Under the pieces are notes generated by a model. That model was given only the letters and a program-made list of their open reading frames with translations. It was not told the DNA's origin and ran no database searches. Below are positions 1-64,000 of a stretch of DNA of 64,000 nucleotides, piece by piece. The DNA lies in contig NZ_LR733284.1 in assembly GCF_902506375.1 (NCBI RefSeq), positions 2,173,685-2,237,684 of the forward strand. The letters are read 5' to 3'. How positions within the stretch are numbered: the first letter of the stretch is position 1; each line of letters starts with the position of its first letter. The stretch comes from Microbacterium sp. 8M (GTDB lineage Bacteria; Actinomycetota; Actinomycetes; Actinomycetales; Microbacteriaceae). A program made the position numbers and the translations under genes.

Positions 1-960
1 GTTCCCGCCCCCGCCGCCGCGCCGGCTCCGGCCTCCGCCGACACCGGATCCGACTCGCTGTACGTCACGCCGCTCGTGCGTCGTCTCGCCGCTGAGAAGG
101 GCGTCGACCTGGCGTCCGTCACCGGCACGGGCGTCGGCGGACGGATCCGCAAGGAGGACGTGCTGAACGCTGCGGCCGCTCCGGCTGCCCCCGCCGCCGC
201 TGCCGCTCCCGCCGCGGCTGCTCCGAAGGAGCGCGTGATCTCGCCGCTGCGCGGCACCACGCAGCCGATGTCGCGTCTGCGCAAGGTGCTCGCCGAGCGG
301 GCCGTCGCGTCGATGCAGCAGACCGCGCAGCTCACCACCGTGGTCGAGGTCGACGTCACCAAGCTCGCCGCGTACCGCGACGAGGTCAAGGGCTCGTTCC
401 AGCAGAAGACCGGCGACAAGCTCTCGTTCCTGCCGTTCTTCGCCCTGGCTGCGGCCGAGGCGCTGCAGGAGTTCCCGATCGTCAACGCCACGGTCGACGG
501 CACGGACATCGTCTACCCCGCCTCGGAGAACATCTCCATCGCGGTGGACACCGAGCGCGGCCTGCTCACCCCGGTGCTGCGCGACGCGGGCTCGAAGAAC
601 ATCGCCCAGATCGCCCACGAGATCGCCGACCTCGCGGCACGCACCCGTGACAACAAGCTGAAGCCGGACGAGCTCGCGGGCGGGACGTTCACGCTGACCA
701 ACACCGGTTCGCGCGGCGCCCTGTTCGACACCCCCGTGGTGTTCCTGCCGCAGTCCGCGATCCTCGGCACCGGCGTGGTCGTGAAGCGCCCCGGCGTGGT
801 CACGATCGACGGCCAGCAGGCCATCTCCGTCCGCTCGTACGTCTACCTCGCGCTGTCGTACGATCACCGCACCATCGACGGCGCCGACGCGGCCCGCTTC
901 CTGTCGTCGGTGAAGGCGCGCCTCGAGGCTGCGGACTTCGCCGCTCAGCTCGGGGTCTGA
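1..960 (+). CDS. sucB: Dihydrolipoamide acyltransferase (E2) of a 2-oxoacid dehydrogenase complex, 5' truncated
   Basis: The reading frame is open from base 1, so the N-terminal lipoyl domain(s) lie outside the window. The visible part starts in an Ala/Pro linker, continues with a peripheral subunit-binding domain ([15 protein letters not shown]...[14 protein letters not shown]), a second Ala/Pro linker, and a catalytic acyltransferase domain of about 230 residues ending with the active-site pattern [15 protein letters not shown]. This architecture moves acyl groups between E1 and E3 on lipoyl arms in the TCA cycle or pyruvate oxidation. Whether it is the succinyl, acetyl or branched-chain enzyme cannot be decided without the missing part; actinobacterial genes like this are usually annotated sucB. 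Confidence 0.93.
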
Positions 961-971
961 TCCGCACGGAT

Positions 972-2480
972 TCACGGGGCTCCGGCCCCCTCGGATGGCG
1001 GATCCGCGATGTCATACACATCGCGGATCCGCCATTCGGCGTCTCGGCGGATGATCACGACCATCTGAGCCTGAGACCCGGAGCCGCTGCGCAGCGCGGC
1101 GACGTCGCCGTAGTCCTCGATCAGGACTGCGGTCGCGTCACCGTCACGCAGCTCCTTGGCCGCGGCACGACCGCCGTCCCACAGCTCACCGCAGGCCGGA
1201 ACGGCTGCGGCTCGGCAACGGAGCGCGGCGGCGATCAGTTCCTCTCCGGCGCGAGCCGGATCCTGCTGGGCGGAGGGACCGGGGTCCCGAGCCGCCGCCG
1301 TGGCGGTGGGTCCCGGGCTCACCGGCGTTGGGGCATGCAGGGGCGCTGCTGTGCCGGCAGACGCGGTCGTCGCGCCCGCCGTGCTCGGTGTCGCCGAGGG
1401 CCGTGCCTTGGCGGCACGACCGACGGCATCCACGCTCCCCGCACCCGTGGGCCAGAGCGCACCGCCGACCGCGATCACCGTCGCCGCCGCCAGCGCCACG
1501 GCCGCCGGACCGGCCCATCGCCGTCGACCGCCATGCGCCGGGGTCTGCCCCGATCGGAGAGAGGACGATCGCCCCGCCAGCCGCCCGAGCCGCGCGAGCA
1601 CGGCCTCCCGCGCAGCGGTGGCCGCCTGACGCAGCACGGTCGGACGCCACGGCGACGTGCTGCCGGTCCTCGCCGCACCGCCCTTCATCTGCCGCCCGCG
1701 GCGCCCGCCCGCCGCAGCGACGGCCCTCAGATCCCGGCGTCGCAGCGCCTGCTCCCGTCGTGACGGCACCGGTCGGTCGATGGCGACCGCGGGATCCCCG
1801 TCCTCGTCCTCGCGCAGACGCAACGGCCGCGGAGCAGCGACCTCCAGCAGCTCGTCCTCCCAGCGCGCCGCCTCCGCCCGGAGCCGACGCGGGTCGTCCA
1901 GCGCATCCGCGAGACGCAGCAGGAGGCGTCGCAGTGCACGATCCTCCGCTCGACTCTCCAGCTCGCGCAGCAGCTGCTGCGCACTCGCGCACGCCGTGTC
2001 GTCGCCGGTCGACGACGCAGGGACCGCGAATACGGGGCGCCCCTCATCGGTCAGCCACCATCGACCCCGCAGCTCCTCACGCTCCGCCTGGTCGTCCGCT
2101 CGGGGCGCCTCTGGAGCGACGCCCTCCGGGTCGAGCTCTCGCACGCCGCGCAGCATGCTGACCGCGAGGGTGACGACCTCTCCGCGCGTCATGCCCGCGT
2201 CCCCGCCACCGGCGAGATGGGCGCCGACGGTGCGCACGCACCAGGGCAGCAGCACGTCATGGCCGTCCATGCCCAGTGCGAGGTCGAGCGGGGCGGCGAC
2301 GTGCTCGCAGCCGGCGAACATCCAGCCGGCCCAGCCGCGCAGCGCGGCCGTCGGAACCCGGACGGCCACCGCATCCCCACGCGAGACGAGCTCGCCCGGG
2401 AACGGGCCTTCGCCGTCCGACAACACGCGGATCGTGCGGTGCGCACCCGCCACCGCGATCCTCCTGGCGCGTTCGGTCAT
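972..2480 (-). CDS. Membrane-anchored protein of unknown function, 502 aa
   Basis: The minus-strand frame runs convergently into the E2 gene, with 11 bp between the stops. The ATG at 2480 gives MTERARRIAV; an in-frame start at 2540 would add 20 residues with no visible support. Residues 1 to about 300 are cytoplasmic-looking with charged helices, one hydrophobic segment (AAVALAAATVIAVGGAL) follows around residue 330, then a Ser/Thr/Ala/Pro linker and a small C-terminal domain ending in VIIRRDAEWRIRDVYDI. The layout (intracellular part, single membrane span, Pro/Thr linker, small extracytoplasmic domain) is common in actinobacterial sensor or cell-wall proteins, but I recognise no named family. 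Confidence 0.8.
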   Translation of the reverse strand: MTERARRIAVAGAHRTIRVLSDGEGPFPGELVSRGDAVAVRVPTAALRGWAGWMFAGCEHVAAPLDLALGMDGHDVLLPWCVRTVGAHLAGGGDAGMTRGEVVTLAVSMLRGVRELDPEGVAPEAPRADDQAEREELRGRWWLTDEGRPVFAVPASSTGDDTACASAQQLLRELESRAEDRALRRLLLRLADALDDPRRLRAEAARWEDELLEVAAPRPLRLREDEDGDPAVAIDRPVPSRREQALRRRDLRAVAAAGGRRGRQMKGGAARTGSTSPWRPTVLRQAATAAREAVLARLGRLAGRSSSLRSGQTPAHGGRRRWAGPAAVALAAATVIAVGGALWPTGAGSVDAVGRAAKARPSATPSTAGATTASAGTAAPLHAPTPVSPGPTATAAARDPGPSAQQDPARAGEELIAAALRCRAAAVPACGELWDGGRAAAKELRDGDATAVLIEDYGDVAALRSGSGSQAQMVVIIRRDAEWRIRDVYDIADPPSEGAGAP

Positions 2481-2635
2481 GACCCCATCCCAGTCCTGCG
2501 CGACGCGCTGCGGACGTCGGCATCCGCGACCGGTGCACAATCACGGAATCCGCCGTGCTGTGCAGGGGGATCTGTTCGCCCAGCGCGTCGACTCCGACAC
2601 CATCACGTCCCCGCGGAATCGGTAGGCTGGAAGGC

Positions 2636-3346
2636 ATGGCAAAAAGTCCTTCCGCGACGGAGAAGCAGCCCGGATTCTTCTCCCAGCTGCGCTCGCTCTT
2701 CCGCTTCACCCGGGAGATCTACCCGTGGCTGCCCTGGGCGCAGATCGCGATCCTCGTCGGCGGCGCCCTCCTCGGCGTGATCGTCGGCTACCTCATTCCG
2801 CCGTTCCAGATCTGGAGCGTCGTGCTCTGGGGCATCACGGGTCTGCTCGCCGGCGTCCTCGGCGCCATGTTCCTCATGACGCGCCTCTCGACGACCGCGA
2901 TGTACCGCAAGATCGACGGCATGCCGGGCGCCGCCGGGCACGTGCTCAGCACGGCGCTGGGACGCAACTGGCAGGGATCCGAGATCCCCGTCGGCGTGAA
3001 CCCCAAGACGCAGGACGCGGTCTACCGAGCGATCGGCCGCGGCGGCATCGTGGTCGTCGCCGAGGGCGCTCGGGGCCGCCTCACCCGCCTCGTCAAGGAT
3101 GAGAAGACCAAGGCGCTGCGCGTGGCGCAGGGCGTGCCCGTGACCGTCCTCTACGTCGGGCACGGCGAGGAGGACGTCTCCATCGACAAGCTCGCCAAGA
3201 CGATCAAGAAGCTCCCGAAGGCCATCGACAACGCCACGATGGCCGCCGTGATCAAGCGCATGGAGTCGGTGTCGCAGTCGGTCGCCTCCCTCCCGATCCC
3301 GAAGGGCATCGACCCGCTCAAGGCGCGCGCTCCGCGCCCGCGCTGA
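2636..3346 (+). CDS. DUF4191-type membrane protein
   Basis: 236 aa from the ATG at 2636, with GGAAG just upstream. The N-terminus is basic, followed by two hydrophobic segments around residues 36-80 (AQIAILVGGALLGVIVGYL and WGITGLLAGVLGAMFL), then a soluble domain of about 150 residues. I match it from memory to DUF4191, a family common next to lipoate and E2 genes in actinobacteria; its function is not known. It is followed at once by a strong bidirectional terminator. The family assignment rests on recollection of length and pattern, not on a search. Confidence 0.85.
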   Translation: MAKSPSATEKQPGFFSQLRSLFRFTREIYPWLPWAQIAILVGGALLGVIVGYLIPPFQIWSVVLWGITGLLAGVLGAMFLMTRLSTTAMYRKIDGMPGAAGHVLSTALGRNWQGSEIPVGVNPKTQDAVYRAIGRGGIVVVAEGARGRLTRLVKDEKTKALRVAQGVPVTVLYVGHGEEDVSIDKLAKTIKKLPKAIDNATMAAVIKRMESVSQSVASLPIPKGIDPLKARAPRPR

Positions 3347-3351
3347 GCCTC

Positions 3352-3402
3352 GACGACGAAGCGCCCGGCCGCCGCCTCCGCGGTGCCGGGCGCTTCGTCG
3401 TC
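3352..3402. terminator. Bidirectional rho-independent terminator
   Basis: A perfect 17-bp inverted repeat has arms at 3352-3368 and 3386-3402 with a 17-nt loop. It lies between the convergent DUF4191 gene (stop 3346) and rimK (stop 3417) and probably serves both. Confidence 0.85.
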
Positions 3403-3416
3403 TCCGGGGATCCCGG

Positions 3417-4610
3417 TCAGTTGACGTCGGGCATGTGCTCCTTCGGGAGCTTGCGCACCTTCGCCCTGCGGCGGCGGCGCTCCGGGATCATCGAGCGCAT
3501 CTCGTCGAGCTTGCCGAAGCAGAGCAGCCGGTCCTCGTCCTCGAGCACCACGTGCTTTCGCGGATTGGGGATCACGGTCACGCCGCGGTGCAACGTGAGC
3601 ACGGTGATGTCCCGGTCCCACAGTCCCAGCTCGCCGAGCTGCTTGCCGACCTGCTCGGCGCCCGCGTGGATGACGAGCTCGGCCACTCCGTAGCCGGTCG
3701 ACACGCTGAGCCGCTGGCGCACGTCGATCTCGGGGAAGTTCACCTGATTCGCGATGAAGTCGATGATCGCGCCGGCGACGTCGAGACCGGTGGCGGCCTC
3801 GATTCCCTGCAGGCCCGGCGAGGAGTTCACCTCCATGACGAGAGGACCGTCCTCGCCCTCGAGCATGTCGACGCCCGCCACGCGCAGGCCCATGATCTGC
3901 GCCGCGCGAACGGCCGTCTGCTCGTAGACGGGGTCGAGGTGCACAGCCTCGACCGTCCCGCCGCGGTGCACGTTGGAGCGGAACTCGTCGCCGTTCGCGA
4001 CGCGACGCATCGCCGCCACGACCCGGTCGCCCACCACGAGGGCGCGGATGTCGCGGCCTCGGCTCTCGGAGATGAACTTCTGGATGAGCACGTTCTGCTT
4101 GGTGGAGTGCAGGGTCTCGATGATCGCCTCGGCGACCTTCACCTGCGGGGCGAGGATCACGCCGATCCCCTGGGTGCCCTCCAGCAGCTTGATGACCACG
4201 GGCGCTCCGCCGACGCGCTCGATCGCCGGGCGCACGTCGGCACGGTTGCGCACGAAGGCGGTCGGCGGCATGGCGATGTTGTGCCGGGAGAGGATCTGGT
4301 TCGCCCGCAGCTTGTCGCGCGCGCTCGAGATCCCGTTCGCGGTGTTCGGCGTGTAGACGTCCATCTGCTCGAACTGGCGCACCACGGCGGTGCCGAAGTA
4401 CGTGATCGAGTTGCCGATGCGCGGCAGGATTGCGTCGTAGTCGCTCAGCCGGCGGCCGCGGTAGTGCAGGTCCGGCTCCTCCGAGGTGAGGTCGATCGCG
4501 AACCGCAGCGTGTTCAGCACCTTGACCTGGTGGCCGCGCTGCGTCGCGGCGGCACGGAGGCGCTGGGTCGAGTACGACTGCGGGGCGCGCGAGAGCACGG
4601 CGAGCTTCAC
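3417..4610 (-). CDS. rimK: RimK-family ATP-grasp ligase with C-terminal RCK_C domain
   Basis: 397 aa. The N-terminal 300 residues match the RimK family: pre-ATP-grasp domain, ATP-grasp motifs VVIKLLEGTQGIGV and LIQKFISESRGRDIRALVVG, and the metal-binding VMEVNSSPGLQGIE. RimK enzymes add glutamate residues to protein or small-molecule carboxylates. Residues of about 310-385 (GVAELVIHAGAEQVGKQLGE...DEDRLLCFGKLDEM) look like an RCK_C (TrkA-C) ligand-binding domain, which suggests allosteric control. The gene is divergent from the protease-like gene at 4628, a pairing often seen for RimK. Confidence 0.9.
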   Translation of the reverse strand: MKLAVLSRAPQSYSTQRLRAAATQRGHQVKVLNTLRFAIDLTSEEPDLHYRGRRLSDYDAILPRIGNSITYFGTAVVRQFEQMDVYTPNTANGISSARDKLRANQILSRHNIAMPPTAFVRNRADVRPAIERVGGAPVVIKLLEGTQGIGVILAPQVKVAEAIIETLHSTKQNVLIQKFISESRGRDIRALVVGDRVVAAMRRVANGDEFRSNVHRGGTVEAVHLDPVYEQTAVRAAQIMGLRVAGVDMLEGEDGPLVMEVNSSPGLQGIEAATGLDVAGAIIDFIANQVNFPEIDVRQRLSVSTGYGVAELVIHAGAEQVGKQLGELGLWDRDITVLTLHRGVTVIPNPRKHVVLEDEDRLLCFGKLDEMRSMIPERRRRRAKVRKLPKEHMPDVN

Positions 4611-4627
4611 GGTGATTTCCTGCCAGG

Positions 4628-5119
4628 ATGTGTGTTGTGGACGAACCTACTCATTCAAGCACCCTTATCGGGTGGCGGGAGTGGGTGTCCCTCCCCGACG
4701 TCGGGATCCCCTGGATCAAGGCAAAGATCGACACCGGGGCCCGCAGCTCCTCGCTGCACGCGCAGCACATCCGGGAGTTCGACCGGGACGGCGCACCCTG
4801 GGTGCGCTTCGACGTGCGGCCGTGGCAGGGCGCGCACGAGCTCATCCCCGTGGAGCTGCCGGTGTTCGACCGCCGCGACGTGCGCTCGTCCTCCGGGCAC
4901 GCGCAGAGCCGTCTCGTGGTGCTGCTCGACCTCGTGCTCGTCGGCCGTCGCGTCACCGCGGAGGTGACGCTGAGCAACCGCAGCGAGATGGGCTTCCGCA
5001 TGCTCATCGGCCGGGAGGCGCTGCGGCAGGGGTTCACGATCGATCCGGCACGGTCGTTCCTGGGCGGCAAGGCGCCGAAGGCGTTCCGCCGGCTCAACCG
5101 CGGCCACGTCGCGATCTGA
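4628..5119 (+). CDS. RimK-linked ATP-dependent zinc protease-like protein
   Basis: 163 aa, divergent from rimK with only 17 bp between the two start codons, so at least one transcript is probably nearly leaderless. The core IKAKIDTGARSSSLHA and LSNRSEMGFRMLIGREAL resembles the retropepsin-like 'putative ATP-dependent zinc protease' family (PF05618) that accompanies rimK in many bacteria. The DTGA motif carries the probable catalytic aspartate. The GTG at 4637 is an alternative start. A role in trimming the products of the neighbouring RimK is inferred from the gene pairing. Confidence 0.85.
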   Translation: MCVVDEPTHSSTLIGWREWVSLPDVGIPWIKAKIDTGARSSSLHAQHIREFDRDGAPWVRFDVRPWQGAHELIPVELPVFDRRDVRSSSGHAQSRLVVLLDLVLVGRRVTAEVTLSNRSEMGFRMLIGREALRQGFTIDPARSFLGGKAPKAFRRLNRGHVAI

Positions 5120-5126
5120 CCCGCGC

Positions 5127-5555
5127 TCAGGCGCGGATGAGCACGGTCCCGACGGCCTTGTCGTGCAGCCCCCGGTGATCCACGTCGAAGATGACCGCCG
5201 GGATCACGAGGATCAGCAGCACCGTGCGCACGATGGGCCGCCACAGCCCGACCCAGCCGCCGTTCATCATGACCAGTCGCAGCCCGACGATGCGGTGTCC
5301 CGGGCTGCCGCCGATGGTCGGGATGAACAGGATCTGCAGCACGGCGAACACGATCATCGGGGCGAACTGGGTCAGCCCCGCCTCCTTCGGCAGGTCGAAC
5401 TGCCGGAAGCCGAAGAACGCCGTCGCGATGATCGTCGCCGCGGCATAGTCGATCACCAGAGCGGCGACCCGCCGGCCCAGGCGTCCGATGCTGCCGGATC
5501 CGGTCCTGGGCAGGCCGAGTCGTTCGCCGGGATAGCTCTGCGCGGTGTCGGGCAT
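5127..5555 (-). CDS. RDD family membrane protein
   Basis: 142 aa. An Arg-rich entry (GRLGRRVAALVIDYAAATII) is followed by three hydrophobic segments and the conserved GGSPGHRIVGLRLV loop typical of RDD proteins. These are small membrane proteins of mostly unknown function. It is convergent with the preceding gene and divergent from glnA1. The same gene sits next to glnA in many Microbacteriaceae as far as I recall. Confidence 0.88.
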   Translation of the reverse strand: MPDTAQSYPGERLGLPRTGSGSIGRLGRRVAALVIDYAAATIIATAFFGFRQFDLPKEAGLTQFAPMIVFAVLQILFIPTIGGSPGHRIVGLRLVMMNGGWVGLWRPIVRTVLLILVIPAVIFDVDHRGLHDKAVGTVLIRA

Positions 5556-5614
5556 CCCTCCAGCCTAGGCGAGCCGCACAGGGCCGATCGGACACCCGGC
5601 AGCCGCTCCGACGC

Positions 5615-5630
5615 GTAACACGCCGGAAAC
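5615..5630 (+). promoter_or_regulatory. GlnR-type box upstream of glnA1
   Basis: GTAAC at 5615-5619, six bases, then GAAAC at 5626-5630. This matches the actinobacterial GlnR half-box pattern (gTnAC-n6-GaAAC) exactly. A weaker continuation (GACAT, six bases, GTCAT) follows at 5637-5652. The site is about 85 bp upstream of the glnA1 start, fitting nitrogen-dependent control. Confidence 0.6.
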
Positions 5631-5713
5631 ATTCCAGACATGATCGCGTCATCCCCCGCCCGTAACCTGCTTGCAGGTCGCTCGACCGCACCCGTTCCTC
5701 CAGGAGTTGATGC

Positions 5714-7138
5714 ATGTTCACCACCCCCGCCGACGTGCTCGCGTACATCCGCGAAAACGACGTCAAGTTCCTCGACATCCGCTTCACCGACCTGCCGGGC
5801 GTGCAGCAGCACTTCAACATCCCGGCATCGACGGTGGACGAGGACTTCTTCGTCAACGGTCAGCTCTTCGACGGCTCGTCGATCCGCGGGTTCGCGTCGA
5901 TCCACGAGTCCGACATGCAGCTCATCCCGGACGTGACCACGGCGTACGTGGACCCGTTCCGCGAGGCGAGCACGCTGGTCATGGTGTTCGACATCTACAA
6001 CCCCCGCACCGGCGAGATCTACACGAAGGACCCGCGTCAGGTCGCCAAGAACGCAGAGAAGTACCTCGCGTCGACCGGCATCGCCGATACGGCCTACTTC
6101 GCCCCCGAGGCCGAGTTCTACATCTTCGACGACGTCCGCTACTCGGTCACCGCCGGCGAGAGCTTCTACAAGGTCGACTCCGAGGAGGCCGCGTGGAACA
6201 CCGGTCGCGAGGAGGAGGGCGGCAACCTCGCCAACAAGACCCCGTACAAGGGCGGCTACTTCCCCGTCTCCCCCGTGGACAAGACCGCCGACCTGCGCGA
6301 CGACATCACCCTCAAGCTCATCGAGTCGGGCCTCATCCTCGAGCGCTCGCACCACGAGGTCGGCACCGCCGGTCAGCAGGAGATCAACTACCGCTTCGAC
6401 ACGATGGTGCACGCGGCCGATGACATCCTGAAGTTCAAGTACATCGTCAAGAACACCGCTGAGCTGTGGGGCAAGACCGCCACGTTCATGCCGAAGCCGC
6501 TGTTCGGCGACAACGGATCCGGCATGCACACCCACCAGTCGCTGTGGAACGACGGCAAGCCGCTGTTCTACGACGAGCAGGGTTACGGCGGCCTCAGCGA
6601 CATCGCGCGCTGGTACATCGGCGGCATCCTCAAGCACGCTCCGGCTGTGCTCGCCTTCACCAACCCCACGCTGAACAGCTACCACCGTCTGGTCAAGGGC
6701 TTCGAGGCGCCGGTCAACCTGGTGTACTCGGCCGGCAACCGCTCCGCGGCGATCCGCATCCCGATCACGGGTTCCAACCCGAAGGCCAAGCGCATCGAGT
6801 TCCGCGCGCCCGACGCCTCCGGCAACCCCTACCTCGCCTTCGCCGCGCAGCTGATGGCCGGCCTGGACGGCATCAAGAACCGCATCGAGCCGCACGAGCC
6901 GGTCGACAAGGACCTCTACGAGCTCCCGCCGGAGGAGGCCAAGGGCATCCCGCAGGTGCCGAACTCCCTGCTGGACTCCCTCGAGGCGCTCCGCGCCGAC
7001 CACGACTTCCTCCTCGAGGGCGGCGTGTTCACCGAAGAGCTCATCCAGACCTGGATCGACTACAAGTACGAGAAGGAGATCCTGCCGATCGCGCAGCGTC
7101 CCCACCCGTACGAGTACGAGCTCTACTACGGCGTGTAA
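5714..7138 (+). CDS. glnA: Glutamine synthetase type I (GlnA1)
   Basis: 474 aa, full family length. Visible hallmarks are [13 protein letters not shown], the metal and ATP ligand motif [12 protein letters not shown], the glutamate-binding region [12 protein letters not shown], and the ATP-binding [10 protein letters not shown]. Tyr of the DLYELPPEE loop, about residue 402, is the adenylylation site of the GSI-beta class, which fits with glnE being present in this window. AGGAG precedes the ATG. The last codons are the attachment site of element 1: the 3' end was rewritten by the phage but still encodes ELYYGV. The original terminator is now 38 kb away. Confidence 0.97.
7113..7125 (+). other. 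attL core of element 1 (within glnA1)
   Basis: AGTACGAGCTCTA inside the glnA1 codons for EYELY. The same 13 bases recur at 45251. After one differing base (C at 7126, T at 45264), TACGGCGT is again shared. The crossover replaced the last codons and stop of glnA1 with a phage-borne version that keeps the protein sequence. Confidence 0.88.
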
Positions 7139-7140
7139 GG

Positions 7141-7157
7141 AGACTCCGCGGGAGTCT
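7141..7157 (+). terminator. Hairpin directly after glnA1
   Basis: AGACTCC at 7141-7147, three-base loop, GGAGTCT at 7151-7157, three bases after the glnA1 stop codon. No clear T-run follows. It lies on the phage side of attL, so it is a phage-supplied substitute candidate for the displaced glnA terminator. Confidence 0.45.
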
Positions 7158-7164
7158 TGGGGTT

Positions 7165-7183
7165 AGTCCGCAGGCAGTCCGCA
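7165..7183 (+). repeat. Paired direct repeats near attL (candidate integrase arm sites)
   Basis: AGTCCGCA occurs at 7165-7172 and 7176-7183, 11 bp apart. The same octamer with the same 11-bp spacing and orientation occurs near attR at 45129 and 45140. Paired repeats on both sides of the attachment core are what arm-type integrase binding sites look like. Confidence 0.55.
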
Positions 7184-7188
7184 AAATC

Positions 7189-7485
7189 TCAAGAACCCGC
7201 CTCAGCCTCACCCGGCTGGGGCGGGTTCTTTCGTGCTTGCATCAACGCGCGCTCGAGTTCCATAAAGCGGCTGCGGACGTCGGTGAGCGAAGCGACCGCC
7301 TCGTCGAGGTCAATCACCAACTCTCGGAGCTCCTCCGTCTCGCCGGAGAGCATCATGATCTTCCGCGCGTCGCTAATACTGGAGGACCGCATGGCTTTCA
7401 TGGTGGCGAGCGCGATACCTGTTCGATCCGCGGCACGTTCGAACGTGAGCAGTGCCAATTCGAGTCTCTGATCAATGCTCGCCAT
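7189..7485 (-). CDS. Small coiled-coil protein downstream of the integrase
   Basis: 98 aa from the ATG at 7485, preceded by GGAGGG nine bases upstream. A longer in-frame start at 7560 would lie deep inside the integrase gene. The start overlaps the integrase stop by 14 bp, so the two are translationally coupled. The sequence is mostly helical with heptad-like spacing (EELRELVIDLDEAVASLTDVRSRF in pieces) and no known motif. I do not recognise a family; a directionality or accessory factor role is possible but unsupported. Confidence 0.6.
   Translation of the reverse strand: MASIDQRLELALLTFERAADRTGIALATMKAMRSSSISDARKIMMLSGETEELRELVIDLDEAVASLTDVRSRFMELERALMQARKNPPQPGEAEAGS
7191..7230. terminator. 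Bidirectional terminator at the left end of element 1
   Basis: A perfect 11-bp stem has arms AAGAACCCGCC at 7191-7201 and GGCGGGTTCTT at 7220-7230, with a T-rich flank. It lies inside the last codons of the 98-aa gene and between it and convergent glnA1. It can stop transcription from both sides and so insulates the prophage from glnA1. Confidence 0.65.
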
Positions 7486-8557
7486 AAGAACCGTCCCTCC
7501 GGGATCGCCGTTCGTGTCTCTCGGCCAGGACGGCTTGGACCGCAGACCGTGACGACTCATCCCTGTCCGGCCACAAGTGCCCGTACGTGTCGAGGGTGGT
7601 CTTTGCCGAGGCGTGGCGTAGGCGTGCCTGCACGGTTTTGATGTCCAAACCGCTCGAAATTAGCAAGCTCGCGAAGTAGTGGCGGAGGTCGTGGATTCTG
7701 AAGTCGTCGGGAAGCCCCTCTACCCTGGCGCGAGCCACTCGCCATGCGGCTTCGATCGTGTACGGCGCGACTGGCCGGCCGAAGGCACCGACGACGATGG
7801 TGCTACTCCCCCATGCGACCCGGTTTGCATTCAGCATCACCGCGAGTTCCTTGGGAATCGGTATCGGGTTCTTCGATTCGTCTGTTTTCAGCGGCTCGGC
7901 CGGGTATTGGATCGCTGGAGTGATGATGCCACGCATGAAGTCGACATCGTCTACGCGTAGTGCCGCGATTTCAGCCACCCTGAGGCCGGCGAACGCTCCA
8001 AGAAGGACTACCGGCTTGAAGTGGTCCGGGAGGGAGTCGTGTAGCGCCCAGACCTGGTCAGTCGTGGCAACATACGGACGCTGCTTCGCGCCTCGCGGAG
8101 ACGTCCGACGAGAGCATGGATTCTTTGCTACAAGCCCATCGTGCATCGCGTCAGTGAACAGCTGCGAAAGCCGCGAGTGCAGGGCGTAGACGTACGACGT
8201 GGCGTAACCACGGCTAGCCAGACTCACGACCCACGCCTGCACCTCGGACGGCCTAACCGCTCGGAGCGGACGGTGACCTAAGTCCGCCTTGATTACGGCG
8301 AGATGCGTCCTCGCCTGCCGAACAGTCGAGAGCCGATTGCGTTCATAGCCACTAATCCAGGCGTCAGCCCACTCGCCAAGTGTTGTGCGGGCGCGTTGAG
8401 GCGCAACATGTGTACCCTGTGCGACGGAGGAGGCCTGCTCCACAAGCCATGCAGAGCCTTCTCGCTTGGTCTTGAAGTGCCTTGCGTGCTCTTTGCCTGC
8501 GTCGTCGCGGTAGCGCGCCCGCCAGACGCCATCAGGCCTCTGCTTGATGCTTGCCAT
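7472..8557 (-). CDS. int: Tyrosine recombinase / phage integrase (left)
   Basis: 361 aa. It has an N-terminal arm-binding part (MASIKQRPDGVWRARYRDD), a SAM-like core-binding domain (residues about 60-150), and a catalytic domain with AGLRVAEIAALR (Arg), HDLRHYFASLL (His-x-x-Arg), RLRHASAKTTL (His) and the Tyr nucleophile in LDTYGHLWPD. Its stop lies about 350 bp inside attL, the usual place for a phage integrase. Its start overlaps the repressor's end by 26 bp. The C-terminal part resembles the integrase remnant in element 2. Confidence 0.95.
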   Translation of the reverse strand: MASIKQRPDGVWRARYRDDAGKEHARHFKTKREGSAWLVEQASSVAQGTHVAPQRARTTLGEWADAWISGYERNRLSTVRQARTHLAVIKADLGHRPLRAVRPSEVQAWVVSLASRGYATSYVYALHSRLSQLFTDAMHDGLVAKNPCSRRTSPRGAKQRPYVATTDQVWALHDSLPDHFKPVVLLGAFAGLRVAEIAALRVDDVDFMRGIITPAIQYPAEPLKTDESKNPIPIPKELAVMLNANRVAWGSSTIVVGAFGRPVAPYTIEAAWRVARARVEGLPDDFRIHDLRHYFASLLISSGLDIKTVQARLRHASAKTTLDTYGHLWPDRDESSRSAVQAVLAERHERRSRRDGSYGEH

Positions 8558-9314
8558 TGCCGCGACCCAGTTGGTAGGAACCGATCGAAACGCCCACGAA
8601 AAGGTCCTCGAGGGTGAGTAGCTGAAGTTCGAACGCTCGGGCCGCTTCGCCCCCCTGAGCTACTTCGTTGCGGTTGAATGACATCGCGAGAACTCGGCGG
8701 ACGCTCTCCGGCAGTGTGGGAGCGTCCCCATAGAACTTCTCGTAGGTTCCGAGCCTGGTTCGTAGCTCAAAGGCTTCGTAGGCAGCCGAGGCCAAATGGT
8801 TATCCTGACCGACACCGGCTCGGGCATGAGCGATTGCGCGCGTCACGTGGTTGTTGAGCGATTCCCCGGCCATGACAACCTCGGCAGTCTCGACGATCCG
8901 TCCGGGAACCCTCGACCACGTCGTCTCGCGACCGCCGGGAAGCGTCACCAACGCGTCATTCGCTAGCGCATCGGCCGCGCTAGCGAAGTGGCCGGGACGT
9001 ACCTCAATCTCTTCCCCGACTGGGTAGATCAGGTCCCACATCGAAACATGCAGAGCATCAGCGAGCATCGCGAGTTCAGTAATGGATAGCGTCTTCCGCT
9101 TGCCTGCGAACAGGCCATTGAGCGTCGCCTTCTTGACAGACCCCACCTCACCCATGAACACGGAGCATCGTTCAGCCAGCTGCTCAGTCGTGAGTTTCCG
9201 AGACTCCTTGCGCCGCAGGACTTCCCGAACGATCTGCTTAGTTCGCCGAACCTCCCACCCATCTCCATCGAGCGGTTCCAGGGAGTACTTGGCCGGAGTA
9301 TTCACATTCCCCAT
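8532..9314 (-). CDS. XRE-type phage repressor candidate
   Basis: 260 aa from the ATG at 9314 (MGNVNTPAKYSLEPLDG); a longer start at 9350 would place the gene inside the control region. Residues of about 25-90 form a helix-turn-helix domain (LTTEQLAERCSV...KKATLNGLFAGKRKTLSITELAMLADALHV). The remaining 170 residues are helical and unassigned. The position, divergent from a small early operon and upstream of the integrase, is that of the lysogeny repressor. No strong ribosome site is visible, so a leaderless transcript is possible. Confidence 0.78.
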   Translation of the reverse strand: MGNVNTPAKYSLEPLDGDGWEVRRTKQIVREVLRRKESRKLTTEQLAERCSVFMGEVGSVKKATLNGLFAGKRKTLSITELAMLADALHVSMWDLIYPVGEEIEVRPGHFASAADALANDALVTLPGGRETTWSRVPGRIVETAEVVMAGESLNNHVTRAIAHARAGVGQDNHLASAAYEAFELRTRLGTYEKFYGDAPTLPESVRRVLAMSFNRNEVAQGGEAARAFELQLLTLEDLFVGVSIGSYQLGRGNGKHQAEA

Positions 9315-9428
9315 ACTACAGGCGGCGATCTGTTCCGAAAGGAGTTGCAATCTGTCACACCGAGAGTTATGGTGATTTCGAACACTTTCGGGGGAAACTC
9401 TTCCGAACGATCACACGAAGGAGTCTTC
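9315..9428. promoter_or_regulatory. Divergent control region of element 1 (genetic switch)
   Basis: The 114 bp between the repressor (minus) and the first early gene (plus) carry TTCCGAA at 9333-9339 and 9401-9407 and the related TTTCGAA at 9376-9382. These repeats are operator candidates. Exact promoters cannot be assigned by eye. Confidence 0.5.
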
Positions 9429-9638
9429 ATGACCGCGACCGATGGTCCGACGTCCACACCATCATCCCTGCTCTTCGTTGCGGAGGCGGCGGCCCGCCTC
9501 CGGCGCTCGCCGGCGCAACTGTATTGGATGATCCAGTCCGGCACGGCGCCTAAGCACGCAAAGATCGCCGGACGCATTGTGTTCCGCGAGTCCGACATTG
9601 AGGAGTACATCGATGCCGCGTTCGCAGAAGCGGGATGA
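9429..9638 (+). CDS. Small helix-turn-helix protein, excisionase/MerR-like
   Basis: 69 aa from the ATG at 9429, with GAAGGAG upstream. The sequence LFVAEAAARLRRSPAQLYWMIQSG...IAGRIVFRESDIEEYID is the classic winged helix of small excisionase or MerR-like DNA-binding proteins. As the first gene rightwards from the repressor, it is placed like a Cro or Xis protein. Which of the two it is cannot be told from sequence. Confidence 0.8.
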   Translation: MTATDGPTSTPSSLLFVAEAAARLRRSPAQLYWMIQSGTAPKHAKIAGRIVFRESDIEEYIDAAFAEAG

Positions 9639-9954
9639 AGCGTCGTCAACTCGCGCGCCCGATGCCGTAGGCCGGGCGGTGCCGGCGGAGGATTCGGGAC
9701 TTCTCCCGTATGCGGACCCAACTGGCGACCGCGTGGTGCAGTTACTCACGGGCCGCGACGTGACGATCTATGCCGATAGCGCGCCCATCTTCGTCATCAA
9801 CTCGGCGTTGCTGCTCGACCTGATCCAGAAGCACGTGACGTTCGCCCCGACGCGGAGGGGGAACCGCATCCGCGCCCACAAGAGGAACGCCCCGTTAGCC
9901 GTTGCAGCGGCCCGGGGCGAGAACCAGAACCCAATCGACAGGAAAGAGAACTGA
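9613..9954 (+). CDS. Hypothetical early phage protein, 113 aa
   Basis: The ATG at 9613 is preceded by GAGGAG and overlaps the end of the helix-turn-helix gene by 26 bp in another frame, indicating coupling. The N-terminal third is low-complexity; the middle (GDRVVQLLTGRDVTIYADSAPIFVINSALLLDLI in pieces) looks like a folded domain; the C-terminus is basic. No family recognised. Confidence 0.6.
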   Translation: MPRSQKRDEASSTRAPDAVGRAVPAEDSGLLPYADPTGDRVVQLLTGRDVTIYADSAPIFVINSALLLDLIQKHVTFAPTRRGNRIRAHKRNAPLAVAAARGENQNPIDRKEN

Positions 9955-9956
9955 CT

Positions 9957-10571
9957 ATGCCAACGACTTTAGCAGAGGCAAGTGGTGAACCGCAGACGTG
10001 TCAAGACAGACTGGCGGTGATCGATCAGGAGCTCGCGGCTCTGACTGCGAAGCGTGAACGTGTCTTTGTCGACGAGCGCAACCATTGGCGTAGCCGTGGA
10101 TACGAAGCGCACATCGTGCCAAGCAAGAAGGGCATGAACCCGCGCCATTGCGTGCTGGTGAGCGAGTTCTTGTGCTGTTACGGCAGAGGCACAGGTTGGC
10201 GCAGTAGTTGGGTAGTCGAGCAGCGGTACGTGGGTGACGACGATGACTACGCGCTTGGCGTGTATGCCGAGGGCCCGTTCGTATGGATCCGCCGCGGCGA
10301 GTTTGTAGTAGCGCTCAGCGATGGAAAGCGTGCTGTGGTCGTGAAGGCGAAGAGGAGCACGCCGACCAAGGCGCAGCTCGGCAGATGCCTCGCGAGGATT
10401 CGCAATGCAGCCCGGCGTGAGCACATGCGAGTGTCGGTCCGCGGAGATCTGGTGAAGCTCGTGAGTCCCATGAACGACATCGTCTTCGAAGGGGATGCGA
10501 CCAGTGCCGCGTTGTGGCTGGCGGGCATCACGGCGGACACCGTCATCGACCCGGAGGTGATTGGGCAATGA
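9957..10571 (+). CDS. Hypothetical early phage protein, 204 aa
   Basis: It begins two bases after the preceding stop, with AGGAAAG upstream. The N-terminal 40 residues form a short coiled coil (DRLAVIDQELAALTAKRERV); the rest is a mixed alpha/beta domain without a motif I know. It is part of a tight operon and overlaps the next gene by ATGA. Confidence 0.65.
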   Translation: MPTTLAEASGEPQTCQDRLAVIDQELAALTAKRERVFVDERNHWRSRGYEAHIVPSKKGMNPRHCVLVSEFLCCYGRGTGWRSSWVVEQRYVGDDDDYALGVYAEGPFVWIRRGEFVVALSDGKRAVVVKAKRSTPTKAQLGRCLARIRNAARREHMRVSVRGDLVKLVSPMNDIVFEGDATSAALWLAGITADTVIDPEVIGQ

Positions 10572-10900
10572 GCGCTGGCAGGTGCCGTTTCGACTGGTGT
10601 CAGACCGACGCCCTCGAGCACAGAGTAGACCCGAGCCATCACACCCGTGATCTCGGCCACGGCATGCTCCTCTCGGTCGACATGGAAGGGCGGCCGATCG
10701 CCAACTGGATGCCGGACTGGTCCGAGTGGTGGATCAACCACCCCGAGGACGTGACCGAATTCGACGGAGTTACCGACATGCTCCGCGGTCTCAAGCGTGA
10801 CTACGAGAACTTCCGCAACGCACTCATGGCCGACCCTAAGTTCGCCGTCGAGGTCGCGATAGTGCGGATGCGGGATCAGCGAATCGGGAGCGACAGTTGA
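10568..10900 (+). CDS. Cys/His-rich early phage protein (DUF6907-like)
   Basis: 110 aa from the ATG at 10568, which overlaps the previous stop (ATGA). The N-terminus CRFDWCQTDALEHR...SHHTRD has paired Cys and His residues, likely a zinc site, in the pattern I associate with DUF6907 proteins of Streptomyces and their phages. A zinc-dependent nucleic-acid or protein contact is plausible. Family assignment is from memory only. Confidence 0.6.
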   Translation: MSAGRCRFDWCQTDALEHRVDPSHHTRDLGHGMLLSVDMEGRPIANWMPDWSEWWINHPEDVTEFDGVTDMLRGLKRDYENFRNALMADPKFAVEVAIVRMRDQRIGSDS

Positions 10901-11157
10901 TGCGCTCGCCATCGCCATTCCATGCACCGCCTGCCCTGGCCAAGGCGCGTGCCTACAACAGTCTGAAGCTGCTGCGCTCCGAGGCCCCAGCCTGGGTGTT
11001 CGAGCTACTCATTCCGTACATCGATGCACGCATCGAGGAGCAAGCCGAACGAACGCCGAGGCGCGCGGCGCCAAGGCACGCCACTCCCCCGGTTACCGAC
11101 GAAGACCGAATCCTCGACTTCCTCGGAGTCGACCTGACGAAACGAAGGAAGCGATGA
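10900..11157 (+). CDS. Hypothetical early phage protein, 85 aa
   Basis: The ATG at 10900 overlaps the preceding TGA by one base. The N-terminal half is helical (LAKARAYNSLKLLRSEAPAW); the C-terminus is basic and ends TKRRKR, consistent with nucleic-acid binding. No family recognised. It overlaps the next start by ATGA. Confidence 0.55.
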   Translation: MRSPSPFHAPPALAKARAYNSLKLLRSEAPAWVFELLIPYIDARIEEQAERTPRRAAPRHATPPVTDEDRILDFLGVDLTKRRKR

Positions 11158-11510
11158 CTCTTCCCACCTACAACCCCGACAAGAAGTACGAAATGATGGC
11201 CGCCCTACTCCCTTCTGAAGGTCAGAACATGCCCGATCCTGAGTCGATCATCGAAGACCTGCGGCAGATCCTGATCCTCTGTTATGAGTACACAATCAAC
11301 CGCGACCAGCCCTTTGAGGCGCCTGCTGGCGACCTGGCGGATGCCATCGTGGCGTATCTGTTCAACGCCTGGGCCGACAAAACGCATGACTTCGAAACCG
11401 AGCTCAGGCAGTGGTACCTCAGCCGCGGGCTACTCAGAGCAGAAGATCAGCCTGATTCGCCCTCCGGACAGGCGTCGCCTGCAGAGCCGGTAGTCGAAGC
11501 CGACAGCTGA
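11154..11510 (+). CDS. Hypothetical early phage protein, 118 aa
   Basis: An acidic, helical protein, start overlapping the preceding stop (ATGA). The core reads DPESIIEDLRQILILCYEYT...DLADAIVAYLFNAWADKT. No motif recognised. It is the last gene before a hairpin terminator. Confidence 0.58.
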   Translation: MTLPTYNPDKKYEMMAALLPSEGQNMPDPESIIEDLRQILILCYEYTINRDQPFEAPAGDLADAIVAYLFNAWADKTHDFETELRQWYLSRGLLRAEDQPDSPSGQASPAEPVVEADS

Positions 11511-11524
11511 CCTCGAAGCCCTCG

Positions 11525-11557
11525 AGGCCCGCACTCCAAGTCCAGGGGTGCGGGCCT
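11525..11557 (+). terminator. Hairpin terminator within the early region
   Basis: A 10-bp perfect stem has arms at 11525-11534 and 11548-11557 (AGGCCCGCAC / GTGCGGGCCT), followed by TCATCTT. It separates the small early genes from the replication-type genes, whose first ribosome site (GGAGG) follows 8 bp later. Confidence 0.65.
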
Positions 11558-11575
11558 TCATCTTGGAGGTGAAAC

Positions 11576-12103
11576 ATGACATGGACACGACTCGATGACA
11601 CGTGGACTGACAAACCTCAACTAGAGGAGCTCGATTTCGCAACCCGGTGGCACTACCTGGCCATGATTCAGTTCTGCAGTCGGAACGAGCGCCATGACGG
11701 GCTGGTTCGCAACATCGACGCCCGACGCTGCTCTGACGTTCCCGATCCAGCCCGGTGCCTGGCCGAGTTGGCGACGGCGAACCTCATCCGCGTCGAAGGA
11801 GGCGCGTATCGCATTCTCGGGATCGCGGAGCACGTTCCGCCCGAGTGGGTCGCCAAGAAGCGAGAGCGTGACCGCGACAGGAAGCGGCGCGAACGAGCCC
11901 ACAAGGCCGGCGACCACTCGCTCTGCGGAGAGACATGTGTCTCAGCGAATGTCACAACGACAGTCGCAACGAATGTCACGGCGAACGCCGGGACGGGACG
12001 GGACGGGACGGGACGGGCTGATACAGCAGGGGGTTCTACGGAGACGATCGAATGGGAAACCGCGGTGCCTGGTCGTCCTGATCTGAAGGTGGTGGCCGGA
12101 TGA
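11576..12103 (+). CDS. Phage replication-initiation/replisome-organiser-like protein
   Basis: 175 aa; GGAGGTG precedes the ATG. The first 100 residues (MTWTRLDDTWTDKPQLEEL...FCSRNERHDGLVRN...LATANLIRVEGGAYRILGIAEH) match the winged-helix N-terminal domain found in small phage replication proteins. A basic stretch (KKRERDRDRKRRERAHK) follows, then a low-complexity tail containing a five-base tandem repeat. The next gene overlaps by ATGA. The role in replication is inferred from this domain and operon position. Confidence 0.65.
   Translation: MTWTRLDDTWTDKPQLEELDFATRWHYLAMIQFCSRNERHDGLVRNIDARRCSDVPDPARCLAELATANLIRVEGGAYRILGIAEHVPPEWVAKKRERDRDRKRRERAHKAGDHSLCGETCVSANVTTTVATNVTANAGTGRDGTGRADTAGGSTETIEWETAVPGRPDLKVVAG
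11990..12017 (+). repeat. Five-base tandem repeat inside the replication-type gene
   Basis: Five consecutive GGACG units at 11991-12015 with a partial sixth. The unit length is not a multiple of three, so gain or loss of one unit would shift the frame of this gene before its overlap with the next. Confidence 0.85.
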
Positions 12104-12759
12104 AGCTCACCGCAACCGAACCACCCGCGCTCGCATACACCATTCCTTCTGCCTCTCGTTGGACTCAGCGGTTCGAACAGCATCTCGACCAGGTGCCGAT
12201 GCTCCTCGAGGTTCTTCGCGGCGCACGCGGCGGCGTGCACGCCGCTCGGACAGGCTCGGAACGTGTTTCCGGTGGCGGAGGTGTAGCCCCATCACCCCTG
12301 AGGGAAACGCCGGTGGACGATGCCGACGATCTGTGGGCCGCACTGGTGGAGTACACCGGGGAGGTCGCAGAGCGTCTTCAGGATCCCGCTCCGGCCGCTG
12401 TCGGAGCCACGTGGGCGATCGATGAGAGCGTGCGCGGTCTTCCATCCTGGATGAACAGCGAACTCGCATACACAGCCGGATTCGCGATCGTCTCGTGGCT
12501 TATTGATCGCGTGGTGGACATCGCCGAGCTGCGGATGAACGACGCCGAGGAGTTCCTGTTCTCGCTGATCCGGAAGCTGCAGTCGCGTTACGTGCTCGAC
12601 CCAATCGAGCGTCCGGCGCATGCCCGGACATGCAGTGTCTGTGGCGAGCGAGCGGTGGTGGTGTCGTGGGTCAGTGATGAGACGGGAGAGGCGTCTTGTC
12701 GGGTCTGCGGCGCCACCTATGCCCCTGACGAGGATGAGGATGGTGCATCACGTGGATAA
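12100..12759 (+). CDS. Phage protein with C-terminal zinc ribbon, 219 aa
   Basis: The start overlaps the preceding stop (ATGA). A variable, Gly/Arg-rich N-terminus leads into a helical domain (LWAALVEYTGEVAERLQ...AELRMNDAEEFLFSLIRKLQ in pieces) and a four-cysteine ribbon CSVCGERAVV...CRVCGATY. Such proteins are common in actinophage replication operons, but I cannot name the family. Zinc binding is inferred from the paired CxxC motifs. Confidence 0.7.
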   Translation: MKLTATEPPALAYTIPSASRWTQRFEQHLDQVPMLLEVLRGARGGVHAARTGSERVSGGGGVAPSPLRETPVDDADDLWAALVEYTGEVAERLQDPAPAAVGATWAIDESVRGLPSWMNSELAYTAGFAIVSWLIDRVVDIAELRMNDAEEFLFSLIRKLQSRYVLDPIERPAHARTCSVCGERAVVVSWVSDETGEASCRVCGATYAPDEDEDGASRG

Positions 12760-12964
12760 GGCGCTGACATACCGCCAAGCGGCTCGACGGGTGCGACGCT
12801 CAGTGCGGACGCTCAAGCGTTGGAGGCGCAACGGCATGCCGATGGAATGGCAGGACGGGCATCTTGTCGTAGAGGAGTCCGTCCTGCTCGCCTGGTGGCG
12901 TGATCGAATGTCCGCCGATCCCGTTCACCAGCAGCGGATCAGGCGTATGGGCAGCGGCGTCTAA
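12734..12964 (+). CDS. Small helix-turn-helix protein
   Basis: 76 aa from the ATG at 12734; it overlaps the preceding gene by 26 bp in another frame. LTYRQAARRVRRSVRTLKRWRRNGMP...LVVEESVLLAWW is an excisionase/MerR-like winged helix with a basic recognition helix. It is the last gene of the rightward early operon and convergent with the next regulator. It may regulate or help excision; the first small protein at 9429 is of the same general type. Confidence 0.7.
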   Translation: MRMVHHVDKALTYRQAARRVRRSVRTLKRWRRNGMPMEWQDGHLVVEESVLLAWWRDRMSADPVHQQRIRRMGSGV

Positions 12965-12974
12965 TCGCGAACCG

Positions 12975-13388
12975 TCACCAAGCCGTCTTGCGCTTCCCGG
13001 CCCGCGGTGGCTGAGCCCAGTCGTCGACCGGGTCTTCCTCGAAGATCACGTCGGCGGCTGGGTCGGCCTGGGAAAAGCGCTCGCCCATGAGTGCCGATTC
13101 GAGCAAGTCCGGCAATCTGATCCCGATGTACTCCGCGACCAGCTCGAGCTCATGATGTGTGAACTCGTAGGCGCCGTTCAACCGCCCAGAGACGGTCGGC
13201 TTGCTCATCCCAAGGACAGTCGCCAGCCCCGATGCCCGAAGGTCGCGTCGTGCCAGCTCGGCTCGGACAGCCGCCGCAATTGCCTTGGGCGGCAGCGCAT
13301 ATCTAGCCGCCATGGGAAACCTGCGCCCATCCAACTCCTCGCGCACGATTGCGCGGATAGCTTCTTCAAGCGAGCTACTCACGTTCAT
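12975..13388 (-). CDS. Helix-turn-helix regulator, paralogue of the right-end regulator
   Basis: 137 aa from the ATG at 13388; a start at 13400 would add four residues. It has a short N-terminal helix (AIRAIVREELDG), then a helix-turn-helix (LASGLATVLGMSKPTVSGRLNGAYEF region), and ends DDWAQPPRAGKRK. Residue patterns VREEL, AAAVRAE, PTV.GRL.G.YEF, LLESA..GER and WAQPP are shared with the protein at 44720-45130, so the two are clearly paralogues. The recruited DNA target is unknown. Confidence 0.72.
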   Translation of the reverse strand: MNVSSSLEEAIRAIVREELDGRRFPMAARYALPPKAIAAAVRAELARRDLRASGLATVLGMSKPTVSGRLNGAYEFTHHELELVAEYIGIRLPDLLESALMGERFSQADPAADVIFEEDPVDDWAQPPRAGKRKTAW

Positions 13389-13463
13389 CGTGTAACCCAT
13401 AACCACACCGTAGGCGTCGCCTCGGACACGCACAGTGTGGTTGGCGCCGCTGACCGCTAGCCA

Positions 13464-13724
13464 CTAGGCGTACGTGTGGTGCACATGCCATCCGTCCTCG
13501 CTCTTGTAGAGGTCGAAGACGTACGATTCTCCGTCTTCATTCGTGCCCTGGAAGCGCCATCCGTGCAGGGGCCGGAGAGCATCGAGCGGGACGGACCACA
13601 GGGAATCCCGGATCCGAGTGGGGGTATCTGTCACGCGCCATCGCTTCCCGGCGAAGATCATTCGGGCGGGTACATCGTTGACCATCCACAGCGTCACCGG
13701 CTGTTCGACTGTTCGCAGGCTCAT
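13464..13724 (-). CDS. Small conserved actinobacterial protein, DUF6504-like
   Basis: 86 aa. EQPVTLWMVNDVPARMIFAGKRWRV followed by HGWRFQGTNEDGESYVFDLY resembles short actinobacterial proteins grouped as DUF6504, with a beta-rich single domain. Its function is not known. It is divergent from the 92-aa anchor gene at 13772. Confidence 0.6.
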   Translation of the reverse strand: MSLRTVEQPVTLWMVNDVPARMIFAGKRWRVTDTPTRIRDSLWSVPLDALRPLHGWRFQGTNEDGESYVFDLYKSEDGWHVHHTYA

Positions 13725-13771
13725 GGGTTAACACCCTAGAACACATATTCGAATCGAGCTATAGTGCGAGC

Positions 13772-14050
13772 GTGCACGTGATCCAGCTCGCCCGCTCCCA
13801 GTGGCTCGTGGTGGACAACCACTACCGGGCCCGATTTCTCATCGTCGAGGGACCGCTGGTGCTGCGCGAGACGGGCGAGACGCACGTCAAGCATCGGGTC
13901 GAATGGTGGGCGCCGGATCCGAAGAAGCGGCATGTCCTCACCGTGTGCGATGGGCTCCTTGCCGCAGAGAACTGGTGTCGAGACGAGATCGTCAATGCCG
14001 ACGCGGAGAAGGCATCGATATCCGCATCGGTCGCGCGCATCGGGTTCTGA
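13772..14050 (+). CDS. 92-aa conserved protein, left anchor of the cargo region
   Basis: The start at 13772 is GTG, as in the sequence gcGTGcacgtg. The protein is a compact beta-rich domain (LVVDNHYRARFLIVEGPLVL...HRVEWWAPDPKKRHVLTVCDGL). A copy with about 90% identical residues, but a disrupted 5' part, lies in element 2 at 53701-53967. I do not recognise the family. Its repeated occurrence at the left border of the cargo region makes it useful as a marker. Confidence 0.65.
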   Translation: MHVIQLARSQWLVVDNHYRARFLIVEGPLVLRETGETHVKHRVEWWAPDPKKRHVLTVCDGLLAAENWCRDEIVNADAEKASISASVARIGF

Positions 14051-14055
14051 TCACG

Positions 14056-14349
14056 ATGGGGACGAGCCAGCGCGAAGCAAACGCGGCCGCGGACCACTTC
14101 CTGCTCAAGGTCGCCCGCGAGAACCCGCTGCAGACCCTCTCTGACAAGGAATTGCGGCTCGACGTCGCCCCGCTCACGACCTACCCGAAACCGATCCGTG
14201 CGAAGACGTGGGTGCGGTTTGCCGCGATCCCTGTGGGCGTGGACTACTGGATCCACCGGCACCACCGCGGACGCCGCCGCGATCTCCTTCCGGATCCGCG
14301 ACAAGACGTTCCGCCGCTGGTGTGGCGCAACGCCGTCAGCATCCCGTAG
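14056..14349 (+). CDS. Hypothetical 97-aa protein with apparent compensating frameshifts
   Basis: It starts five bases after the 92-aa gene. The N-terminal half (AAADHFLLKVARENPLQTLSD...RAKTWVRFAAIPVGV) and the last residues (VWRNAVSIP) read well, but the middle (about 14240-14320) is an unusual His/Arg/Pro run. In a neighbouring frame the same bases give WITGTTADAAAISFRIRDKTFR-like sequence, which looks far more like protein. One base gained and one lost would restore a continuous domain. The present frame remains open and may make an altered product. Confidence 0.5.
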   Translation: MGTSQREANAAADHFLLKVARENPLQTLSDKELRLDVAPLTTYPKPIRAKTWVRFAAIPVGVDYWIHRHHRGRRRDLLPDPRQDVPPLVWRNAVSIP

Positions 14350-14374
14350 GACGAGCGGAGACCACCACGGGAGA

Positions 14375-14395
14375 CGACCCCTCTCTGAGGGGTCG
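14375..14395. terminator. Strong hairpin in the gap before the Tat-exported protein gene
   Basis: CGACCCCTC at 14375-14383, three-base loop, GAGGGGTCG at 14387-14395. It lies between convergent genes (stops at 14349 and 14569). The rest of the 219-bp gap is purine/pyrimidine-biased with no open frame I would support. Confidence 0.5.
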
Positions 14396-14568
14396 CCTCC
14401 CCGGGGTTCTCCCCGTTGCGAGGTCCCCGCCGAGAGGAGTGGAGTCTGGGAATCCCACCCTCTCACCTCAGTCTTCAACCTCTCTCCCGCGCGCAAGGGG
14501 AGGGTAGAGCCCGCGGGAGAGAGGCACCTTTCAGGCTCTACGCCTCTATGTATTGGGGGGCTTGTGTG

Positions 14569-15159
14569 TCAGGCCACGACGAAGATCTGGCCCGACTGAT
14601 GCACGCCGCCGTTGTTGCTCGTATTGCTCTCGCCGCCGGTCACTTCGAGGTTCATCTCGAAGGCGTACGACGTGTTGACCGGGCCGGCGACGACGTGCGC
14701 CCACCGGAAGTCATACTGACCGACGGGGACCGGGGCCATGAGGAACGTGTAGTAGTCGCGGCCCCCCTGCTGGAACGTGTTCACCAGTGTCCAGCCAGCG
14801 GATGCGCCGTTGTTGGGAAGCGCGAGCGTGGCCGTCGGGTCGTTGTTGACCGAGGGAACGCTGACCGTGATCTGCACGCTGGGTGCCGGATCGGGCCCGG
14901 CGCTCTGGAAGATCAGATCCGCCCATGGCGTCTGACCCCGCGCCACCTGAGTGGTGTTCGCCGTCGGTCCTGACACGTACACCAGGTCAAAGTTGAGGGT
15001 GACCGATGCGGACGCGAGAGGTGTCGCCGCCGCAGCGGCGATCACCGGGACGCTCCATGCCGCGCCCTTGACGAGGGTTCGGCGGTCGATGTGCTTGGTT
15101 CCCCCGACGCGAGGTGTCGTGCCCGTTGATCCGGCCGTGCTTCTTAGTTGGTTACTCAT
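14569..15159 (-). CDS. Tat-exported phage cargo protein, 196 aa
   Basis: ATG at 15159, with AGGGGAG upstream; in-frame starts further out lack such a site. The N-terminus has a twin-arginine motif (DRRTLVKGAAW) followed by a hydrophobic stretch and an ALASAS-type cleavage site at about residue 55. The mature part is beta-rich (VQITVSVPSVNNDPTATL...YDFRWAHVVAGPVN) like an immunoglobulin-like or conserved-repeat domain. The signal peptide is nearly the same as that of the repeat protein at 57216-58547 in element 2, while the mature domains differ. Probably a surface or secreted lysogenic-conversion protein. Confidence 0.72.
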   Translation of the reverse strand: MSNQLRSTAGSTGTTPRVGGTKHIDRRTLVKGAAWSVPVIAAAAATPLASASVTLNFDLVYVSGPTANTTQVARGQTPWADLIFQSAGPDPAPSVQITVSVPSVNNDPTATLALPNNGASAGWTLVNTFQQGGRDYYTFLMAPVPVGQYDFRWAHVVAGPVNTSYAFEMNLEVTGGESNTSNNGGVHQSGQIFVVA

Positions 15160-15405
15160 GTCTGCTCTCCCCTTGCTAGCGGGCACTGCCCGTCGTGTCT
15201 CGCGCAAAACCTTGGCATGTGACCGGGCACGGGTCGCGAGTCGCGCAGAAACTGGCACGTTCTCGGTCAATTTCTGCGCGGGTCGAGGCCGGCCTTCGGA
15301 GTCCCCGTAGCGTTCTGCGGGCGTGCTCGTCGTGCCCGCTGACATCAGCACTGCGCGGTCGTCGGGCGGGAGCATGTGATCGCTCCCGACGACAAGAGGA
15401 CTTGC

Positions 15406-15594
15406 ATGACTGCTCGGCGTGTATCCGTGAGTCAACGGCTGCGTGAGGGCCGGCGGCGTCGCCGTGCTCGGCGCAGCCGCCGCTACTATGAGGGGCCGAG
15501 CCCGCTGTTAACACGGATTTTACGCATCGCTGCGGGCGTGTTTGTTGTTGCCGGCGTCATACTGGCCGTGTACGCATTCTTCTTCTACCGCTAG
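15406..15594 (+). CDS. Small basic single-span membrane protein, 62 aa
   Basis: ATG at 15406 with AAGAGGA upstream. A strongly basic N-terminus (RLREGRRRRRARRSRR) is followed by one hydrophobic segment (LRIAAGVFVVAGVILAVYAF). It would sit in the membrane with the basic part inside. No family is recognised. It precedes the AraC regulator by 19 bp and may be co-transcribed. Confidence 0.6.
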   Translation: MTARRVSVSQRLREGRRRRRARRSRRYYEGPSPLLTRILRIAAGVFVVAGVILAVYAFFFYR

Positions 15595-15613
15595 ATCCTC
15601 GAAAGGTTCGTGG

Positions 15614-16516
15614 GTGGCCACTGAGTTGAGCCGTAAGGCGCAGCATGAGCGTGACGAGCAACGACGTCGCCATGCACTCAAGATGGGGGACGAAGCAGCA
15701 GAGCAGTGTGATGACTTCGGGTGGACGCCGACGGGTGAGATCGATCCGACACTCGTCGCGAAGGTGGCTCAGCAGCCCGGTTACGGGGTAGGGCGGGCGT
15801 GGTCAGCGAAAGCGACTTACGACCTCTCCCACGCGCCGAGACGGATCTACCTCGTGCACACGGTGGAAGGCGGTTTCGACTTCACCGTCGACAGCAAGAC
15901 CGTCACGACTGAGGCCGGGCAATTGGTCCTCCTCGACGGAGACGCGCCCACCTCTGCGCGCACGCGCGCGGCGACCGCCCGCTTCGTCTGGCACCTGACG
16001 CCGACGTTCCTGAACCCGCGACAGCACCGGTTCCGATTCCACGAGCCCGTCGCGATCAACAACGGGACCATGCAGGGCATCATGGCCCTCACCAACGCGA
16101 CGCTCACCCAATCCGACACAGGACCCGCGAGTGCGCACATCGGACACGCTCTGGAGCACCTGATCGCCGGAGCCCTGCAAGAAGCCGGGACGCTCCGCAA
16201 CTCGGCCGATGCCCTGCACCGCGACGACCTCTTCACCGCCGCGCAGACCGTCATCGAGACGCACTTCAGAGACCCCGCCTTCGACGTCAACCAGCTCGCC
16301 CGCGAACTCTCCAGCACCGTGCGACACGTGCACCGTGCCTTTAGAACGTTCGGGACCACGCCCCGGCGACAGATCCAGGAACGACGTCTCGCCGAGTTCG
16401 ACCGGCTCGCCCCACAGATCCTTACCCTCAAACAGGCCGTCGAGCGCTCCGGCTTCACCTCGGTCCGCCAGTATGCGCGGGCCGTCGCAAGCCAAGCCGA
16501 CACACAGCCCAACTAG
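15614..16516 (+). CDS. AraC-family transcriptional regulator
   Basis: 300 aa from the GTG at 15614, with GAAAGG upstream. The N-terminal part contains a cupin-like sensor domain (YLVHTVEGGFDFTVD...GQLVLLDGDAPTSA), and the C-terminal 100 residues hold the double helix-turn-helix of AraC proteins (FDVNQLARELSSTVRHVHRAFRTFGTTPRRQIQERRL). AraC regulators are uncommon in phage genomes, so this is cargo that may alter host expression. Its ligand and targets are unknown. The gene has no counterpart in element 2. Confidence 0.85.
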   Translation: MATELSRKAQHERDEQRRRHALKMGDEAAEQCDDFGWTPTGEIDPTLVAKVAQQPGYGVGRAWSAKATYDLSHAPRRIYLVHTVEGGFDFTVDSKTVTTEAGQLVLLDGDAPTSARTRAATARFVWHLTPTFLNPRQHRFRFHEPVAINNGTMQGIMALTNATLTQSDTGPASAHIGHALEHLIAGALQEAGTLRNSADALHRDDLFTAAQTVIETHFRDPAFDVNQLARELSSTVRHVHRAFRTFGTTPRRQIQERRLAEFDRLAPQILTLKQAVERSGFTSVRQYARAVASQADTQPN

Positions 16517-16715
16517 GCACGTCGGCGTCCTCCTCGGCTCTCGACCACGCTCCGCGCCGCTGTCGAGAGCGCACGCCACCCGGAGATCCGGTCAATGTTC
16601 CCCGGCGGCGGAGCGAACGAACCCGTCGCACGTGAGGACCGATCACGGTGGGTCGCGGACATCACCGCGAGATACCGGGGTGCCCGACCGGGCGGCTCGG
16701 CGTAGGGTGTCGGGC

Positions 16716-17408
16716 ATGTGCGGACGATTCGCGATGAACGCCAAGACGGACGAACTGATCCAGGAGTTCGTCGCGCATGGCGGCGACCCTCAGGAGTGGT
16801 GGAAGGAATGGCACGGCTCCTACTCGATCGCCCCCACCGACTCAGCGCCGATCGTCCGCGACCGCGGCGACGGCCGATTCCTTGAACTCGTGCGATGGGA
16901 CTGGGAGAAGCCCAAGAACATGCGCCCCGGTGCGCCCCTCATCAACGCCCGGGTCGAGAAGCTCGCGACCGGGTTCTGGGCTCCCGCGTTCACCGCGGCG
17001 CGCTGCGTCGTCCCGATGCGCGGCTACTTCGAGTGGACAGGCGAAAAGGGCGCGAAGATCCCGCACTACCTCCACGGCGACGGACTCCTCGCCGCCGCCG
17101 GACTCACCTGGTCGATGGACCTGCACGGCGAACCGACGCGCTGCTTCGTCGTCGTCACCAGAGAAGCACGTGACGCCGGCGGCGAGGTCCACGACCGAAT
17201 GCCCGCCTTCCTCACCCCCGACGCCATGGACGCATGGCTGGAACCGGTTAAGCTCGACCGCGGCGGCCGCGAGGACATGCTCGCCCTGCTCGACGGATCC
17301 TCGCAGGCGGTCGCCTCGACGATCGAGCAGTACGTCGTCGACCGGAAGGTGAACAACTCCCGCACCGTCGACCGCGACGACCCATCCGTCATCGCGCCGG
17401 CGGCCTAG
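16716..17408 (+). CDS. SRAP domain protein (YedK/HMCES-like)
   Basis: 230 aa. Cys2 directly after the start Met, Asn77, Glu106 in GYFEWTG and His159 in VHDRMPAFL match the active-site set of SOS-response-associated peptidases. These proteins form a DNA-protein crosslink with abasic sites in single-stranded DNA through Cys2. Phage copies may protect phage DNA or take part in DNA repair. No ribosome site is obvious; the gene is nine bases upstream of the 91-aa gene. A copy in element 2 (55289-55949) carries a nonsense mutation. Confidence 0.92.
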   Translation: MCGRFAMNAKTDELIQEFVAHGGDPQEWWKEWHGSYSIAPTDSAPIVRDRGDGRFLELVRWDWEKPKNMRPGAPLINARVEKLATGFWAPAFTAARCVVPMRGYFEWTGEKGAKIPHYLHGDGLLAAAGLTWSMDLHGEPTRCFVVVTREARDAGGEVHDRMPAFLTPDAMDAWLEPVKLDRGGREDMLALLDGSSQAVASTIEQYVVDRKVNNSRTVDRDDPSVIAPAA

Positions 17409-17417
17409 GCTGTCCTG

Positions 17418-17693
17418 GTGCTCATTGGAATGATCCGCCCGCGCGAGACGCGCACCATCACCGTCCAGGCCGAGGAACTCGACGAGATCCAGGACCTGAT
17501 CCGCGCTCAGACGCCGGCCGGGTGGGAGACGATCTCCGCCCCGGTGACGATGGCGAAGAAGGACACCACGATGACGGCCGCGGGCACGATCGCGCGGCGT
17601 GACGGCGTGACCGAGATCGAGGCCGACGACATGGCTGCGCTGCAGGCGAAGGTGCCGGAGGGCTACCAATTGCTCTCCGTCCGCCGCCTCTGA
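17418..17693 (+). CDS. 91-aa conserved protein paired with SRAP
   Basis: GTG start at 17418 (LIGMIRPRETRTITVQ); ATG at 17430 is an alternative. The protein is a small alpha/beta domain with repeated pattern around EELDEIQDLIRAQTPAGWE and EADDMAALQAKVPEGYQ, which looks like two related halves. I recognise no family. A copy in element 2 (58748-59023) has CAG changed to a TAG stop at codon 17. The strong terminator 9 bp downstream is also copied there. Confidence 0.7.
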   Translation: MLIGMIRPRETRTITVQAEELDEIQDLIRAQTPAGWETISAPVTMAKKDTTMTAAGTIARRDGVTEIEADDMAALQAKVPEGYQLLSVRRL

Positions 17694-17702
17694 TGCCAAC
17701 GA

Positions 17703-17744
17703 CGAAACCGCCCCGCCTCTCCGAAGAGAAGCGGGGCGGTTTCG
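17703..17744. terminator. Strong rho-independent terminator (one of three related copies)
   Basis: A 14-bp perfect stem has arms at 17703-17716 and 17731-17744, with a further small nested pairing in the loop, then a T-run (GTTTG). It is shared by the convergent 91-aa and protease genes. Close copies are at 59033-59070 and 60833-60870 in element 2. Confidence 0.9.
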
Positions 17745-17752
17745 TTTGCTGG

Positions 17753-18664
17753 TCAGCGAACGTTGTTTACTACGTTGATTACTGCAACTCCGCGGTGGTT
17801 CTCGATGATCTTGAATGCTGCCGTCTCCGTCAGCGTCTGTGAAGCTGCGTGATGGATCGCCAAGACCCTGTCCTGCAACTTCTGATCGTCCTCGAGAGCA
17901 GTTACCTTGATCCCGAGGCTCTTCGCCTTAGCTAGAGAGATGTGCCGGTTGTGGGCCAGGGTCAGCGCGTGGCTTCCAAGCTCTTCTACGATCTTCTTCG
18001 CACGTTGCTCACGCTCCGCGTCGCCGAGGTCCGCGAACATACGCGTCTGGAGCCACACAAGAACCATGTCCTTGGACCAGTCAATCGCCTTCTGAGCGAC
18101 GCCGATCAACGTTGGGTTGTACTTACCAATGATCGGCTGCCAAAGCGGAATGCATGCAGGATCCTTGCGGATCTCGTCTCGAGCACGCTCGAACTCCTCA
18201 ATAATCCCGTGCGCCGGGACTCCGCCGAGTTGGGGATCGATCGGTCCGAGACTCGACTGCTTACCCATCACGATTTCGTTCGCGGCGAGCGCCATCATCG
18301 TGCCGCAAGACATGGCCAGTTGCGGGACGATCACTCGGATGTCAGTGAACATCGTCCGCAAGTACTCAACTAGTGACTCACACGCCGCGATGTCGCCACC
18401 CGGTGTGTGCAGGATGAGGTCGAGCCCGTCGTCACGCTTCAGATTGTGAATCGTGCTCATGAAGCCGGTCTTGTCGCTGTCGTTGATGTCAACGCCACGC
18501 AGCCCCTGCTCGACGAGCGATTGCTTTTCGAGCCATCCCGAGTAGTAGATGATCACGTTCCGCCCGGTGTAGTCCGCGAGCTCCTTCAGGTAGGACCGCC
18601 GCACAACATCGTGGGGGCCACCGTTTTGCTGGATCGCGGTCTGGACGTCAGGCCAACTATTCAC
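17753..18664 (-). CDS. SDH-type/ClpP-fold serine protease (PF01972-like)
   Basis: 303 aa from a GTG start at 18664 that overlaps the upstream gene's stop by 8 bp. The motifs LILHTPGGDIAACESL, QLAMSCGTMMALAANEIVMG (nucleophile Ser119 candidate) and SLGPIDPQLGG match the serine-dehydrogenase-proteinase (SDH) branch of the ClpP/SppA fold. No signal peptide or membrane segment is visible, so it acts in the cytoplasm or at the membrane surface. The reading frame is intact. It sits in the cargo slot just before the lysis genes, where element 2 carries a Fic protein. A role in phage exclusion or host modulation is inference. Confidence 0.85.
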   Translation of the reverse strand: MNSWPDVQTAIQQNGGPHDVVRRSYLKELADYTGRNVIIYYSGWLEKQSLVEQGLRGVDINDSDKTGFMSTIHNLKRDDGLDLILHTPGGDIAACESLVEYLRTMFTDIRVIVPQLAMSCGTMMALAANEIVMGKQSSLGPIDPQLGGVPAHGIIEEFERARDEIRKDPACIPLWQPIIGKYNPTLIGVAQKAIDWSKDMVLVWLQTRMFADLGDAEREQRAKKIVEELGSHALTLAHNRHISLAKAKSLGIKVTALEDDQKLQDRVLAIHHAASQTLTETAAFKIIENHRGVAVINVVNNVR

Positions 18665-18845
18665 GCGGGCCAGTGTGGTTGGTACGGCTCACCTCAAAGA
18701 CGCGCGCGGGAGCGCCAGAGTTACTGAAGTACTGATAGCCCGTCGCGGGCAAGGTCGCCTGATTGAGCAGATCGAACGTCTCCTGGATCTCCGCGTCTGT
18801 CAGTCGTGTTGATCGATCGTGAAGAGTCGCAGACACCACAATCAC
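18657..18845 (-). CDS. 62-aa partner of the SDH-type protease
   Basis: GTG start at 18845 (IVVSATLHDRSTRLTDAEI), with no upstream ATG in frame before a stop. The stop TAG at 18657-18659 lies inside the protease start region, giving an 8-bp overlap and so translational coupling. The protein is a small alpha/beta domain with no motif I know. It could be a regulator, inhibitor or adaptor of the protease. Confidence 0.55.
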   Translation of the reverse strand: MIVVSATLHDRSTRLTDAEIQETFDLLNQATLPATGYQYFSNSGAPARVFEVSRTNHTGPRE

Positions 18846-18920
18846 CGTTCCATTCCAGTCCCGGATGGGTACGACTCAGACGAGCCCACCCACGCCACCC
18901 ATTGCGGTCATCATACACAG

Positions 18921-18942
18921 AATGTCAGGCGGGCCTGACATT
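18921..18942. promoter_or_regulatory. 22-bp palindrome between lysis genes and protease operon
   Basis: AATGTCAGGC at 18921-18930 and its exact inverse at 18933-18942, separated by GG. It lies 60 bp downstream of the last lysis gene (minus strand) and 75 bp upstream of the protease operon. It may be a terminator for the lysis genes or an operator for the protease pair; it has no proper T-run, which favours an operator slightly. Confidence 0.55.
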
Positions 18943-19001
18943 CCAACTGGCGCCAGCTTCTCGTGTTTGCGAAACGGGGGACGGCTCTGGACAGATGATG
19001 C

Positions 19002-19379
19002 TCAGCATGCGGCGCCCTTCTCGCCGATCTTCGCTCCGTCGAGCATGGCGCGGTACTGGCGTCGGGTCATCGGGACAGGGGTGCCGTCAAAGTCGGTGTG
19101 GATGATCGCGCCGGCCGGGGCAGACCCAGCGCCGAACTTCCTAAGCCACTGGTCGACGATGGGGATCGCCATCACGCGGGAGATCGCGGCGCTGATCGCG
19201 GCGAGCGTCGCGATCAGCGCGGTCAGCCACGCGACCGCGGGCCCGGGGAGGACGTCGGCGACCGCGGCGAGCACCTGCGGGGCCACCGTTACGAAGATGC
19301 CGAGCAGCGCTATGCCGGCGAGCACGACCTGCACGGCCGTGCGGATCCACCGCTGATTCGGGAACCAGATCCGGTTCAT
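19002..19379 (-). CDS. Holin-like membrane protein, 125 aa
   Basis: Two hydrophobic segments in the first 65 residues (AVQVVLAGIALLGIFVTVAP and VAWLTALIATLAAISAAIS), then a short soluble C-terminus. The position directly downstream of the endolysin and two further membrane proteins suggests a holin or antiholin. It would form or regulate the membrane lesion that releases the endolysin. No specific family is recognised. Confidence 0.65.
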   Translation of the reverse strand: MNRIWFPNQRWIRTAVQVVLAGIALLGIFVTVAPQVLAAVADVLPGPAVAWLTALIATLAAISAAISRVMAIPIVDQWLRKFGAGSAPAGAIIHTDFDGTPVPMTRRQYRAMLDGAKIGEKGAAC

Positions 19380-19386
19380 GATGCTC

Positions 19387-19767
19387 CTATCGGGGAAGGC
19401 CCTCGGGCCAGTCAGGAAGTGGGATGCCGTGCGCGGCCATGTGATCTCGCTGCACGCCGATGAACGCGCGGTAGCCGCGGTTCTCCTCGGTGAGGCTGTC
19501 GACCTTCGCCTCGAGCCGGTTCACGCGTTGGTCGTTCTCGTCCCGGTAGCGGCCGAGCTCTTCCTGCAGCTGGTCGATGAGCCGGTCCTGCGCGGTGCTC
19601 TCCGCGGTCGAGGCGGCCGCGACAGCGTTTGCCTCAGCCACGGCCGCTTCGCGGCGAGACTTCCGCTCGGCCGCCCAATAGCCACCGAGCGCGCCGATGA
19701 TCGCGGCGACGGGAACGAGCACGCCAGCGGTCGCCCCCAGGACGGCTACGAGGTCGTCCGGGTTCAT
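19387..19767 (-). CDS. Membrane protein with coiled coil, lysis cassette (holin/spanin-like)
   Basis: 126 aa from the ATG at 19767, which overlaps the preceding stop (ATGA). One N-terminal hydrophobic segment (VAVLGATAGVLVPVAAIIGALGGYW in part) precedes a long coiled coil (QDRLIDQLQEELGRYRDENDQRVNRLEAKVDSL in part). This layout is common for actinophage lysis-cassette membrane proteins. The element 2 counterpart (61219-61689) has a similar plan with two spans. Confidence 0.65.
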   Translation of the reverse strand: MNPDDLVAVLGATAGVLVPVAAIIGALGGYWAAERKSRREAAVAEANAVAAASTAESTAQDRLIDQLQEELGRYRDENDQRVNRLEAKVDSLTEENRGYRAFIGVQRDHMAAHGIPLPDWPEGLPR

Positions 19768-19925
19768 CCGGCCACCATCTGCCACACGCCGTCGACGACC
19801 ACGGCGAGAGCGAGCACGAGCGCCGAGAACGCGATCAGGATCGCGCTGTGGGACACCGGCCGTTGGCGCTTCTGCCCGTGCTGGATGTTCGACGGCCGCG
19901 AGCGCGCCCCGTCCTGCTCGTCCAT
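19764..19925 (-). CDS. 53-aa single-span membrane protein, lysis cassette
   Basis: A short gene between the endolysin and the coiled-coil protein. Its ATG at 19925 overlaps the endolysin TGA, and its TGA overlaps the next ATG (19767), so all three are coupled. The N-terminal 28 residues are polar (MDEQDGARSRPSN), the rest is one membrane span (AILIAFSALVLALAVVVDGV). In element 2 the same slot has shrunk to seven codons between the corresponding genes. It may be a small holin or antiholin. Confidence 0.65.
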   Translation of the reverse strand: MDEQDGARSRPSNIQHGQKRQRPVSHSAILIAFSALVLALAVVVDGVWQMVAG

Positions 19926-20680
19926 CACGACTGCAGGCGCTTCGCGAGCTCGTCGGCCACCTGCTTCGCCATGTCGTCGGGGATGGCGTCAGCGATCGCG
20001 GCCGCGACCTGCTGCGGGTCGATGGTGACGCCGGACGCTGCGGCCTGGATCTGGTTCAGGCGCTCCCAGACAGTCGGGCCGAGCTTCCAGTCCGCGCCGG
20101 CACCGTTCGGGCGCACGTCGAACTTCAGCGCGCGTTGAAGCATTGTCTTGAACGCGTCGTAATCACGGTTTGCATCGAGCATGTCGTCCTCCTCGGACAG
20201 TGAGACGCCGGCGGGGACCGGCAGGAAGATGTTCGGGAACTTGTAGTGCCAGGCCTCGCCGAAACTGAAGCCCTCGGGTTCCATGCCGTAGTCACCGGCA
20301 TGGGCGCGCAGCCACTCAGATCGGGCGGAGCCCATCGTGGCGATGCCCGCGTCCTCTCCGATGTCGCGCAGATCGACAGCACCGGCGGTGCCCTGGACTT
20401 CATGGTTCGAGGTCCCGGGCTGCGCGGCGGTGCCGGACGGGTCGTATCGGACGTAACGGACGCCCTGCCACCAGCGCACGTCCCCGAATGGGCCGTCGCC
20501 ATACGCCTGCGGGGTGTACGTGTCCAGGAAGATGTCAATCTGCTCCTGGTTGGTGCGGATCCCGGAAGTCACGAGCACCTCCACGCCGAACAGTCGGACC
20601 ATGTCTGCGCTCAACCGTCGGATCTGGTACGCCATGTAGGGCGTGAGCCGGGAACCGTCCCGCCACACGAAGTCGGTCAT
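19925..20680 (-). CDS. Endolysin, peptidase M15 (D-Ala-D-Ala carboxypeptidase/VanY-like)
   Basis: 251 aa from the ATG at 20680 with GAAAGGA upstream. The N-terminal 160 residues carry the metal-binding pattern SNHEVQG...VDLRD and EAWHYKF of M15 peptidases, which cut cell-wall peptide crosslinks. The C-terminal 90 residues (DYDAFKTMLQRALKFDVRP...WERLNQIQAAASG) probably bind the wall or fold with partners. A nearly identical gene is in element 2 (61709-62464). There is no signal peptide, so it needs a holin. Confidence 0.9.
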   Translation of the reverse strand: MTDFVWRDGSRLTPYMAYQIRRLSADMVRLFGVEVLVTSGIRTNQEQIDIFLDTYTPQAYGDGPFGDVRWWQGVRYVRYDPSGTAAQPGTSNHEVQGTAGAVDLRDIGEDAGIATMGSARSEWLRAHAGDYGMEPEGFSFGEAWHYKFPNIFLPVPAGVSLSEEDDMLDANRDYDAFKTMLQRALKFDVRPNGAGADWKLGPTVWERLNQIQAAASGVTIDPQQVAAAIADAIPDDMAKQVADELAKRLQS

Positions 20681-20707
20681 CAGGTGTCCTTTCGGGAGGA
20701 ACGACGA

Positions 20708-20769
20708 AGCCCCCGCCGAGTGGCGAGGGCTAGGAACGACGAAGGCCCCCACCTTTCAGTGAGGGCCCT
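20708..20769. terminator. Two hairpins between tail region and endolysin
   Basis: AGCCCCCGCC...GGCGAGGGCT (about 20708-20732) and GGCCCCCAC (20744-20752) with GTGAGGGCC (20759-20767). They lie between the Tat-exported protein gene (stop 20814) and the endolysin start, and may end tail transcription. Confidence 0.55.
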
Positions 20770-20813
20770 CGGTGAGGTTGAAGCGCCGGAGTTCCCGGCT
20801 TGATTGGCTCAGA

Positions 20814-21506
20814 TCAAGTGGGCCAGCTGACAATCTCCGTGTTCACGGTGACGTCTGCTCTGTTGTCGGTACCGGTCGAGTCGGTCACCAGCGACAGCAT
20901 CCTGAAGGACAGCTTCCCGTAGGGACTGGAGCTTCCCGGATACCAAAGGTCCGGCGCCCAGGGTGCGTCGAATCCGTAGGTCAGCGGGAGTTCGATCACG
21001 TCGCCAGGCATGATCGTCTCCTGCCATGTGTAGTAGTAGGAGTCCCGATCTTCGGGGAACAGCCCCTTCATGAGAGAGCCCCGAACGGTTCCGTTCACCC
21101 GGACGTTGGCGACGTCGACGAGGAATTTCGGCCACGCGAATTGTGTCATGCCGGTGCGCGCCGCACCGGATCCGCCTCCCGCTGCGACGACGTACGGCGT
21201 GGTCTTCTGCGCTCCTGGCACGAACGGATCCGGTCCGGTGTACGTCACCACTGCCCAACTCGGAAGGTTGCCGTCGCTCGTGACCCCGTACCCACTCCAC
21301 ATTGTCGGGACGACGACGCTGAAGTCCTCGAACACGACTGTGAAGTTGAACGCAGGCGTAGGCGGAACGCTCGAGGCCGCCAACGGCACGGCAACTGCCT
21401 TTTGCACGACCGGCGTGCTCCAGGCAAGCGCCGCCGCCACTGGAGTTGCTGCCGCACCAATCAACAGAGCACGACGCCCAACGCTAGATCCCCCGGTGTC
21501 TGACAT
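20814..21506 (-). CDS. Tat-exported phage protein, 230 aa
   Basis: ATG at 21506 preceded by a G-rich Shine-Dalgarno-like run. Twin-arginine signal GRRALLIGAAATPVAAALAW with a following hydrophobic stretch; predicted cleavage near residue 45. The mature part (FNFTVVFEDFSVVVPTMW...) is beta-rich, ending in VTVNTEIVSW. It is between the LamG-like tail gene and the endolysin, so it may be lysogenic cargo or a virion-associated protein. It does not share the signal type of the protein at 14569. Confidence 0.68.
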   Translation of the reverse strand: MSDTGGSSVGRRALLIGAAATPVAAALAWSTPVVQKAVAVPLAASSVPPTPAFNFTVVFEDFSVVVPTMWSGYGVTSDGNLPSWAVVTYTGPDPFVPGAQKTTPYVVAAGGGSGAARTGMTQFAWPKFLVDVANVRVNGTVRGSLMKGLFPEDRDSYYYTWQETIMPGDVIELPLTYGFDAPWAPDLWYPGSSSPYGKLSFRMLSLVTDSTGTDNRADVTVNTEIVSWPT

Positions 21507-21600
21507 GCCCCCAACCCTAGTCACCGATCGCGTCGTGCTTCAGTCGCGTGCGCCTCGGCAGATGGACCGCTCGAATCTGCTCGACCCGCGCTAGTCACAA

Positions 21601-22284
21601 TCAGATGCCGTTCTCGCTGCGGAGGTGGGCGGCGAGGAGGGCGCGTTGTGCGGCGGTGAGTGCGGTCGGGTACACGATCACGTCGTAGATGCGGCCGCGG
21701 ATGACGTTGGTGTTGTCGCCGCCGAACAGCAGCACCTCGGTGAGGTGGTTCGTGCCCGCGTTGCCGGTCCACTCCGTGCCGTCGACGCTCATGGCCGAGG
21801 ATGCGCCGTTGGCGGTGAAGATGAACACGTGCGGGACCGTGTTTGTCGCCAGGGTCGGGATTGACGTGCCGGCTCCGCCGTAGAACTTGCCCGCGTTGAC
21901 GCCGACCGTCACGTTCGGGGCGACCGATCCGACGAACAGGCCGACACCTGTGGGGACGGTGTCGACCTTCGCGACGACCGCGATCGTGCACACGGCGAGA
22001 TCCATGACGTCGGTTGCCGTCGTGAGCCGATCCGCTGCAGCGTTGACGAGGTAGCGCCGGCCGTCCGCTTCCGTGCCGAGCGTCGGCGCGGTGTTCGCGA
22101 CGGTCATGTGCGTCGTACCGATCAGGTCCGGCAGCTGGTACACGCCGGCCCCGTCGAGCAGCGACAACGCGGACGGGTTCCACCGGTGCGTGTATCCGGC
22201 GACCGGGAGCGACTTCACCCCGCGGATAGCGAGGCGCCGCGGGGTCGTGATCGGGGTGGTGGGGCGAAGCTGAAGCGAGCTCAT
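21601..22284 (-). CDS. LamG-like/concanavalin-fold minor tail protein
   Basis: 227 aa. The pattern (HRWNPSALSLLDGAGVYQLPDLIG..., GVGLFVGSVAPNV, FIFTANGASSAMSVDGTEW, YDVIVYPTALTAAQRALLAAHL) is that of LamG/laminin-G-type jelly-roll domains often found as sugar-binding tail tip proteins. The C-terminal 50 residues are preserved in element 2 at 62535-62685, where they abut an integrase fragment. The binding target is unknown. Confidence 0.75.
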   Translation of the reverse strand: MSSLQLRPTTPITTPRRLAIRGVKSLPVAGYTHRWNPSALSLLDGAGVYQLPDLIGTTHMTVANTAPTLGTEADGRRYLVNAAADRLTTATDVMDLAVCTIAVVAKVDTVPTGVGLFVGSVAPNVTVGVNAGKFYGGAGTSIPTLATNTVPHVFIFTANGASSAMSVDGTEWTGNAGTNHLTEVLLFGGDNTNVIRGRIYDVIVYPTALTAAQRALLAAHLRSENGI

Positions 22285-22294
22285 CGCGGCCTCC

Positions 22295-23755
22295 TTAGGC
22301 GTCGATCAGGTTGCGGGCGACGAGCTCGGCGAGCACGCGCGGAGCGAACGCCGCCTGGGTGGCGGCGTTCATGTGGATCTGGTCCGCCAACAGCAGGGAC
22401 GGCGGGGTGCGGTACGAACGGCGGGCTGTCTCATCCCCAGCGGTCGGGGTGATCCCGGTGACGACATCGAGGGCGTCCTCGATCAGCCACCGCATCAGGG
22501 ACCAGTAGTGCTCAGGCCACAGCCGGGACAGTTCCCGGTCGATCTCGACGTTGTAGTTCCACACCTGCGTGTAGGGGACGCTGTTGCCGCCGAGGACCAG
22601 GCCCATGAACAGGGCGTGCGGGTTGAGCGCGAGACGAGACTCGATCAGAGCCGAGTACCCCTCCACGACCGGGCCCACGTTCCCGGGGGTCGTGATCTGG
22701 TCGTTCTGGCCCATGATGACGAGCATCGTGTCGGCGGCGTTGTTGTCCCACGTCGCCGCCCGGAACCGGACCGGCCCCGTCACCGCGGAACCCGGGGTCG
22801 TGCGGGTCAGCAGGAACGTCGCGCTGTTCGCGGCGCGGCTCAGCGTCGCCGGGATCTCCCCCGCCGATGTGATCGCCATTCCTGCCGTCGCCGGCAGAGG
22901 CACCTCAGGCCGGTAGCGCAGCGGGTCGGTGAGCGTCGCGGACACGCTTCCCGATGCCGGGAACGTGTCGCCGTCGAGCGTGAAGGACGGTTCGATCCCG
23001 CCGGCCATCAGCGCGACCATGTGCGCGGTGGAACCGCCCATGGACGCATGCGTGAGCGTCAGGTCCGGGCGGGCCTGGCTGAGCAGGTAATGCCACCGCG
23101 ACGTCGCCGGCACATCCGCGGCCTGCGCGTGCGAATCCCCCGTGATGAGCAGCCGGGTCCGCGAGGACACCAGCGGCCGAGACCCGGACGGCGTCGGCAC
23201 CCGCACGGACGTGCGTGCGAAGGTGTTGATCCGCGACCGCGGCGACCGGATCGACTCCCGCAGCAGGTCTGCGCCATCTGTGGTCAGAAGACCCGTCGCA
23301 GGGTCGGCCGTGAGCGCTGTCGGCTCCCCCGACGAACCGGAGAACCCGACTCCCCCGCCATCGATGGGGACCATGCGGAGTCGGTCGCGGACGATCTGCT
23401 CCGCCGCTTCCGACCAGCCACCGTCCGACAGGCGCAACGTCGCCGCCGTCGGCTCACCCCGGGCACCGAACGTCCCGAACGTCGCCTCACCGTCGACTCC
23501 GTCGACCTGGGTCAGCGTGCGAGGATCGGTGGTCTGCATCAGCGCACCCGACGCGGCAGCGTCCGCGACAGCCGATGCGGCAGCTGCCGTGACCGCGGGG
23601 TTGTCGGCGATCGCGGCCGTGGCGGCGTCACGGGCGGGGATCTCCACCCGCTCGTCGACCGCGAGCTGCGCCTCGGTCTGGTTGCGGATCGCGAGCGCCA
23701 TCGAACGCGGCGTCGCGACCTGCAGCCGTCCCACCGGGACCATCTGCGAAACCAT
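22295..23755 (-). CDS. Tail protein with SGNH/GDSL hydrolase domain
   Basis: 486 aa. The N-terminal 150 residues are a tail-fibre-type region with Ala-rich helices. The C-terminal domain has the SGNH set: LLITGDSHAQAAD (Ser), ASMGGSTAH (Gly), MGQNDQI (Asn) and LADQIHMNAAT (Asp-His). Such domains on tail fibres deacetylate surface polysaccharides or hydrolyse esters, helping the phage reach its receptor. The substrate is unknown. Confidence 0.85.
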   Translation of the reverse strand: MVSQMVPVGRLQVATPRSMALAIRNQTEAQLAVDERVEIPARDAATAAIADNPAVTAAAASAVADAAASGALMQTTDPRTLTQVDGVDGEATFGTFGARGEPTAATLRLSDGGWSEAAEQIVRDRLRMVPIDGGGVGFSGSSGEPTALTADPATGLLTTDGADLLRESIRSPRSRINTFARTSVRVPTPSGSRPLVSSRTRLLITGDSHAQAADVPATSRWHYLLSQARPDLTLTHASMGGSTAHMVALMAGGIEPSFTLDGDTFPASGSVSATLTDPLRYRPEVPLPATAGMAITSAGEIPATLSRAANSATFLLTRTTPGSAVTGPVRFRAATWDNNAADTMLVIMGQNDQITTPGNVGPVVEGYSALIESRLALNPHALFMGLVLGGNSVPYTQVWNYNVEIDRELSRLWPEHYWSLMRWLIEDALDVVTGITPTAGDETARRSYRTPPSLLLADQIHMNAATQAAFAPRVLAELVARNLIDA

Positions 23756-23756
23756 G

Positions 23757-24215
23757 TCAGTTCCTCTCCGGCGCGTACACGAGCGCGCCGTCCTCGGTCT
23801 GGTCGGTCATGTCCACCCACGCGACATTCGTGACGCCGGACAGGGGCGGGCCGAGCGCGACGATGATCGTCCCGGGTGGGAAGTTGTTGATCAGGTCGGA
23901 GATGTTCCCGCCCAGACCGGGCACGACCAGGAACTCCCACTCGGCGTACCGATACGCCCAGTTCTGCGGATCCTGCTCCGAAGGGTTCGTCACCCACCGC
24001 ATGAACGGCCGGTAGAAGATCCCGGCGTCGGACTCGAGCTCCACCGTGAACGACCCGTCCGCGGCGAGCGTCGCCTGCACCTCGACGGCCGCCAGCAGCC
24101 CGTCGGATCCGAGCGCGCTCGCCTGCGGCCGGAACCACAGCTCCGGGTGCATCGCGGCAGGGATCGGCTGGCCGGCGTGCGTCCAAGCGTTGCCCGTCAC
24201 GGTCACCGTAGACAT
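23757..24215 (-). CDS. Minor tail protein, 152 aa
   Basis: A beta-rich single domain starting TVTVTGNAWTHAGQPIPAAMHPEL, of the kind seen in actinophage minor tail operons. It follows the SGNH gene by one base and precedes the fibre gene. No precise family is recognised. Confidence 0.65.
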   Translation of the reverse strand: MSTVTVTGNAWTHAGQPIPAAMHPELWFRPQASALGSDGLLAAVEVQATLAADGSFTVELESDAGIFYRPFMRWVTNPSEQDPQNWAYRYAEWEFLVVPGLGGNISDLINNFPPGTIIVALGPPLSGVTNVAWVDMTDQTEDGALVYAPERN

Positions 24216-24252
24216 GGCGGCTCCTTCTCTGGCGCGTTCGCTCGCGCCCGCG

Positions 24253-24963
24253 TTAGACGACCTCGAACACCTTCCCGGTGCCGTCGGTCCAGATGGTTCC
24301 TACGGGCGCGTGGTTCGCTGAGGCACTCGGGATGGTGTCCATCCCGAAGAACGAGATCCCACTTCCAGACAGCACGATCGACACCCCGCCGCGCTGGATC
24401 GCGACAGCGCCCGTTCCGACGTAGACGCGGTTGGTTCCAACGTTCATCCGCACGCCGCCGTTGGTGACGTCGGCCTCGACGACGCCGCCGGTGCCGAAGG
24501 ACATGCGTCCGTCTTCGAGCGTCGCCGGCGAGGCGCCGCCCGTGATGCGGATCAAGCCGGGGCTGTTCACGATCACGGATCCGGTGATGACGGTGTTGCC
24601 CTGGATCTCGCCGTTGCCGATGAGCTTCCAGGTTCCGACGACGTTGAGCGGGCCGTTGACGGTCGTGGTCCCGTTGATCGTGGTGTTGCCGTTGATGGTG
24701 AGCGTGCCGTCGAACACGGTGGGGCCGGTGACGTGCTGGCTGCCGGTGAGGTTCATGTCGCCGGACCAGTTGAAGTCGCCGTCGCCGTGGAGTATCCCGG
24801 AGACGTACGCGGAGCCTTCGACGAGCAGGCCCTCGGGCGACGCGACCCGCAGCGCGCCGCGTGTGATCGAGCTGAACCCGATCGGGGACTGCGTCTCGAG
24901 CGCGCGGATGCGGCGGAGGATCTCGGGGATCTCTGAGTCGTTCGGGTTGTCGCGGCGCGTCAT
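24253..24963 (-). CDS. Tail fibre with repetitive beta-helix-like region
   Basis: 236 aa. After a helical N-terminus (ILRRIRALETQSP), a run of short repeats (LTINGNTTINGTTTVNGPLNV in part) looks like a triple beta-helix fibre. The end (APVGTIWTDGTGKVFEV) resembles fibre tips. The ATG overlaps the upstream gene's stop (ATGA). Confidence 0.72.
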   Translation of the reverse strand: MTRRDNPNDSEIPEILRRIRALETQSPIGFSSITRGALRVASPEGLLVEGSAYVSGILHGDGDFNWSGDMNLTGSQHVTGPTVFDGTLTINGNTTINGTTTVNGPLNVVGTWKLIGNGEIQGNTVITGSVIVNSPGLIRITGGASPATLEDGRMSFGTGGVVEADVTNGGVRMNVGTNRVYVGTGAVAIQRGGVSIVLSGSGISFFGMDTIPSASANHAPVGTIWTDGTGKVFEVV

Positions 24964-26036
24964 GCGATCTCCATCCCGATGGTCTCGGAGAGATTCCCGG
25001 ACATGCCGACCAGGGTGCCGCCGTACCAGCCGTCGTCGAGGAACTCGTCACCCTCAACCCACGCGCGCAGCGTGGATCCGAGGACCATGCTGGGCAGAAC
25101 GTCCGACGCGAGTGCACCCAATGTCACGACCCGTGACGGTTCACGAAACGCCTGCAGCTCGGCCAGCGCCGCGGCGTCCAGTTGGGCGTCGTCGGCGAGG
25201 GTCTTGAACGACCTGGTCGCGTCGAGATTCGGAATCCGGGTGCCGGGGATCCCGGTGAACGGGGACTGGCCGACCTTCATGTCGGCCTCCGACCCGGCGC
25301 CGATTGAGAACACGCCTGTCAGCTGCTTCGCCGCGTCCTTCGTGACAGTGAAGTCGGCGAGCCCATGCTCGGACGCCGTCGAGTCCCACTCGAACGCCGG
25401 CCCCGTGAGAGTACCGATCCGCGACTCCCACTCCAAAGCGCCTGTCGCGCCCCACCTGGGCCGCAGATGCAGGTCCGGACCGCCGTTGGTGCCCTCGATC
25501 TGCTGCAGCAGCTGCTCCACAGTCTCGAAGTTGTACATCTGCCAGGACCGCGACTGCGATCCGCTCTCGTCGGCGGGAAGGACTACGGGCAGGCTCCAGT
25601 CGTTCGAACCGGGCCGCTTAGTTCCCCAGTCGAGCACCTGTCGCATGATGCCGCGCAGCGACTTCCCGATCACGGCACGGACACCGTTCGGGTCGTACTC
25701 GGGGACGGTGAACGGCATCCGGATCGCGAGTACCTGACGGATCTCCACCGTCGACAGCTCGAGCACCCCTGTGAACCGGCCGTACTTCTGGGTGCGGATC
25801 AGACCCGCGTACTGCGGGACATCCGCCCAGCACGACACGACCGTGCGCGCCCATGGCGTCGCGAGATCCTGCCACGTCGCCCGCGGCAGCCGGGTCTCCT
25901 CATCCCGCAACTGGAACTGGTGCGACCCGGATCCCACGCCGGTGAACGACGTGCGCCAGTTCTCCCCGGACGGGAACACCTGCTGCATCCGCGAACCGGT
26001 GAAGGTGTCACAGATCCAGTGCGACCACACGGGCAC
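24960..26036 (-). CDS. Minor tail protein, Gp37-like
   Basis: 358 aa from a GTG start at 26036. SGSHQFQLRDEETRL, TQKYGRFTGVLELSTVEIRQVL and the C-terminal VLGSTLRAWVEGDEFLDDGWYGGTLVGMSG match the Gp37-like minor tail proteins of actinophages (ReqiPepy6 type). These form part of the distal tail or baseplate. The assignment is from pattern recall and position. Confidence 0.75.
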   Translation of the reverse strand: MPVWSHWICDTFTGSRMQQVFPSGENWRTSFTGVGSGSHQFQLRDEETRLPRATWQDLATPWARTVVSCWADVPQYAGLIRTQKYGRFTGVLELSTVEIRQVLAIRMPFTVPEYDPNGVRAVIGKSLRGIMRQVLDWGTKRPGSNDWSLPVVLPADESGSQSRSWQMYNFETVEQLLQQIEGTNGGPDLHLRPRWGATGALEWESRIGTLTGPAFEWDSTASEHGLADFTVTKDAAKQLTGVFSIGAGSEADMKVGQSPFTGIPGTRIPNLDATRSFKTLADDAQLDAAALAELQAFREPSRVVTLGALASDVLPSMVLGSTLRAWVEGDEFLDDGWYGGTLVGMSGNLSETIGMEIA

Positions 26037-26039
26037 CCC

Positions 26040-26789
26040 CTAGATGTACGTGTCGGTGACGATGATCGACATCGGCCCGGCGGCGCTGATCGAATGCACG
26101 ATCCCCGGTGAGGTCGGCGGGATCGTCCAGGTGCCGCCGGCGGTGATCGCGCCGGTCTGCAGCACGCCGTCCCGGTAGAGGCGGCCGGTGCGCATCTCGA
26201 TCCGGTGCTTCTGCCCCGTCGCGAGGGCCTGACCGATCGTGATGCTCTTGCCGGTGTCGGTGCTGATCGTGTACGCGGCGCGCGGGCCGGTGACCTCGAT
26301 CACCGGATCCGCCGGGAAGTTGCCGCGCTGGAACACCTGCTCGCCGGCCGCGAACGTCCGCTCGGTGCCGTACATGCGTGGGTTCGGCGCCCAGAACTGG
26401 ACGTCGAACGTGGCAACCCGAGGGTCGGATCCGCTGATGGCGACTGTGGGCTGCGAGGCGACCGCGACGTTCATCCACACGAATAGGCCGTCCAGGTCCA
26501 CGTCCAGCCGCCGGGTCTGGCCGTCACCGAGCCCGATGAGCCGGTGTCGCATGTTCAGCGTGGCGTCCGCGGTTCGCTGGATGAGGTGCCCAGCGAAAGG
26601 CAGCACCCGCGCGGACAGATACCCTGGGGTGCCGAACGACCCGTGCGCGCCTGGGCGCGGCACCTCGTCGCGGCGGATCGCGAGACCCCCCTCGATGCCG
26701 TCCCACGTTGTCGCGACGACCGCCTGATACCGGTCCAGAGGGACGGCCTCGAAGGTGATCCCACCGATGCGCGCTTCTCGACGTCCCAC
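26040..26789 (-). CDS. Distal tail protein (Dit-like)
   Basis: 249 aa from a GTG at 26789. The pattern (VPLDRYQAVVATTWDGI..., HGSFGTPGYLSARVLPFAG, VATFDVQFWAPNPRMYGTERTF) is typical of siphovirus Dit proteins: an N-terminal tail-tube-like ring domain and a galectin-like C-terminal domain. It follows the tape measure gene as expected. Confidence 0.82.
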   Translation of the reverse strand: MGRREARIGGITFEAVPLDRYQAVVATTWDGIEGGLAIRRDEVPRPGAHGSFGTPGYLSARVLPFAGHLIQRTADATLNMRHRLIGLGDGQTRRLDVDLDGLFVWMNVAVASQPTVAISGSDPRVATFDVQFWAPNPRMYGTERTFAAGEQVFQRGNFPADPVIEVTGPRAAYTISTDTGKSITIGQALATGQKHRIEMRTGRLYRDGVLQTGAITAGGTWTIPPTSPGIVHSISAAGPMSIIVTDTYI

Positions 26790-26799
26790 AGGGTGCCTC

Positions 26800-28767
26800 C
26801 TAGCTGCGCAGTAGCGCGTTCAGCTTGTTCGCCGCGACCTGCCCGATCGTCTCCTCGGACATGCCCTCGGACGGCTGCACGATGAGCTGCACGCCACCCT
26901 GGCCGCTACCGCCGATGCCCTCCTCGAGTGCACGGTTCAGCAGCCCGGTGTCGACGACGGACTCGGGGCGGCCGGCCTCGGCGAGCACGGCGAGCGTGCC
27001 GCCCGGCTTGGGGAGCACGGTCGCGCCCTGCGCCAGGTGCGGGATCTTGCCGACATTGAAGTCGATCGCCCCGCCGGTCACGTCCGAGACGAAGTTGCCG
27101 ACCTCGTTCAGCGACCCGAGGAACCCGTTGATCAGGTCGATCATCGAGTTGATGACGCCCTTACCGATGTCGAGGATCCCGTTCCACAGACCGGAGAAGA
27201 TCTGCACGATCCCGTTCCACGCCTGCTCCCAGTTGCCGGTGAACACACCGGTGAGGAAGGTGATCACTCCGCCGAGCACGTCGACGAGCATGTTCACGAT
27301 CGGGAGCAGCAGAGACGAGATGGCGTTCACGACGCCCTCGATGATCGGGATGACCGCCTGGATCACCGCCGCCAGGATCGGGAAGATCGCGGAGATCAGC
27401 TGCATCAGCGGATCCAGGAGCGGCGTCACTGCGGTGAGGATCTGCCCGATCAGCCCGGCGAGCATCGTGATCAGCGGTAGCAGCGGTGGCAGCACCGTGG
27501 CGAGGAACTCGGAGAACACGCCGACGAGGGTCTGCAGCACCGGCAGCAGCGCCGAGATCACGGTCTGCAGTGCCGGCCCGAGGGCCGCCATGATGTCCGG
27601 GAGCAGAGGCTGGATGGCCTTGAAGATCAGGCCCAGCGGGCTGAGATAGCCGAGCAGCTCCCCGAACTGGGAGAAGTCCATGTCGGCGGTGAGCGAGTTG
27701 ATCCACTCCATGCCCTGACCGAGCAGGTTGAAGATCGCCGACCCGATCGGCTCGATCGCCGTCAGCGCCCGGTTCTTGAACACCTGCCACTGCTCAGCGA
27801 AGTCGGCGGTCTCCGCCGCGGTGCCGAGGATCGTGTCCCCGGTGGCGCCGACGGCGGCCTGCATGTCCTGCAGGTTCACGACCCCGGACTGCAGCGCCCC
27901 GACGAACTGTGCGGCGCCGCGGGTGCCGAAGATCTGCGATGCGAGGTCGAGCGCGGCGGTCGTGTTGCCCTGATCGACGAACGCCTGCATCTCGCCGGTG
28001 ACGCGCTGGAACGCGGCCTGCGGTTCCTCGCCGTCCTTCGCGAGGGTGACGAGCCCCTTCGACAGGGACGCCATCACCTGCTGGCTGTTCAGGCCCGCCT
28101 TGTCCAGCGAGCCGAGCAACGCGACCGAGTCCTGGAAGGAGAAGCCGAGGTTCTGCAGCGCCGGCGCCGCGGCCTGGACCCCCGAGGCGAGCTCGTTCAT
28201 GCCGACGCCGGTCGCCTGCGACACCTGGAACAGGTTGTCCATCGCGCCCGAGACGGCGTCGCCCTCGATCTTGAAGGCGTTGAACGCGGCCGATGTGGCG
28301 TTGATGTCGACGTCCTGGCCGAGGATGTGCCCGGCCTCGAGGTACTGCGACGCGACCGTCGTCAGCGTCTCCCCGGTGAGCCCGAGCCGGGTGTTCAGAT
28401 CCGCGACGGCCGGGCCGATCTTGTCGAACTCGACGGGGACGTTCTGGCCGACGTTCTTCGCGACCTGCACGAGCCCTTCGAGCTCGGCTCCCTGCGCGCC
28501 CGTTCCGACACGGATCGTGTCCGTGACGTCGTCGAAGATCGACCCGACCTCGTACAGTCCCTTGAACGCTCCGACGACGGCGGTGCCGATGGCGGCGACG
28601 CCCAGGGCGCCCTTGAGGCCGGCGGTGAAGCCGGCCCCCGAGCGTTTCCCGGATTCCGCTGCGGCGGACTCGGCGCCGCCGAGCTCGCTGGCGAGGGTGT
28701 CCTGGATGCCTTCGACGGTCGGGACCAGACGGATCCACGCGGTTGCGAGCTCGACGCCGTCAGCCAT
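26800..28767 (-). CDS. Tape measure protein
   Basis: 655 aa, mostly helical with Gly/Ala-rich N-terminus (AESGKRSGAGFTAGLKGALG), a TMP core (VAKNVGQNVPVEFDKIGPAVADLN, GLNSQQVMASLSKGLVTLAKDG in part), and a long hydrophobic region (residues about 370-520) of the sort inserted into membranes during DNA entry. It is directly downstream of the frameshifted chaperones, which is the conserved order. The length predicts a tail of about 100 nm by the usual 0.15 nm per residue rule. Confidence 0.92.
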   Translation of the reverse strand: MADGVELATAWIRLVPTVEGIQDTLASELGGAESAAAESGKRSGAGFTAGLKGALGVAAIGTAVVGAFKGLYEVGSIFDDVTDTIRVGTGAQGAELEGLVQVAKNVGQNVPVEFDKIGPAVADLNTRLGLTGETLTTVASQYLEAGHILGQDVDINATSAAFNAFKIEGDAVSGAMDNLFQVSQATGVGMNELASGVQAAAPALQNLGFSFQDSVALLGSLDKAGLNSQQVMASLSKGLVTLAKDGEEPQAAFQRVTGEMQAFVDQGNTTAALDLASQIFGTRGAAQFVGALQSGVVNLQDMQAAVGATGDTILGTAAETADFAEQWQVFKNRALTAIEPIGSAIFNLLGQGMEWINSLTADMDFSQFGELLGYLSPLGLIFKAIQPLLPDIMAALGPALQTVISALLPVLQTLVGVFSEFLATVLPPLLPLITMLAGLIGQILTAVTPLLDPLMQLISAIFPILAAVIQAVIPIIEGVVNAISSLLLPIVNMLVDVLGGVITFLTGVFTGNWEQAWNGIVQIFSGLWNGILDIGKGVINSMIDLINGFLGSLNEVGNFVSDVTGGAIDFNVGKIPHLAQGATVLPKPGGTLAVLAEAGRPESVVDTGLLNRALEEGIGGSGQGGVQLIVQPSEGMSEETIGQVAANKLNALLRS

Positions 28768-28777
28768 GAGCGCCCCC

Positions 28778-29400
28778 TCACTTGCGGCCGGCGGACTCCC
28801 ACCAGTCGTCGAACTGCGACAGCGGGATCGGGTCGCGCCCGAACCGCTTCTTCACGGACTCCCACCAGCGCTGAAGCCGCTTGGGCCGTTGCCCCTTGCC
28901 TCGCCGCAGGTTGAAGTTCATGGCCTGCAACTGGTCGACGGCGACGGCGAGGACCTGCTCGATCCACGACGGGACCTCATGCCCGTGGATCGCCGCGGCG
29001 ACCGCGTTGCCGGGGAGCTTCTGCCACCGCCGGGTCAGCACGTACAGGTCCCGCCAGGAGAGATCCCCGCCGAGCTCGTGGATGCGATGCCCGGCGAGGA
29101 TCAGCTCGAACTCGAACGCCTCCTGATGCTCGTCGATCAGCTCGAGGAGGCCGAAGATTCCCCCACGCCGATCGAGGACCCTTCACGCCACGCCTTCACG
29201 AGGTCGTTGAACTGCGCCCGGTCGAGGAGGTCGACGTGTTCCAGGTCCTCCGGGCTGATCAGCTCTTCGAGAATCGTGAACACCTGGTCGACCTGCGGCA
29301 GCTGCCGGGTCTTGCGGATGATGCCGACCGGGACGTTCTCGAACCGGGGCAGCTCGATCTCGTGGCCGTCGGGCAGGGTGTGGTGGAACTTCTCCATCAT
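28778..29400 (-). CDS. Tail assembly chaperone gpGT (made by -1 frameshift)
   Basis: The frame from 29400 can switch at GTG GGG GAA (29166-29158), moving back one base after the GGG codon to read GGA ATC TTC. The -1 frame is then open with IFGLLELIDEHQEAF and continues to 28778, giving 207 aa. The shorter product stops at 29137. G and GT proteins help tape measure folding and tail tube assembly, and the two-product design is conserved in siphoviruses. The slip site GGGGGAA is G-rich rather than the lambda GGGAAAG type. Confidence 0.85.
29137..29400 (-). CDS. Tail assembly chaperone gpG
   Basis: 87 aa, MMEKFHHTLPDGHEIELPRFENVPVGIIRKTRQL... ends in SSASSS just after the slip site. The unshifted product. 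Located between the major tail protein and the tape measure gene, as expected for this family. Confidence 0.87.
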   Translation of the reverse strand: MMEKFHHTLPDGHEIELPRFENVPVGIIRKTRQLPQVDQVFTILEELISPEDLEHVDLLDRAQFNDLVKAWREGSSIGVGESSASSS

Positions 29401-29481
29401 GGGAACCTCGCTCTCGGGAACCAGGGATTTGGCGTCGCGGCGGGAAGGGTTCCCGGCTTCCCGCCGCGACGGTCATGCAGC

Positions 29482-30063
29482 TCAGGCCGACGCGACGCCG
29501 TCGTCGAGGTAGATGTAGACGGACTTGCCGGCGGCGTCCGGGTAGGACGTGAGGGTGACCGGGAGGGTGACGGCGGCGGACGCGAGCAGGGCGATGTCGC
29601 CGCGCTCGGTGATCTGCCCGTGCGGGACGAAGATCAGGGCGCGGCGGTGGCCGTCCTTGATCTTGAAGTACCAGGCCTTCACCGGGCGCATCTCGCCGGC
29701 GATCGCGGCGCGGGTGAGCGTGCCCTTCGTCGATGTCGCGGGCGTCACATCGACGTTGTCGTCGCCCATGTAGTTTTTCAGCGACGCCTCGTTCAGCTCG
29801 AGGTGCGCCCATGCGAGCGTCGAGTCGAACTCGGTGAGGATCTTGCGGATCACCCGCAGCGACCAGTCCTTGATCGACTCGGTCGACTCGGACGGGGTGA
29901 TCGTCACGCCGTCCTCGTTCACGTACCCGGAGTCGTCGAGACCGGTGAGGACGAAGTCGTCGATCGTTGCCGGGATGACGTCGGTCTCCGGACCGGTGAG
30001 GATTGCACCGGTCACCGCCTGGTCGGGCGCGCCGACGAAGACGTTGTTGCTGTTCACGCTCAT
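29482..30063 (-). CDS. Major tail protein
   Basis: 193 aa. The order (connector genes, this gene, chaperones, tape measure) and the sequence (VFVGAPDQAVTGAIL..., DGVTITPSESTESIKDWSL, LTSYPDAAGKSVYIYLDDG) fit the major tail tube protein of long-tailed phages. It polymerises around the tape measure protein. Confidence 0.85.
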   Translation of the reverse strand: MSVNSNNVFVGAPDQAVTGAILTGPETDVIPATIDDFVLTGLDDSGYVNEDGVTITPSESTESIKDWSLRVIRKILTEFDSTLAWAHLELNEASLKNYMGDDNVDVTPATSTKGTLTRAAIAGEMRPVKAWYFKIKDGHRRALIFVPHGQITERGDIALLASAAVTLPVTLTSYPDAAGKSVYIYLDDGVASA

Positions 30064-30127
30064 GAGCGCTGCCCCTTTCAGGCGTGGTTCAGCAGCGCCC
30101 CGGTCGGGACGCCGCGAGGGTGGGAAC

Positions 30128-30559
30128 TCAGGCCGTGGTCCTGCGGAGGTCCACGGAGACGGTCGCGGTGAACCGGAATCGGTCCGGCACCTGTGGGTGA
30201 GGGAGGTTCGCGGGGAGGCCGACGATGCGGGCGGCGTAGATGACGGCGCCGCCGAGCGTCCCGGCGCGCGCGGCGCGCTCGATGATCGCTACCATCAGCG
30301 CGCACAGGTCGCGGGCGCGCTGCTCCTTCTTCGCGAACGCCTCCAACGTGAGCAGCGGCGAGTCCGTCACGAGGTCGCGCCCCGCGCCTCCCACGCCGAC
30401 GACACGGCCGAACTCGTCCGGCTTGGTGGTCGATGTGGGGATCTTCGTTCCGAGCGTCTGAGCGGCCTTGGTGATGCCGGGGAAGCCGTGCACGGGCAGA
30501 GCCTCGGACAGCTCATCGAGGGCTGCGACCTCGGCGTCGGTGGGGATCAGCAGCTCCAC
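30128..30559 (-). CDS. Tail terminator-like protein
   Basis: 143 aa, located two genes upstream of the tail tube in the position of the tail terminator. The first 30 residues (LLIPTDAEVAALDELSEALPVHGFPG) and the beta-rich end (RFRFTATVSVDLR) fit that family. It caps the tail and joins it to the head. Assigned mainly by position. Confidence 0.65.
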   Translation of the reverse strand: MELLIPTDAEVAALDELSEALPVHGFPGITKAAQTLGTKIPTSTTKPDEFGRVVGVGGAGRDLVTDSPLLTLEAFAKKEQRARDLCALMVAIIERAARAGTLGGAVIYAARIVGLPANLPHPQVPDRFRFTATVSVDLRRTTA

Positions 30560-30563
30560 GACG

Positions 30564-30812
30564 TCACCGCCCAGCGTCGATCGCGCGGGTCAGTGCCCGG
30601 TCTGTCGCCTCGGCGCGCTGTGCCTGCGGGGTCGCGGTGCGCACGAACGCGATCGCGCGGTCCCGGTTGCGGGTCACCTGCACCTCGTTGCCGTCGCCGG
30701 CGGCCGCGGCGATCGCCTTCGCCCGGGATCCGAGATCCGCGGACACCTCGCGGGATGTGAGCAGTGCGATGATGCCCTTCTGGTTCAGCTTGATGCGCAT
30801 GCTCGACGCCAT
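30564..30812 (-). CDS. HK97 gp10-like neck protein
   Basis: 82 aa with a short basic N-terminus (MRIKLNQKGI), helix ADLGSRAKAIAAAAG and a beta hairpin. Length and place match the small HK97-gp10-type neck/tail proteins between the stopper and the terminator. Assignment by position and general shape. Confidence 0.62.
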   Translation of the reverse strand: MASSMRIKLNQKGIIALLTSREVSADLGSRAKAIAAAAGDGNEVQVTRNRDRAIAFVRTATPQAQRAEATDRALTRAIDAGR

Positions 30813-30813
30813 C

Positions 30814-31164
30814 TCAGCCCTCCCAGTTCTTCAGCAGCAGGATCGTGTGCGACGTCCGCGGTGACGGTCCCGGTTGGCGCACGACGGCGCCGTCGATCTG
30901 GAACTTCTCACCGAAGACGGTGATCCGGTCATGCCGTTGGACGTCCGCGTCGAACGGGCCGCGGGCGGTCCACTGGATGAGCGCCCCGTCGCGGTTCTGC
31001 AGGTCGGCGACGGTCGCTCCGGCGTCCAGCGCCCACCCGGGCAGATCCACGGGCGTCGCCGTGGTGGAGTCGGGTTCGAGCCCGCCGCGGCCGTCGTCGA
31101 CCATGACGGGGCGTTCCCGGACGAGGGTGTGCCGGTCGACCAGTCCGCCGATCACGGCAGCCAC
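30814..31164 (-). CDS. Head-tail stopper/adaptor-like protein
   Basis: 116 aa, beta-rich (VMVDDGRGGLEPD..., HDRITVFGEKFQIDG). It overlaps the upstream connector gene by 13 bp. In the head-tail joining block this is the usual location of the stopper protein that closes the head channel. Assigned by position. Confidence 0.65.
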   Translation of the reverse strand: MAAVIGGLVDRHTLVRERPVMVDDGRGGLEPDSTTATPVDLPGWALDAGATVADLQNRDGALIQWTARGPFDADVQRHDRITVFGEKFQIDGAVVRQPGPSPRTSHTILLLKNWEG

Positions 31165-31691
31165 CCCAGCCGGTAGGCGGCGAGGCGGTCCTCGTCGGCG
31201 GGCTGCAGCGCCCCGGACGTGCGCGTATACGACACGGACACGCCGCCGGCCTGTTCACGGCTGATGCCGAGCGGGGATCCGAGCGCGCCGGCGGCGAGCT
31301 CGAGCGTCAGCGTGACCAGATCCTCCGGGATCTCCTCGAACCCGGCGGTGAACTTCACCTGCCGGATCCGGCCGCACAGCGACGTCCACCCGGTGTCGAA
31401 GTCGAACTCCACACCGGCCGGGTCGATCGCGACGCCGTCGATCGTGATCTCGTCCAGGGTCGCGATCTGCATGGCGGGGAGCCACACCGGTTCCGCGAAC
31501 GGGCCCGACCGGCGGAACGTCAACTGCTCTACGGCGGCGATGTGCCAGCGGCAGTGATTCCGGATCGTGCGGGTCGCGGCGGCGAGCTCCTGATCGAGGA
31601 ACGGGGTGGTGGCGGGGATCGCACCCTGGGAGCGCTGCTCCATCTGGTCCTTCGTCGCGAACGACGTCGTGCTCAGCGCCATCCCCGCCAC
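31152..31691 (-). CDS. Head-tail connector (adaptor) protein
   Basis: 179 aa from 31691, or slightly less from the second Met at 31682. The helical N-terminus (FLDQELAAATRTIRNHCRWHI) followed by beta strands resembles gp6/gp15-like connectors. It sits directly after the capsid module and would bind the portal. Confidence 0.68.
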   Translation of the reverse strand: MAGMALSTTSFATKDQMEQRSQGAIPATTPFLDQELAAATRTIRNHCRWHIAAVEQLTFRRSGPFAEPVWLPAMQIATLDEITIDGVAIDPAGVEFDFDTGWTSLCGRIRQVKFTAGFEEIPEDLVTLTLELAAGALGSPLGISREQAGGVSVSYTRTSGALQPADEDRLAAYRLGWLP

Positions 31692-31698
31692 CCCCTCG

Positions 31699-32067
31699 TT
31701 ACTCGCTCGCGTCCGGGTCGGACGCGTCCTCGATGCCCGCCGGCGCGGGCGGCGTCTGCTCTGCCTCCGCCGGCGTCTTCGCGGCCGCCTTGGCGGGCGC
31801 CTTCTTGTTGGCGGCGGGCTGGCGCGACTTGTTCGTCGGCGTCTTCGCGGCCTTCTCCGCGCTGCCGAACACGCCGAGGCGCTTCGCGTCCGCGTCGTTC
31901 AGCAGCATGGTCGTCTTGTGCGGGTGGCGACCTTCGGTCATCACCTCGTACTCCTTCAGTCCCATCGCTCCTCCTGAGGATGTCGTGATCGTCTGGTCGA
32001 CGGGGATCACCGTGGTCCTGGGACCACATGCTCGGTGCGGTGCGCCGCACACGGGACACTTCGCCAC
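31699..32067 (-). CDS. Phage protein with N-terminal Cys motif, 122 aa
   Basis: GTG start at 32067. MAKCPVCGAPHRACGP is a probable zinc knuckle, then a short domain (GLKEYEVMTEGRHPHKTTMLLNDADAKRLGVFG), then an Ala/Lys/Pro-rich tail. Similar proteins lie directly after capsid genes in many actinophages; function unknown, perhaps a head accessory protein. Confidence 0.65.
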   Translation of the reverse strand: MAKCPVCGAPHRACGPRTTVIPVDQTITTSSGGAMGLKEYEVMTEGRHPHKTTMLLNDADAKRLGVFGSAEKAAKTPTNKSRQPAANKKAPAKAAAKTPAEAEQTPPAPAGIEDASDPDASE

Positions 32068-32083
32068 GGTGACCCCCGATCGG

Positions 32084-33388
32084 TCAGGACGCGATCGTCG
32101 CCTTGACGAACGCCTTCGGGCGGGTCACGCCGAACGCGACCCGCTCCTCGCCGAGCACGGCGACGAGGTTGCGGATGAAGAAGTCCGCGTGCGAGTCGGT
32201 CGCGGTGATCGACGCCTGCTCGCGATCCCACAGGACGGCCTTGGAGAAGTCGCCGATGAGCGCGGTCTTCACGGCGATCGCCTCGGACTCCACGATCGGC
32301 AGACCCCACACGGTGGGGATGTTCGCGTTCGCGAACGGTCCGGGGCCGTAGAACTGGCCGTCGCCCGAGGTGGGCTTGGACAGGTCGAGTGCCTCGACGT
32401 CCTCCGGGTTCATCAGGATGCCGTTCGGGATGACGCGGCCGACGGTGCGGACCTTCGTCTTCGCCTTGCGGATCGTGGTGAGCATGTCGGTGACGAGCGC
32501 CTGCGTCTGGATGCCGGAGGTCTGCAGGATGCCGGTCAGGTTCTCACCGGTGCCGTCACCGTTGAGGATCTGGTCCTCTTCCTCCTCCGCCAGGTCGGCG
32601 CGCAGCTCGTCGTCGATCAGGCCGCGCAGCTGCTTCGCGTCGGCGAGACCGCGCTTGGTGGCCGGCACCCACTCGGCGATCGTCTTCACGGTCGCGGTGA
32701 CCTTCTGGAACGCGAGCGTCCCCTCCGGCTTGTACCCGCCGCCGGCGGCCGGGACGAGGGCGCCCGCGGTGCCCGGTGCGGTCGGGGCGGCGGCCGTGGT
32801 GGCCTCCGGGACCGGCGCGGCGCTGGACAGCTGCGTCGTCTGCTGCACGAACTCGACCGTGTCCGACTCGGTCTGGCGGACCGAGATCAGGTCACGGAGG
32901 GTGAGCGGGCGGCGGCCGAGCAGCTCGAGGATGCCGGTGACGTCCGTCGGCACGAACGCGCCACGGGAGGTGTCCGACGCTCCGGTGATGAGCGCCTTAA
33001 CGCCCATCGGCTGCGACTGAACACGGGCCTTCTCGTTGATCTGGCCGCCGTGGAACTGGCCCATCAGGCCCTTGTACTCGGCGGACTCGATGAACATCTG
33101 GCCGATGCTCTTCAGCTTCGTCGGCTGACGGTACGAGTCGGCCTTGGCCTTCTCGCCGTCCGGGGTGCGCTCGAGGCCGAGGTCGAACCCGATCGCATCG
33201 AGCGCGGCCTTGACGTCCGCGGACGCCTGGCCCTTCTCGAACTCGGCCTTTGCGTCCTCGTACGCCTTGATGTGGGTGCTGGCCTGAGCGACCTCGTCGG
33301 GGGTCAGGTCGCGACCCTCCGCCTCGGCCTTCGCAGCGATGTCGCGGGCGGCCTTCAGCTCGGCCCGCATCTTCTCCTTGGGGTCCAT
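32084..33388 (-). CDS. Major capsid protein, HK97 fold
   Basis: 434 aa. The N-terminal 110 residues are a charged coiled-coil scaffold-like delta domain (RAELKAARDIAAKAEAEGRDL), followed by an HK97-fold body (PTDVTGILELLGRRPLTLRDLISVRQTES, GILMNPEDVEALDLSKPTSGDGQFYG). The prohead protease upstream cuts off the delta domain. Full family length. Confidence 0.92.
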   Translation of the reverse strand: MDPKEKMRAELKAARDIAAKAEAEGRDLTPDEVAQASTHIKAYEDAKAEFEKGQASADVKAALDAIGFDLGLERTPDGEKAKADSYRQPTKLKSIGQMFIESAEYKGLMGQFHGGQINEKARVQSQPMGVKALITGASDTSRGAFVPTDVTGILELLGRRPLTLRDLISVRQTESDTVEFVQQTTQLSSAAPVPEATTAAAPTAPGTAGALVPAAGGGYKPEGTLAFQKVTATVKTIAEWVPATKRGLADAKQLRGLIDDELRADLAEEEEDQILNGDGTGENLTGILQTSGIQTQALVTDMLTTIRKAKTKVRTVGRVIPNGILMNPEDVEALDLSKPTSGDGQFYGPGPFANANIPTVWGLPIVESEAIAVKTALIGDFSKAVLWDREQASITATDSHADFFIRNLVAVLGEERVAFGVTRPKAFVKATIAS

Positions 33389-33404
33389 CGCGGATCCTTT
33401 CGTT

Positions 33405-34184
33405 TCAGAGGTTCCCGAGCTCGCACCGTGCGAGCTCGATTCGGAGACAGGTGAGGGCGGACGGGCTGACGCGCAGATCGTCCGACTTGACCCCGTCCGG
33501 GCCCTCGTCGTTGATCCCCGCTTGACCGACGGCCTTCGGTTCCTGGTTGCCTGCCTCGAGCTGAGACAGGACGCTCTTGAGGTCGGCGACCGTGACGCCG
33601 AGGGTGTCGACCACGGCGCGCAGCGTTTCCTCGTTCTTGGCGGACAGCACGCGTCCGGCCTTCACGCCGTCGAGCAGTGCGTCGACGGCGGACTTCACGG
33701 CGACGACCGAGGTGTCGCGGTTCGCGCCGATCGGGACGAAGCTGAACTCGAACACCTCGAGGTCGCGCAACTCGTTCGCCTTCGTGCCGTCGTCGAGCTG
33801 CACCTGCCCCTCGTCGAGGGTGTCGAACGCGAACGACAGCTCGCGCAGCCTGCCCGACTTCACGAGCCGGTACGTCTGCGGTCCCTTCGGTGAGTCCATG
33901 TCGAACATGCCGCGCACGCGCCACCCGTGGTCGTCCTCGGACTCCTCGGTCGCGCCGGCGACGAAGTAGTCTGGATCGTCCAGGCGGTGCCCGTACAGGC
34001 CCGGCAGGCTGATCCCTGCCTCCTTCCGTGCCGCGATGCCGCGCGCGAACGCGCCCTTCGCGACGACGTCGCCGTAGCTGTCGGGCGTGCGGGTGAACGT
34101 GGACGGGTAGACGATGAACTCGCCCTCGGCGAGGCCGTCGTCGGGGCCGGCCTTGAAGCTGACCGGCAGGCTCTTGATCTTCAC
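33405..34184 (-). CDS. Prohead protease (HK97 family)
   Basis: 259 aa from the GTG at 34184, preceded by GGGAG. The core GEFIVYPSTFTRTPDSYGDVVAKGAFARGI, LYGHRLDDPDYFVAG (catalytic His in GH) and RLRELSFAFDTLD (Ser in ELSF) match the peptidase S78 maturation proteases. It processes the capsid protein during head assembly. It sits between portal and capsid in the standard order. Confidence 0.9.
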   Translation of the reverse strand: MKIKSLPVSFKAGPDDGLAEGEFIVYPSTFTRTPDSYGDVVAKGAFARGIAARKEAGISLPGLYGHRLDDPDYFVAGATEESEDDHGWRVRGMFDMDSPKGPQTYRLVKSGRLRELSFAFDTLDEGQVQLDDGTKANELRDLEVFEFSFVPIGANRDTSVVAVKSAVDALLDGVKAGRVLSAKNEETLRAVVDTLGVTVADLKSVLSQLEAGNQEPKAVGQAGINDEGPDGVKSDDLRVSPSALTCLRIELARCELGNL

Positions 34185-34194
34185 GACAAGCTCC

Positions 34195-36144
34195 CTATTC
34201 GAAGTTGATCTGGACGGTGCAGGAGCACCCGGCGACCTCGTCGACGTCCAGCGCCGAGGAGTCCCCCGGCCACTTCGCGCCGTTGCTGAACACGGAATCG
34301 ATGGGAACCGTCTCGCCCGCCATCTGGGCGTGCGAGGCGCGCGGGTTGCCGGAGGTGACGACCCACGTCTTCGTCGCGCCGCGCTGTCCGCGGACCTGCT
34401 GAACTGCCTCGACCGACGCGAAACCGGCGAGCGTCGTGGCGAGCGTCTGCCCGCCCTGCTGCGCCCGCGCCGTCTTCGCGACGTCGAACACATGCCCGAC
34501 AGCGTCCGGGTCGTCGTCGGATTCGAGGGCGGTTTCCAGCGCCGCCTCGGTCGCCGCGTTGATGCTCGTCGCGTTCGCGTCAGCGACGGTGCGCATCCAC
34601 GCCATCGTCCGGTCGACGTCGTACTCGTCCGGGTCTACGCCGAGCTGCTCGAGCTGCTTCCGCGCGACATCCAGCGTGATGGACGACGAGAGCGCGAGCA
34701 GCGCGCCGCCGAGCTCCTTGTCCCAGCGAGCACCGTCCCACCACCCCGCGGCTTTCGCGCCGAGCGCCGAACGCACGGAACGCTCCTGCCGGGCGAAGAA
34801 CTCGGCGAGCACCTGCGCGGCCTTCGCGCTCTGCGCCGCCGACGGCCGCGCCTTCGTCTTCAGACGAGCGATCAGCGCCTTGGCTTCGTCCTCCGTCGGG
34901 ACGGAACCGCCCCCGGATCCGGCCGGGACCTGATCCGTCGGCGACGCGAGTCCGCCCACCAGCACGTTCAGCGGTACGACGAGCTCGTCGGCGCCGTCGA
35001 TGCGGGGCAGGTTCAGCCGTGCGCGTGCCTCGTTCCGGGTGAGGAACGGGGCGCCGACCGAGGTCTGCAGCTGCGACGCCTGCTCCTCGAACGAGCCGCG
35101 CAGCTTCTCGAGCATGTTGAACTCGACGTACAGGCTGTCGGCGTCGTCGGGGAACTCGGCGCGGATGAGCTGCAGGTAGATCTCCTGCTGCACCTCCTGC
35201 AGGATCGGCCCGAGCGTGTCCTGGTAGAGCATCTTGTGCTGCTCTTCGATGTTCCCGAACGTGGCGTTGTCGAGGATGCCGACCATCGGCGGCGGGATGA
35301 AGTACGCCGACGCTGCCTCCTCGCGGGAGAGCTTGCGCGACTCGATGTACTGCATGTCCGCAGCGGAATGGCCGGCGGCGACGAACGTCATGCCGTCCTC
35401 GAGGACCGGTGTCCCGCCGCCCTCGGTCGCGGTCTGCCCGGTGTACTGGGCGCGCCACCCGGTCGCGAAGCGCTCGCGTGCGGGATCAGACCATGCCGGC
35501 GCGTCCCCGGGGCGCTGGATGTAACCGCCGATGCGGGCGCCGTTGCGCAGCGACTGCTCGCGCATCTGGCCGGCGGCGAACTCCTCCGACAGGATCCGAC
35601 GCAGCGACTCGATCGGTGAGAGCCCGTACCGCTCGTCCTCCGGGTTGTAGCCGCGGAAGTAGACGCAGCTCTCAGCGGGGATCTTCGTGGATCCGCGGTT
35701 GCCTTTGATCACGAACCCGCTGGGCGAGAGCCAGTTGTCGTCGTCGTCGATCTTCCACAGACGCGGCGGGATCCGCGTGAGCGCCATCCCCGACTTCTCC
35801 CGAGTCTTCACCCAGAGCGCGCGGTCGTAGATGCCGCGGTCGGCGATCAGGTCGCGGATGAGGCGGTACCCGGTCGTGTACGGGTTCGGGGAGCGCATGA
35901 GCTGCGCGAACGGATGATCGGTGATGCGGCGGCGGTCACTGTCGTCGATGCGCTCGAACGTGTGCAGCGACAGCTGGGCGATGTTGCGGGCGAGGAAGTC
36001 GACGACGGTGCGCACGCTCTGCTGCCTGCGGTACAGCTCGGCGTAGTCCATCGACAGGTCATCGCTCAGCCGCAGCGTCGACGGCGCCTGGTAGGACGGC
36101 TTCTGGACGGCGCGGAGCGTTCCCTCGGAGACAGCGAAGACCAT
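34195..36144 (-). CDS. Portal protein fused to a MuF-like head morphogenesis domain
   Basis: 649 aa. Residues 1 to about 400 are an HK97-type portal (SVRTVVDFLARNIAQLSLHTF, YFRGYNPEDERYGLSPIESLR, FIPPPMVGILDNATFGNIEEQHKMLYQDTLGPIL). Residues of about 430-649 have the Mu gpF features: long helices and the C-terminal TWVVTSGNPRASHAQMAGETVPIDSVFSNG...PGDS. In most phages these are separate adjacent genes; here one frame encodes both with no stop. Portal is the DNA gate of the head; MuF is a minor head or injected protein. Confidence 0.9.
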   Translation of the reverse strand: MVFAVSEGTLRAVQKPSYQAPSTLRLSDDLSMDYAELYRRQQSVRTVVDFLARNIAQLSLHTFERIDDSDRRRITDHPFAQLMRSPNPYTTGYRLIRDLIADRGIYDRALWVKTREKSGMALTRIPPRLWKIDDDDNWLSPSGFVIKGNRGSTKIPAESCVYFRGYNPEDERYGLSPIESLRRILSEEFAAGQMREQSLRNGARIGGYIQRPGDAPAWSDPARERFATGWRAQYTGQTATEGGGTPVLEDGMTFVAAGHSAADMQYIESRKLSREEAASAYFIPPPMVGILDNATFGNIEEQHKMLYQDTLGPILQEVQQEIYLQLIRAEFPDDADSLYVEFNMLEKLRGSFEEQASQLQTSVGAPFLTRNEARARLNLPRIDGADELVVPLNVLVGGLASPTDQVPAGSGGGSVPTEDEAKALIARLKTKARPSAAQSAKAAQVLAEFFARQERSVRSALGAKAAGWWDGARWDKELGGALLALSSSITLDVARKQLEQLGVDPDEYDVDRTMAWMRTVADANATSINAATEAALETALESDDDPDAVGHVFDVAKTARAQQGGQTLATTLAGFASVEAVQQVRGQRGATKTWVVTSGNPRASHAQMAGETVPIDSVFSNGAKWPGDSSALDVDEVAGCSCTVQINFE

Positions 36145-36157
36145 CGTCTGCTCCTTC

Positions 36158-36367
36158 CTACGGCGCCTGCACGAACAGGACCCGTGCTCGGTCGATGACG
36201 GTGTCGCCGTCGAGCGGCGCCGGCTCTGCGCCAGGCTCGTGATAGATCGCGTTCTTCAGCACGAGGAGGTTCCCGGGGTCGCGGTACAGCACCCCTTCGA
36301 TCGAAGAGCCGTCGTCGAGATTCACGACCACCCGGCGCAGCAGCAGCACCTTCCGGAATGCGCCCAC
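36158..36367 (-). CDS. Small phage protein, beta-barrel-like, 69 aa
   Basis: KVLLLRRVVVNLDDGSSIEGVLYRDPGNLLVLKNAIYHE has the alternating pattern of a small Sm-like barrel. It lies between the terminase and portal genes. No function is known to me; small genes of this sort are common at this place in actinophages. Confidence 0.68.
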   Translation of the reverse strand: MGAFRKVLLLRRVVVNLDDGSSIEGVLYRDPGNLLVLKNAIYHEPGAEPAPLDGDTVIDRARVLFVQAP

Positions 36368-36382
36368 GTCGGGCCCCCTCTC

Positions 36383-38104
36383 TCACACGACCATCAGGTC
36401 GTTCGTCTCGTACGCGGAGACCGTCTCGCCAGATGCCGGATTCGTCAGCAGAAGCCCGACAGCCGCGATGAACGCGACCAGCGGTGAAGCGTCCGCGGGC
36501 GACGACTTCCGGTCGATAACCCAGCCGCCGTCGCCGACGGCCTTGATCTGCGCCGAGGCTGCGGCGACGTCGAGCGCCGGCTGCACGCCGTGGGAGATCC
36601 GCACCCGCTCACGGAACTGCTCCGGCGTCTCCCCATCGGGGGCGTCGTCCGCCGCCGCGACCTTGATCAGGTGGTAGACCTTCGGGTGACAGCCCGCGAG
36701 CTCCGAATCGCCCCAGGGTGTGACTTCGAGGTCAGCGTCCTCGAAGTCCTTCCACAGCGCGGAGATCGGCGCGCCGCGCCGCTGGAACGCGATGTGCTTC
36801 GCGGGCACCTTCCGCAGCGGTGACTTCAGCCATGGGATCACCCAGTCCGGGCCGGCGCGGTGCGCGACGATCTCGCCGCGGATCCGGCCCTCGGTGTCCC
36901 AGAACGCGAGGGCGACGTAGGTCATGCCGTTCTCGGACATGTCGACGCCGTAGCAGGCGACCCGGTCGACGTCGCGCGTGACTCCGCGCGCGGCGCGTTC
37001 GTCCTTCGTGTCGAGGATCGCCGCCCACGCTCCGGTCGGGAACGGGCCGGATCCGAGCATGTTCACGAACTGGCACATCACCTCAGTGCGGAACACCCAC
37101 TCGGGGTCGGTGCTCGCGGCCGCCGCGATGGAGCGCAAGTCGATCGTGTAGCCGAGCGAGGGGTTCGCCTCCGCCCATCCCTCGCGATCCCACACGCCAC
37201 GGCCTGGCGCCGCGGACCATTCGAAGATGCCGAGCGAGTCGTCAGCCTCGGTGCTGTCGTCAGTGGCGTCCCCGGTCGAGTCGAGGTCGTCCATGCCGTC
37301 TTTGCCGTCCGGCCACCCGAGCGCACGGTGCGCGAGAGAGCGGAGGCGGCGCAGCACCACCGACGCCATGTCGCCGGCGTTCGACGCCGCCCAGATCTGC
37401 GCGAGCTTGCGGGCCATGGTGGTCTTCGTGACCGCGCCCCACGCCTGCCAGTTCTGGTGCTCGCGCAGCTCGTCCAGCAGCACGAGGTCGCCGGAGAGCC
37501 CGCGGCCGCCGCGGCGGGATGCGGCGGCGACCTTGTACCGCTCGCCGGTGTCCAGGCGCAGCGCCTTCTTGCCGTTCGTGCGGTCGACGTGATCGATCAG
37601 CTCGGCGAGCTCCGGGATCCCCTCGGCGATCTCGACGGCGCCCGACCACTGCTCCTCAGCGATGTCGAGCGACTGCGCCGTGCCGATGACCAGCGGCGCG
37701 CCCTCGGCGTACATGCGCCACAGGGACAGCACCTGCATCAGCGTGGACTTGCCGTTCTGGCGAGCGACCAGCAGCAGCACCGTCTTGAACCGGTACGTGC
37801 CGTCGGGGTTCAGCTCGAGCGCCCGGATCAGGAGCGCCCGCTGCCACGGCAGCAGCTCGATCTCGAGGATCTCCTCGGCGAACTCGATGCACGCGAAGCC
37901 CTTCGACGTCGCCGGCGTGAGCTCGCGCAGCGGCGGCGTGCAGATCCGAGGCTCCGTGCAGCCCACGCGGCGGCGGAACGACTCGGCGCGTGACGGCCCG
38001 CCGACGGCCCGCTGGTATGCGGCGCCCGGCCCCCTGGTGGCGCTACGCCGACTTCCCGCCGCGGAGCGCGTGGAGCTTGGCCTTCTTCCCACCTGCGCCC
38101 CCAT
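36383..38104 (-). CDS. Terminase large subunit
   Basis: 573 aa, though the first 40 residues overlap terS and the true start may lie a little downstream. Walker A-like VARQNGKSTLMQ, Walker B DLVLLDELREH, and nuclease-domain aspartates in YGVDMSENGMTYVAL and DRKSSPADASPLVAF. It is the ATP-driven motor and nuclease that cuts and packages DNA into heads. Confidence 0.93.
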   Translation of the reverse strand: MGAQVGRRPSSTRSAAGSRRSATRGPGAAYQRAVGGPSRAESFRRRVGCTEPRICTPPLRELTPATSKGFACIEFAEEILEIELLPWQRALLIRALELNPDGTYRFKTVLLLVARQNGKSTLMQVLSLWRMYAEGAPLVIGTAQSLDIAEEQWSGAVEIAEGIPELAELIDHVDRTNGKKALRLDTGERYKVAAASRRGGRGLSGDLVLLDELREHQNWQAWGAVTKTTMARKLAQIWAASNAGDMASVVLRRLRSLAHRALGWPDGKDGMDDLDSTGDATDDSTEADDSLGIFEWSAAPGRGVWDREGWAEANPSLGYTIDLRSIAAAASTDPEWVFRTEVMCQFVNMLGSGPFPTGAWAAILDTKDERAARGVTRDVDRVACYGVDMSENGMTYVALAFWDTEGRIRGEIVAHRAGPDWVIPWLKSPLRKVPAKHIAFQRRGAPISALWKDFEDADLEVTPWGDSELAGCHPKVYHLIKVAAADDAPDGETPEQFRERVRISHGVQPALDVAAASAQIKAVGDGGWVIDRKSSPADASPLVAFIAAVGLLLTNPASGETVSAYETNDLMVV

Positions 38105-38594
38105 CCTTCACCCCGAGCGCCTTCCGGCCGACCGGGGAAAGGCCGAGCTGATCGCAGTACTTCAGGTACGCCGAGATCGACACGTTGTCGTTCTGCGGCA
38201 CCGCCGGCCGCGCGCCCTTCGTCTGTGCGGCGTCATCGAGCGCCCACTCGACGATCACGTCCCACGCGTCGATCTTCCGGGCGAGCGCGCGCAGCGCCTC
38301 GATCGCCCCGGCGTCCGCGTCGGTCAGGTGCGCGGATCCCGCTTCGATCGCCTTCTCCGTCGCGGCGACCATGTTCACAGGGCCGCGGGTCGTCACGATC
38401 GACGGCAGCACCCCCGGCACCAGTGCGTCGCGCATTTCCGGAGTCAGCGACGATGCCTCCATGATCCGGTCAGCGACCACTCCCTGAGCAGCGTTCGGCG
38501 TGCGCGGGGTGACGACAGCGACAGGGGTGATGTCAAGGTTCTTCGCCTCGGCCATCCCGTCGCGCTTCGTCGCGGCGATCACGATGACTCGCAT
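38043..38594 (-). CDS. Terminase small subunit
   Basis: 183 aa. It is directly upstream of, and overlapping, the large subunit. The C-terminal part (SISAYLKYCDQLGLSPVGRKALGV) is the P27-type small terminase pattern; the middle is helical. It recognises the packaging site. Confidence 0.82.
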   Translation of the reverse strand: MRVIVIAATKRDGMAEAKNLDITPVAVVTPRTPNAAQGVVADRIMEASSLTPEMRDALVPGVLPSIVTTRGPVNMVAATEKAIEAGSAHLTDADAGAIEALRALARKIDAWDVIVEWALDDAAQTKGARPAVPQNDNVSISAYLKYCDQLGLSPVGRKALGVKDGGAGGKKAKLHALRGGKSA

Positions 38595-38707
38595 CAGGGA
38601 TGCTCCTCTCGCGCGCGCGACCCCCTCCCATCACCTCGGGGGGAGAGAGATCACTGCCGGAGAAATGGCCGGTGGTCGGGGGTCGTAGAGATTCGGACGC
38701 CCCTCCC

Positions 38708-38932
38708 CTATGCGGGAGAGAAGGTCACGGTGACTCGCGGTGTGGTGATGGGCGGCAGGTAGGCCCACCACATGCGCTTGAGGTGATCGGCGAACTCGTC
38801 GGGCTCGAACAGCGTGATGGGTTCCTTCATGAAGCCGATGTCGGCCCATGCGTAGGTCTCTCCCTGGTGTTCGACGATGCGGGGGCAGTCGGTGATGACC
38901 GGCACGCCGACCTGGTCTCGTACGTCGATCAT
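38708..38932 (-). CDS. Hypothetical phage protein, 74 aa
   Basis: The ATG at 38932 shares its first base with the preceding stop. The sequence MIDVRDQVGVPVITDCPRIV..., TLFEPDEFADHLKRMWWAYL ends in a Val/Thr-rich strand. No family is recognised. It is followed by 113 bp without a gene before terS. Confidence 0.6.
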   Translation of the reverse strand: MIDVRDQVGVPVITDCPRIVEHQGETYAWADIGFMKEPITLFEPDEFADHLKRMWWAYLPPITTPRVTVTFSPA

Positions 38933-39102
38933 CACTCGACGTCCTTCGTCTTCGGTGCAGCGTGCCACGTCGCGCCCTTCTCGGTCAGTTCGTAGTGACC
39001 GGGCGCGACGTGCGTGGTGAACGTCTTCTGGGTCTCGTCCACGAGCACCGTCTTGCCCTTCAGCGGGCCGGACGTGAGCTTCACCCTGCGCATGTTCTCC
39101 AT
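38932..39102 (-). CDS. Small phage protein, 56 aa
   Basis: ATG at 39102 (MENMRRVKLTSGPLKGKTV). A compact beta-rich protein with no recognised family (VDETQKTFTTHVAPGHYELTEKG). A longer open frame reaches 39438 but overlaps the well-supported HNH gene. Start and stop overlap or abut neighbours, so it belongs to the packaging operon. Confidence 0.6.
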   Translation of the reverse strand: MENMRRVKLTSGPLKGKTVLVDETQKTFTTHVAPGHYELTEKGATWHAAPKTKDVE

Positions 39103-39104
39103 GG

Positions 39105-39410
39105 TCACCACTCCTCCGTGGTCTCGCCGATCTTCACTGGCCCGTCGCCGTGCTGCTTCGAGCGGTTGCAGCGGACATGGCTGGGCTGGCAATTGCCCGG
39201 GTCGAGGATCAGCTGCGGCTTCCCCATGGCGAGGCACCGCTTCCGGCTGATCTTGTGGTCCAGCTCGAACGAGTCCGGCTCGTTCTTCACCCCGTCGTAC
39301 TGGATATCCGCCTGACCACACAGGGCGCACGGTGCGTTCCTGCCACGCCACTGGGCCTTCAACGTCTCGCGCAGCTGCCGGTACTCCCGAGAATGGATCA
39401 GATCGGCCAC
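39105..39410 (-). CDS. HNH endonuclease next to terminase
   Basis: 101 aa from the GTG at 39410, with GGAGG five bases upstream. CALCGQ, FELDHKISRKR and NCQPSHVRCNRSKQ form a complete HNH motif with zinc cysteines. HNH proteins encoded beside the terminase are needed for cutting at cos in HK97-like phages. This supports cos-type packaging. Confidence 0.9.
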   Translation of the reverse strand: MADLIHSREYRQLRETLKAQWRGRNAPCALCGQADIQYDGVKNEPDSFELDHKISRKRCLAMGKPQLILDPGNCQPSHVRCNRSKQHGDGPVKIGETTEEW

Positions 39411-39412
39411 GA

Positions 39413-39529
39413 CTACCTCCGTGCCGGTGTATCCCCACGGCTCAGCGCCCAACCCAGGAACGCACGCCAGGTGCGCAGCCAGACGACCACGGCCGTGATG
39501 CCGATCGCTACGCCGGCGAGTAGCTTCAC
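39413..39529 (-). CDS. 38-aa membrane peptide
   Basis: GTG at 39529, overlapping the upstream TGA. VKLLAGVAIGITAVVVWLRTW forms one hydrophobic segment with a basic C-terminus. The stop lies inside the HNH ribosome site. Coupled overlaps on both sides make it likely to be translated. No strong ribosome site of its own. Function unknown. Confidence 0.45.
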   Translation of the reverse strand: MKLLAGVAIGITAVVVWLRTWRAFLGWALSRGDTPARR

Positions 39530-39693
39530 TGCAAGGCCAGGCGCGCGGTGGTGAGGTTCTCGTCCCACTCATGATCAGGGTGCGAGGCGGTGAACGCATG
39601 GATCGCGTCGAGCGCGTTATCCCGCTCAGCCTGCAAACGACTGATCTCGTCCAGCGCCCCGTTCAACGTTCGCTCCCATGTCACCCCGAGCAT
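39526..39693 (-). CDS. 55-aa phage protein, first gene of the packaging operon
   Basis: ATG at 39693 with GGGGAGG directly upstream. The sequence is a helical protein (TLNGALDEISRLQAERDNALDAIHAF), stop overlapping the next start. The strong ribosome site and the operon context support it as real. Function unknown. Confidence 0.6.
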   Translation of the reverse strand: MLGVTWERTLNGALDEISRLQAERDNALDAIHAFTASHPDHEWDENLTTARLALQ

Positions 39694-39722
39694 GACGCCT
39701 CCCCGGGGAACGACGAAGGCCC

Positions 39723-39772
39723 CGCCCGTAGGCGAGGCCTTCTAGATCGCCCGTAGGCGAGGCCTTCTAGAT
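39723..39772. repeat. Perfect 25-bp tandem duplication carrying a terminator arm
   Basis: Two copies at 39723-39747 and 39748-39772, each with GGCCTTCTAGAT. Together with GAAGGCC just before, they can form alternative hairpins. The site lies between the packaging operon start and the membrane protein gene at 39839 and might also be near the cos end. Confidence 0.8.
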
Positions 39773-39838
39773 TGAGAATGAGGTTATTAACGAACCACAT
39801 GCAGTGATTGCTTATGCGCCGCCCGGCTGAGTGTGGCG

Positions 39839-40600
39839 TCAGAGTTTCAGGATCCCGGTCAACCAGGTCGTGACCAGTGTTCCTAATATCGAGACCGGAG
39901 CGACCAGGACCGCCGTGAGCAGGGAGACGCGAGTGTTAGCGTGACGATTCGCTCGAGCGGCGTTCGTCTCGCGTCGCGATTGGCCCCGTACCAAGATGGG
40001 TCCGCGAGCTAGTTGCTGGTCTCGCAAAATCTTCATCAACCACGTGACGGCGGGAACTGCGGACGTGACGACGAGGGCCGCTAGCAACAAGTGCGCATAC
40101 ACGCTGAGCGCCACGGTGGACACGACCCCTACGTACCCCACTGCGATCCCAAGCAGGCCAATGATGGGCACCATTAGGCGCAAGCAGCGCCTCCACCTCG
40201 GCAGTATCGAACTGTTCCGGATTAGGTAGTCCGCGGCGAACTGATGGTCCTCCAAGGCGCTTACCGCTTGCACCGACACGTATCCGCCGCGACAGTCGAT
40301 GTCGACTCGACGGACTTGGCCGTCACGGGTCTCGAATGTTCGGGAGAGACGCAAGTTGTTCCGGTCGTACACACCCAAGTCGACGAGTTGGGCGCGGGGT
40401 ATCTCTCCCCGAACCGAGGTGAATTGGTCCACCACTGTACCCCCGTCGGCGCGCTGGGCACCTTCAGGATCCCAGCGCTCGACAAGCGCGTCGAGCATAT
40501 CCAAGAGGACCTCTAGATCAGTTAGCAGGCGCCTGTGCATGTAGACGGACAGGTCATCCAGCGCATTGCGTGTTTGCCCGAATAGCCGTCGAAGTTCCAT
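39839..40600 (-). CDS. Three-span membrane protein, right-arm cargo
   Basis: 253 aa. Residues 1-150 are soluble and charged. Then come hydrophobic segments MVPIIGLLGIAVGYVGVV, VYAHLLLAALVVTSAVPAV and, at the C-terminus, VSLLTAVLVAPVSILGTLVTTW. No motif is recognised. The base composition is a little lower in GC than the structural genes. Membrane proteins in this phage position are often superinfection-exclusion or host-modifying cargo, which here is only inference. Confidence 0.65.
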   Translation of the reverse strand: MELRRLFGQTRNALDDLSVYMHRRLLTDLEVLLDMLDALVERWDPEGAQRADGGTVVDQFTSVRGEIPRAQLVDLGVYDRNNLRLSRTFETRDGQVRRVDIDCRGGYVSVQAVSALEDHQFAADYLIRNSSILPRWRRCLRLMVPIIGLLGIAVGYVGVVSTVALSVYAHLLLAALVVTSAVPAVTWLMKILRDQQLARGPILVRGQSRRETNAARANRHANTRVSLLTAVLVAPVSILGTLVTTWLTGILKL

Positions 40601-40892
40601 GGCCGAACACTATCTTCTGGCTGAACATCTGCGCATCGTGACGCTGGCGTTGGGAGGCACGCGCTCGAACCAACGTCCCCCGCGCTGCGACGATGGGCAA
40701 TCCACCATTGCTTAAACCGCTGCTAGTGGGCTACAAAGATCGCTCATTCTGAGGCTAAGGGGTGACACCGGCGGAGCTACAAGCGCGACGCGCCGACAGC
40801 GGTCGGGCACCATCTATCAACGCCAGGGCGGGAACGAAATCGACGGGATCGAGAGAACGCTACACGGCTAGGTCTGACGCTATGCTCACGCC
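40601..40892. other. Gene-free gap, 292 bp
   Basis: No supported gene, hairpin or RNA is seen. The gap separates a leftward gene (start 40600) from the rightward lipoprotein operon (start 40893), so it should hold both promoters. Confidence 0.5.
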
Positions 40893-41294
40893 ATGAACCG
40901 CACACGCCCTGTCGCGACGCTGGCACTAGTTGCGGCACTCATACTCGCAGGATGCGCCACAACTTCGCCTGCGGCCACTCCGACGCCATCTGTCACCGGT
41001 GTACACAAGATCGCTGCCTCGGACATCAAGACAATCGACGATGGGATCGCCTGGGCTCGCGGGCTAGACAAGTCGGTATCTGCAACGGAGCTGAGTCGCG
41101 GGATCAACGCGATCGGTGACCTCGTCCCGAAGCTCGATATCTGGTTCGCCACCAACAATAAGATCGGTCAAGCGCTCATCAAACTCAACCTCGAAGTCCT
41201 TGATAACCCCTCGAACGCCGGGTCCAAGGTCGACGATCTCAACGACATCGTGGACGACATCGAGGCCGCCATTGCCAAGGGTGACGCACCATGA
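40893..41294 (+). CDS. Lipoprotein, right-arm cargo
   Basis: 133 aa. Signal MNRTRPVATLALVAALILAGC ends with the lipobox LAGC (Cys21). The mature part has a Thr/Pro linker, then a helical domain (TIDDGIAWARGLDKSV..., DDLNDIVDDIEAAIAKG). It is anchored outside the membrane. Prophage lipoproteins of this size often block superinfection; I cannot show that here. Stop overlaps next start (ATGA). Confidence 0.8.
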   Translation: MNRTRPVATLALVAALILAGCATTSPAATPTPSVTGVHKIAASDIKTIDDGIAWARGLDKSVSATELSRGINAIGDLVPKLDIWFATNNKIGQALIKLNLEVLDNPSNAGSKVDDLNDIVDDIEAAIAKGDAP

Positions 41295-41974
41295 CCGGCG
41301 CATCCGAGATATCGGATGACGACGTAAGTACGGCCGCGCGGCCTCACGAGATCCTCGCGCGCCGTGGAATACTCGACCTCGCGAGCGGTATCAAGGCTGC
41401 GTCGGACCACTTTTGGTCGTTCCTTCAGGCCGTACAGCCGCACGTGCAGGGGGATGCGAGCAGCATTTCGATGGGTCTACTCTCTATGGTCACGCGCGCC
41501 CAAGCGTTCCATCACGGCACCCTTGACATGCTTCGCGCAGGCAATCCGTTCGGCGCGTATGCCCTGGTGCGCTCGTACGCGGAGAACGCCGCTGCCCTCG
41601 TGTGGATGCACCGCAAGCCTGGCGACCTAGCGCGCTTGTCGCTCTCCGCAAGGCGAGACGAGAAACTAGTCGTTGGGAGGATCGTCGCAGAGGCAACCAA
41701 GCAGTACCCCGCATTCAAGGCCCTCTACGAGGGCCTTAGCGAGTACACGCACCCTGTTGCGTCGGCGTTCCACGCCGCGTGGACCCCGTCCGACAATGTC
41801 GAAGACCGTGTGTCCTGGGCCTCATCTCCCCGCTTCAAGTCCGATGAAGGACCGCTGTGGGTTGTCCTCTGGCTGATGGAGATCACCGACATCCACATCG
41901 CTGTGTGGCCGGGGCTGTACATCCAGGCCACACGAGCGGCTGAGGACTCGCCGGCTTTAGGCATGGATCGCTAG
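41291..41974 (+). CDS. Helical cytoplasmic protein, DUF5677-like
   Basis: 227 aa, coupled to the lipoprotein (ATGA overlap). The helical sequence AYALVRSYAENAAALVWMHRKPGDLARL followed by LYEGLSEYTHPVASAFHAAW is the pattern of HEPN/DUF5677-like proteins with unknown substrate. Together the pair (outer-face lipoprotein plus cytoplasmic helical protein) may be one system. Family recalled from pattern only. Confidence 0.62.
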   Translation: MTGASEISDDDVSTAARPHEILARRGILDLASGIKAASDHFWSFLQAVQPHVQGDASSISMGLLSMVTRAQAFHHGTLDMLRAGNPFGAYALVRSYAENAAALVWMHRKPGDLARLSLSARRDEKLVVGRIVAEATKQYPAFKALYEGLSEYTHPVASAFHAAWTPSDNVEDRVSWASSPRFKSDEGPLWVVLWLMEITDIHIAVWPGLYIQATRAAEDSPALGMDR

Positions 41975-42040
41975 ACCGAGCGGCTGGGGTGTTAGCGACG
42001 TCGGGCGCCAGTCGCCTGTTGTGTGATCAAAGACTGGTGA

Positions 42041-42490
42041 TCATGCGGCTCTTGCTTCGTTCGTGATTCCTCGCGACCACGGGCCACGCAGGTCATTGAT
42101 CAGCGACATCGTCGCCGAATCCGTGTCAGTGCGCTTGGGTTTCGGTGCGGGCGGATCGTCGTCGATGATCTCCGCTTCGATCACGTCATCTCGGAAAGGC
42201 ACTTTTGTGCCTTTCCGCGGTTGATACGTCGGCTGGTCGTTCCGCTTGACGGTCTCGCGGCTAACCCCGAGCGTGTCGGCGGTCTCTGTCTGTGTAAGGC
42301 CGGCGGCCCGAAACCGGGAGACAAGCTCAGGCCGTTCGGCACGAGGGGGAGTGACGTTCGTCAGCCCGCCGTACCCCTCGCGCCGCATCTCATCCCAGGA
42401 CGAATAGCCCTTGATGAGCCATGTCCGGTTCTCGACCTGCCAGGCCCACTCATCACAGATCGACTCCGCATGGCGGCTGACGAAAGTCAC
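42041..42490 (-). CDS. Helix-turn-helix protein, 149 aa
   Basis: GTG at 42490 with GAGGGG upstream; an in-frame start near 42778 would overlap the HicB-like and membrane genes. A short N-terminal helical region is followed by ERPELVSRFRAAGLTQTETADTLGVSRETVKRN (a clear helix-turn-helix) and an acidic, proline-rich tail. It is downstream of the HicB-like gene, and the two may act together. Confidence 0.68.
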   Translation of the reverse strand: MTFVSRHAESICDEWAWQVENRTWLIKGYSSWDEMRREGYGGLTNVTPPRAERPELVSRFRAAGLTQTETADTLGVSRETVKRNDQPTYQPRKGTKVPFRDDVIEAEIIDDDPPAPKPKRTDTDSATMSLINDLRGPWSRGITNEARAA

Positions 42491-42510
42491 CGCCCCTCGT
42501 GCTGATCCGG

Positions 42511-42693
42511 CTAGGCGCCCACAATGCGTACGTCGAACGAATCGGCCGGAACGTCGAGGGTGACGGCGATGTAATCCTTCGCCATGTCGTGCGCATCCTT
42601 CGCCGAACGGGCTTGGGTGAGCCCGTCGAGCTCTGGGATGGACACCATCCACCACTTGCCCACAGGCCGGATCACTGCGTCGTACGTCTTCAT
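42511..42693 (-). CDS. HicB-like protein
   Basis: 60 aa. YDAVIRPVGKWWMVSIPELDGLTQARSAKDAHDMAKDYIAVTL is the compact HicB domain (partially degraded RNase H fold). HicB is the antitoxin of HicAB systems, but no HicA-like gene is adjacent; the downstream neighbour is the helix-turn-helix protein. It may be an orphan regulator. Confidence 0.8.
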   Translation of the reverse strand: MKTYDAVIRPVGKWWMVSIPELDGLTQARSAKDAHDMAKDYIAVTLDVPADSFDVRIVGA

Positions 42694-42705
42694 TGGCGCT
42701 CCACT

Positions 42706-43344
42706 CTACGCGCCCGGCGCCAGCGTTTCGGCCGCCGGCGAACGTCGCGCCATGACGGCCCGCCTGGCGCGCGCCCACTTCTTGTCGACCCAGCGTGCCG
42801 TAGCCCTGTCACGCCTTCTCTGACGTGCGCGCCAAACTCGCGCCCTCCTGATTTCGGCGGTCTCGACGACCACTGGGATCTGGAGCAGTTGCTTGTACAC
42901 CAGTTCCTCTCGGAAGTGCTGTTCGAGGTAAACCACGGCGGTCGCGCCCAATCCGACGTATGCAACAATCGCGGCCAGTGCAGCGACAGCGTTGAATAGC
43001 TTGTCGGCGCTCATCTCCGACTGGAAGATGCTCAAGAAGATCGCCGCAAACATCGCGGCGAAGATCAAGCCGCTAACGGTGAGCACGAGGACCAAACGCA
43101 CACGTTGCCCCGCGCTCCTCGTCCAGAAGACCGGCGCTGCGAGCCGCACAGTCGTTGTCGCAATGGCTTGGTCCAAGACGGCCATTGCATGCGACCCCGG
43201 CTCCGCGACTTCTCGCGCCACCTTCGCATCATCGAGAAAGCGGCGAGCCTTCGACTGGCGGCTCCGGTTGATCAGTGCCGTGATCAGCGAGATCAGCCCA
43301 GCGCTGCCAAAGACCGTGCTGATGAGAGATACGAAGAACTCCAT
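42706..43344 (-). CDS. Membrane protein, right-arm cargo
   Basis: 212 aa from the ATG at 43344 (MEFFVSLISTVFGS), with an alternative 10 codons upstream. Three hydrophobic segments (SLISTVFGSAGLISLITAL, LVLVLTVSGLIFAAMFAAIFL, VAALAAIVAYVGLGATAVVYL) and a strongly basic C-terminus. It precedes the HicB-like gene by 12 bp in the same direction. Function unknown. Confidence 0.68.
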   Translation of the reverse strand: MEFFVSLISTVFGSAGLISLITALINRSRQSKARRFLDDAKVAREVAEPGSHAMAVLDQAIATTTVRLAAPVFWTRSAGQRVRLVLVLTVSGLIFAAMFAAIFLSIFQSEMSADKLFNAVAALAAIVAYVGLGATAVVYLEQHFREELVYKQLLQIPVVVETAEIRRARVWRARQRRRDRATARWVDKKWARARRAVMARRSPAAETLAPGA

Positions 43345-43515
43345 GCTGGGAACGATAGACGTTGCCTTCGACAATCAAGGAGCACGGCGGCAGCCGTGAG
43401 CTCAACACCGATGTGAGAGATCCAATGGTCAGAAATGGCCTGTCGCGGGTCATGTCTGACCTGCGTAACACGCGACCTTTGGCGACTCGCGGCATCGCGC
43501 CGTATCTTCCCAATC

Positions 43516-44730
43516 ATGGGCGAGCGGCGAGCCAGAGGATCCGGCAGCGTATACCTGGACCAGCGGGGCTACTGGACGGTAGTGATCCCGCTACCGAGCA
43601 TTGACGGGAAGCGCCGACGGAAGGTGTATCGCTCACGAAGCCGCGAGAAGGTGATGGTTCAGCTCCGAGCGTTCGAGGACGCGAGGCGTGGCACCGACCT
43701 CCCCCAGACCAATGTCTATCCGAACGGGTCAGGAACGACCGTTGAAACATGGTTTGAGTATTGGCTCACGGAGTGCGTCTACCCGCAACTGCGACCGAAG
43801 ACCGCAGAGGGATACAGGTCGATCGTCAAGAACCGGATAGTTCCGGCACTCGGAGCTTCGACGCCGATCAGCTCCGTGCGGGCGTCAGACATCCGCCGGA
43901 TGCACCATCTGATCCGTGAGTCCTGCTCATCGACTACTGCCCTCAACGCCCACGCCGTGGCGGCGAGAGCATTCGAGGTCGCCGTCCGCGAGGACGAGAT
44001 CGAACGCAATCCAGTACGGCTCGTCGATCCGCCGCGGCGGAACTACACGCCGCTCGATGTGCCGAGCACGACTGAGGTACGGGAACTCCTGAGGATGCTG
44101 CAGTCTCATCCGGACGGTCTGCGATGGACCACGTTCATCCTGACTGGGGCCCGGCGCGGCGAGGTCCTCGGACTAGAAACCGACAGGGTCTCCGAGTCGC
44201 ACATCGACATCAGCTGGCAGCTTCAGCGCCTAAAGCGTGGTCCGAGCGGTCGGCCGATCGCTCCCCCGGACTTCCAGTACCGACATCTCTACGGGGGCTA
44301 CTACTTCACCCGCCCGAAGACGAAGGCCGGTTGGCGCGTAGTCCCGCTCATTCAGCCGCTCTCAAGCATGATGCGAGCGCACCTCGCGGAGATGGAACCA
44401 AACAAGTGGGGATTGGTCTTCACGCGCAAAGCGCGGCCCATCGATCCTGACTCGCAGACGAAGGCGTGGCGCGAGATCTCGCGCGCGCACTTCGGCCCAG
44501 GCAGACACGTTCGGCTCCATGACCTTCGCCACGCGACCGTCGACTTGCTCTACGCGGCCGATGTCCCAGAAGACGTGATCATCGAGCTAGTCGGGCACAC
44601 GACACGAGCCATGACGCGCTCATACAAGAGTCCGGCGAAGTTGGACCGGCTGAGCACGGCCATGAGCAGAGTCGAAGGCCTCCTTGACGATTCGGCTGAG
44701 CAGCCGAGAACATTCGAAGATGGACGATGA
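43516..44730 (+). CDS. Tyrosine recombinase (right, second integrase)
   Basis: 404 aa from the ATG at 43516. AP2-like arm-binding N-terminus (GSGSVYLDQRGYWTVVIPL), core-binding domain, and catalytic residues in LTGARRGEVLGLE (Arg), RPKTKAGWRVV (Lys), HDLRHATVDLL (His-Arg), VGHTTRAMTRSYKSP (His and Tyr). All are present, so it may be active. It is little like the left integrase outside these motifs. It lies 520 bp from attR and overlaps the next regulator by 11 bp. Which integrase uses the glnA site is open. Confidence 0.92.
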   Translation: MGERRARGSGSVYLDQRGYWTVVIPLPSIDGKRRRKVYRSRSREKVMVQLRAFEDARRGTDLPQTNVYPNGSGTTVETWFEYWLTECVYPQLRPKTAEGYRSIVKNRIVPALGASTPISSVRASDIRRMHHLIRESCSSTTALNAHAVAARAFEVAVREDEIERNPVRLVDPPRRNYTPLDVPSTTEVRELLRMLQSHPDGLRWTTFILTGARRGEVLGLETDRVSESHIDISWQLQRLKRGPSGRPIAPPDFQYRHLYGGYYFTRPKTKAGWRVVPLIQPLSSMMRAHLAEMEPNKWGLVFTRKARPIDPDSQTKAWREISRAHFGPGRHVRLHDLRHATVDLLYAADVPEDVIIELVGHTTRAMTRSYKSPAKLDRLSTAMSRVEGLLDDSAEQPRTFEDGR

Positions 44731-45130
44731 CTTCGAAGCGATGTTGCGGCGCGTAGTTCGTGAGGAGCTTGGACGCGTGGTCGACGATGTCGCCGAACGT
44801 CGCTTCTCAAACGAGTCACTCGCTGCCGCGGTAAGAGCCGAGATGGCGCGAGCCCGTAAGAAGCACACAGAACTCGTTCCAGTGCTCGGTTGGACCGACC
44901 CGACGGTTCGGGGGCGCCTTAAGGGGCACTACGAATTCAAGCCCGGCGAACTCGAGAAGATCGCTGCGTTCCTCGGCATCGGCGTTCGCAACCTGCTCGA
45001 ATCGGCTGCGCTCGGAGAGCGCCTGGAGGTACTCAGGAAGGCCCAGTTGTACTCCCCCGAACCACTCGAGACAGATATCTGGGCCCAGCCTCCCGGGTCT
45101 CGAAGGCGCCGACCGAACGTGCACCCATAG
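44720..45130 (+). CDS. Helix-turn-helix regulator next to attR
   Basis: 136 aa from the ATG at 44720, which overlaps the second integrase by 11 bp. It has a helical N-terminus (AMLRRVVREELG), a helix-turn-helix (LVPVLGWTDPTVRGRLKGHYEF), and the end DIWAQPPGSRRRR. It is a paralogue of the protein at 12975-13388, with related length and motif spacing. It probably controls the integrase it is fused with in transcription. Its stop codon overlaps the first of the attR-side repeats. Confidence 0.75.
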   Translation: MDDDFEAMLRRVVREELGRVVDDVAERRFSNESLAAAVRAEMARARKKHTELVPVLGWTDPTVRGRLKGHYEFKPGELEKIAAFLGIGVRNLLESAALGERLEVLRKAQLYSPEPLETDIWAQPPGSRRRRPNVHP

Positions 45131-45200
45131 TCCGCAAGAAGTCCGCAGAACGTCCACAGACATGCAACATCAGCCATCATCCGGCCTCCAAGAATCCGCA
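45129..45200 (+). repeat. Direct repeats near attR (candidate integrase arm sites)
   Basis: AGTCCGCA at 45129-45136 and 45140-45147, the degenerate CGTCCACA at 45151 and AATCCGCA at 45193. The two perfect copies have the same 11-bp spacing as the pair near attL (7165, 7176). Confidence 0.55.
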
Positions 45201-45250
45201 TAATTCCGGGCCTGACACGACTCGACCATAACTACCCACACCGTCTCGAC

Positions 45251-45263
45251 AGTACGAGCTCTA
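45251..45263 (+). other. attR core of element 1
   Basis: The same 13 bases as at 7113-7125. It marks the end of the prophage; the host glnA 3' codons follow in the same reading phase. Confidence 0.88.
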
Positions 45264-45276
45264 TTACGGCGTCTGA
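45253..45276 (+). pseudogene. Displaced 3' end of glnA1
   Basis: TAC GAG CTC TAT TAC GGC GTC TGA encodes YELYYGV and a stop, the last seven codons of glnA1. Without the prophage these would follow codon 467. The synonymous differences from the attL copy show that the phage carries its own version. Confidence 0.9.
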
Positions 45277-45294
45277 CGCACGAGTACACCTGTG

Positions 45295-45327
45295 AGGGCC
45301 CGGCCGGTGATGAACCGGTCGGGCCCT
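45295..45327 (+). terminator. Original glnA1 terminator, now 38 kb from the gene
   Basis: A 14-bp stem with one mismatch, arms 45295-45308 and 45314-45327, loop GATGA, T-rich flank. It follows the displaced glnA end by 18 bp, and lies between it and the convergent coiled-coil gene. Confidence 0.82.
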
Positions 45328-45331
45328 TCGC

Positions 45332-46174
45332 CTATCCGGTCGCGCCCGGCTGCCGCGCTGCAGCCACGGCCTCTCGGCGATCCGCGAGGGCCTTCTCCGT
45401 GGCCTGACGCCTCTCCTCCGCGGCCGCCTGCACCGCGCGCGCCTCGTCGGCGGCCGTCCGGGCGGCGGTGAGCTGGGACTCGAGCTCGGCGATGCGCGCG
45501 GCGATCTGCTCGGTGCGCCGGGCCGCCTCACGGGCGTCCCGCTCCGCCGCGGTGTGATCCCGCTGCGCCGTCGCAAGCGCCCGCTCGGCCTCCTGCAGCG
45601 CATGCTGCGCACGGCGGCGCTCCCGCATCGCCGCCACCTCGTCGGCGGGTGCCGGCGCGAGCTCCGGCGCCTCCGGAGGCGCGCCTGCGACCACCGTCGA
45701 CGGATCGAGGGATTCGCCGTCGCCGACATCGAGCTCGGTCACGAGCCGGCCCGACGCGACGGCCGCGGCCGCACCAGGATCGAAGAACGCCGCCGACAGC
45801 GTCTGCTGCACCGCCTCCCGCGTCGCGTCGGTGACGCGTCCTCCGCGCGCCCGCGCGAGCTCGGCGGCGTCCGCGGCGAGCCGCGCGGTGAGGGCACGGC
45901 GCTCTCGCCCGAGCTGCGCCAGCGCGGCCGCATCGAGGTCGGCCTGTGCGTCGCGGAGTTCGGCCGCGAGCCGCAGCGCCTCCTGCAGCTGGGCAGCCCG
46001 TTCCCGTGCGAACACGTTCACGACCCAGGCGGCGGTCGTCGGCTTCCGGAGCGCGCGAATGCTCGCCGCGGTCTGCGCGTCAGCAGCACCCTTGGCACGA
46101 GCGTCGCGCGTGGAGACGAAGTCCGCGGGCGCGCCGGAGTACAGCTCGTCCACGATCGTGTCGAAGTCGCTCAT
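45332..46174 (-). CDS. Coiled-coil protein of unknown function, 280 aa
   Basis: ATG at 46174 (MSDFDTIVDELYSGAP); longer starts lie in the next gene's leader. The N-terminal 60 residues (ALRKPTTAAWVVNVFARE) form a small conserved domain, and the rest is Ala/Glu/Arg-rich coiled coil (residues about 80-135 and 190-270). Actinobacterial proteins of this kind are known only as hypothetical. Host gene, not part of the phage. Confidence 0.78.
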   Translation of the reverse strand: MSDFDTIVDELYSGAPADFVSTRDARAKGAADAQTAASIRALRKPTTAAWVVNVFARERAAQLQEALRLAAELRDAQADLDAAALAQLGRERRALTARLAADAAELARARGGRVTDATREAVQQTLSAAFFDPGAAAAVASGRLVTELDVGDGESLDPSTVVAGAPPEAPELAPAPADEVAAMRERRRAQHALQEAERALATAQRDHTAAERDAREAARRTEQIAARIAELESQLTAARTAADEARAVQAAAEERRQATEKALADRREAVAAARQPGATG

Positions 46175-46288
46175 CCCAGGAGTCAGCCCGGACAGGGGCG
46201 CTCCTGTCAAGCCCCCGCGTCCGACACACCCCTCCGCTTCCGGATCCGGCAGGTGCCCGCGCATGCTCCGCGAGCACCTGCAGTCCGG

Positions 46289-46471
46289 TCAGCAGGGCAG
46301 AGGCGGGAAGCTGGGGATCGGGATCGGCTTCTCCGCGCGATGCTCGAGAGCATCCATGCGGGCCTTCGTCTCCGGGCTGGGCACGTAGGGATGCCAGTGC
46401 CGGGCGACCTCGCGGTCCCAGTCCGATACGTCAGCGTGGGGCGCGCCGGGCGCCGGATCCGTGATGCTCAT
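46289..46471 (-). CDS. Conserved small protein, 60 aa
   Basis: MSITDPAPGAPHADVSDWDREVARHWHPYVPSPETKARMDALEHRAEK in outline: polar with a Trp/His core and a Pro-rich C-terminus. Probably a host gene. Family not recognised. Confidence 0.6.
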   Translation of the reverse strand: MSITDPAPGAPHADVSDWDREVARHWHPYVPSPETKARMDALEHRAEKPIPIPSFPPLPC

Positions 46472-46561
46472 GACGCGACGGTAGTGACCGTTAACCGCCC
46501 CGCAAAGGGGCTTGCGCTCGGCGAACCGATGTGCAGACGACCCGCAGGCGTCGCGATCGGG

Positions 46562-47485
46562 TCACGCGCGAACCAGCAGCGCGCCCTCCCGGACCCCCGC
46601 CGTGAACGAGCGCACCCGGCCGCGCTCCTCGCCGTCGATCTGGAACGGCTGCGCCGCGCCCAACTCGACGGCGACCGTGCGGGCCGACGCGTGCCGCACC
46701 ACGTCCGTGCTGGTGGTCTCGCCGCCGAACAGCCGGCGCAGGCCGTTGTCCCAGACGACCGTGCGCACCGTCTCGAACCAATCGGCCACGCCGTCCGCGC
46801 TGATGAGCAGCAGATCCAGCTGCCCGTCGTCGGGCGCGGCGTCCGGAAGCAGGGTGATGCCGCCCTGGATGGTGCCGCAGTTGCCGATCATGAGCGTGTG
46901 GATCCGCGCATGATCGGCCGGCTCTCCGTCGAGGGAGAGCTCGACCGGCACGAGCTCGGTACCCGCAGCGGCGGCGCCGAGGGCCTTCACGTAGGCGAGC
47001 CAGCCGGCCTTCGCCTTGAGCTCGTCGTCCGTCTCCTCGAGCATGCGTGCGTCCAGACCCAGTCCCGCCATCACGACGAACACGTGCTCTCCCGGATCGT
47101 CGCCGTCGGTCACCTCGATGGTGCCGACATCGATCCGGCGCGGCTCCGCGGACAGGGCGTGTGCAACCGCAGACGCGGTGCCGTCGAGCGGCACGCCGAG
47201 ATTGCGGGCGAGCAGGTTGCCGGTGCCGTGCGGGAGGATGCCCAGCGCCGCGCTCGTCCCGGCGAGCACCTCTGCCACGGCGCGGACGGTGCCGTCGCCG
47301 CCGGCGGCGAACACGAGCTCGCAGCCGGCGTCGAGAGCCTGCTGCGCCATCCCCCGCCCGGGGTCGTCCTCCGTGGTGTCGAAGAAGCGGACCTCGGCGT
47401 CCGGGAGGTGCTCCCCCACCGCCGCGCGCACCTCCTCCTCGGACTCGAGCTTCACAGGGTTGCGGACCACTCCGATCTTCGTCAT
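46562..47485 (-). CDS. Diacylglycerol/sphingosine kinase-like lipid kinase
   Basis: 307 aa. The nucleotide-binding motif AAGGDGTVRAVAEVLAG and GILPHGTGNLLARNLGV match the DAGK catalytic family (LCB5/DgkB). Such enzymes phosphorylate diacylglycerol or related lipids. C-terminal beta-sandwich domain with FQIDGEERG. Full length. Confidence 0.9.
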   Translation of the reverse strand: MTKIGVVRNPVKLESEEEVRAAVGEHLPDAEVRFFDTTEDDPGRGMAQQALDAGCELVFAAGGDGTVRAVAEVLAGTSAALGILPHGTGNLLARNLGVPLDGTASAVAHALSAEPRRIDVGTIEVTDGDDPGEHVFVVMAGLGLDARMLEETDDELKAKAGWLAYVKALGAAAAGTELVPVELSLDGEPADHARIHTLMIGNCGTIQGGITLLPDAAPDDGQLDLLLISADGVADWFETVRTVVWDNGLRRLFGGETTSTDVVRHASARTVAVELGAAQPFQIDGEERGRVRSFTAGVREGALLVRA

Positions 47486-47567
47486 GTCCCCAGCCTGCCT
47501 GCTCTCCCCCGCGACCGGTGGGATCGCCGCCGGTCAGCCGCAGAACGGGCTCGGCCGCAGAACAGGG

Positions 47568-50549
47568 TCAGCCGTAGAACAGTGTCTCGAAGGCCTTCCT
47601 AGCCCGGCGCGTGACGCGGAGGTACTCCTCCTCCACGGCGATCGCGGAGCGGTCCGGGTACCCCAGGATCCGGCCGACGCCGTCCAGCTCCCGCGGATCG
47701 GAGGGCAGCACGTCCTTCGTCTGCCCTGTGAGCAGGGTCATCGCCGAACGGAGCCGGCTCGACAGGCGCCAGGCCTCCCGCAGCCGGTCCGCCGCTTCGG
47801 CCGGCACGAAGCCCGCCTCGGCGGCAACGTCGAGCGCCGCGAGCGTCGAGGTGGTGCGCAGCGCCGGCACCGCATGCGCATGCTGCAGCTGCACGATCTG
47901 GATCAGCCATTCCACGTCGCTGAGCGTCCCCGGACCGAGCTTGAGGTGCCGGCGCGGATCCACACCCTGCGGCAGCCGCTCCCCCTCCACGCGCGCCTTG
48001 ATGCGCTTGATCTCCCGCAGCGAGGCGAGGTCGAGCGACGCCGGATAGCGCACCCCGTCGGCCAGGGCGATGAAGCGCTCGATGAGCTTGTGGCTGCCCG
48101 CCACTCCCCTGGCTCGCAGCAACGCCTGCGCCTCCCAGGACAGCGACCAGCGTCGGTAGTACTCCGCGTATGCGTCGAGACTGCGCACGAGAGGCCCGTT
48201 GCGCCCCTCGGGCCGCAGATCCGCGTCGAGCTCCAGGGGTACGCGGTGGTCGGTCAGATGCTCTCTGAGCCCGGTGACCATGCGCGCAGCCAGCTGGTGC
48301 GCCCGCTGCGGATCCACGCCGTTCGCGTCGTAGACGAACAGCACGTCGGCGTCGGATCCGAAGCCCAGTTCCGCGCCGCCGAAGCGCCCCATCGCGATGA
48401 CCGAGAAGTCCAGCGCATCGTCCTCGGGCGGCACCACGTCCCGGCGCACGGCGCGCAGGGCCGCCTGGATCGTCGCCTCCGTGATGGCGGTGAGGGCGAC
48501 CGCGACGTCGTCGATGGTGAGCACGTCCAGCACGGCGCCCATGGCCGTGCGCAGCAGCTCGCGCCGGCGCAGCGCCCGCACCGACCGCATCGCGTGCACC
48601 ACCGTGTCGTGCCGGGTCTGGATCGCCCGTGCCTCCTCATCCAGCGCCTGCCAGGGCCGCGACCGCAGCTGTTCGGTGCTCTCCAGCCAGGCGACCGATT
48701 CCGGGATCCACTCCATGAGCTCGCCGATGTAGCGAGAGGTGGACAGCACCCGCGTGAGCCGCTCCGCCGCCCCCGAGGAATCGCGCAGCATGCGCAGGAA
48801 CCAGGGCGTGTCGCCGAGGCGCTCGCTGATCCGCCGGAACGCGATCAGGCCGTAGTCCGGATCCGTCCCGTCCGCGAACCAGCGCACCATGACGGGCATG
48901 AGATGCCGCTGGATCGTGGCCTTGCGGCTGAGCCCCGAGGTCAGCGCGCCGATGTGCCGCAGCGCGCCGGCGGGGTCCCGGAACCCGATGGCCGCGAGAC
49001 GGTCGCGCGCCTGGTCGGTCGAGAGCGTGCGCTCCTCCTCCGGCAGCGATGCCACGGCACTCAGCAGCGGGCGGTAGAACAGGCGCGTGTGCAGGTCGCG
49101 GACCTCGCGGCGCACGTCCTCCCACACCCGGGTGATGCCGTCCGCCGTGTCGGCGAGGGCGGTGGCGCGGCCGAGCACCCGCAGCGCCTCCTCCTCCCTG
49201 GGCACGAGGTGGGTGCGCTGCATCTCGCGCAGCTGCAGGCGGTGCTCGATCAGGCGCAGCACGCGGTAGTCGCGTCCGAACAGCGCGGCCTCGGCACGCC
49301 CGATGTAGCCACCGGCGACCAGGGCGTCGAGGGACTCGAGCGTGCCCCGGGTGCGGATGTCGGGATCCGTCAGGCCGTGGACCAGCTGCAGCAGCTGAAC
49401 CGTGAACTCGATGTCGCGCAGCCCGCCGGGGCCCAGCTTGAGCTGATACGGCACGTCCTCGGGGGCGATGTGCTCGGTGACGCGCTCGCGCATGCGCTGC
49501 ACGCTGCCGACGAAGTCCTCGCGCGCGGCGCTGGACCACACCTTGGGCTGCACGGCGTCGATGTAGTCGCGGCCCAGATCGGCGTCCCCCGCGATGGCTC
49601 TCGCCTTGAGCAGAGCCTGGAACTCCCAGCTCTTCGCCCAGCGGTCGTAGTACGCGACGTGGGAGGCGAGCGAGCGCACCAGCGCGCCCTGCTTGCCCTC
49701 CGGCCGCAGGGCGGCATCGACCTCCCAGAGCGGCGGCTCCGCCTCGATCCCGCTGAGCACCTGCATGGTCTCACGGGCCAGCCGGGTGGCGATGTCGATC
49801 GCACGCGCCTCGGACAGTCGCTCCTCGTCCGCGGTGCCGGCGACGTAGATCACGTCGACGTCGCTGACGTAGTTGAGCTCGCGGGCTCCGGTCTTGCCCA
49901 TGCCGATGATCGCGAGCCGGGTGAGCGCCACGTCGCGGCGCGCCTGCGCGGAGGCACCCGCGACAGCGGTCCGCGCGACGGCGAGAGCCGCTTCCAGGGC
50001 GGCCGCGGCGGCGTCCGCGAGTGCCGACGAGACGGCGGCGACCGCCTCGACCGGATCGGCTGCGGCGAGGTCCCACACCGCGATCCCGACCACGGCGCGC
50101 CGGTACGCCACCCGGAGGCGGATCCGCGCCGCCGCATCACCGGACTCGGCGAAGCCGTCCTGCGCCCCCACGGCGGCCAGGAGCTCGGCGCGCAGGGCGT
50201 CGCTCGTCGCCAGCCCCGCGCCGTGCTCGCGCAGCACCGCCAGCTGCTCCGGGCGGCGCTCGAAGAACCGGCCGAGGCCCGGCGACGCGCCGAACACCGC
50301 CCACGCCTTCGCCCGCGCCTGCTCGTCGCCGAGCACCGCGGCGACGGCGGCCGGATCTCGACGACCCACCCGGATGAGCCCGGCGAGCGCCTCGTCGGGG
50401 TCTGCGCTGCGCAGTCCCTCGATCAGCGCGACCGGCGCGACTCCGGCGATCTCGGCGAGTTCGCGCAACCCCGCCGATGCCGTGGAGAGACCGACGAAGC
50501 CGAGCCGTGCGAGCGCGGACAGCGACAGCGAGTCATCGAACCGGGGCAC
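47568..50549 (-). CDS. glnE: Bifunctional glutamine synthetase adenylyltransferase/deadenylase
   Basis: 993 aa. Two nucleotidyltransferase domains are seen: the N-terminal one with GKTGARELNYVSDVDVIYV (deadenylylation) and the C-terminal one with GRFGGAELGFGSDADVLFVYD (adenylylation), linked by a regulatory helical region. Both GSDAD-like metal sites are intact. It adds or removes AMP on the GlnA1 loop tyrosine. It is 12 bp downstream of glnA2 in one operon. Confidence 0.96.
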   Translation of the reverse strand: MPRFDDSLSLSALARLGFVGLSTASAGLRELAEIAGVAPVALIEGLRSADPDEALAGLIRVGRRDPAAVAAVLGDEQARAKAWAVFGASPGLGRFFERRPEQLAVLREHGAGLATSDALRAELLAAVGAQDGFAESGDAAARIRLRVAYRRAVVGIAVWDLAAADPVEAVAAVSSALADAAAAALEAALAVARTAVAGASAQARRDVALTRLAIIGMGKTGARELNYVSDVDVIYVAGTADEERLSEARAIDIATRLARETMQVLSGIEAEPPLWEVDAALRPEGKQGALVRSLASHVAYYDRWAKSWEFQALLKARAIAGDADLGRDYIDAVQPKVWSSAAREDFVGSVQRMRERVTEHIAPEDVPYQLKLGPGGLRDIEFTVQLLQLVHGLTDPDIRTRGTLESLDALVAGGYIGRAEAALFGRDYRVLRLIEHRLQLREMQRTHLVPREEEALRVLGRATALADTADGITRVWEDVRREVRDLHTRLFYRPLLSAVASLPEEERTLSTDQARDRLAAIGFRDPAGALRHIGALTSGLSRKATIQRHLMPVMVRWFADGTDPDYGLIAFRRISERLGDTPWFLRMLRDSSGAAERLTRVLSTSRYIGELMEWIPESVAWLESTEQLRSRPWQALDEEARAIQTRHDTVVHAMRSVRALRRRELLRTAMGAVLDVLTIDDVAVALTAITEATIQAALRAVRRDVVPPEDDALDFSVIAMGRFGGAELGFGSDADVLFVYDANGVDPQRAHQLAARMVTGLREHLTDHRVPLELDADLRPEGRNGPLVRSLDAYAEYYRRWSLSWEAQALLRARGVAGSHKLIERFIALADGVRYPASLDLASLREIKRIKARVEGERLPQGVDPRRHLKLGPGTLSDVEWLIQIVQLQHAHAVPALRTTSTLAALDVAAEAGFVPAEAADRLREAWRLSSRLRSAMTLLTGQTKDVLPSDPRELDGVGRILGYPDRSAIAVEEEYLRVTRRARKAFETLFYG

Positions 50550-50561
50550 CGCACGCCCCGA

Positions 50562-51908
50562 TCAGAGCAGCTCGAGGTTGCTCTTGAGCTCGAACGGCGT
50601 GACCTGTCCCCGGTACGCTTCCCACTCCTTGCGCTTGTTCAGCAGCACGTAGTTGAAGACCTGCTCGCCGAGCGTCTCCGCCACGAGCTCCGATTCCTCC
50701 ATGTACTCCAGCGCGTGATCCAGGCTCGCCGGCAGCGGCTCGTAGCCCAGCGCGCGCCGCTCGGCATCGCTGAGCGACCACACGTTGTCCTCCGCCTCCG
50801 GCGGCAGCTCGTAGCCCTCTTCGATGCCCTTGAGCCCGGCGGCGAGCATCAGCGCGTACGCGAGGTACGGGTTGGTCGCCGAGTCGAGCGCACGGTACTC
50901 GATGCGCGTGGACTGGCCCTTGTTCGGCTTGTACATCGGCACCCGGATCAGCGCGGAGCGGTTCGCGTGACCCCAGGTGACGAAACTCGGCGCCTCGTCC
51001 CCGCCCCACAGCCGCTTGTAGGAGTTGACGAACTGGTTCGTCACGGCCGCGATCTCGTTGGCGTGCCGCAGCAGACCGGCGATGAACTGGCGCCCGGTGC
51101 GCGACAGCTGGTACTTGGCGCCCTCTTCGTAGAACGCGTTCAGGTCGCCCTCGAACAGCGACATGTGCGTGTGCATGCCGCTGCCGGGGTGGTTGCTCAG
51201 CGGCTTCGGCATGAACGTCGCGTAGACGCCCTGCTCGATCGCCACCTCCTTGACCACGGTCCGGAACGTCATGATGTTGTCGGCCGTGGTGAGCGCGTCT
51301 GCGTAACGCAGGTCGATCTCGTTCTGGCCGGGTCCACCCTCGTGGTGGCTGTACTCCACCGAGATGCCGAGGTCTTCGAGCATCCGCACGGAACGCCGGC
51401 GGAAGTCGTGCGCGGTGCCGCCCGGCACGTTGTCGAAGTAGCCTGCCGAGTCGACCGGCACCGGACCCTCGGGACCGAACTGCGACGACTTCAGCAGGTA
51501 GAACTCGATCTCGGGGTGCGTGTAGAACGTGAAGCCCGCGTCCGCCGCCTTGGCCAGCGTGCGCTTGAGCACGTGCCGCGGATCGGCGACCGCCGGACGG
51601 CCGTCCGGAGTGGTGAGGTCGCAGAACATGCGCGCCGTCGGGTCGATCTCACCGCGCCACGGCAGGATCTGGAACGTCGTCGGATCCGGCTGCGCAAGCA
51701 GGTCGGATTCGAACGTGCGGGTAAGACCCTCGATCGCGGAGCCGTCGAAGCCGATGCCCTCCGCGAAGGCGCCCTCGACCTCGGCCGGGGCGATCGCCAC
51801 GGACTTCAGGGTGCCGATGACGTCCGTGAACCAGAGACGGACGAACTTGACGCCCCGCTCCTCGATGGTGCGCAGGACGAAGTCGCGCTGCTTGTCCATT
51901 CCGCTCAT
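50562..51908 (-). CDS. glnA2: Glutamine synthetase type I, GlnA2
   Basis: 448 aa, a little shorter than GlnA1. Motifs GFDGSAIEGLTRTFESD, YTHPEIEFYLLKSSQ, GSGMHTHMSLFEGD and WGHANRSALIRVPMY are intact. The loop around YELPPEAEDNVWSL lacks the Tyr arrangement of GlnA1, consistent with the GSI-alpha type that is not adenylylated. The ATG overlaps the previous stop (ATGA); MDKQ nine bases later is an alternative. Confidence 0.95.
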   Translation of the reverse strand: MSGMDKQRDFVLRTIEERGVKFVRLWFTDVIGTLKSVAIAPAEVEGAFAEGIGFDGSAIEGLTRTFESDLLAQPDPTTFQILPWRGEIDPTARMFCDLTTPDGRPAVADPRHVLKRTLAKAADAGFTFYTHPEIEFYLLKSSQFGPEGPVPVDSAGYFDNVPGGTAHDFRRRSVRMLEDLGISVEYSHHEGGPGQNEIDLRYADALTTADNIMTFRTVVKEVAIEQGVYATFMPKPLSNHPGSGMHTHMSLFEGDLNAFYEEGAKYQLSRTGRQFIAGLLRHANEIAAVTNQFVNSYKRLWGGDEAPSFVTWGHANRSALIRVPMYKPNKGQSTRIEYRALDSATNPYLAYALMLAAGLKGIEEGYELPPEAEDNVWSLSDAERRALGYEPLPASLDHALEYMEESELVAETLGEQVFNYVLLNKRKEWEAYRGQVTPFELKSNLELL

Positions 51909-52150
51909 CGAGCGCCGTCCGAGCGGCCCCAGTCGTCCTCGGCCGCGTCCTCCTCAGCCCAGAGCCGGGAGCGCTCCTTGAGCACCTGCGGCGCACGGGC
52001 CGCCTCGGCTGCGGTGTCGAACGGGCCGATGCGGTCGATCGACGAGGACAGCATGCCGTGCTCGACCTGACCGGTCTTGCTGTTGAACCAGTACTTCTCG
52101 TCGCCGAAGTCCTCGCCGTCGTACCTGTCGTCGCGCTGCGCGTCGCTCAT
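51905..52150 (-). CDS. SPOR-like conserved small protein, 81 aa
   Basis: DEKYWFNSKTGQVEHGMLSSSIDRIGPFDTAAEAARAPQVLKER is a compact conserved domain of actinobacteria found upstream of glnA2. I know no biochemical role. Its stop overlaps the glnA2 start. Confidence 0.82.
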   Translation of the reverse strand: MSDAQRDDRYDGEDFGDEKYWFNSKTGQVEHGMLSSSIDRIGPFDTAAEAARAPQVLKERSRLWAEEDAAEDDWGRSDGAR

Positions 52151-52216
52151 CGCTGCTCCTCCTGTGTGCTTGTCACGATCCTACTGGGGAGCCCGCCTCT
52201 GGCTAGGCTGTTGCGC

Positions 52217-52963
52217 ATGGCAAAAGCGATCGGCGTCGACATCGGCGGCACGGGTATCAAGGCAGGAATCGTCGACCTCGAGCACGGGACCATGGCGTCC
52301 GACCGCGTTCGCGTCCCGACCCCCGAGGGCGCGTCGCCGCAGGATGTGCTGACGGCCGTCCAGACGGTGCTGCGCACGCTCGACGTGCACGATTCCACGC
52401 TGCCGCTCGGCGTCGCCTTCCCCGCGATCGTCAAGCGCGGCAAGACGCTGTCCGCCGCCAACGTGTCGAAGCAGTGGATCGACTTCGATGCCGAGCGCTT
52501 CTTCCGCGACGGGCTCGGCCGCAACATCGTCTTCGTGAACGACGCGGACGCCGCCGGTGTCGCCGAGGCGCGCCACGGCGCCGCGCGCGACGTCATCGGG
52601 CTCACGCTGATGACCACGCTCGGCACCGGCATCGGATCCGCCTTCCTCTACAACGGCGTGCTGATCCCCAACTCCGAGCTCGGGCACCTCAACTTCCGCG
52701 GCTACGACTCCGTGGAGACCTGGGCGGCCACCTCCGCCCGCGAGCGCGAGGGGCTCAGCTGGGCCGAATGGGCCGAGCGCCTGCAGGCGTTCTACTCGCA
52801 CATCGAGTTCCTGTTCAGCCCCGACCTGTTCGTCGTCGGCGGCGGCGTGTCGAAGAACGCGGGCGACTTCCTCCCGCTGCTGGAGCTCAAGACCCCGATC
52901 GTCCCGGCGATCCACCGCAACAACTCCGGCATCATCGGCGCCGCCTCGCTCGCCGGCGACTGA
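52217..52963 (+). CDS. ppgK: Polyphosphate glucokinase
   Basis: 248 aa. ROK/PPGK signature: AIGVDIGGTGIKAGIVD (phosphate 1), NDADAAGVAEARHG, LTTLGTGIGSAFLYNG (phosphate 2) and ELGHLNF. These enzymes phosphorylate glucose using polyphosphate or ATP and are typical of actinobacteria. ATG at 52217; it is divergent from the 81-aa gene with 66 bp between. Confidence 0.94.
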   Translation: MAKAIGVDIGGTGIKAGIVDLEHGTMASDRVRVPTPEGASPQDVLTAVQTVLRTLDVHDSTLPLGVAFPAIVKRGKTLSAANVSKQWIDFDAERFFRDGLGRNIVFVNDADAAGVAEARHGAARDVIGLTLMTTLGTGIGSAFLYNGVLIPNSELGHLNFRGYDSVETWAATSAREREGLSWAEWAERLQAFYSHIEFLFSPDLFVVGGGVSKNAGDFLPLLELKTPIVPAIHRNNSGIIGAASLAGD

Positions 52964-52975
52964 GCGGGAACGGGA

Positions 52976-53332
52976 TCAGGGCCGCGGATCCTCCGACACC
53001 AGATAGCCCGCGCGTGCCGACGTACGCCGCTCGCGACGCCAGACCACGACGGCCCCCGTGGCGGCGATCACCAGGACGACGCCGGACGTGATGAGCCAGC
53101 CGCTCTGCGTGCGATGGAGGTCGTCGGAGACCGCGGCCATCTCCTCATAAGAGCGGCCCTGATCCTGGTACGCCGAGAACGTGGTCTTCATCGGAGCGCA
53201 TCGATCGCCGGGGCTCATCACCTCGTCTCCGCACCGGACTCCGCTGGTCTGGTTCAGACCGAGTCCCGCGAAGACCATGACCGCGATCGCGGCTGCCGAC
53301 ACGATGAGAAGAAACCGGAATATCAGTCGCAC
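52976..53332 (-). CDS. Two-span membrane protein, 118 aa
   Basis: N-terminal segment FLLIVSAAAIAVMVFAGLGL, an outside loop with Cys pair (VRCGDEVMSPGDRCAPM), and a second span ITSGVVLVIAATGAVVVW with a basic tail. Convergent with ppgK and 39 bp from the rnpB terminator. Function unknown. Confidence 0.72.
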   Translation of the reverse strand: MRLIFRFLLIVSAAAIAVMVFAGLGLNQTSGVRCGDEVMSPGDRCAPMKTTFSAYQDQGRSYEEMAAVSDDLHRTQSGWLITSGVVLVIAATGAVVVWRRERRTSARAGYLVSEDPRP

Positions 53333-53370
53333 ATAAGAAGCCCATCACAGCCGAGCGGGTGCGATCAAGA

Positions 53371-53411
53371 CACGAAGGGCCGACCAGGGTGATCCCGGTC
53401 GGCCCTTCGTG
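53371..53411 (-). terminator. Original rnpB terminator, now separated from rnpB by element 2
   Basis: A perfect 15-bp stem, arms 53371-53385 and 53397-53411, loop of 11 nt. It ends exactly where the 27-bp att repeat begins. In the uninterrupted chromosome it would follow rnpB directly on the minus strand. Confidence 0.88.
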
Positions 53412-53438
53412 GAACGGGCCGGCCTGTACGCCGGGTTC
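53412..53438. other. att repeat of element 2, left copy
   Basis: 27 bp identical to 63058-63084, beginning GAACGGGCC and ending CCGGGTTC; both flanking bases differ. It is the detached copy of the rnpB 3' end. Confidence 0.92.
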
Positions 53439-53574
53439 AGCACATGCAGTAATAGCTCAAACTAGGGTCTCGTTGAGATTTGTTGTTATCCCAGATCAGC
53501 CAATAGATTCTCCCGTTGGGGTTCGACGGCGGAAATAGCCCTCCGTGGGCACTTCTGCGGACTCGCAAATGCCT

Positions 53575-53730
53575 TCAGCGCGTCGGCGCTGGCGTGTAGG
53601 GCTGCATTCGATTCATGAATTCGTCGTACGGCAGAGGATCCGAGTAGTCGGCGACGTTCTCGTACCAATCGCGCGCTTCCTCCTCGATGTAGACCACGAG
53701 CCAGCTCGCCCGATCGCAATGGCTGGGCAT
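53575..53730 (-). CDS. 51-aa protein or gene fragment
   Basis: ATG at 53730. WLVVYIEEEARDWYENVADYSDPLPYDEFMNRMQPYTP reads like a real acidic protein. It overlaps the start of the degraded 92-aa-gene copy on the other strand, so a recombination joint may lie near 53700 and this could be the 3' part of a once longer gene. No family recognised. Confidence 0.45.
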   Translation of the reverse strand: MPSHCDRASWLVVYIEEEARDWYENVADYSDPLPYDEFMNRMQPYTPAPTR

Positions 53731-53967
53731 CGACGACCACTCCGGGCGCGGTTCCTCATCGTCGAGGGACCGCTGGTGCTACGCGAGACCGGCGAGACGC
53801 ACATCAAACACAGGGTCGAGCGGTGGGCCCCGGACCCGAAGAATCGTCACGTCCTCACGGTCTGCGACGGACTCCTCGCGGCCGAGAACTGGTGCCGCGA
53901 CGAGATCCTCAACGCCGACGCGGAGAAGGCCGCGGTCGCCGCATCAGTTGCACGCGTCGGGTTCTGA
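53701..53967 (+). pseudogene. Degraded copy of the 92-aa anchor gene (13772)
   Basis: From CCAGCTCGCCC at 53701 the DNA follows 13783-14050 closely. A one-base deletion near 53750 shifts the frame relative to element 1, and the normal start is missing. The C-terminal 70 residues (FLIVEGPLVLRETGETHIKHRV...) are intact but have no proper 5' end. Confidence 0.78.
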
Positions 53968-54068
53968 GTGCGGTGCGAGGACGAGCCAGTGTAGATCGGG
54001 ACGTGCAGTGAGGCTCCGAGCATGTAGCTCGGAGCCCCACTGCTGCCTTCAGCGGTGGATGATTCGGG

Positions 54069-54275
54069 CTACTGGTGGACCTGTGCCCGGGGTTTGGTGG
54101 CACGCCAGACGTAGGTGCCGTAGGCGGCCCAGAACACAATGAAGACGAAGGCCGCGATGCCCAACCAAGCAGGCAGGGCGCCGGTCATAGTGAAAGGCAG
54201 CATCACCGCTGCGATGACCGCGAAGCAGATAGACAAGATCCTGTAGCTCCGCCGGGTTGGGTACTTGTGCGCCAC
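54069..54275 (-). CDS. 68-aa two-span membrane protein, partner of the secreted protein
   Basis: GTG at 54275 (VAHKYPTRRSYRIL). Two hydrophobic segments (ILSICFAVIAAVMLPFTM and AWLGIAAFVFIVFWAAYGTYV) and a basic end. It lies 17 bp downstream of the secreted Cys-rich protein on the same strand. Immunity proteins of bacteriocin systems are often of this type; here it is inference. Confidence 0.6.
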   Translation of the reverse strand: MAHKYPTRRSYRILSICFAVIAAVMLPFTMTGALPAWLGIAAFVFIVFWAAYGTYVWRATKPRAQVHQ

Positions 54276-54292
54276 GATGCTCGCTTCCTCTC

Positions 54293-55165
54293 CTAGTAGC
54301 AGTGCGCGGTTCCGCGCGGTTCGATGAACGGGTTGGACCCGACGGGGGTGAAGAACAGGCCGATGCAATCACCAGTGGAGTCCGCGGCAATCGCCATTCC
54401 GACGACCCCTCCGGTGGCGATCGCGCACCCGAGGCCTGCCCAGGGGTTGATCGCCACGCATGCGCCGGAGATCAGCGTCGCGGCAAGCGGCCCGCCAGCC
54501 GCGATCTGCTTGGTCTCGGTGCGATTGAAGTACGCGGAGCACCACCCGACGCCGCACTCTGATGACGGGTCTGCCACGACAGGGAAGGCCGCACCCGTTG
54601 TATCAATGTGCTGGGTGATGTTGTTCCCCTCGACCGAGTAACTGGTCGGCAGGTCACGATTATTCGCGTCACGCGCCCAAGGCGCGGAGAGATAGTTGAC
54701 GAACTGGCCGTTCGCGTTGAGCACGGTGACTGTACCGTCGTCGTTGAGCCTGAGCGTCGTTCCTGGATCGCCGATCGTGAACCGATAGGTGCTGGCGGCG
54801 CTGGCGTCCCTCAGGACGAGGAAGCCTGCGTTCGTACCGTTCGTGTTTTTACCGGTGACGACTCCGTAGTTGCCCGCCTCGTACACGGTGGCTCCGTCGC
54901 GTGCTACGCCCGGAGTCGACGTCACCGGTGTGATGGACACGGGGACGATGCTGCTCACTCCTTGGGCAGGTGGCTGTTCCGCGGCGGATCGCGCCTGAAC
55001 ACTCGGAGCCTTTGTCGAGGGCTGCAGGAGCCCTTGAGACTCGACGATGCTGTATGGATCGAAGGTGTCCGCAGATGCCGGAGGCGCGGCCAGAAGCGGA
55101 GCAGCCAGAAGCGCGAGTGCCGCGCCGACCAGGACTTGGGAATGCCGTACTTTCACGTCGTGCAC
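54293..55165 (-). CDS. Secreted Cys-rich protein with hydrophobic Gly-rich C-terminus
   Basis: 290 aa. The signal peptide (VLVGAALALLAAPLLAAPPASA) is cleaved near residue 32. A soluble middle (residues 80-200) ends in AAFPVVADPSSECGVGWCSAYF, a 'VADP' junction I have seen in many secreted actinobacterial proteins. The last 90 residues hold six cysteines and Gly/Ala-rich hydrophobic stretches (LISGACVAINPWAGLGCAIATGG). That plan (pro-region, hydrophobic Cys-bearing tail) recalls bacteriocin-like toxins but no known family is recognised. Confidence 0.65.
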   Translation of the reverse strand: MHDVKVRHSQVLVGAALALLAAPLLAAPPASADTFDPYSIVESQGLLQPSTKAPSVQARSAAEQPPAQGVSSIVPVSITPVTSTPGVARDGATVYEAGNYGVVTGKNTNGTNAGFLVLRDASAASTYRFTIGDPGTTLRLNDDGTVTVLNANGQFVNYLSAPWARDANNRDLPTSYSVEGNNITQHIDTTGAAFPVVADPSSECGVGWCSAYFNRTETKQIAAGGPLAATLISGACVAINPWAGLGCAIATGGVVGMAIAADSTGDCIGLFFTPVGSNPFIEPRGTAHCY

Positions 55166-55288
55166 CTTTCGTCAGACCGGCCAGTTTTCGGCTGATAACT
55201 CGAACGTACAGAAGACTCATAGCCACGCGCGTCGGTCATTTGGGGGACACCGGCTAGCCGCGTGTCGTCGGGCGTAGGGGTAGCGGTC

Positions 55289-55949
55289 ATGTGCGGACGA
55301 TTCGTGATGAACGCCGAGGCGGACGAGCTGATCCAGGAGTTCGTCGCGCACGGCGGTGCCCCACAGGAGTGGTGGAAGGAATGGCACGGCTCCTACTCCA
55401 TCGCCCCCACCGACTCCACGCCGATCGTCCGCGACGGCGGCGACGGCCGTTTCCTCGAGCTCGTGCGGTGGGACTGAGAGAAGCCGAAGAACATGCGCCC
55501 CGGCGCGCCGCTCATCACCGCGCGGGTCGAGAAGCTCGCCACGGGGTTCTGGGCGCCGGCATTCACCGCGGCGCGGTGCGTCGTCCCGATGCGCGGCTAC
55601 TTCGAGTGGACGGGCGAGAAGGGCGCGAAGATCCCGCACTACCTCCACGGCGACGGGCTCCTCGCCGCGGCCGGGCTCACCTGGTCGATGGACCTGCACG
55701 GCGAACCGACGCGCTGCTTCGTCGTCGTCACCCGCGAAGCACACGACGCCGGCGGCGAGGTCCACGACCGGATGCCCGCGTTCCTCACCCCGGAGGCGAT
55801 GGGCGCGTGGCTCGAGCCGGTGAAGCTTGACCGCGGCGGCCGCGAGAACATGCTCGCGCTGCTCGACGGATCCTCGCAGGCGGTCGCGTCGACCATCGAG
55901 CAGTACGTCGTCGACCGGAAGGTGAACAACTCCCGCGCCGTCGACCGCG
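55289..55949 (+). pseudogene. SRAP gene copy with nonsense mutation
   Basis: ATG at 55289, Cys2 present. The protein follows the element 1 copy (16716) at about 90% identity until RWD, where TGG has become TGA (55475-55477, codon 63). The frame is open again afterwards, with Glu and His of the active site preserved. Homology ends abruptly at 55949, where a 2.8-kb cargo block is inserted. Confidence 0.88.
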
Positions 55950-56010
55950 CTCCAGAAGCAGCCCGAATACAGCGTTCCGTTAATTCAGCAAAGCCTGTAC
56001 ATTTGCTGCC

Positions 56011-56349
56011 ATGTCGACCGTCACCGCATCCGTCACGCACACCGCCGCTCTGGCCCGCCTCGGGTACGCACTCTCCGACGCGACGCGGGCAGGCGTCCTT
56101 CTGGCACTTCGCGAGGCTCCCGCATACCCCTCCGACCTCGCCGATGCACTCGGCGTCTCCCGGCAGGTCATGTCGAACCAACTGGCATGCCTGCGCGGAT
56201 GCGGGCTCGTCGAGGCCGTCCCGGATGGGCGTCGCACCTGGTACCGCCTGGCCGATCCGCACCTCGCGCCGGCACTCAATGAGTTGCTGCAGGTCGTCCT
56301 CTACGTCGATCCCAGTTGCTGTGCCGGTGAGAGCTGCAGTTGCGCATGA
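56011..56349 (+). CDS. ArsR-family metal sensor (CmtR/CadC-like)
   Basis: 112 aa. Winged helix LARLGYALSDATRAGVLLALREAP..., SDLADALGVSRQVMSNQLACLRGCGLVEAVPDGRRTWY. C-terminal metal-binding cysteines CCAGESCSC. Such repressors release DNA when they bind Cd, Pb or Zn. Directly upstream of, and overlapping (ATGA), a cation-efflux gene. Confidence 0.87.
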   Translation: MSTVTASVTHTAALARLGYALSDATRAGVLLALREAPAYPSDLADALGVSRQVMSNQLACLRGCGLVEAVPDGRRTWYRLADPHLAPALNELLQVVLYVDPSCCAGESCSCA

Positions 56350-57026
56350 CCACCCGTACACCGTCACCGTCCGCCGATCGCAAGCGCACGCTGGAGCGTC
56401 GGATCCGCTGGATCGTGGGCGTCACGATCGGGTACAACCTCATTGAAGCCATAGTGGCCATCGCGGCTGGCAGCCTTGCTTCCTCGTCCGCTCTGATTGC
56501 ATTCGGATTGGACTCGACGATCGAGGTGCTCTCCGCGGCCGCGGTCGCCTGGCAGTTCACGCGGCGAAACCCCGAGCGTTGGGAGAAGGGGACGCTGCGA
56601 ACCATCGCGGTGGCGTTCTTCCTCCTGGCCGCTTACGTGACCGCGTCATCGTTGCTCGCACTGCTCCTGAAGGCAGAGATCGAGAAAAGTCCGCTAGGAC
56701 TTCTCATTACCGCGCTCAGCGTGCTCGTGATGCCCTTTCTCTCCCTTGCAGAGCGCCGAGCCGGTCAGGAGCTCGGCTCGGCCACAGCCGTCGCGGACTC
56801 GAAGCAAACCCTCATCTGCACCTATCTCTCCGCCGCCGTGCTAGTTGGTCTCGCGCTCAATAGCCTCTTTGGTTGGTGGTGGGCCGACGCCGTCGCCGGC
56901 CTCGTCATCGCCGGCTTCGCGATACGCGAGGGGCTAGAAGCCTGGCGCGGCGACGCGTGCGCCACTTCTGTCGGCATGCTCCTCGAGGACGAGCACGAAG
57001 ACCACAGCCACGCGACCACTCACTAG
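56346..57026 (+). CDS. Cation diffusion facilitator-like efflux protein
   Basis: 226 aa from the ATG at 56346. Five to six hydrophobic segments, including IVGVTIGYNLIEAIVAIAAG and SSALIAFGLDSTIEVLSAAAVAW (metal-site Asp in FGLDS), and a His-rich tail (DEHEDHSHATTH). It resembles the CDF-like proteins that pair with CmtR-type regulators. It would export a divalent metal; the ion is unknown. Confidence 0.82.
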   Translation: MTTRTPSPSADRKRTLERRIRWIVGVTIGYNLIEAIVAIAAGSLASSSALIAFGLDSTIEVLSAAAVAWQFTRRNPERWEKGTLRTIAVAFFLLAAYVTASSLLALLLKAEIEKSPLGLLITALSVLVMPFLSLAERRAGQELGSATAVADSKQTLICTYLSAAVLVGLALNSLFGWWWADAVAGLVIAGFAIREGLEAWRGDACATSVGMLLEDEHEDHSHATTH

Positions 57027-57082
57027 CAGCCGTCGCGCGCCAACTTGCTGACTCCGATCACGAAGTGCATTGGCTCCACGAG

Positions 57083-57124
57083 AGCAAGCCCCGGTCGACC
57101 GTGGACGGTCGACCGGGGCTTGCT
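57083..57124. terminator. 42-bp perfect palindrome terminator
   Basis: Arms of 20 bp at 57083-57102 and 57105-57124 with a GG centre. It lies between the efflux gene (stop 57026) and the convergent Tat-exported gene (stop 57216). Likely a bidirectional terminator; such length is also seen at ends of acquired gene blocks. Confidence 0.75.
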
Positions 57125-57215
57125 GCCATGCTTAAACCACATCGTGTTGCAACGATCACTGGAATTCGCCGTGGAGAAGCGGGGCCGATTTCGGATCTGG
57201 GGTGCCTGAGCGCGA

Positions 57216-58547
57216 TCAGCAGACGAGCTGGTGCGTGTAGGTCACGATCGGGTAGGTGCCTTCGTAGAGGTGCACATCCGCGCTCGTCACTGCGACGTCG
57301 AGGACGATCGGCGCGTTTGCTCCGGCGTTGTAGTAGACCAGCTGGCCGTCCGGGGCGAGGAAGGTGGCGTGGCCGACGACCGCAGAGTTTGAGGGGACCC
57401 CCGTTGCCGTCTGATACGTCCCGTTGATCACGTCGTAGACCGCGGGGATGCCGGTAGTCACGTAGGTCACATAGGGCTGGGTGCCGCCGTATAGGGCCGT
57501 TGTTGCGCTGGAGACCCCGGAACTGACGACGACCGCGGTGTTGGTGGCTGCTCGGAAGACATAGAGCATTCCATCGGGGGTGAGGTACGTGGCGTGTCCA
57601 ACGGCGGTGGATCCGGCTGGGACTCCCGTCGCGGTGACGAAGCTAGCCGTCGCCGCGTTGTACGCCATCGCCGTACCGTTGGAGACGTAGGTCACCACGG
57701 GCTGGGTTCCGTTGAGGAGCGCCACCTTAGCGCTCGAGACTCCGGAGCCGATGAGCACCGATGTGTTCGCCCCCGAGTTGAAGTAGTACAGATCGCCGTT
57801 CGGCGCGAGGAACGTCCCATGGCCGACGACCGTGGAGCCGTTCGGGATCCCAGCGGCGGTAATCGTGGTCCCAGTCGCGACGTCTTGCACCATCGCGATC
57901 CCACCGGACACGTACGTGGCGTAAGACTGAGTTCCCCCGACGAGGACGGTAGTGCCGCTACTCACGTCGGTGGCGAGAGGCATCGCGACGCCTGCGCCGG
58001 TGTTGAAGTACACGAGGTTACCGTCACCCGTCAGGTACGTGCCGTGCCCGACAGCGACAGATCCGAGCGGAATCCCGGTGGCCGGCGGGTTCTCAGTGGA
58101 AACGACGTTGTAGATCTTCGCGCCGACCTGGGCTGTCACGGTCACTGGAGCTGTCGCGTTCGCTCCAGGGATGGAGCCGCTCAGCGTGACAGAGGCGTCG
58201 CCGTTGACGGCAGTAATGGCGGGAAGCACAACCCTGCCGTTCTGATCGGTCGTGAACGTGCGTGCACCGGTGAAGCCGTCGGCCCACTTAAGACCGCTCG
58301 GAAGCAGGATGGTCACTGTCGTGCTCGCGGCTGGCGTTGTCCCGTTCGTCGTCGCCGCGAGCGTCACGTTGGTGAGATCGCCGCAGCCGCCCACGCTGTA
58401 CGGCCCGTTGACGAACGTCAGAGTCGGCGCTGCAGCAGAGGCACTCGCCAGAGGAGTGGCGGCCGCAGCAGCGATCACGGGAACAGACCAGATGGCCCCT
58501 TTCGTAACGGTGCGACGAGATAGCTTCACTTCTTGGTCAGGGGACAA
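57216..58547 (-). CDS. Tat-exported surface protein with four ~74-aa repeats
   Basis: 443 aa from a TTG at 58547, chosen for its AAGGAG six bases upstream; GTG at 58529 is an alternative. Twin-arginine signal SRRTVTKGAIW then ALASAS-type cleavage, nearly the same as the protein at 14569. An Ig-like domain (TTVTILLPSGLKWADG) is followed by four repeats with the consensus GVP.GS.VVGH.T.L.PDG.L.Y and SGVSS....L..GTQP.VTYV. The repeats look like beta-propeller or adhesin blades. A conversion gene likely displayed on the lysogen surface. Confidence 0.72.
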   Translation of the reverse strand: MSPDQEVKLSRRTVTKGAIWSVPVIAAAAATPLASASAAAPTLTFVNGPYSVGGCGDLTNVTLAATTNGTTPAASTTVTILLPSGLKWADGFTGARTFTTDQNGRVVLPAITAVNGDASVTLSGSIPGANATAPVTVTAQVGAKIYNVVSTENPPATGIPLGSVAVGHGTYLTGDGNLVYFNTGAGVAMPLATDVSSGTTVLVGGTQSYATYVSGGIAMVQDVATGTTITAAGIPNGSTVVGHGTFLAPNGDLYYFNSGANTSVLIGSGVSSAKVALLNGTQPVVTYVSNGTAMAYNAATASFVTATGVPAGSTAVGHATYLTPDGMLYVFRAATNTAVVVSSGVSSATTALYGGTQPYVTYVTTGIPAVYDVINGTYQTATGVPSNSAVVGHATFLAPDGQLVYYNAGANAPIVLDVAVTSADVHLYEGTYPIVTYTHQLVC

Positions 58548-58747
58548 CTGCGGCTCCTTGAAGGCTTTAGCGTGGCGAACTGAGTACCGATATTTCGGAC
58601 CCTATCGAAACGCTATGGACCGTTCAAATCAGGACTCCAGCACCTCTTCGCATATCGGATCAACATGGTCGAAAGCGGATCGAGTCGCTGAAGCGATTGA
58701 TTCAAGAGGCCGCCTTGCGACGGCGACGACAGCTCTAGGCTGTTCTG

Positions 58748-59023
58748 GTGCTCATTGGAATGATCCGTCCGCGGGAGACCCGCACCATCACCGTCTAGGC
58801 CGAGGAGCTCGACGAGATCCAGGACCTGATCCGCGCGCAGACGCCGGCCGGGTGGGAGACGATCTCCGCCCCGGTGACCATGGCGAAGAAGGACACGACC
58901 ATGACCGCGGAGGGCACGATCGCGCGGCGTGACGGCGTGACCGAGATCGAGGCCGACGACATGGCCGCGCTGCAGGCCAAGGTCCCCGAGGGCTACCAGC
59001 TGCTCTCCGTGCGCCGCGTCTGA
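58748..59023 (+). pseudogene. Copy of the 91-aa SRAP-partner gene with a stop codon
   Basis: GTG start retained, but CAG at codon 17 has changed to TAG (58796-58798). The rest follows the element 1 copy (17418-17693) at above 90% identity. Homology begins at CTAGGCTGT (58735), exactly the SRAP 3' end in element 1. Confidence 0.88.
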
Positions 59024-59032
59024 TCCCAACGA

Positions 59033-59070
59033 CGAAACCGCCCTGCCTCTCGAAGAGAAGCGGGGCGGTT
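59033..59070. terminator. Terminator, second copy
   Basis: Same design as at 17703-17744 but with one mismatch in the stem (CCCTGC). Lies nine bases after the 91-aa pseudogene, as in element 1. Confidence 0.78.
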
Positions 59071-59356
59071 CGACGATGGGGCCTCAGCGGAGGTCGCGGC
59101 GCAAGGTGTCTGGGCCAATCGGGCCCGGGTTCAGGGTGTCGCTTCCGACATCGAATCCAACGTTGATGCGGATTCTAGGCCCATGCAGGGTCCATCAGTG
59201 ATCACATCGACGCCTGACCGAGCAGGGGGACTCAGTGAGAGTTGACCTGCCCTTGATAGTGCCAGACATGGATCCCGTGTTCTGATTCTTGCTCCGCAGC
59301 CTGTTCGCGCCCGGTGGCAGTCGACTCGCGGGTGAACGGGCAAGTCTACGGAGCCC
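59071..59356. repeat. Gap with a duplicated gene end (59085-59150)
   Basis: Bases 59085-59150 closely follow 60886-60950, the 3' end of the 77-aa lysis gene, together with the terminator in front of it. This places a second copy of the lysis-module left border before fic. No gene is supported in the rest of this stretch. Confidence 0.6.
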
Positions 59357-60514
59357 TCAGGGCGCGTCCCCCTTGAGGATGTGAGGCAAGAATCCGATCT
59401 CGTCGAGGCGCCGCACCAGGAGAGGGCCGAACGCTGCTCCGAGAATGTTCAAGCGATAGGTTCGCGCTCCCGGGCGCTCAGCTACGAGCAAGCCTCTCTC
59501 CAACAAGCTACGGATCGCATGAGAACGTTGCGACGCCGTGCCAGGCAATGCAGGCGCGAGATCACCGGCTCGGACGATTACCTTACGCATTGCTTCCTTG
59601 AGCGCTTCGCCCTCTCTCAGTGAGGCGCCGCCCGTTGCAACTAGGCGATCAATCGCCGGTTCGAGCAGCGAAGACTTGACGAAGGTGAAGTCCTGGATCT
59701 GGGACAGCCTCTCCAGGTCTTCATGGATCCCACGCACGAAAAACGTGCACCATTCGACCGTTCCCTCGTTAGACAGTGAGTCAGCCGCAGCGAGCGCGTT
59801 GTAGTAGCCATCACGGTCGTTGCCGAACACAGCCGTCGGGTTGACCGCGCGCAGTCCGACCGGGCTGACGAACCCATGACGCCGCAGCATCGCATACGAC
59901 AGCAAACGAGATACACGTCCGTTGCCGTTGCGAAACGGGTGGATCCAGAGGAAGCGATGATGCGCGATCGCCACATGAAGCATGTGCTGCGAGGTAGGCA
60001 GATCACGGTTCGCGAAACTGATCCACTCCGTCATCTCGGGATGTACGTAAGGGTGCGACGGGGGCATGTGCTCTGCCCGGGAAATCTCGACGTCCTGCCT
60101 TCGATATTGCCCGGGCGTTGGGTCGCCCTCCCGTGTCAAGTTCTGCACGGATATACGATGCAACTCTCGGATCGTCACGTGGCTTAGCGGAGCGCCCGGT
60201 TCCAAACCGTCGATGAAGGTCATCGCCCGCCGGATGTTCTGGATCTCCTGCTCCCCTTCCGAGAGGTCGGGCTTTGAGATCGCTCGGACAGCATCGTAGA
60301 CCGTAGTCCGGTTCCCCTCGATCCGAGCTGACACGACACTCATCAGGATCTGGAAGAGGGAGTGCAAGCTCACGAGAAAATCTGGCGGCGTGGTCGCAGT
60401 GACTCCGAAGTTCCCTCGAAGTCTCTCGAGCTCGAACGCTCGCACGATCAGTTCTGAGTCAGTCGCGACCTGGGGAAACTCATACTTGTCACGACCGAAG
60501 TCGGAGTCTTGCAC
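59357..60514 (-). CDS. fic: Fic family protein with N-terminal inhibitory motif
   Basis: 385 aa from the GTG at 60514, with GAGG upstream. The catalytic motif HPFRNGNGRVSR (His192) is complete, with the flap (GDPTPGQYR) and a C-terminal winged-helix domain (AIRSLLERGLLVAERPG). An N-terminal SARIEGN motif (residues 62-68) is the inhibitory S/T-x-x-x-E-G/N helix of class II Fic proteins. These transfer AMP or other groups to target proteins. It holds the same slot as the protease of element 1. Base composition is visibly lower in GC. Confidence 0.93.
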   Translation of the reverse strand: MQDSDFGRDKYEFPQVATDSELIVRAFELERLRGNFGVTATTPPDFLVSLHSLFQILMSVVSARIEGNRTTVYDAVRAISKPDLSEGEQEIQNIRRAMTFIDGLEPGAPLSHVTIRELHRISVQNLTREGDPTPGQYRRQDVEISRAEHMPPSHPYVHPEMTEWISFANRDLPTSQHMLHVAIAHHRFLWIHPFRNGNGRVSRLLSYAMLRRHGFVSPVGLRAVNPTAVFGNDRDGYYNALAAADSLSNEGTVEWCTFFVRGIHEDLERLSQIQDFTFVKSSLLEPAIDRLVATGGASLREGEALKEAMRKVIVRAGDLAPALPGTASQRSHAIRSLLERGLLVAERPGARTYRLNILGAAFGPLLVRRLDEIGFLPHILKGDAP

Positions 60515-60525
60515 CTGCAACCACC

Positions 60526-60810
60526 TCAGATTTGTCTCTGTGCCTGAAAAATCAAGCCATCAGAAGGGTACTCCGGCGAAACTATTTGCGTGAGCGCCAC
60601 TGCCATATTTGTCATGATGAACTGACTGAACTCGCCGTTCGATTGGCGTAGCCTGTCGATCAAATCGAGTCGCCGGGTTAGGCAGCCCAGGAGTGGGACG
60701 GTTGGCACGATCGTTGAGACCGCCGGGCGGGAACACGAGCGCATACTTCGGCCCGAGCCTCGGGTCATGCACACCGCGTTGGACGCTTCGTACATTCGCG
60801 TGACCGCAAG
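60526..60810 (-). other. Possible small or broken gene upstream of fic
   Basis: Two minus frames each read protein-like for part of this stretch: PKYALVFPPGG (near 60730) in one, and TRRLDLIDRLRQSNGEFSQFIMTNMAVALTQ in the other up to a TGA at 60526-60528, which overlaps the fic ribosome site. This could be a frameshifted partner of fic. I cannot support a complete gene. Confidence 0.25.
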
Positions 60811-60832
60811 GACTACGACAGGCACTGAACGA

Positions 60833-60870
60833 CGAAACCGCCCCGCCTCTCGAAGAGAAGCGGGGCGGTT
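60833..60870. terminator. Terminator, third copy
   Basis: Same hairpin as at 17703-17744, arms perfect over 12 bp. It stands 14 bp from the end of the 77-aa membrane gene on the minus strand. Confidence 0.8.
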
Positions 60871-60883
60871 CGCATGTTGTGGT

Positions 60884-61117
60884 TCAGCGGAGGTCGCGGC
60901 GCAGGGTGTCGGGGCCGATCGGGCCGGCATTCAGGGTGCGCTCGACCTTCGCTGCGGTATCTCGCGTGAGCAGGCCGTACGAGGTCTGCGCGACGACGAT
61001 CGCGAGCAGAGCCAGCGCCGGCCAGTCCGGTACGACTTCGCCTGTCGCGGCGTAGTAGAACGCGAGCACGAGGCCCGTGAGCACAATTGCGAGCACGACC
61101 GAGAGGACGCGCTTCAC
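60884..61117 (-). CDS. 77-aa two-span membrane protein, lysis cassette
   Basis: GTG at 61117. VLSVVLAIVLTGLVLAFYYA and LALLAIVVAQTSYGLL segments, basic end. The stop of the upstream gene touches this start. Last gene of the element 2 lysis set; probably a holin or antiholin. The 3' end is duplicated at 59085-59150. Confidence 0.65.
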   Translation of the reverse strand: MKRVLSVVLAIVLTGLVLAFYYAATGEVVPDWPALALLAIVVAQTSYGLLTRDTAAKVERTLNAGPIGPDTLRRDLR

Positions 61118-61222
61118 CTACGGCCGCCACGATGGCCGCTGGATGATCGCCTGCAGGTATGGCGCCACGAGCCCGAACAGTACGAGCACGCCGGCGGGGA
61201 TGGTGGGGAGTTCGATGTTCAT
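61118..61222 (-). CDS. 34-aa membrane peptide, lysis cassette
   Basis: ATG at 61222 with AAGGGAA upstream. PAGVLVLFGLVAPYLQAII is one hydrophobic segment followed by a basic end. Fully coupled to neighbours by touching or overlapping starts and stops. Small holin-like peptide. Confidence 0.6.
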   Translation of the reverse strand: MNIELPTIPAGVLVLFGLVAPYLQAIIQRPSWRP

Positions 61223-61689
61223 GAAGTCGTTCCCTTCGTGATTGCGTCGGCGACGTGACCGATGTCTTTGCGGATGCCGCGGATGTCCGAGGCCTGGCCC
61301 GAGAGATCCGCACGGGTCTGCTGCTGGTCCTCGCGCAGCTGCACGATGTCGATACCCTGCTGGCGGTGAGCGCGCTCGAGGTGAGCGACCGCGTCCACGA
61401 GCGCGTCGACCTTCTGCTCGGTGCGGTTCGTGGAGTCGCGCATCGAGCTCCCGGAGTTTGGCTTGACTTCGTGCTCGACGGCTCGCGTGCGCTGCAACAC
61501 AAGCCCGAGGATCGTTCCCGTCGCGGTGAACAGGGCGATGAGGATCGGGGCGGTGTCCTTGTCGATCAGGGCGTCGCCGGTGTCGTCGTGGAGGCCGAAC
61601 GACCAGATGAGGGCCGCGATGCCGACGGCGGCGCCGATCGCGATGATCAACCACTGCGGGATCTGGCGGTGCTTACGGTGCCCGGTCAT
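61219..61689 (-). CDS. Holin-like membrane protein with coiled coil, 156 aa
   Basis: WLIIAIGAAVGIAALIWSFGL and IALFTATGTILGLVLQ are two hydrophobic segments, followed by a coiled coil (TEQKVDALVDAVAHLERAHRQQ). Its place after the endolysin matches the element 1 gene at 19387-19767, though the sequences differ. Probably part of the lysis apparatus. Confidence 0.68.
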   Translation of the reverse strand: MTGHRKHRQIPQWLIIAIGAAVGIAALIWSFGLHDDTGDALIDKDTAPILIALFTATGTILGLVLQRTRAVEHEVKPNSGSSMRDSTNRTEQKVDALVDAVAHLERAHRQQGIDIVQLREDQQQTRADLSGQASDIRGIRKDIGHVADAITKGTTS

Positions 61690-61708
61690 CCGGCGGCCTG
61701 CTTGTCCA

Positions 61709-62464
61709 TCACGACTGCAGGCGCTTCGCGAGCTCGTCGGCCACCTGCTTCGCCATGTCGTCCGGGACGGCGTCAGCGATCGCGGACGCGACCTGCTGCG
61801 GGTCGATGGTGACGCCGGACGCTGCGGCCTGGATCTGGTTCAGGCGCTCCCAGACGGTCGGGCCGAGCTTCCAGTCGGCGCCGGCACCGTTCGGGCGCAC
61901 GTCGAACTTCAGCGCGCGCTGGAGCATTGTCTTGAACGCGTCGTAGTCGCGGTTTGCATCGAGCATGTCGTCCTCCTCGGACAGTGAGACGCCGGCGGGG
62001 ACCGGCAGGTAGATGTTCGGGAACTTGTAGTGCCAGGCCTCGCCGAAACTGAAGCCCTCGGGTTCCATGCCGTAGTCACCGGCATGGGCGCGCAGCCACT
62101 CGGATCGGGCGGAGCCCATGGTGGCGATGCCCGAGTCTTCTCCGGTGTCGCGCAGGTCGGCGGCACCCGCGGTGCCCTGGATCTCGTGGTTCGACTCACC
62201 GGGAGGCGCGGCGGTGCCGGACGGGTCGTATCGGACGTAACGGACGCCCTGCCACCAGCGCACGTCCCCGAATGGGCCGTCGCCATATGCCTGCGGGGTG
62301 TACGTGTCCAGGAAGATGTCGATCTGCTCCTGGTTGGTGCGGATCCCGGAAGTCACGAGCACCTCCACGCCGAACAGTCGGACCATGTCTGCGCTCAACC
62401 GTCGGATCTGGTATGCCATGTACGGCGTGAGCCGGGAACCGTCCTGCCAGACGAAATAAGTCAT
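61709..62464 (-). CDS. Endolysin, second copy (peptidase M15)
   Basis: 251 aa, the same length as, and about 95% identical to, the element 1 endolysin (19925-20680), with all metal-binding residues kept (SNHE, DLRD, WHYK). The TGA overlaps an ATG that now opens only a seven-codon frame. The gene is intact, in contrast to the surrounding pseudogenes. Confidence 0.9.
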   Translation of the reverse strand: MTYFVWQDGSRLTPYMAYQIRRLSADMVRLFGVEVLVTSGIRTNQEQIDIFLDTYTPQAYGDGPFGDVRWWQGVRYVRYDPSGTAAPPGESNHEIQGTAGAADLRDTGEDSGIATMGSARSEWLRAHAGDYGMEPEGFSFGEAWHYKFPNIYLPVPAGVSLSEEDDMLDANRDYDAFKTMLQRALKFDVRPNGAGADWKLGPTVWERLNQIQAAASGVTIDPQQVASAIADAVPDDMAKQVADELAKRLQS

Positions 62465-62534
62465 CAGATGTCCTTCCGGGAGGAACGACGAAGCCCCGCC
62501 ACATGGGATGGGGCTTCGAGGGGTGCTGCGAGGC

Positions 62535-62685
62535 TCAGATACCGTTCTCGCTGCGGAGGTGGGCGGCGAGAAGCGCGCGCTGCGCGGCGGTGAGCGCGGT
62601 CGGGTACACGATCACGTCGTAGATGCGGCCGCGGATGACGTTGGTGTTGTCGCCGCCGAACAGCAGCACCTCGGTTAGGTGGTTC
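62535..62685 (-). pseudogene. C-terminal fragment of the LamG-like tail gene
   Basis: Encodes the last 50 residues (NHLTEVLLFGGDNTNVIRG...) of the protein at 21601-22284, then homology stops at 62685, where the integrase fragment begins. A deletion removed the rest of the tail gene and all genes beyond. Confidence 0.88.
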
Positions 62686-63041
62686 GTGACGGCGAACTGC
62701 TGTTCACGATCGACGGCAAGGGCACCACCCGGCAGAAGAAGTTCGGACACTTCTGGCGCCCTGCTGCAACGGCCGCGCGACTCACCGAAGGGACCGGCAA
62801 GGGCATGCACGCGCTTCGGCACTACTACGCGAGCCTGCTGATCCGGTACGGCGAGTCCGTGAAGGTGGTGCAGGAGCGCCTCGGGCACGCCAGCGCCGCC
62901 GAGACGCTCGATACATACAGTCACCTGTGGGCGGACTCCGACGACCGGACGCGCGAGGCGGTGGACTCGGTTCTGCTGAATCGACCGGATTCTGCGGACT
63001 CTCCGCGGACAGAAACGACCGGCCGACCAGGGAATTCCTGA
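62686..63041 (+). pseudogene. C-terminal fragment of an integrase
   Basis: Carries only the distal catalytic motifs: HALRHYYASLLIRYG, RLGHASAAETL and the nucleophile region LDTYSHLWAD. The arm-binding and core-binding parts and first catalytic Arg are absent. It lies 16 bp from the rnpB att site, so it is the remnant of the recombinase that inserted element 2. It is similar in type to the left integrase of element 1. Confidence 0.9.
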
Positions 63042-63057
63042 TCAGCCAGTAGTTAGT

Positions 63058-63084
63058 GAACGGGCCGGCCTGTACGCCGGGTTC
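63058..63084. other. att repeat of element 2, right copy (rnpB 3' end)
   Basis: The 27 bp form the 3' end of the intact rnpB, including its closing helix strand. Identical to 53412-53438. Confidence 0.92.
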
Positions 63085-63424
63085 TGTTCCGGGGCGGAGC
63101 CCCTTCGACGGTCATCTCTCTCGGCGACGCGTTGCCGCGCCGCTCCAGCGGCCTACCCGGGGACTCGGCGGGCCGCGTCATCATCCCCTGTCTGGCCTTG
63201 CTCCGGGCGAGGTTTACCTGGCGGGCCGTGTCACCACGGCCCCCGGTGGTCTCTTACACCACCCTTTCACCCTTACCCCGGTCCGTGCGGACCGGGGCGG
63301 TCTTCTCTCTGTGGCACTGTCTCGCGGATTGCTCCGGGTGGGTGTTACCCACCGCCCTGCCCTGTGGAGCCCGGACGTTCCTCGGTGCGGTCTCCCGCCA
63401 CGCGACCGTCCGGCCGACCCGTTC
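63058..63424 (-). ncRNA. rnpB: RNase P RNA
   Basis: Read on the minus strand, the RNA has the conserved P4 5' element GAGGAACGTCCGGGCTCCA, the GGTAAGGGTGAAAGGGTGG region, and the P4 3' element ACAGAACCCGGCGTACAGG. The ends pair (GAACGGG with CCCGTTC), closing P1. About 367 nt. It is the catalytic RNA that matures tRNA 5' ends. The 3' end is the att site of element 2, so the terminator is now separated. Confidence 0.95.
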
Positions 63425-63430
63425 GGATCC

Positions 63431-63436
63431 AGTCTA
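63431..63436 (-). promoter_or_regulatory. -10 element of rnpB
   Basis: TAGACT on the minus strand (63436 to 63431), seven bases before the deduced rnpB 5' end. The first three bases are the stop codon of the upstream polymerase gene. No clear -35 is seen. Confidence 0.5.
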
Positions 63437-64000
63437 CGAGGCCTTGCCCGCGTCCTCCGCGATGCGCAGGTCGAGAGGGATGTCGATCTCGAACCCCAGG
63501 AAGAGCCTGCGGGTGGCGGCGTCCGCGGATTCCTGCACGGCGCGCGCCGCCTCGGCCGCGAGTTCGGCCGGCGCATGCACGATCACCTCGTCGTGCAGGA
63601 AGAACGCGAGGTGCGCACGATCGGAGAACACGGGACCGGATCCGGTCGCGGGCCGAGCGGCCCCGGGCAGCGCGCTCAGGCGGTGGCGGATTTCCGCGAG
63701 CCACAGCAGCGACCACTCCGCCGCGGTGCCCTGCACGACGAAGTTGCGCGTGAACCGACCGCGATCCCTCGCCCTGCTGCGCGCCGCGCGCTCGTCCGCG
63801 CCGTCGGCCTCCGGGTCGCTCGCCCGGAACTGCGCGGCGGTCCACGCCGCATCCGGCCGGGGCGAGCTCCGGCCCAGCAGCGTCGACACCACTCCGCCCT
63901 CCTCGCCCGTCTTCGCCGCGCCGTCGACGAGCGCCATGGCGCGCGGGAACACGCTGCGCAGTCTCGGCCCGAGCCGGCCGCTGGGTCCCGTCGTCGCCCC
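63434..64000 (-). CDS. Bifunctional 3'-5' exonuclease/DNA polymerase, 5' end outside the window
   Basis: 189 codons are seen. The end of a family A polymerase palm domain is recognised by FFLHDEVIVHAP (motif C, HDE) near the C-terminus. In this branch the enzyme lacks a 5' nuclease domain and is a separate actinobacterial relative of PolA. The frame is open to the window edge. It stops 10 bp before rnpB. Confidence 0.82.
   Translation of the reverse strand, partial: GATTGPSGRLGPRLRSVFPRAMALVDGAAKTGEEGGVVSTLLGRSSPRPDAAWTAAQFRASDPEADGADERAARSRARDRGRFTRNFVVQGTAAEWSLLWLAEIRHRLSALPGAARPATGSGPVFSDRAHLAFFLHDEVIVHAPAELAAEAARAVQESADAATRRLFLGFEIDIPLDLRIAEDAGKAS

What the first reader, a model, noticed from the sequence alone, without database searches (positions are those of the whole stretch)
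17753..18845. Phage-borne SDH-type serine protease with a coupled 62-aa partner
The two genes overlap by 8 bp, the protease keeps its Ser119 motif, and a 22-bp palindrome lies upstream. They occupy the slot next to lysis where element 2 has a Fic toxin. A stand-alone protease with a small coupled partner in a cargo slot suggests an unrecognised exclusion or toxin-type system with the 62-aa protein as regulator or inhibitor.
Basis: partly seen in the sequence, partly recalled or inferred. Interest (0 to 1): 0.7.

Follow-up and report, generated by a model that had tools for sequence, protein, structure and literature searches.

The report
Mobile protease with small partner protein
A dormant virus in a bacterial genome carries a protein-cutting enzyme paired with a tiny partner protein; the same pairing recurs in viruses and genomes of bacteria and archaea, and it is probably a held-in-check weapon or shield whose target is unknown.

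Summary
A prophage in the window carries an SDH-type (ClpP-fold) serine protease (17753-18664, minus) whose start overlaps by 8 bp the end of a 62-aa gene (18657-18845). The protease is sporadic cargo: matches in 3 of 150 genomes of its family, 10 of 396 of its phylum and 4 of 398 of another phylum, each count including one genome known beforehand. Relatives lie in phages, plasmids, bacteria and archaea.

The main new result concerns the partner. Of 86 distinct proteases on a tree, 84 have readable flanks: 74 have a small ORF just upstream; the other 10 form one clade and have one just downstream, two of them on the opposite strand. A motif learned from upstream partners ranks the downstream ORF first in 6 of 10 loci. 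Partners show purifying selection and evolve faster than the protease. So it is a partner protein, not a leader peptide.

Ser119, Asp143 and His238 are invariant in 86 of 86. Modelled alone, the partner is one short helix, otherwise unstructured (low confidence).

Most likely: a mobile toxin-antitoxin-like module whose small protein restrains the protease. No function was tested; restraint is inferred.

The parts
17753..18664 (-). SDH-type serine protease, 303 aa (GTG start), ClpP fold
   Evidence: Pfam PF01972 E 8.9e-30; phrog_11747 E 9.2e-94; AlphaFold model pLDDT 94.5, pTM 0.90; ClpP chains at VIA-align Z up to 14.3
18657..18845 (-). partner protein, 62 aa (GTG start), overlaps the protease gene by 8 bp
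   Evidence: ORF; homologue of 67 aa in Humibacter L005, 44% identical over 59 aligned residues; no Pfam, PHROG, NCBIfam or PADLOC family at a meaningful E-value
18759..18788 (-). partner helix motif IQETFDLLNQ (family motif IxxxFxxLG[IL])
   Evidence: EM motif, real 223 against 142-162 in 8 shuffles; held-out p 0.005 for the window; ranks 1 of 9 ORFs in the window stretch
18669..18692 (-). partner C-terminal Ser/Thr-rich motif VSRTNHTG
   Evidence: EM motif on C-terminal halves, 168.6 against 130.8-138.2 in 8 shuffles; held-out p 0.03 for the window; weaker than the helix motif
18308..18310 (-). Ser119, likely nucleophile
   Evidence: invariant 86 of 86
18236..18238 (-). Asp143, candidate catalytic residue
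   Evidence: invariant 86 of 86; role inferred
17951..17953 (-). His238, candidate catalytic residue
   Evidence: invariant 86 of 86; role inferred
18920..18943 (.). perfect inverted repeat 11+2+11, 75 nt upstream of the partner gene; hairpin or operator
17698..17741 (+). 44-nt terminator-like stretch at the far end of the cassette, recurring in element 2
19002..20752 (-). lysis region beside the slot: two small membrane-type ORFs (19002-19379, 19387-19785) and a VanY-type lysin (19925-20752)
   Evidence: VanY E 1.5e-05; holin and endolysin roles inferred

Best explanation
The two genes form one mobile module. The 303-aa protein is an active ClpP-fold serine protease of the SDH type (fold and conserved residues shown; activity inferred). 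The small, fast-evolving, largely unstructured partner is made first, next to the protease, and binds it through an amphipathic helix and an extended C-terminal stretch (motifs shown; binding inferred). Its most likely job is to hold the protease inactive, as an antitoxin or propeptide-like inhibitor does, so that the prophage can carry a protease that would otherwise harm the cell; loss of the partner, for instance when another phage infects, would free the protease to cut host or phage proteins and stop that infection (inferred). Confidence that the two are a functional pair is about 0.95; the stated confidence is for the inhibitor mechanism.
For: Partner gene next to the protease in 84 of 84 distinct proteases with readable flanks on the tree, 74 upstream and 10 downstream in one clade with SH-like support 99. 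Upstream-trained motif ranks the adjacent downstream ORF 1st in 6, 2nd in 2 and below the top four in 2 of 10 such loci, among 14-48 ORFs each. Leave-one-out, the upstream partner ranks 1st in 17 of 47 loci, 2.1 expected. dN/dS 0.04-0.24 in the 20 of 25 close pairs that could be measured, partner dN above protease dN in all 25. 14 of 14 relatives of one partner lie on contigs already found with the protease. Catalytic candidates invariant. Partner model: one helix, residues 17-26, mean pLDDT 65.8. In two loci with a broken protease frame (L011, L023) the partner frame is whole; no locus with a whole protease and a broken partner was seen among the 84. Gene order swapped and gene overlap are common in toxin-antitoxin pairs (recalled).
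Against: No toxicity, inhibition or binding was tested. The partner has no known antitoxin domain. The two broken proteases are too few, and L023 may hold sequencing errors. The helix motif is clear in only part of the family: 19 of 51 held-out clusters at p 0.05 or less. Two downstream partners lie on the opposite strand (L176, L186), unusual for a co-regulated inhibitor. The pair is not concentrated in defence islands as far as one search shows.
Confidence: 0.45

Rival explanations
1. Adaptor or activator: the small protein is a targeting subunit that brings a phage or host protein to the protease, and the complex excludes other phages without being toxic by itself.
For: Same adjacency and selection data. 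Fast partner evolution with a conserved protease suits a recognition part in an arms race. ClpP-fold proteases commonly need a partner to select substrates (recalled); the model matches ClpP.
Against: Partner is very short and mostly unstructured on its own; no substrate-binding domain found.
Confidence: 0.25
2. The small protein is the protease's own substrate: cutting it releases a peptide signal or changes prophage gene expression, for example the choice between lysogeny and lysis.
For: Extended Ser/Thr-rich tail with a shared motif could be a cleavage site; proximity to regulators or Q antiterminators in some loci.
Against: The pair also occurs outside phage regulatory contexts, for example in archaeal and bacterial chromosomes and plasmids.
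Confidence: 0.12
3. A phage morphogenesis or lysis protease (prohead protease with a scaffold-like small protein, or a lysis helper).
For: Weak similarity to head maturation proteases (phrog_53 E 8.4e-07); the Porphyromonas copy lies among head and neck genes; the window copy is next to lysis genes.
Against: In the window the portal, capsid and terminase genes lie at 32084-38104, far from the pair; neighbours differ from phage to phage, integrase being the commonest (13 of 136 neighbours); copies exist in chromosomes and plasmids.
Confidence: 0.08
4. The small ORF is only a leader or translational coupler for the protease.
For: Stop and start overlap or lie within 80 nt in most upstream pairs.
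Against: Ten proteases have the small ORF downstream, two on the other strand; purifying selection on its protein sequence.
Confidence: 0.03

Closest known systems
SDH_protease, Pfam PF01972 (ClpP-like SDH-type serine proteinase)
   Same: Protease belongs to this family by score; ClpP fold; nearest viral models are giant-virus proteins named serine dehydrogenase proteinase
   Different: Far below the NCBIfam equivalog cut-off for Clp_like_SDH, 114.9 of 250 bits; about 300 aa with a helical extension; travels with a small partner
PHROG phrog_11747 (function unknown)
   Same: Same family, E 9.2e-94 over residues 18-299
   Different: That family records only the protease; the small partner has no PHROG family at a meaningful E-value
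Type II toxin-antitoxin pairs
   Same: Small partner plus enzyme, overlapping genes, order that can swap, mobile cargo, sporadic spread
   Different: No toxicity or neutralisation shown; partner has no known antitoxin or DNA-binding domain; a ClpP-fold protease as the toxin would be unusual (recalled)
Prophage exclusion and abortive-infection morons (for example CarolAnn gp43-44, Sbash gp30-31; recalled, no call)
   Same: Two-gene cargo in prophages of Actinomycetota and others
   Different: Those proteins are not ClpP-fold proteases as far as I recall; no phage test here
ClpP, SppA and prohead proteases
   Same: Fold and Ser in the same neighbourhood
   Different: No ATPase partner gene, membrane anchor or head context in the window; candidate residue order Ser-Asp-His

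Membership tests
Pfam SDH_protease (PF01972) | score above the curated cut-off | tested here: met
   104.1 bits against 31.3
Pfam SDH_protease (PF01972) | Ser, Asp and His in that order, conserved (triad order recalled from the family's description) | tested here: met
   S119, D143, H238 invariant in 86 of 86; that these three form the triad was not checked in the model's coordinates
NCBIfam Clp_like_SDH (NF047768) | score above the equivalog cut-off | tested here: not met
   114.9 bits against 250
Clp protease S14 (PF00574) | score above the cut-off over the whole domain | tested here: inconclusive
   20.8 bits against 20.2, residues 69-130 only; fold matches ClpP
PADLOC defence systems | match to a defence protein model | tested here: not met
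   0 families for protease, partner and the 91-aa neighbour at E up to 1
Toxin-antitoxin pair | two adjacent co-conserved genes, one small | tested here: met
   84 of 84 distinct proteases with readable flanks
Toxin-antitoxin pair | one gene toxic alone, neutralised by the other | not testable with these tools
   needs expression experiments
Toxin-antitoxin pair | known antitoxin or DNA-binding domain in the small protein (typical, not universal) | tested here: not met
   no Pfam family below E 0.1
Prohead protease | gene between portal and capsid genes | tested here: not met
   portal 34195-36144, capsid 32084-33388; pair at 17753-18845 beyond lysis genes
Phage exclusion module | lowers plating of other phages on a lysogen | not testable with these tools
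   needs plating experiments

The most novel reading that the evidence does not exclude
An undescribed mobile immunity or addiction system, spread over bacteria, archaea and their viruses, in which a ClpP-fold protease is kept silent by a disordered 55-75 aa peptide-like inhibitor that is lost or outcompeted on infection, so that proteolysis itself is the defence effector. The inhibitor gene has moved from one side of the protease gene to the other at least once in its history.
Probability: 0.3. Interest if true: 0.88.

Novelty: new variant of a known kind. Interest (0 to 1): 0.66.

Why it matters
If right, a protease family filed as 'function unknown' in phages has an obligate small partner, unmarked in the family libraries searched here, and the pair is carried by mobile elements across two domains of life. 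That gives a direct, cheap experiment (express with and without the partner) and could add a proteolytic effector to the list of prophage weapons or shields. The partner genes are so short and diverse that annotation often misses them; the side-swapping clade gives a clean argument that they are real.

Tried and rejected
Leader peptide: rejected because ten proteases have the small ORF downstream. Prohead protease: rejected for the window. Operator reading of the palindrome: left open. 14 of 68 partners have a perfect inverted repeat (arm 8 or more) within 200 nt upstream against 17 of 475 mononucleotide shuffles; several look like terminators with A and T tails, so insulation of the cassette is at least as likely. 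The window hairpin is not exceptional for its composition (z -1.35, 19 of 200 shuffles fold as well), and no sigma-70-like promoter was found near it (0 found). Defence islands: not seen (only the top 25 of 91 families are shown). Natural fusions of partner and protease: none seen among the 86 proteases by a look at their ends. E. coli: no match to the Klebsiella pair's DNA in 20,395 records (a DNA search, so distant relatives would be missed). No solved structure of this family by sequence; best PDB match E 6.8e-05, a ClpP. A profile of 44 partners had no stretch conserved enough for a collection scan.

Weak spots in the counts: the partner ORF was chosen by hand where several ORFs were possible (27 named loci), starts were chosen nearest to 66 aa, so the lengths of 55-73 aa are partly imposed; some upstream picks are poor (for example L010, L049, L057, L103). 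The tree left out L011, L023 and L106, the divergent L107 and L109-L118, and the contig-edge L141, L174, L179. Before the downstream finding, 98 of 105 loci had an upstream pick (71 distinct proteins); the 7 dropped were four at contig ends (L009, L047, L061, L063), two with broken proteases (L011, L023) and L012.

Literature: searches found no paper on this pair; I saw only search listings (titles and starts of abstracts) and opened no paper. The library lacks most subscription papers and bioRxiv.

Full report
What was checked. The window holds two prophage-like elements. In the first, the integrase is at 7472-8557, structural genes run on the minus strand from terminase (36383-38104), portal (34195-36144) and capsid (32084-33388) through tape measure (26800-28767) to a VanY-type lysin (19925-20752) and two small membrane-type ORFs. 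Next on the same strand come the 62-aa gene (18657-18845) and the protease (17753-18664), overlapping by 8 bp. Beyond them lie a terminator-like stretch and plus-strand genes (91-aa gene, SRAP). The second element has near-identical flanks but a Fic-domain protein in the slot.

The protease. It is an SDH-type serine protease (PF01972; phrog_11747). There is one copy in the genome. The AlphaFold model is confident (mean pLDDT 94.5); Foldseek and VIA-align match ClpP, with SppA among the Foldseek rows (best Z 14.3, rmsd 3.1, 171 residues). Ser119, Asp143, His238, Lys285 and Gly89-Gly90 are invariant in 86 of 86 distinct relatives. No PDB entry of the family was found by sequence.

Spread. Full-length relatives were found in 7 of 50,697 phage records (five near-identical Porphyromonas prophages, a Shewanella Mu-like phage, Gordonia phage BeeGee), in 5 of 38 matching plasmid records that cover at least 80% of the query, in 10 genome contigs including Methanosarcinales, Methanomicrobiaceae, Bathyarchaeota, Halobellus and Metallosphaera, and in viral contigs: 153 of 180 stretches in one scan and 124 of 173 in another, 80 kept each time, overlapping sets. 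Incidence in genomes is low: 3 of 150 in the family, 10 of 396 in the phylum (6 of the 10 are a divergent sister group), 4 of 398 in the phylum of a Methylocystis genome; each count includes one genome already known to carry it. This is the pattern of cargo, not housekeeping. The window genome belongs to the same family as a genome whose contig matches the Humibacter record, hence probably Microbacteriaceae (inference).

The partner upstream. Six-frame reading of 105 protease loci gave a small ORF ending between 76 nt before and 59 nt after the protease start in 98, 71 distinct proteins. Some are annotated genes in public records: Shewanella p14, Acidiphilium FE249_RS19235, Klebsiella QYQ77_RS26130, the Porphyromonas 112-aa gene. 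With a strict rule the excess is 67 of 72 against 87 of 234 control genes. In 25 pairs of related loci, dN/dS of the partner was 0.04-0.24 in the 20 that could be measured (pairs not independent) and its dN exceeded the protease's in all 25. Window against Humibacter: 44% identity for the partner, 72% for the protease; dS saturated.

The partner downstream. Ten distinct proteases lack an upstream candidate. In all ten a 56-85 aa ORF lies immediately after the protease (about 5-50 nt from its stop, or slightly overlapping), in L176 and L186 on the opposite strand. They form one clade (SH-like support 99; a single change of side on the tree). A motif trained only on upstream partners ranks the downstream ORF first in 6, second in 2 and below the top four in 2 (L206, L209) of the 10 loci; L209's ORF resembles L206's by eye. 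Selection on these ORFs is clear in one pair (L183/L205, dN/dS about 0.10) and weak in another (L171/L183, about 0.65); two pairs were saturated. A gene that swaps side and strand but stays adjacent is a partner protein, not a leader.

Motifs. Among 51 partner clusters an unsupervised search found IxxxFxxLG[IL] (score 223 against 142-162 in 8 shuffled sets). Held out, 19 of 51 clusters reach p 0.05 and 11 reach 0.01 (about 2.6 and 0.5 expected); the window has p 0.005. Leave-one-out, the partner ranks first among all 40-110 aa ORFs of its locus in 17 of 47 loci (2.1 expected) and in the top quarter in 28. A Ser/Thr-rich C-terminal motif is weaker: 14 of 51 at p 0.05. So the shared helix is solid for part of the family, including the window's branch, and unproven for the rest. 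The partner model has one helix (17-26) and low confidence (pLDDT 65.8, pTM 0.28).

Neighbours. Among 136 of 191 neighbouring ORFs, integrase is the commonest family (13), followed by HNH nucleases, lysis genes and Q antiterminators. These are usual moron positions. Defence families were not prominent.

How it most likely works. The sequence shows an intact protease with an obligate-looking small, mostly unstructured partner on mobile DNA. The simplest mechanism is restraint: the partner binds and silences the protease, and its loss frees it. Two broken proteases with whole partners (L011, L023) and no case of the reverse fit this but are few. An adaptor role explains the data nearly as well, since it too predicts adjacency and fast partner evolution. 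I put inhibitor at 0.45, adaptor at 0.25, substrate at 0.12, morphogenesis or lysis at 0.08. Binding, inhibition, toxicity and exclusion are all inferred.

Novelty. The protease family is known by name; the small partner has no family in Pfam, PHROGs, NCBIfam or PADLOC, and nine literature searches found no paper on the pair. I file it as a new variant of a known kind, a two-gene mobile toxin-antitoxin-like or exclusion module with a ClpP-fold protease, and mark the bolder reading separately.

Noticed in passing
window 17698-17741, 59027-59070 and about 60828-60870: A 44-nt terminator-like stretch recurs three times; in element 2 two copies lie on either side of the Fic gene, as if marking the edges of exchangeable cargo.
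   Followed up: partly
   Followed up: partly
window 14569-15435, 20814-21524, 57216-58547: Three predicted proteins share a Tat-like leader with the stretch SVPVIAAAAATPLA or a close form; two were scanned and have no PHROG family.
   Followed up: no
L023 about 6001-6843: In an Enterobacter plasmid record the protease frame is broken into pieces while the partner frame is whole; may be decay or sequencing error.
   Followed up: partly
BFVD models, Foldseek hits: Closest viral structures are giant-virus proteins named serine dehydrogenase proteinase, several in one virus (Hyperionvirus); whether they have small partners is unknown.
   Followed up: no
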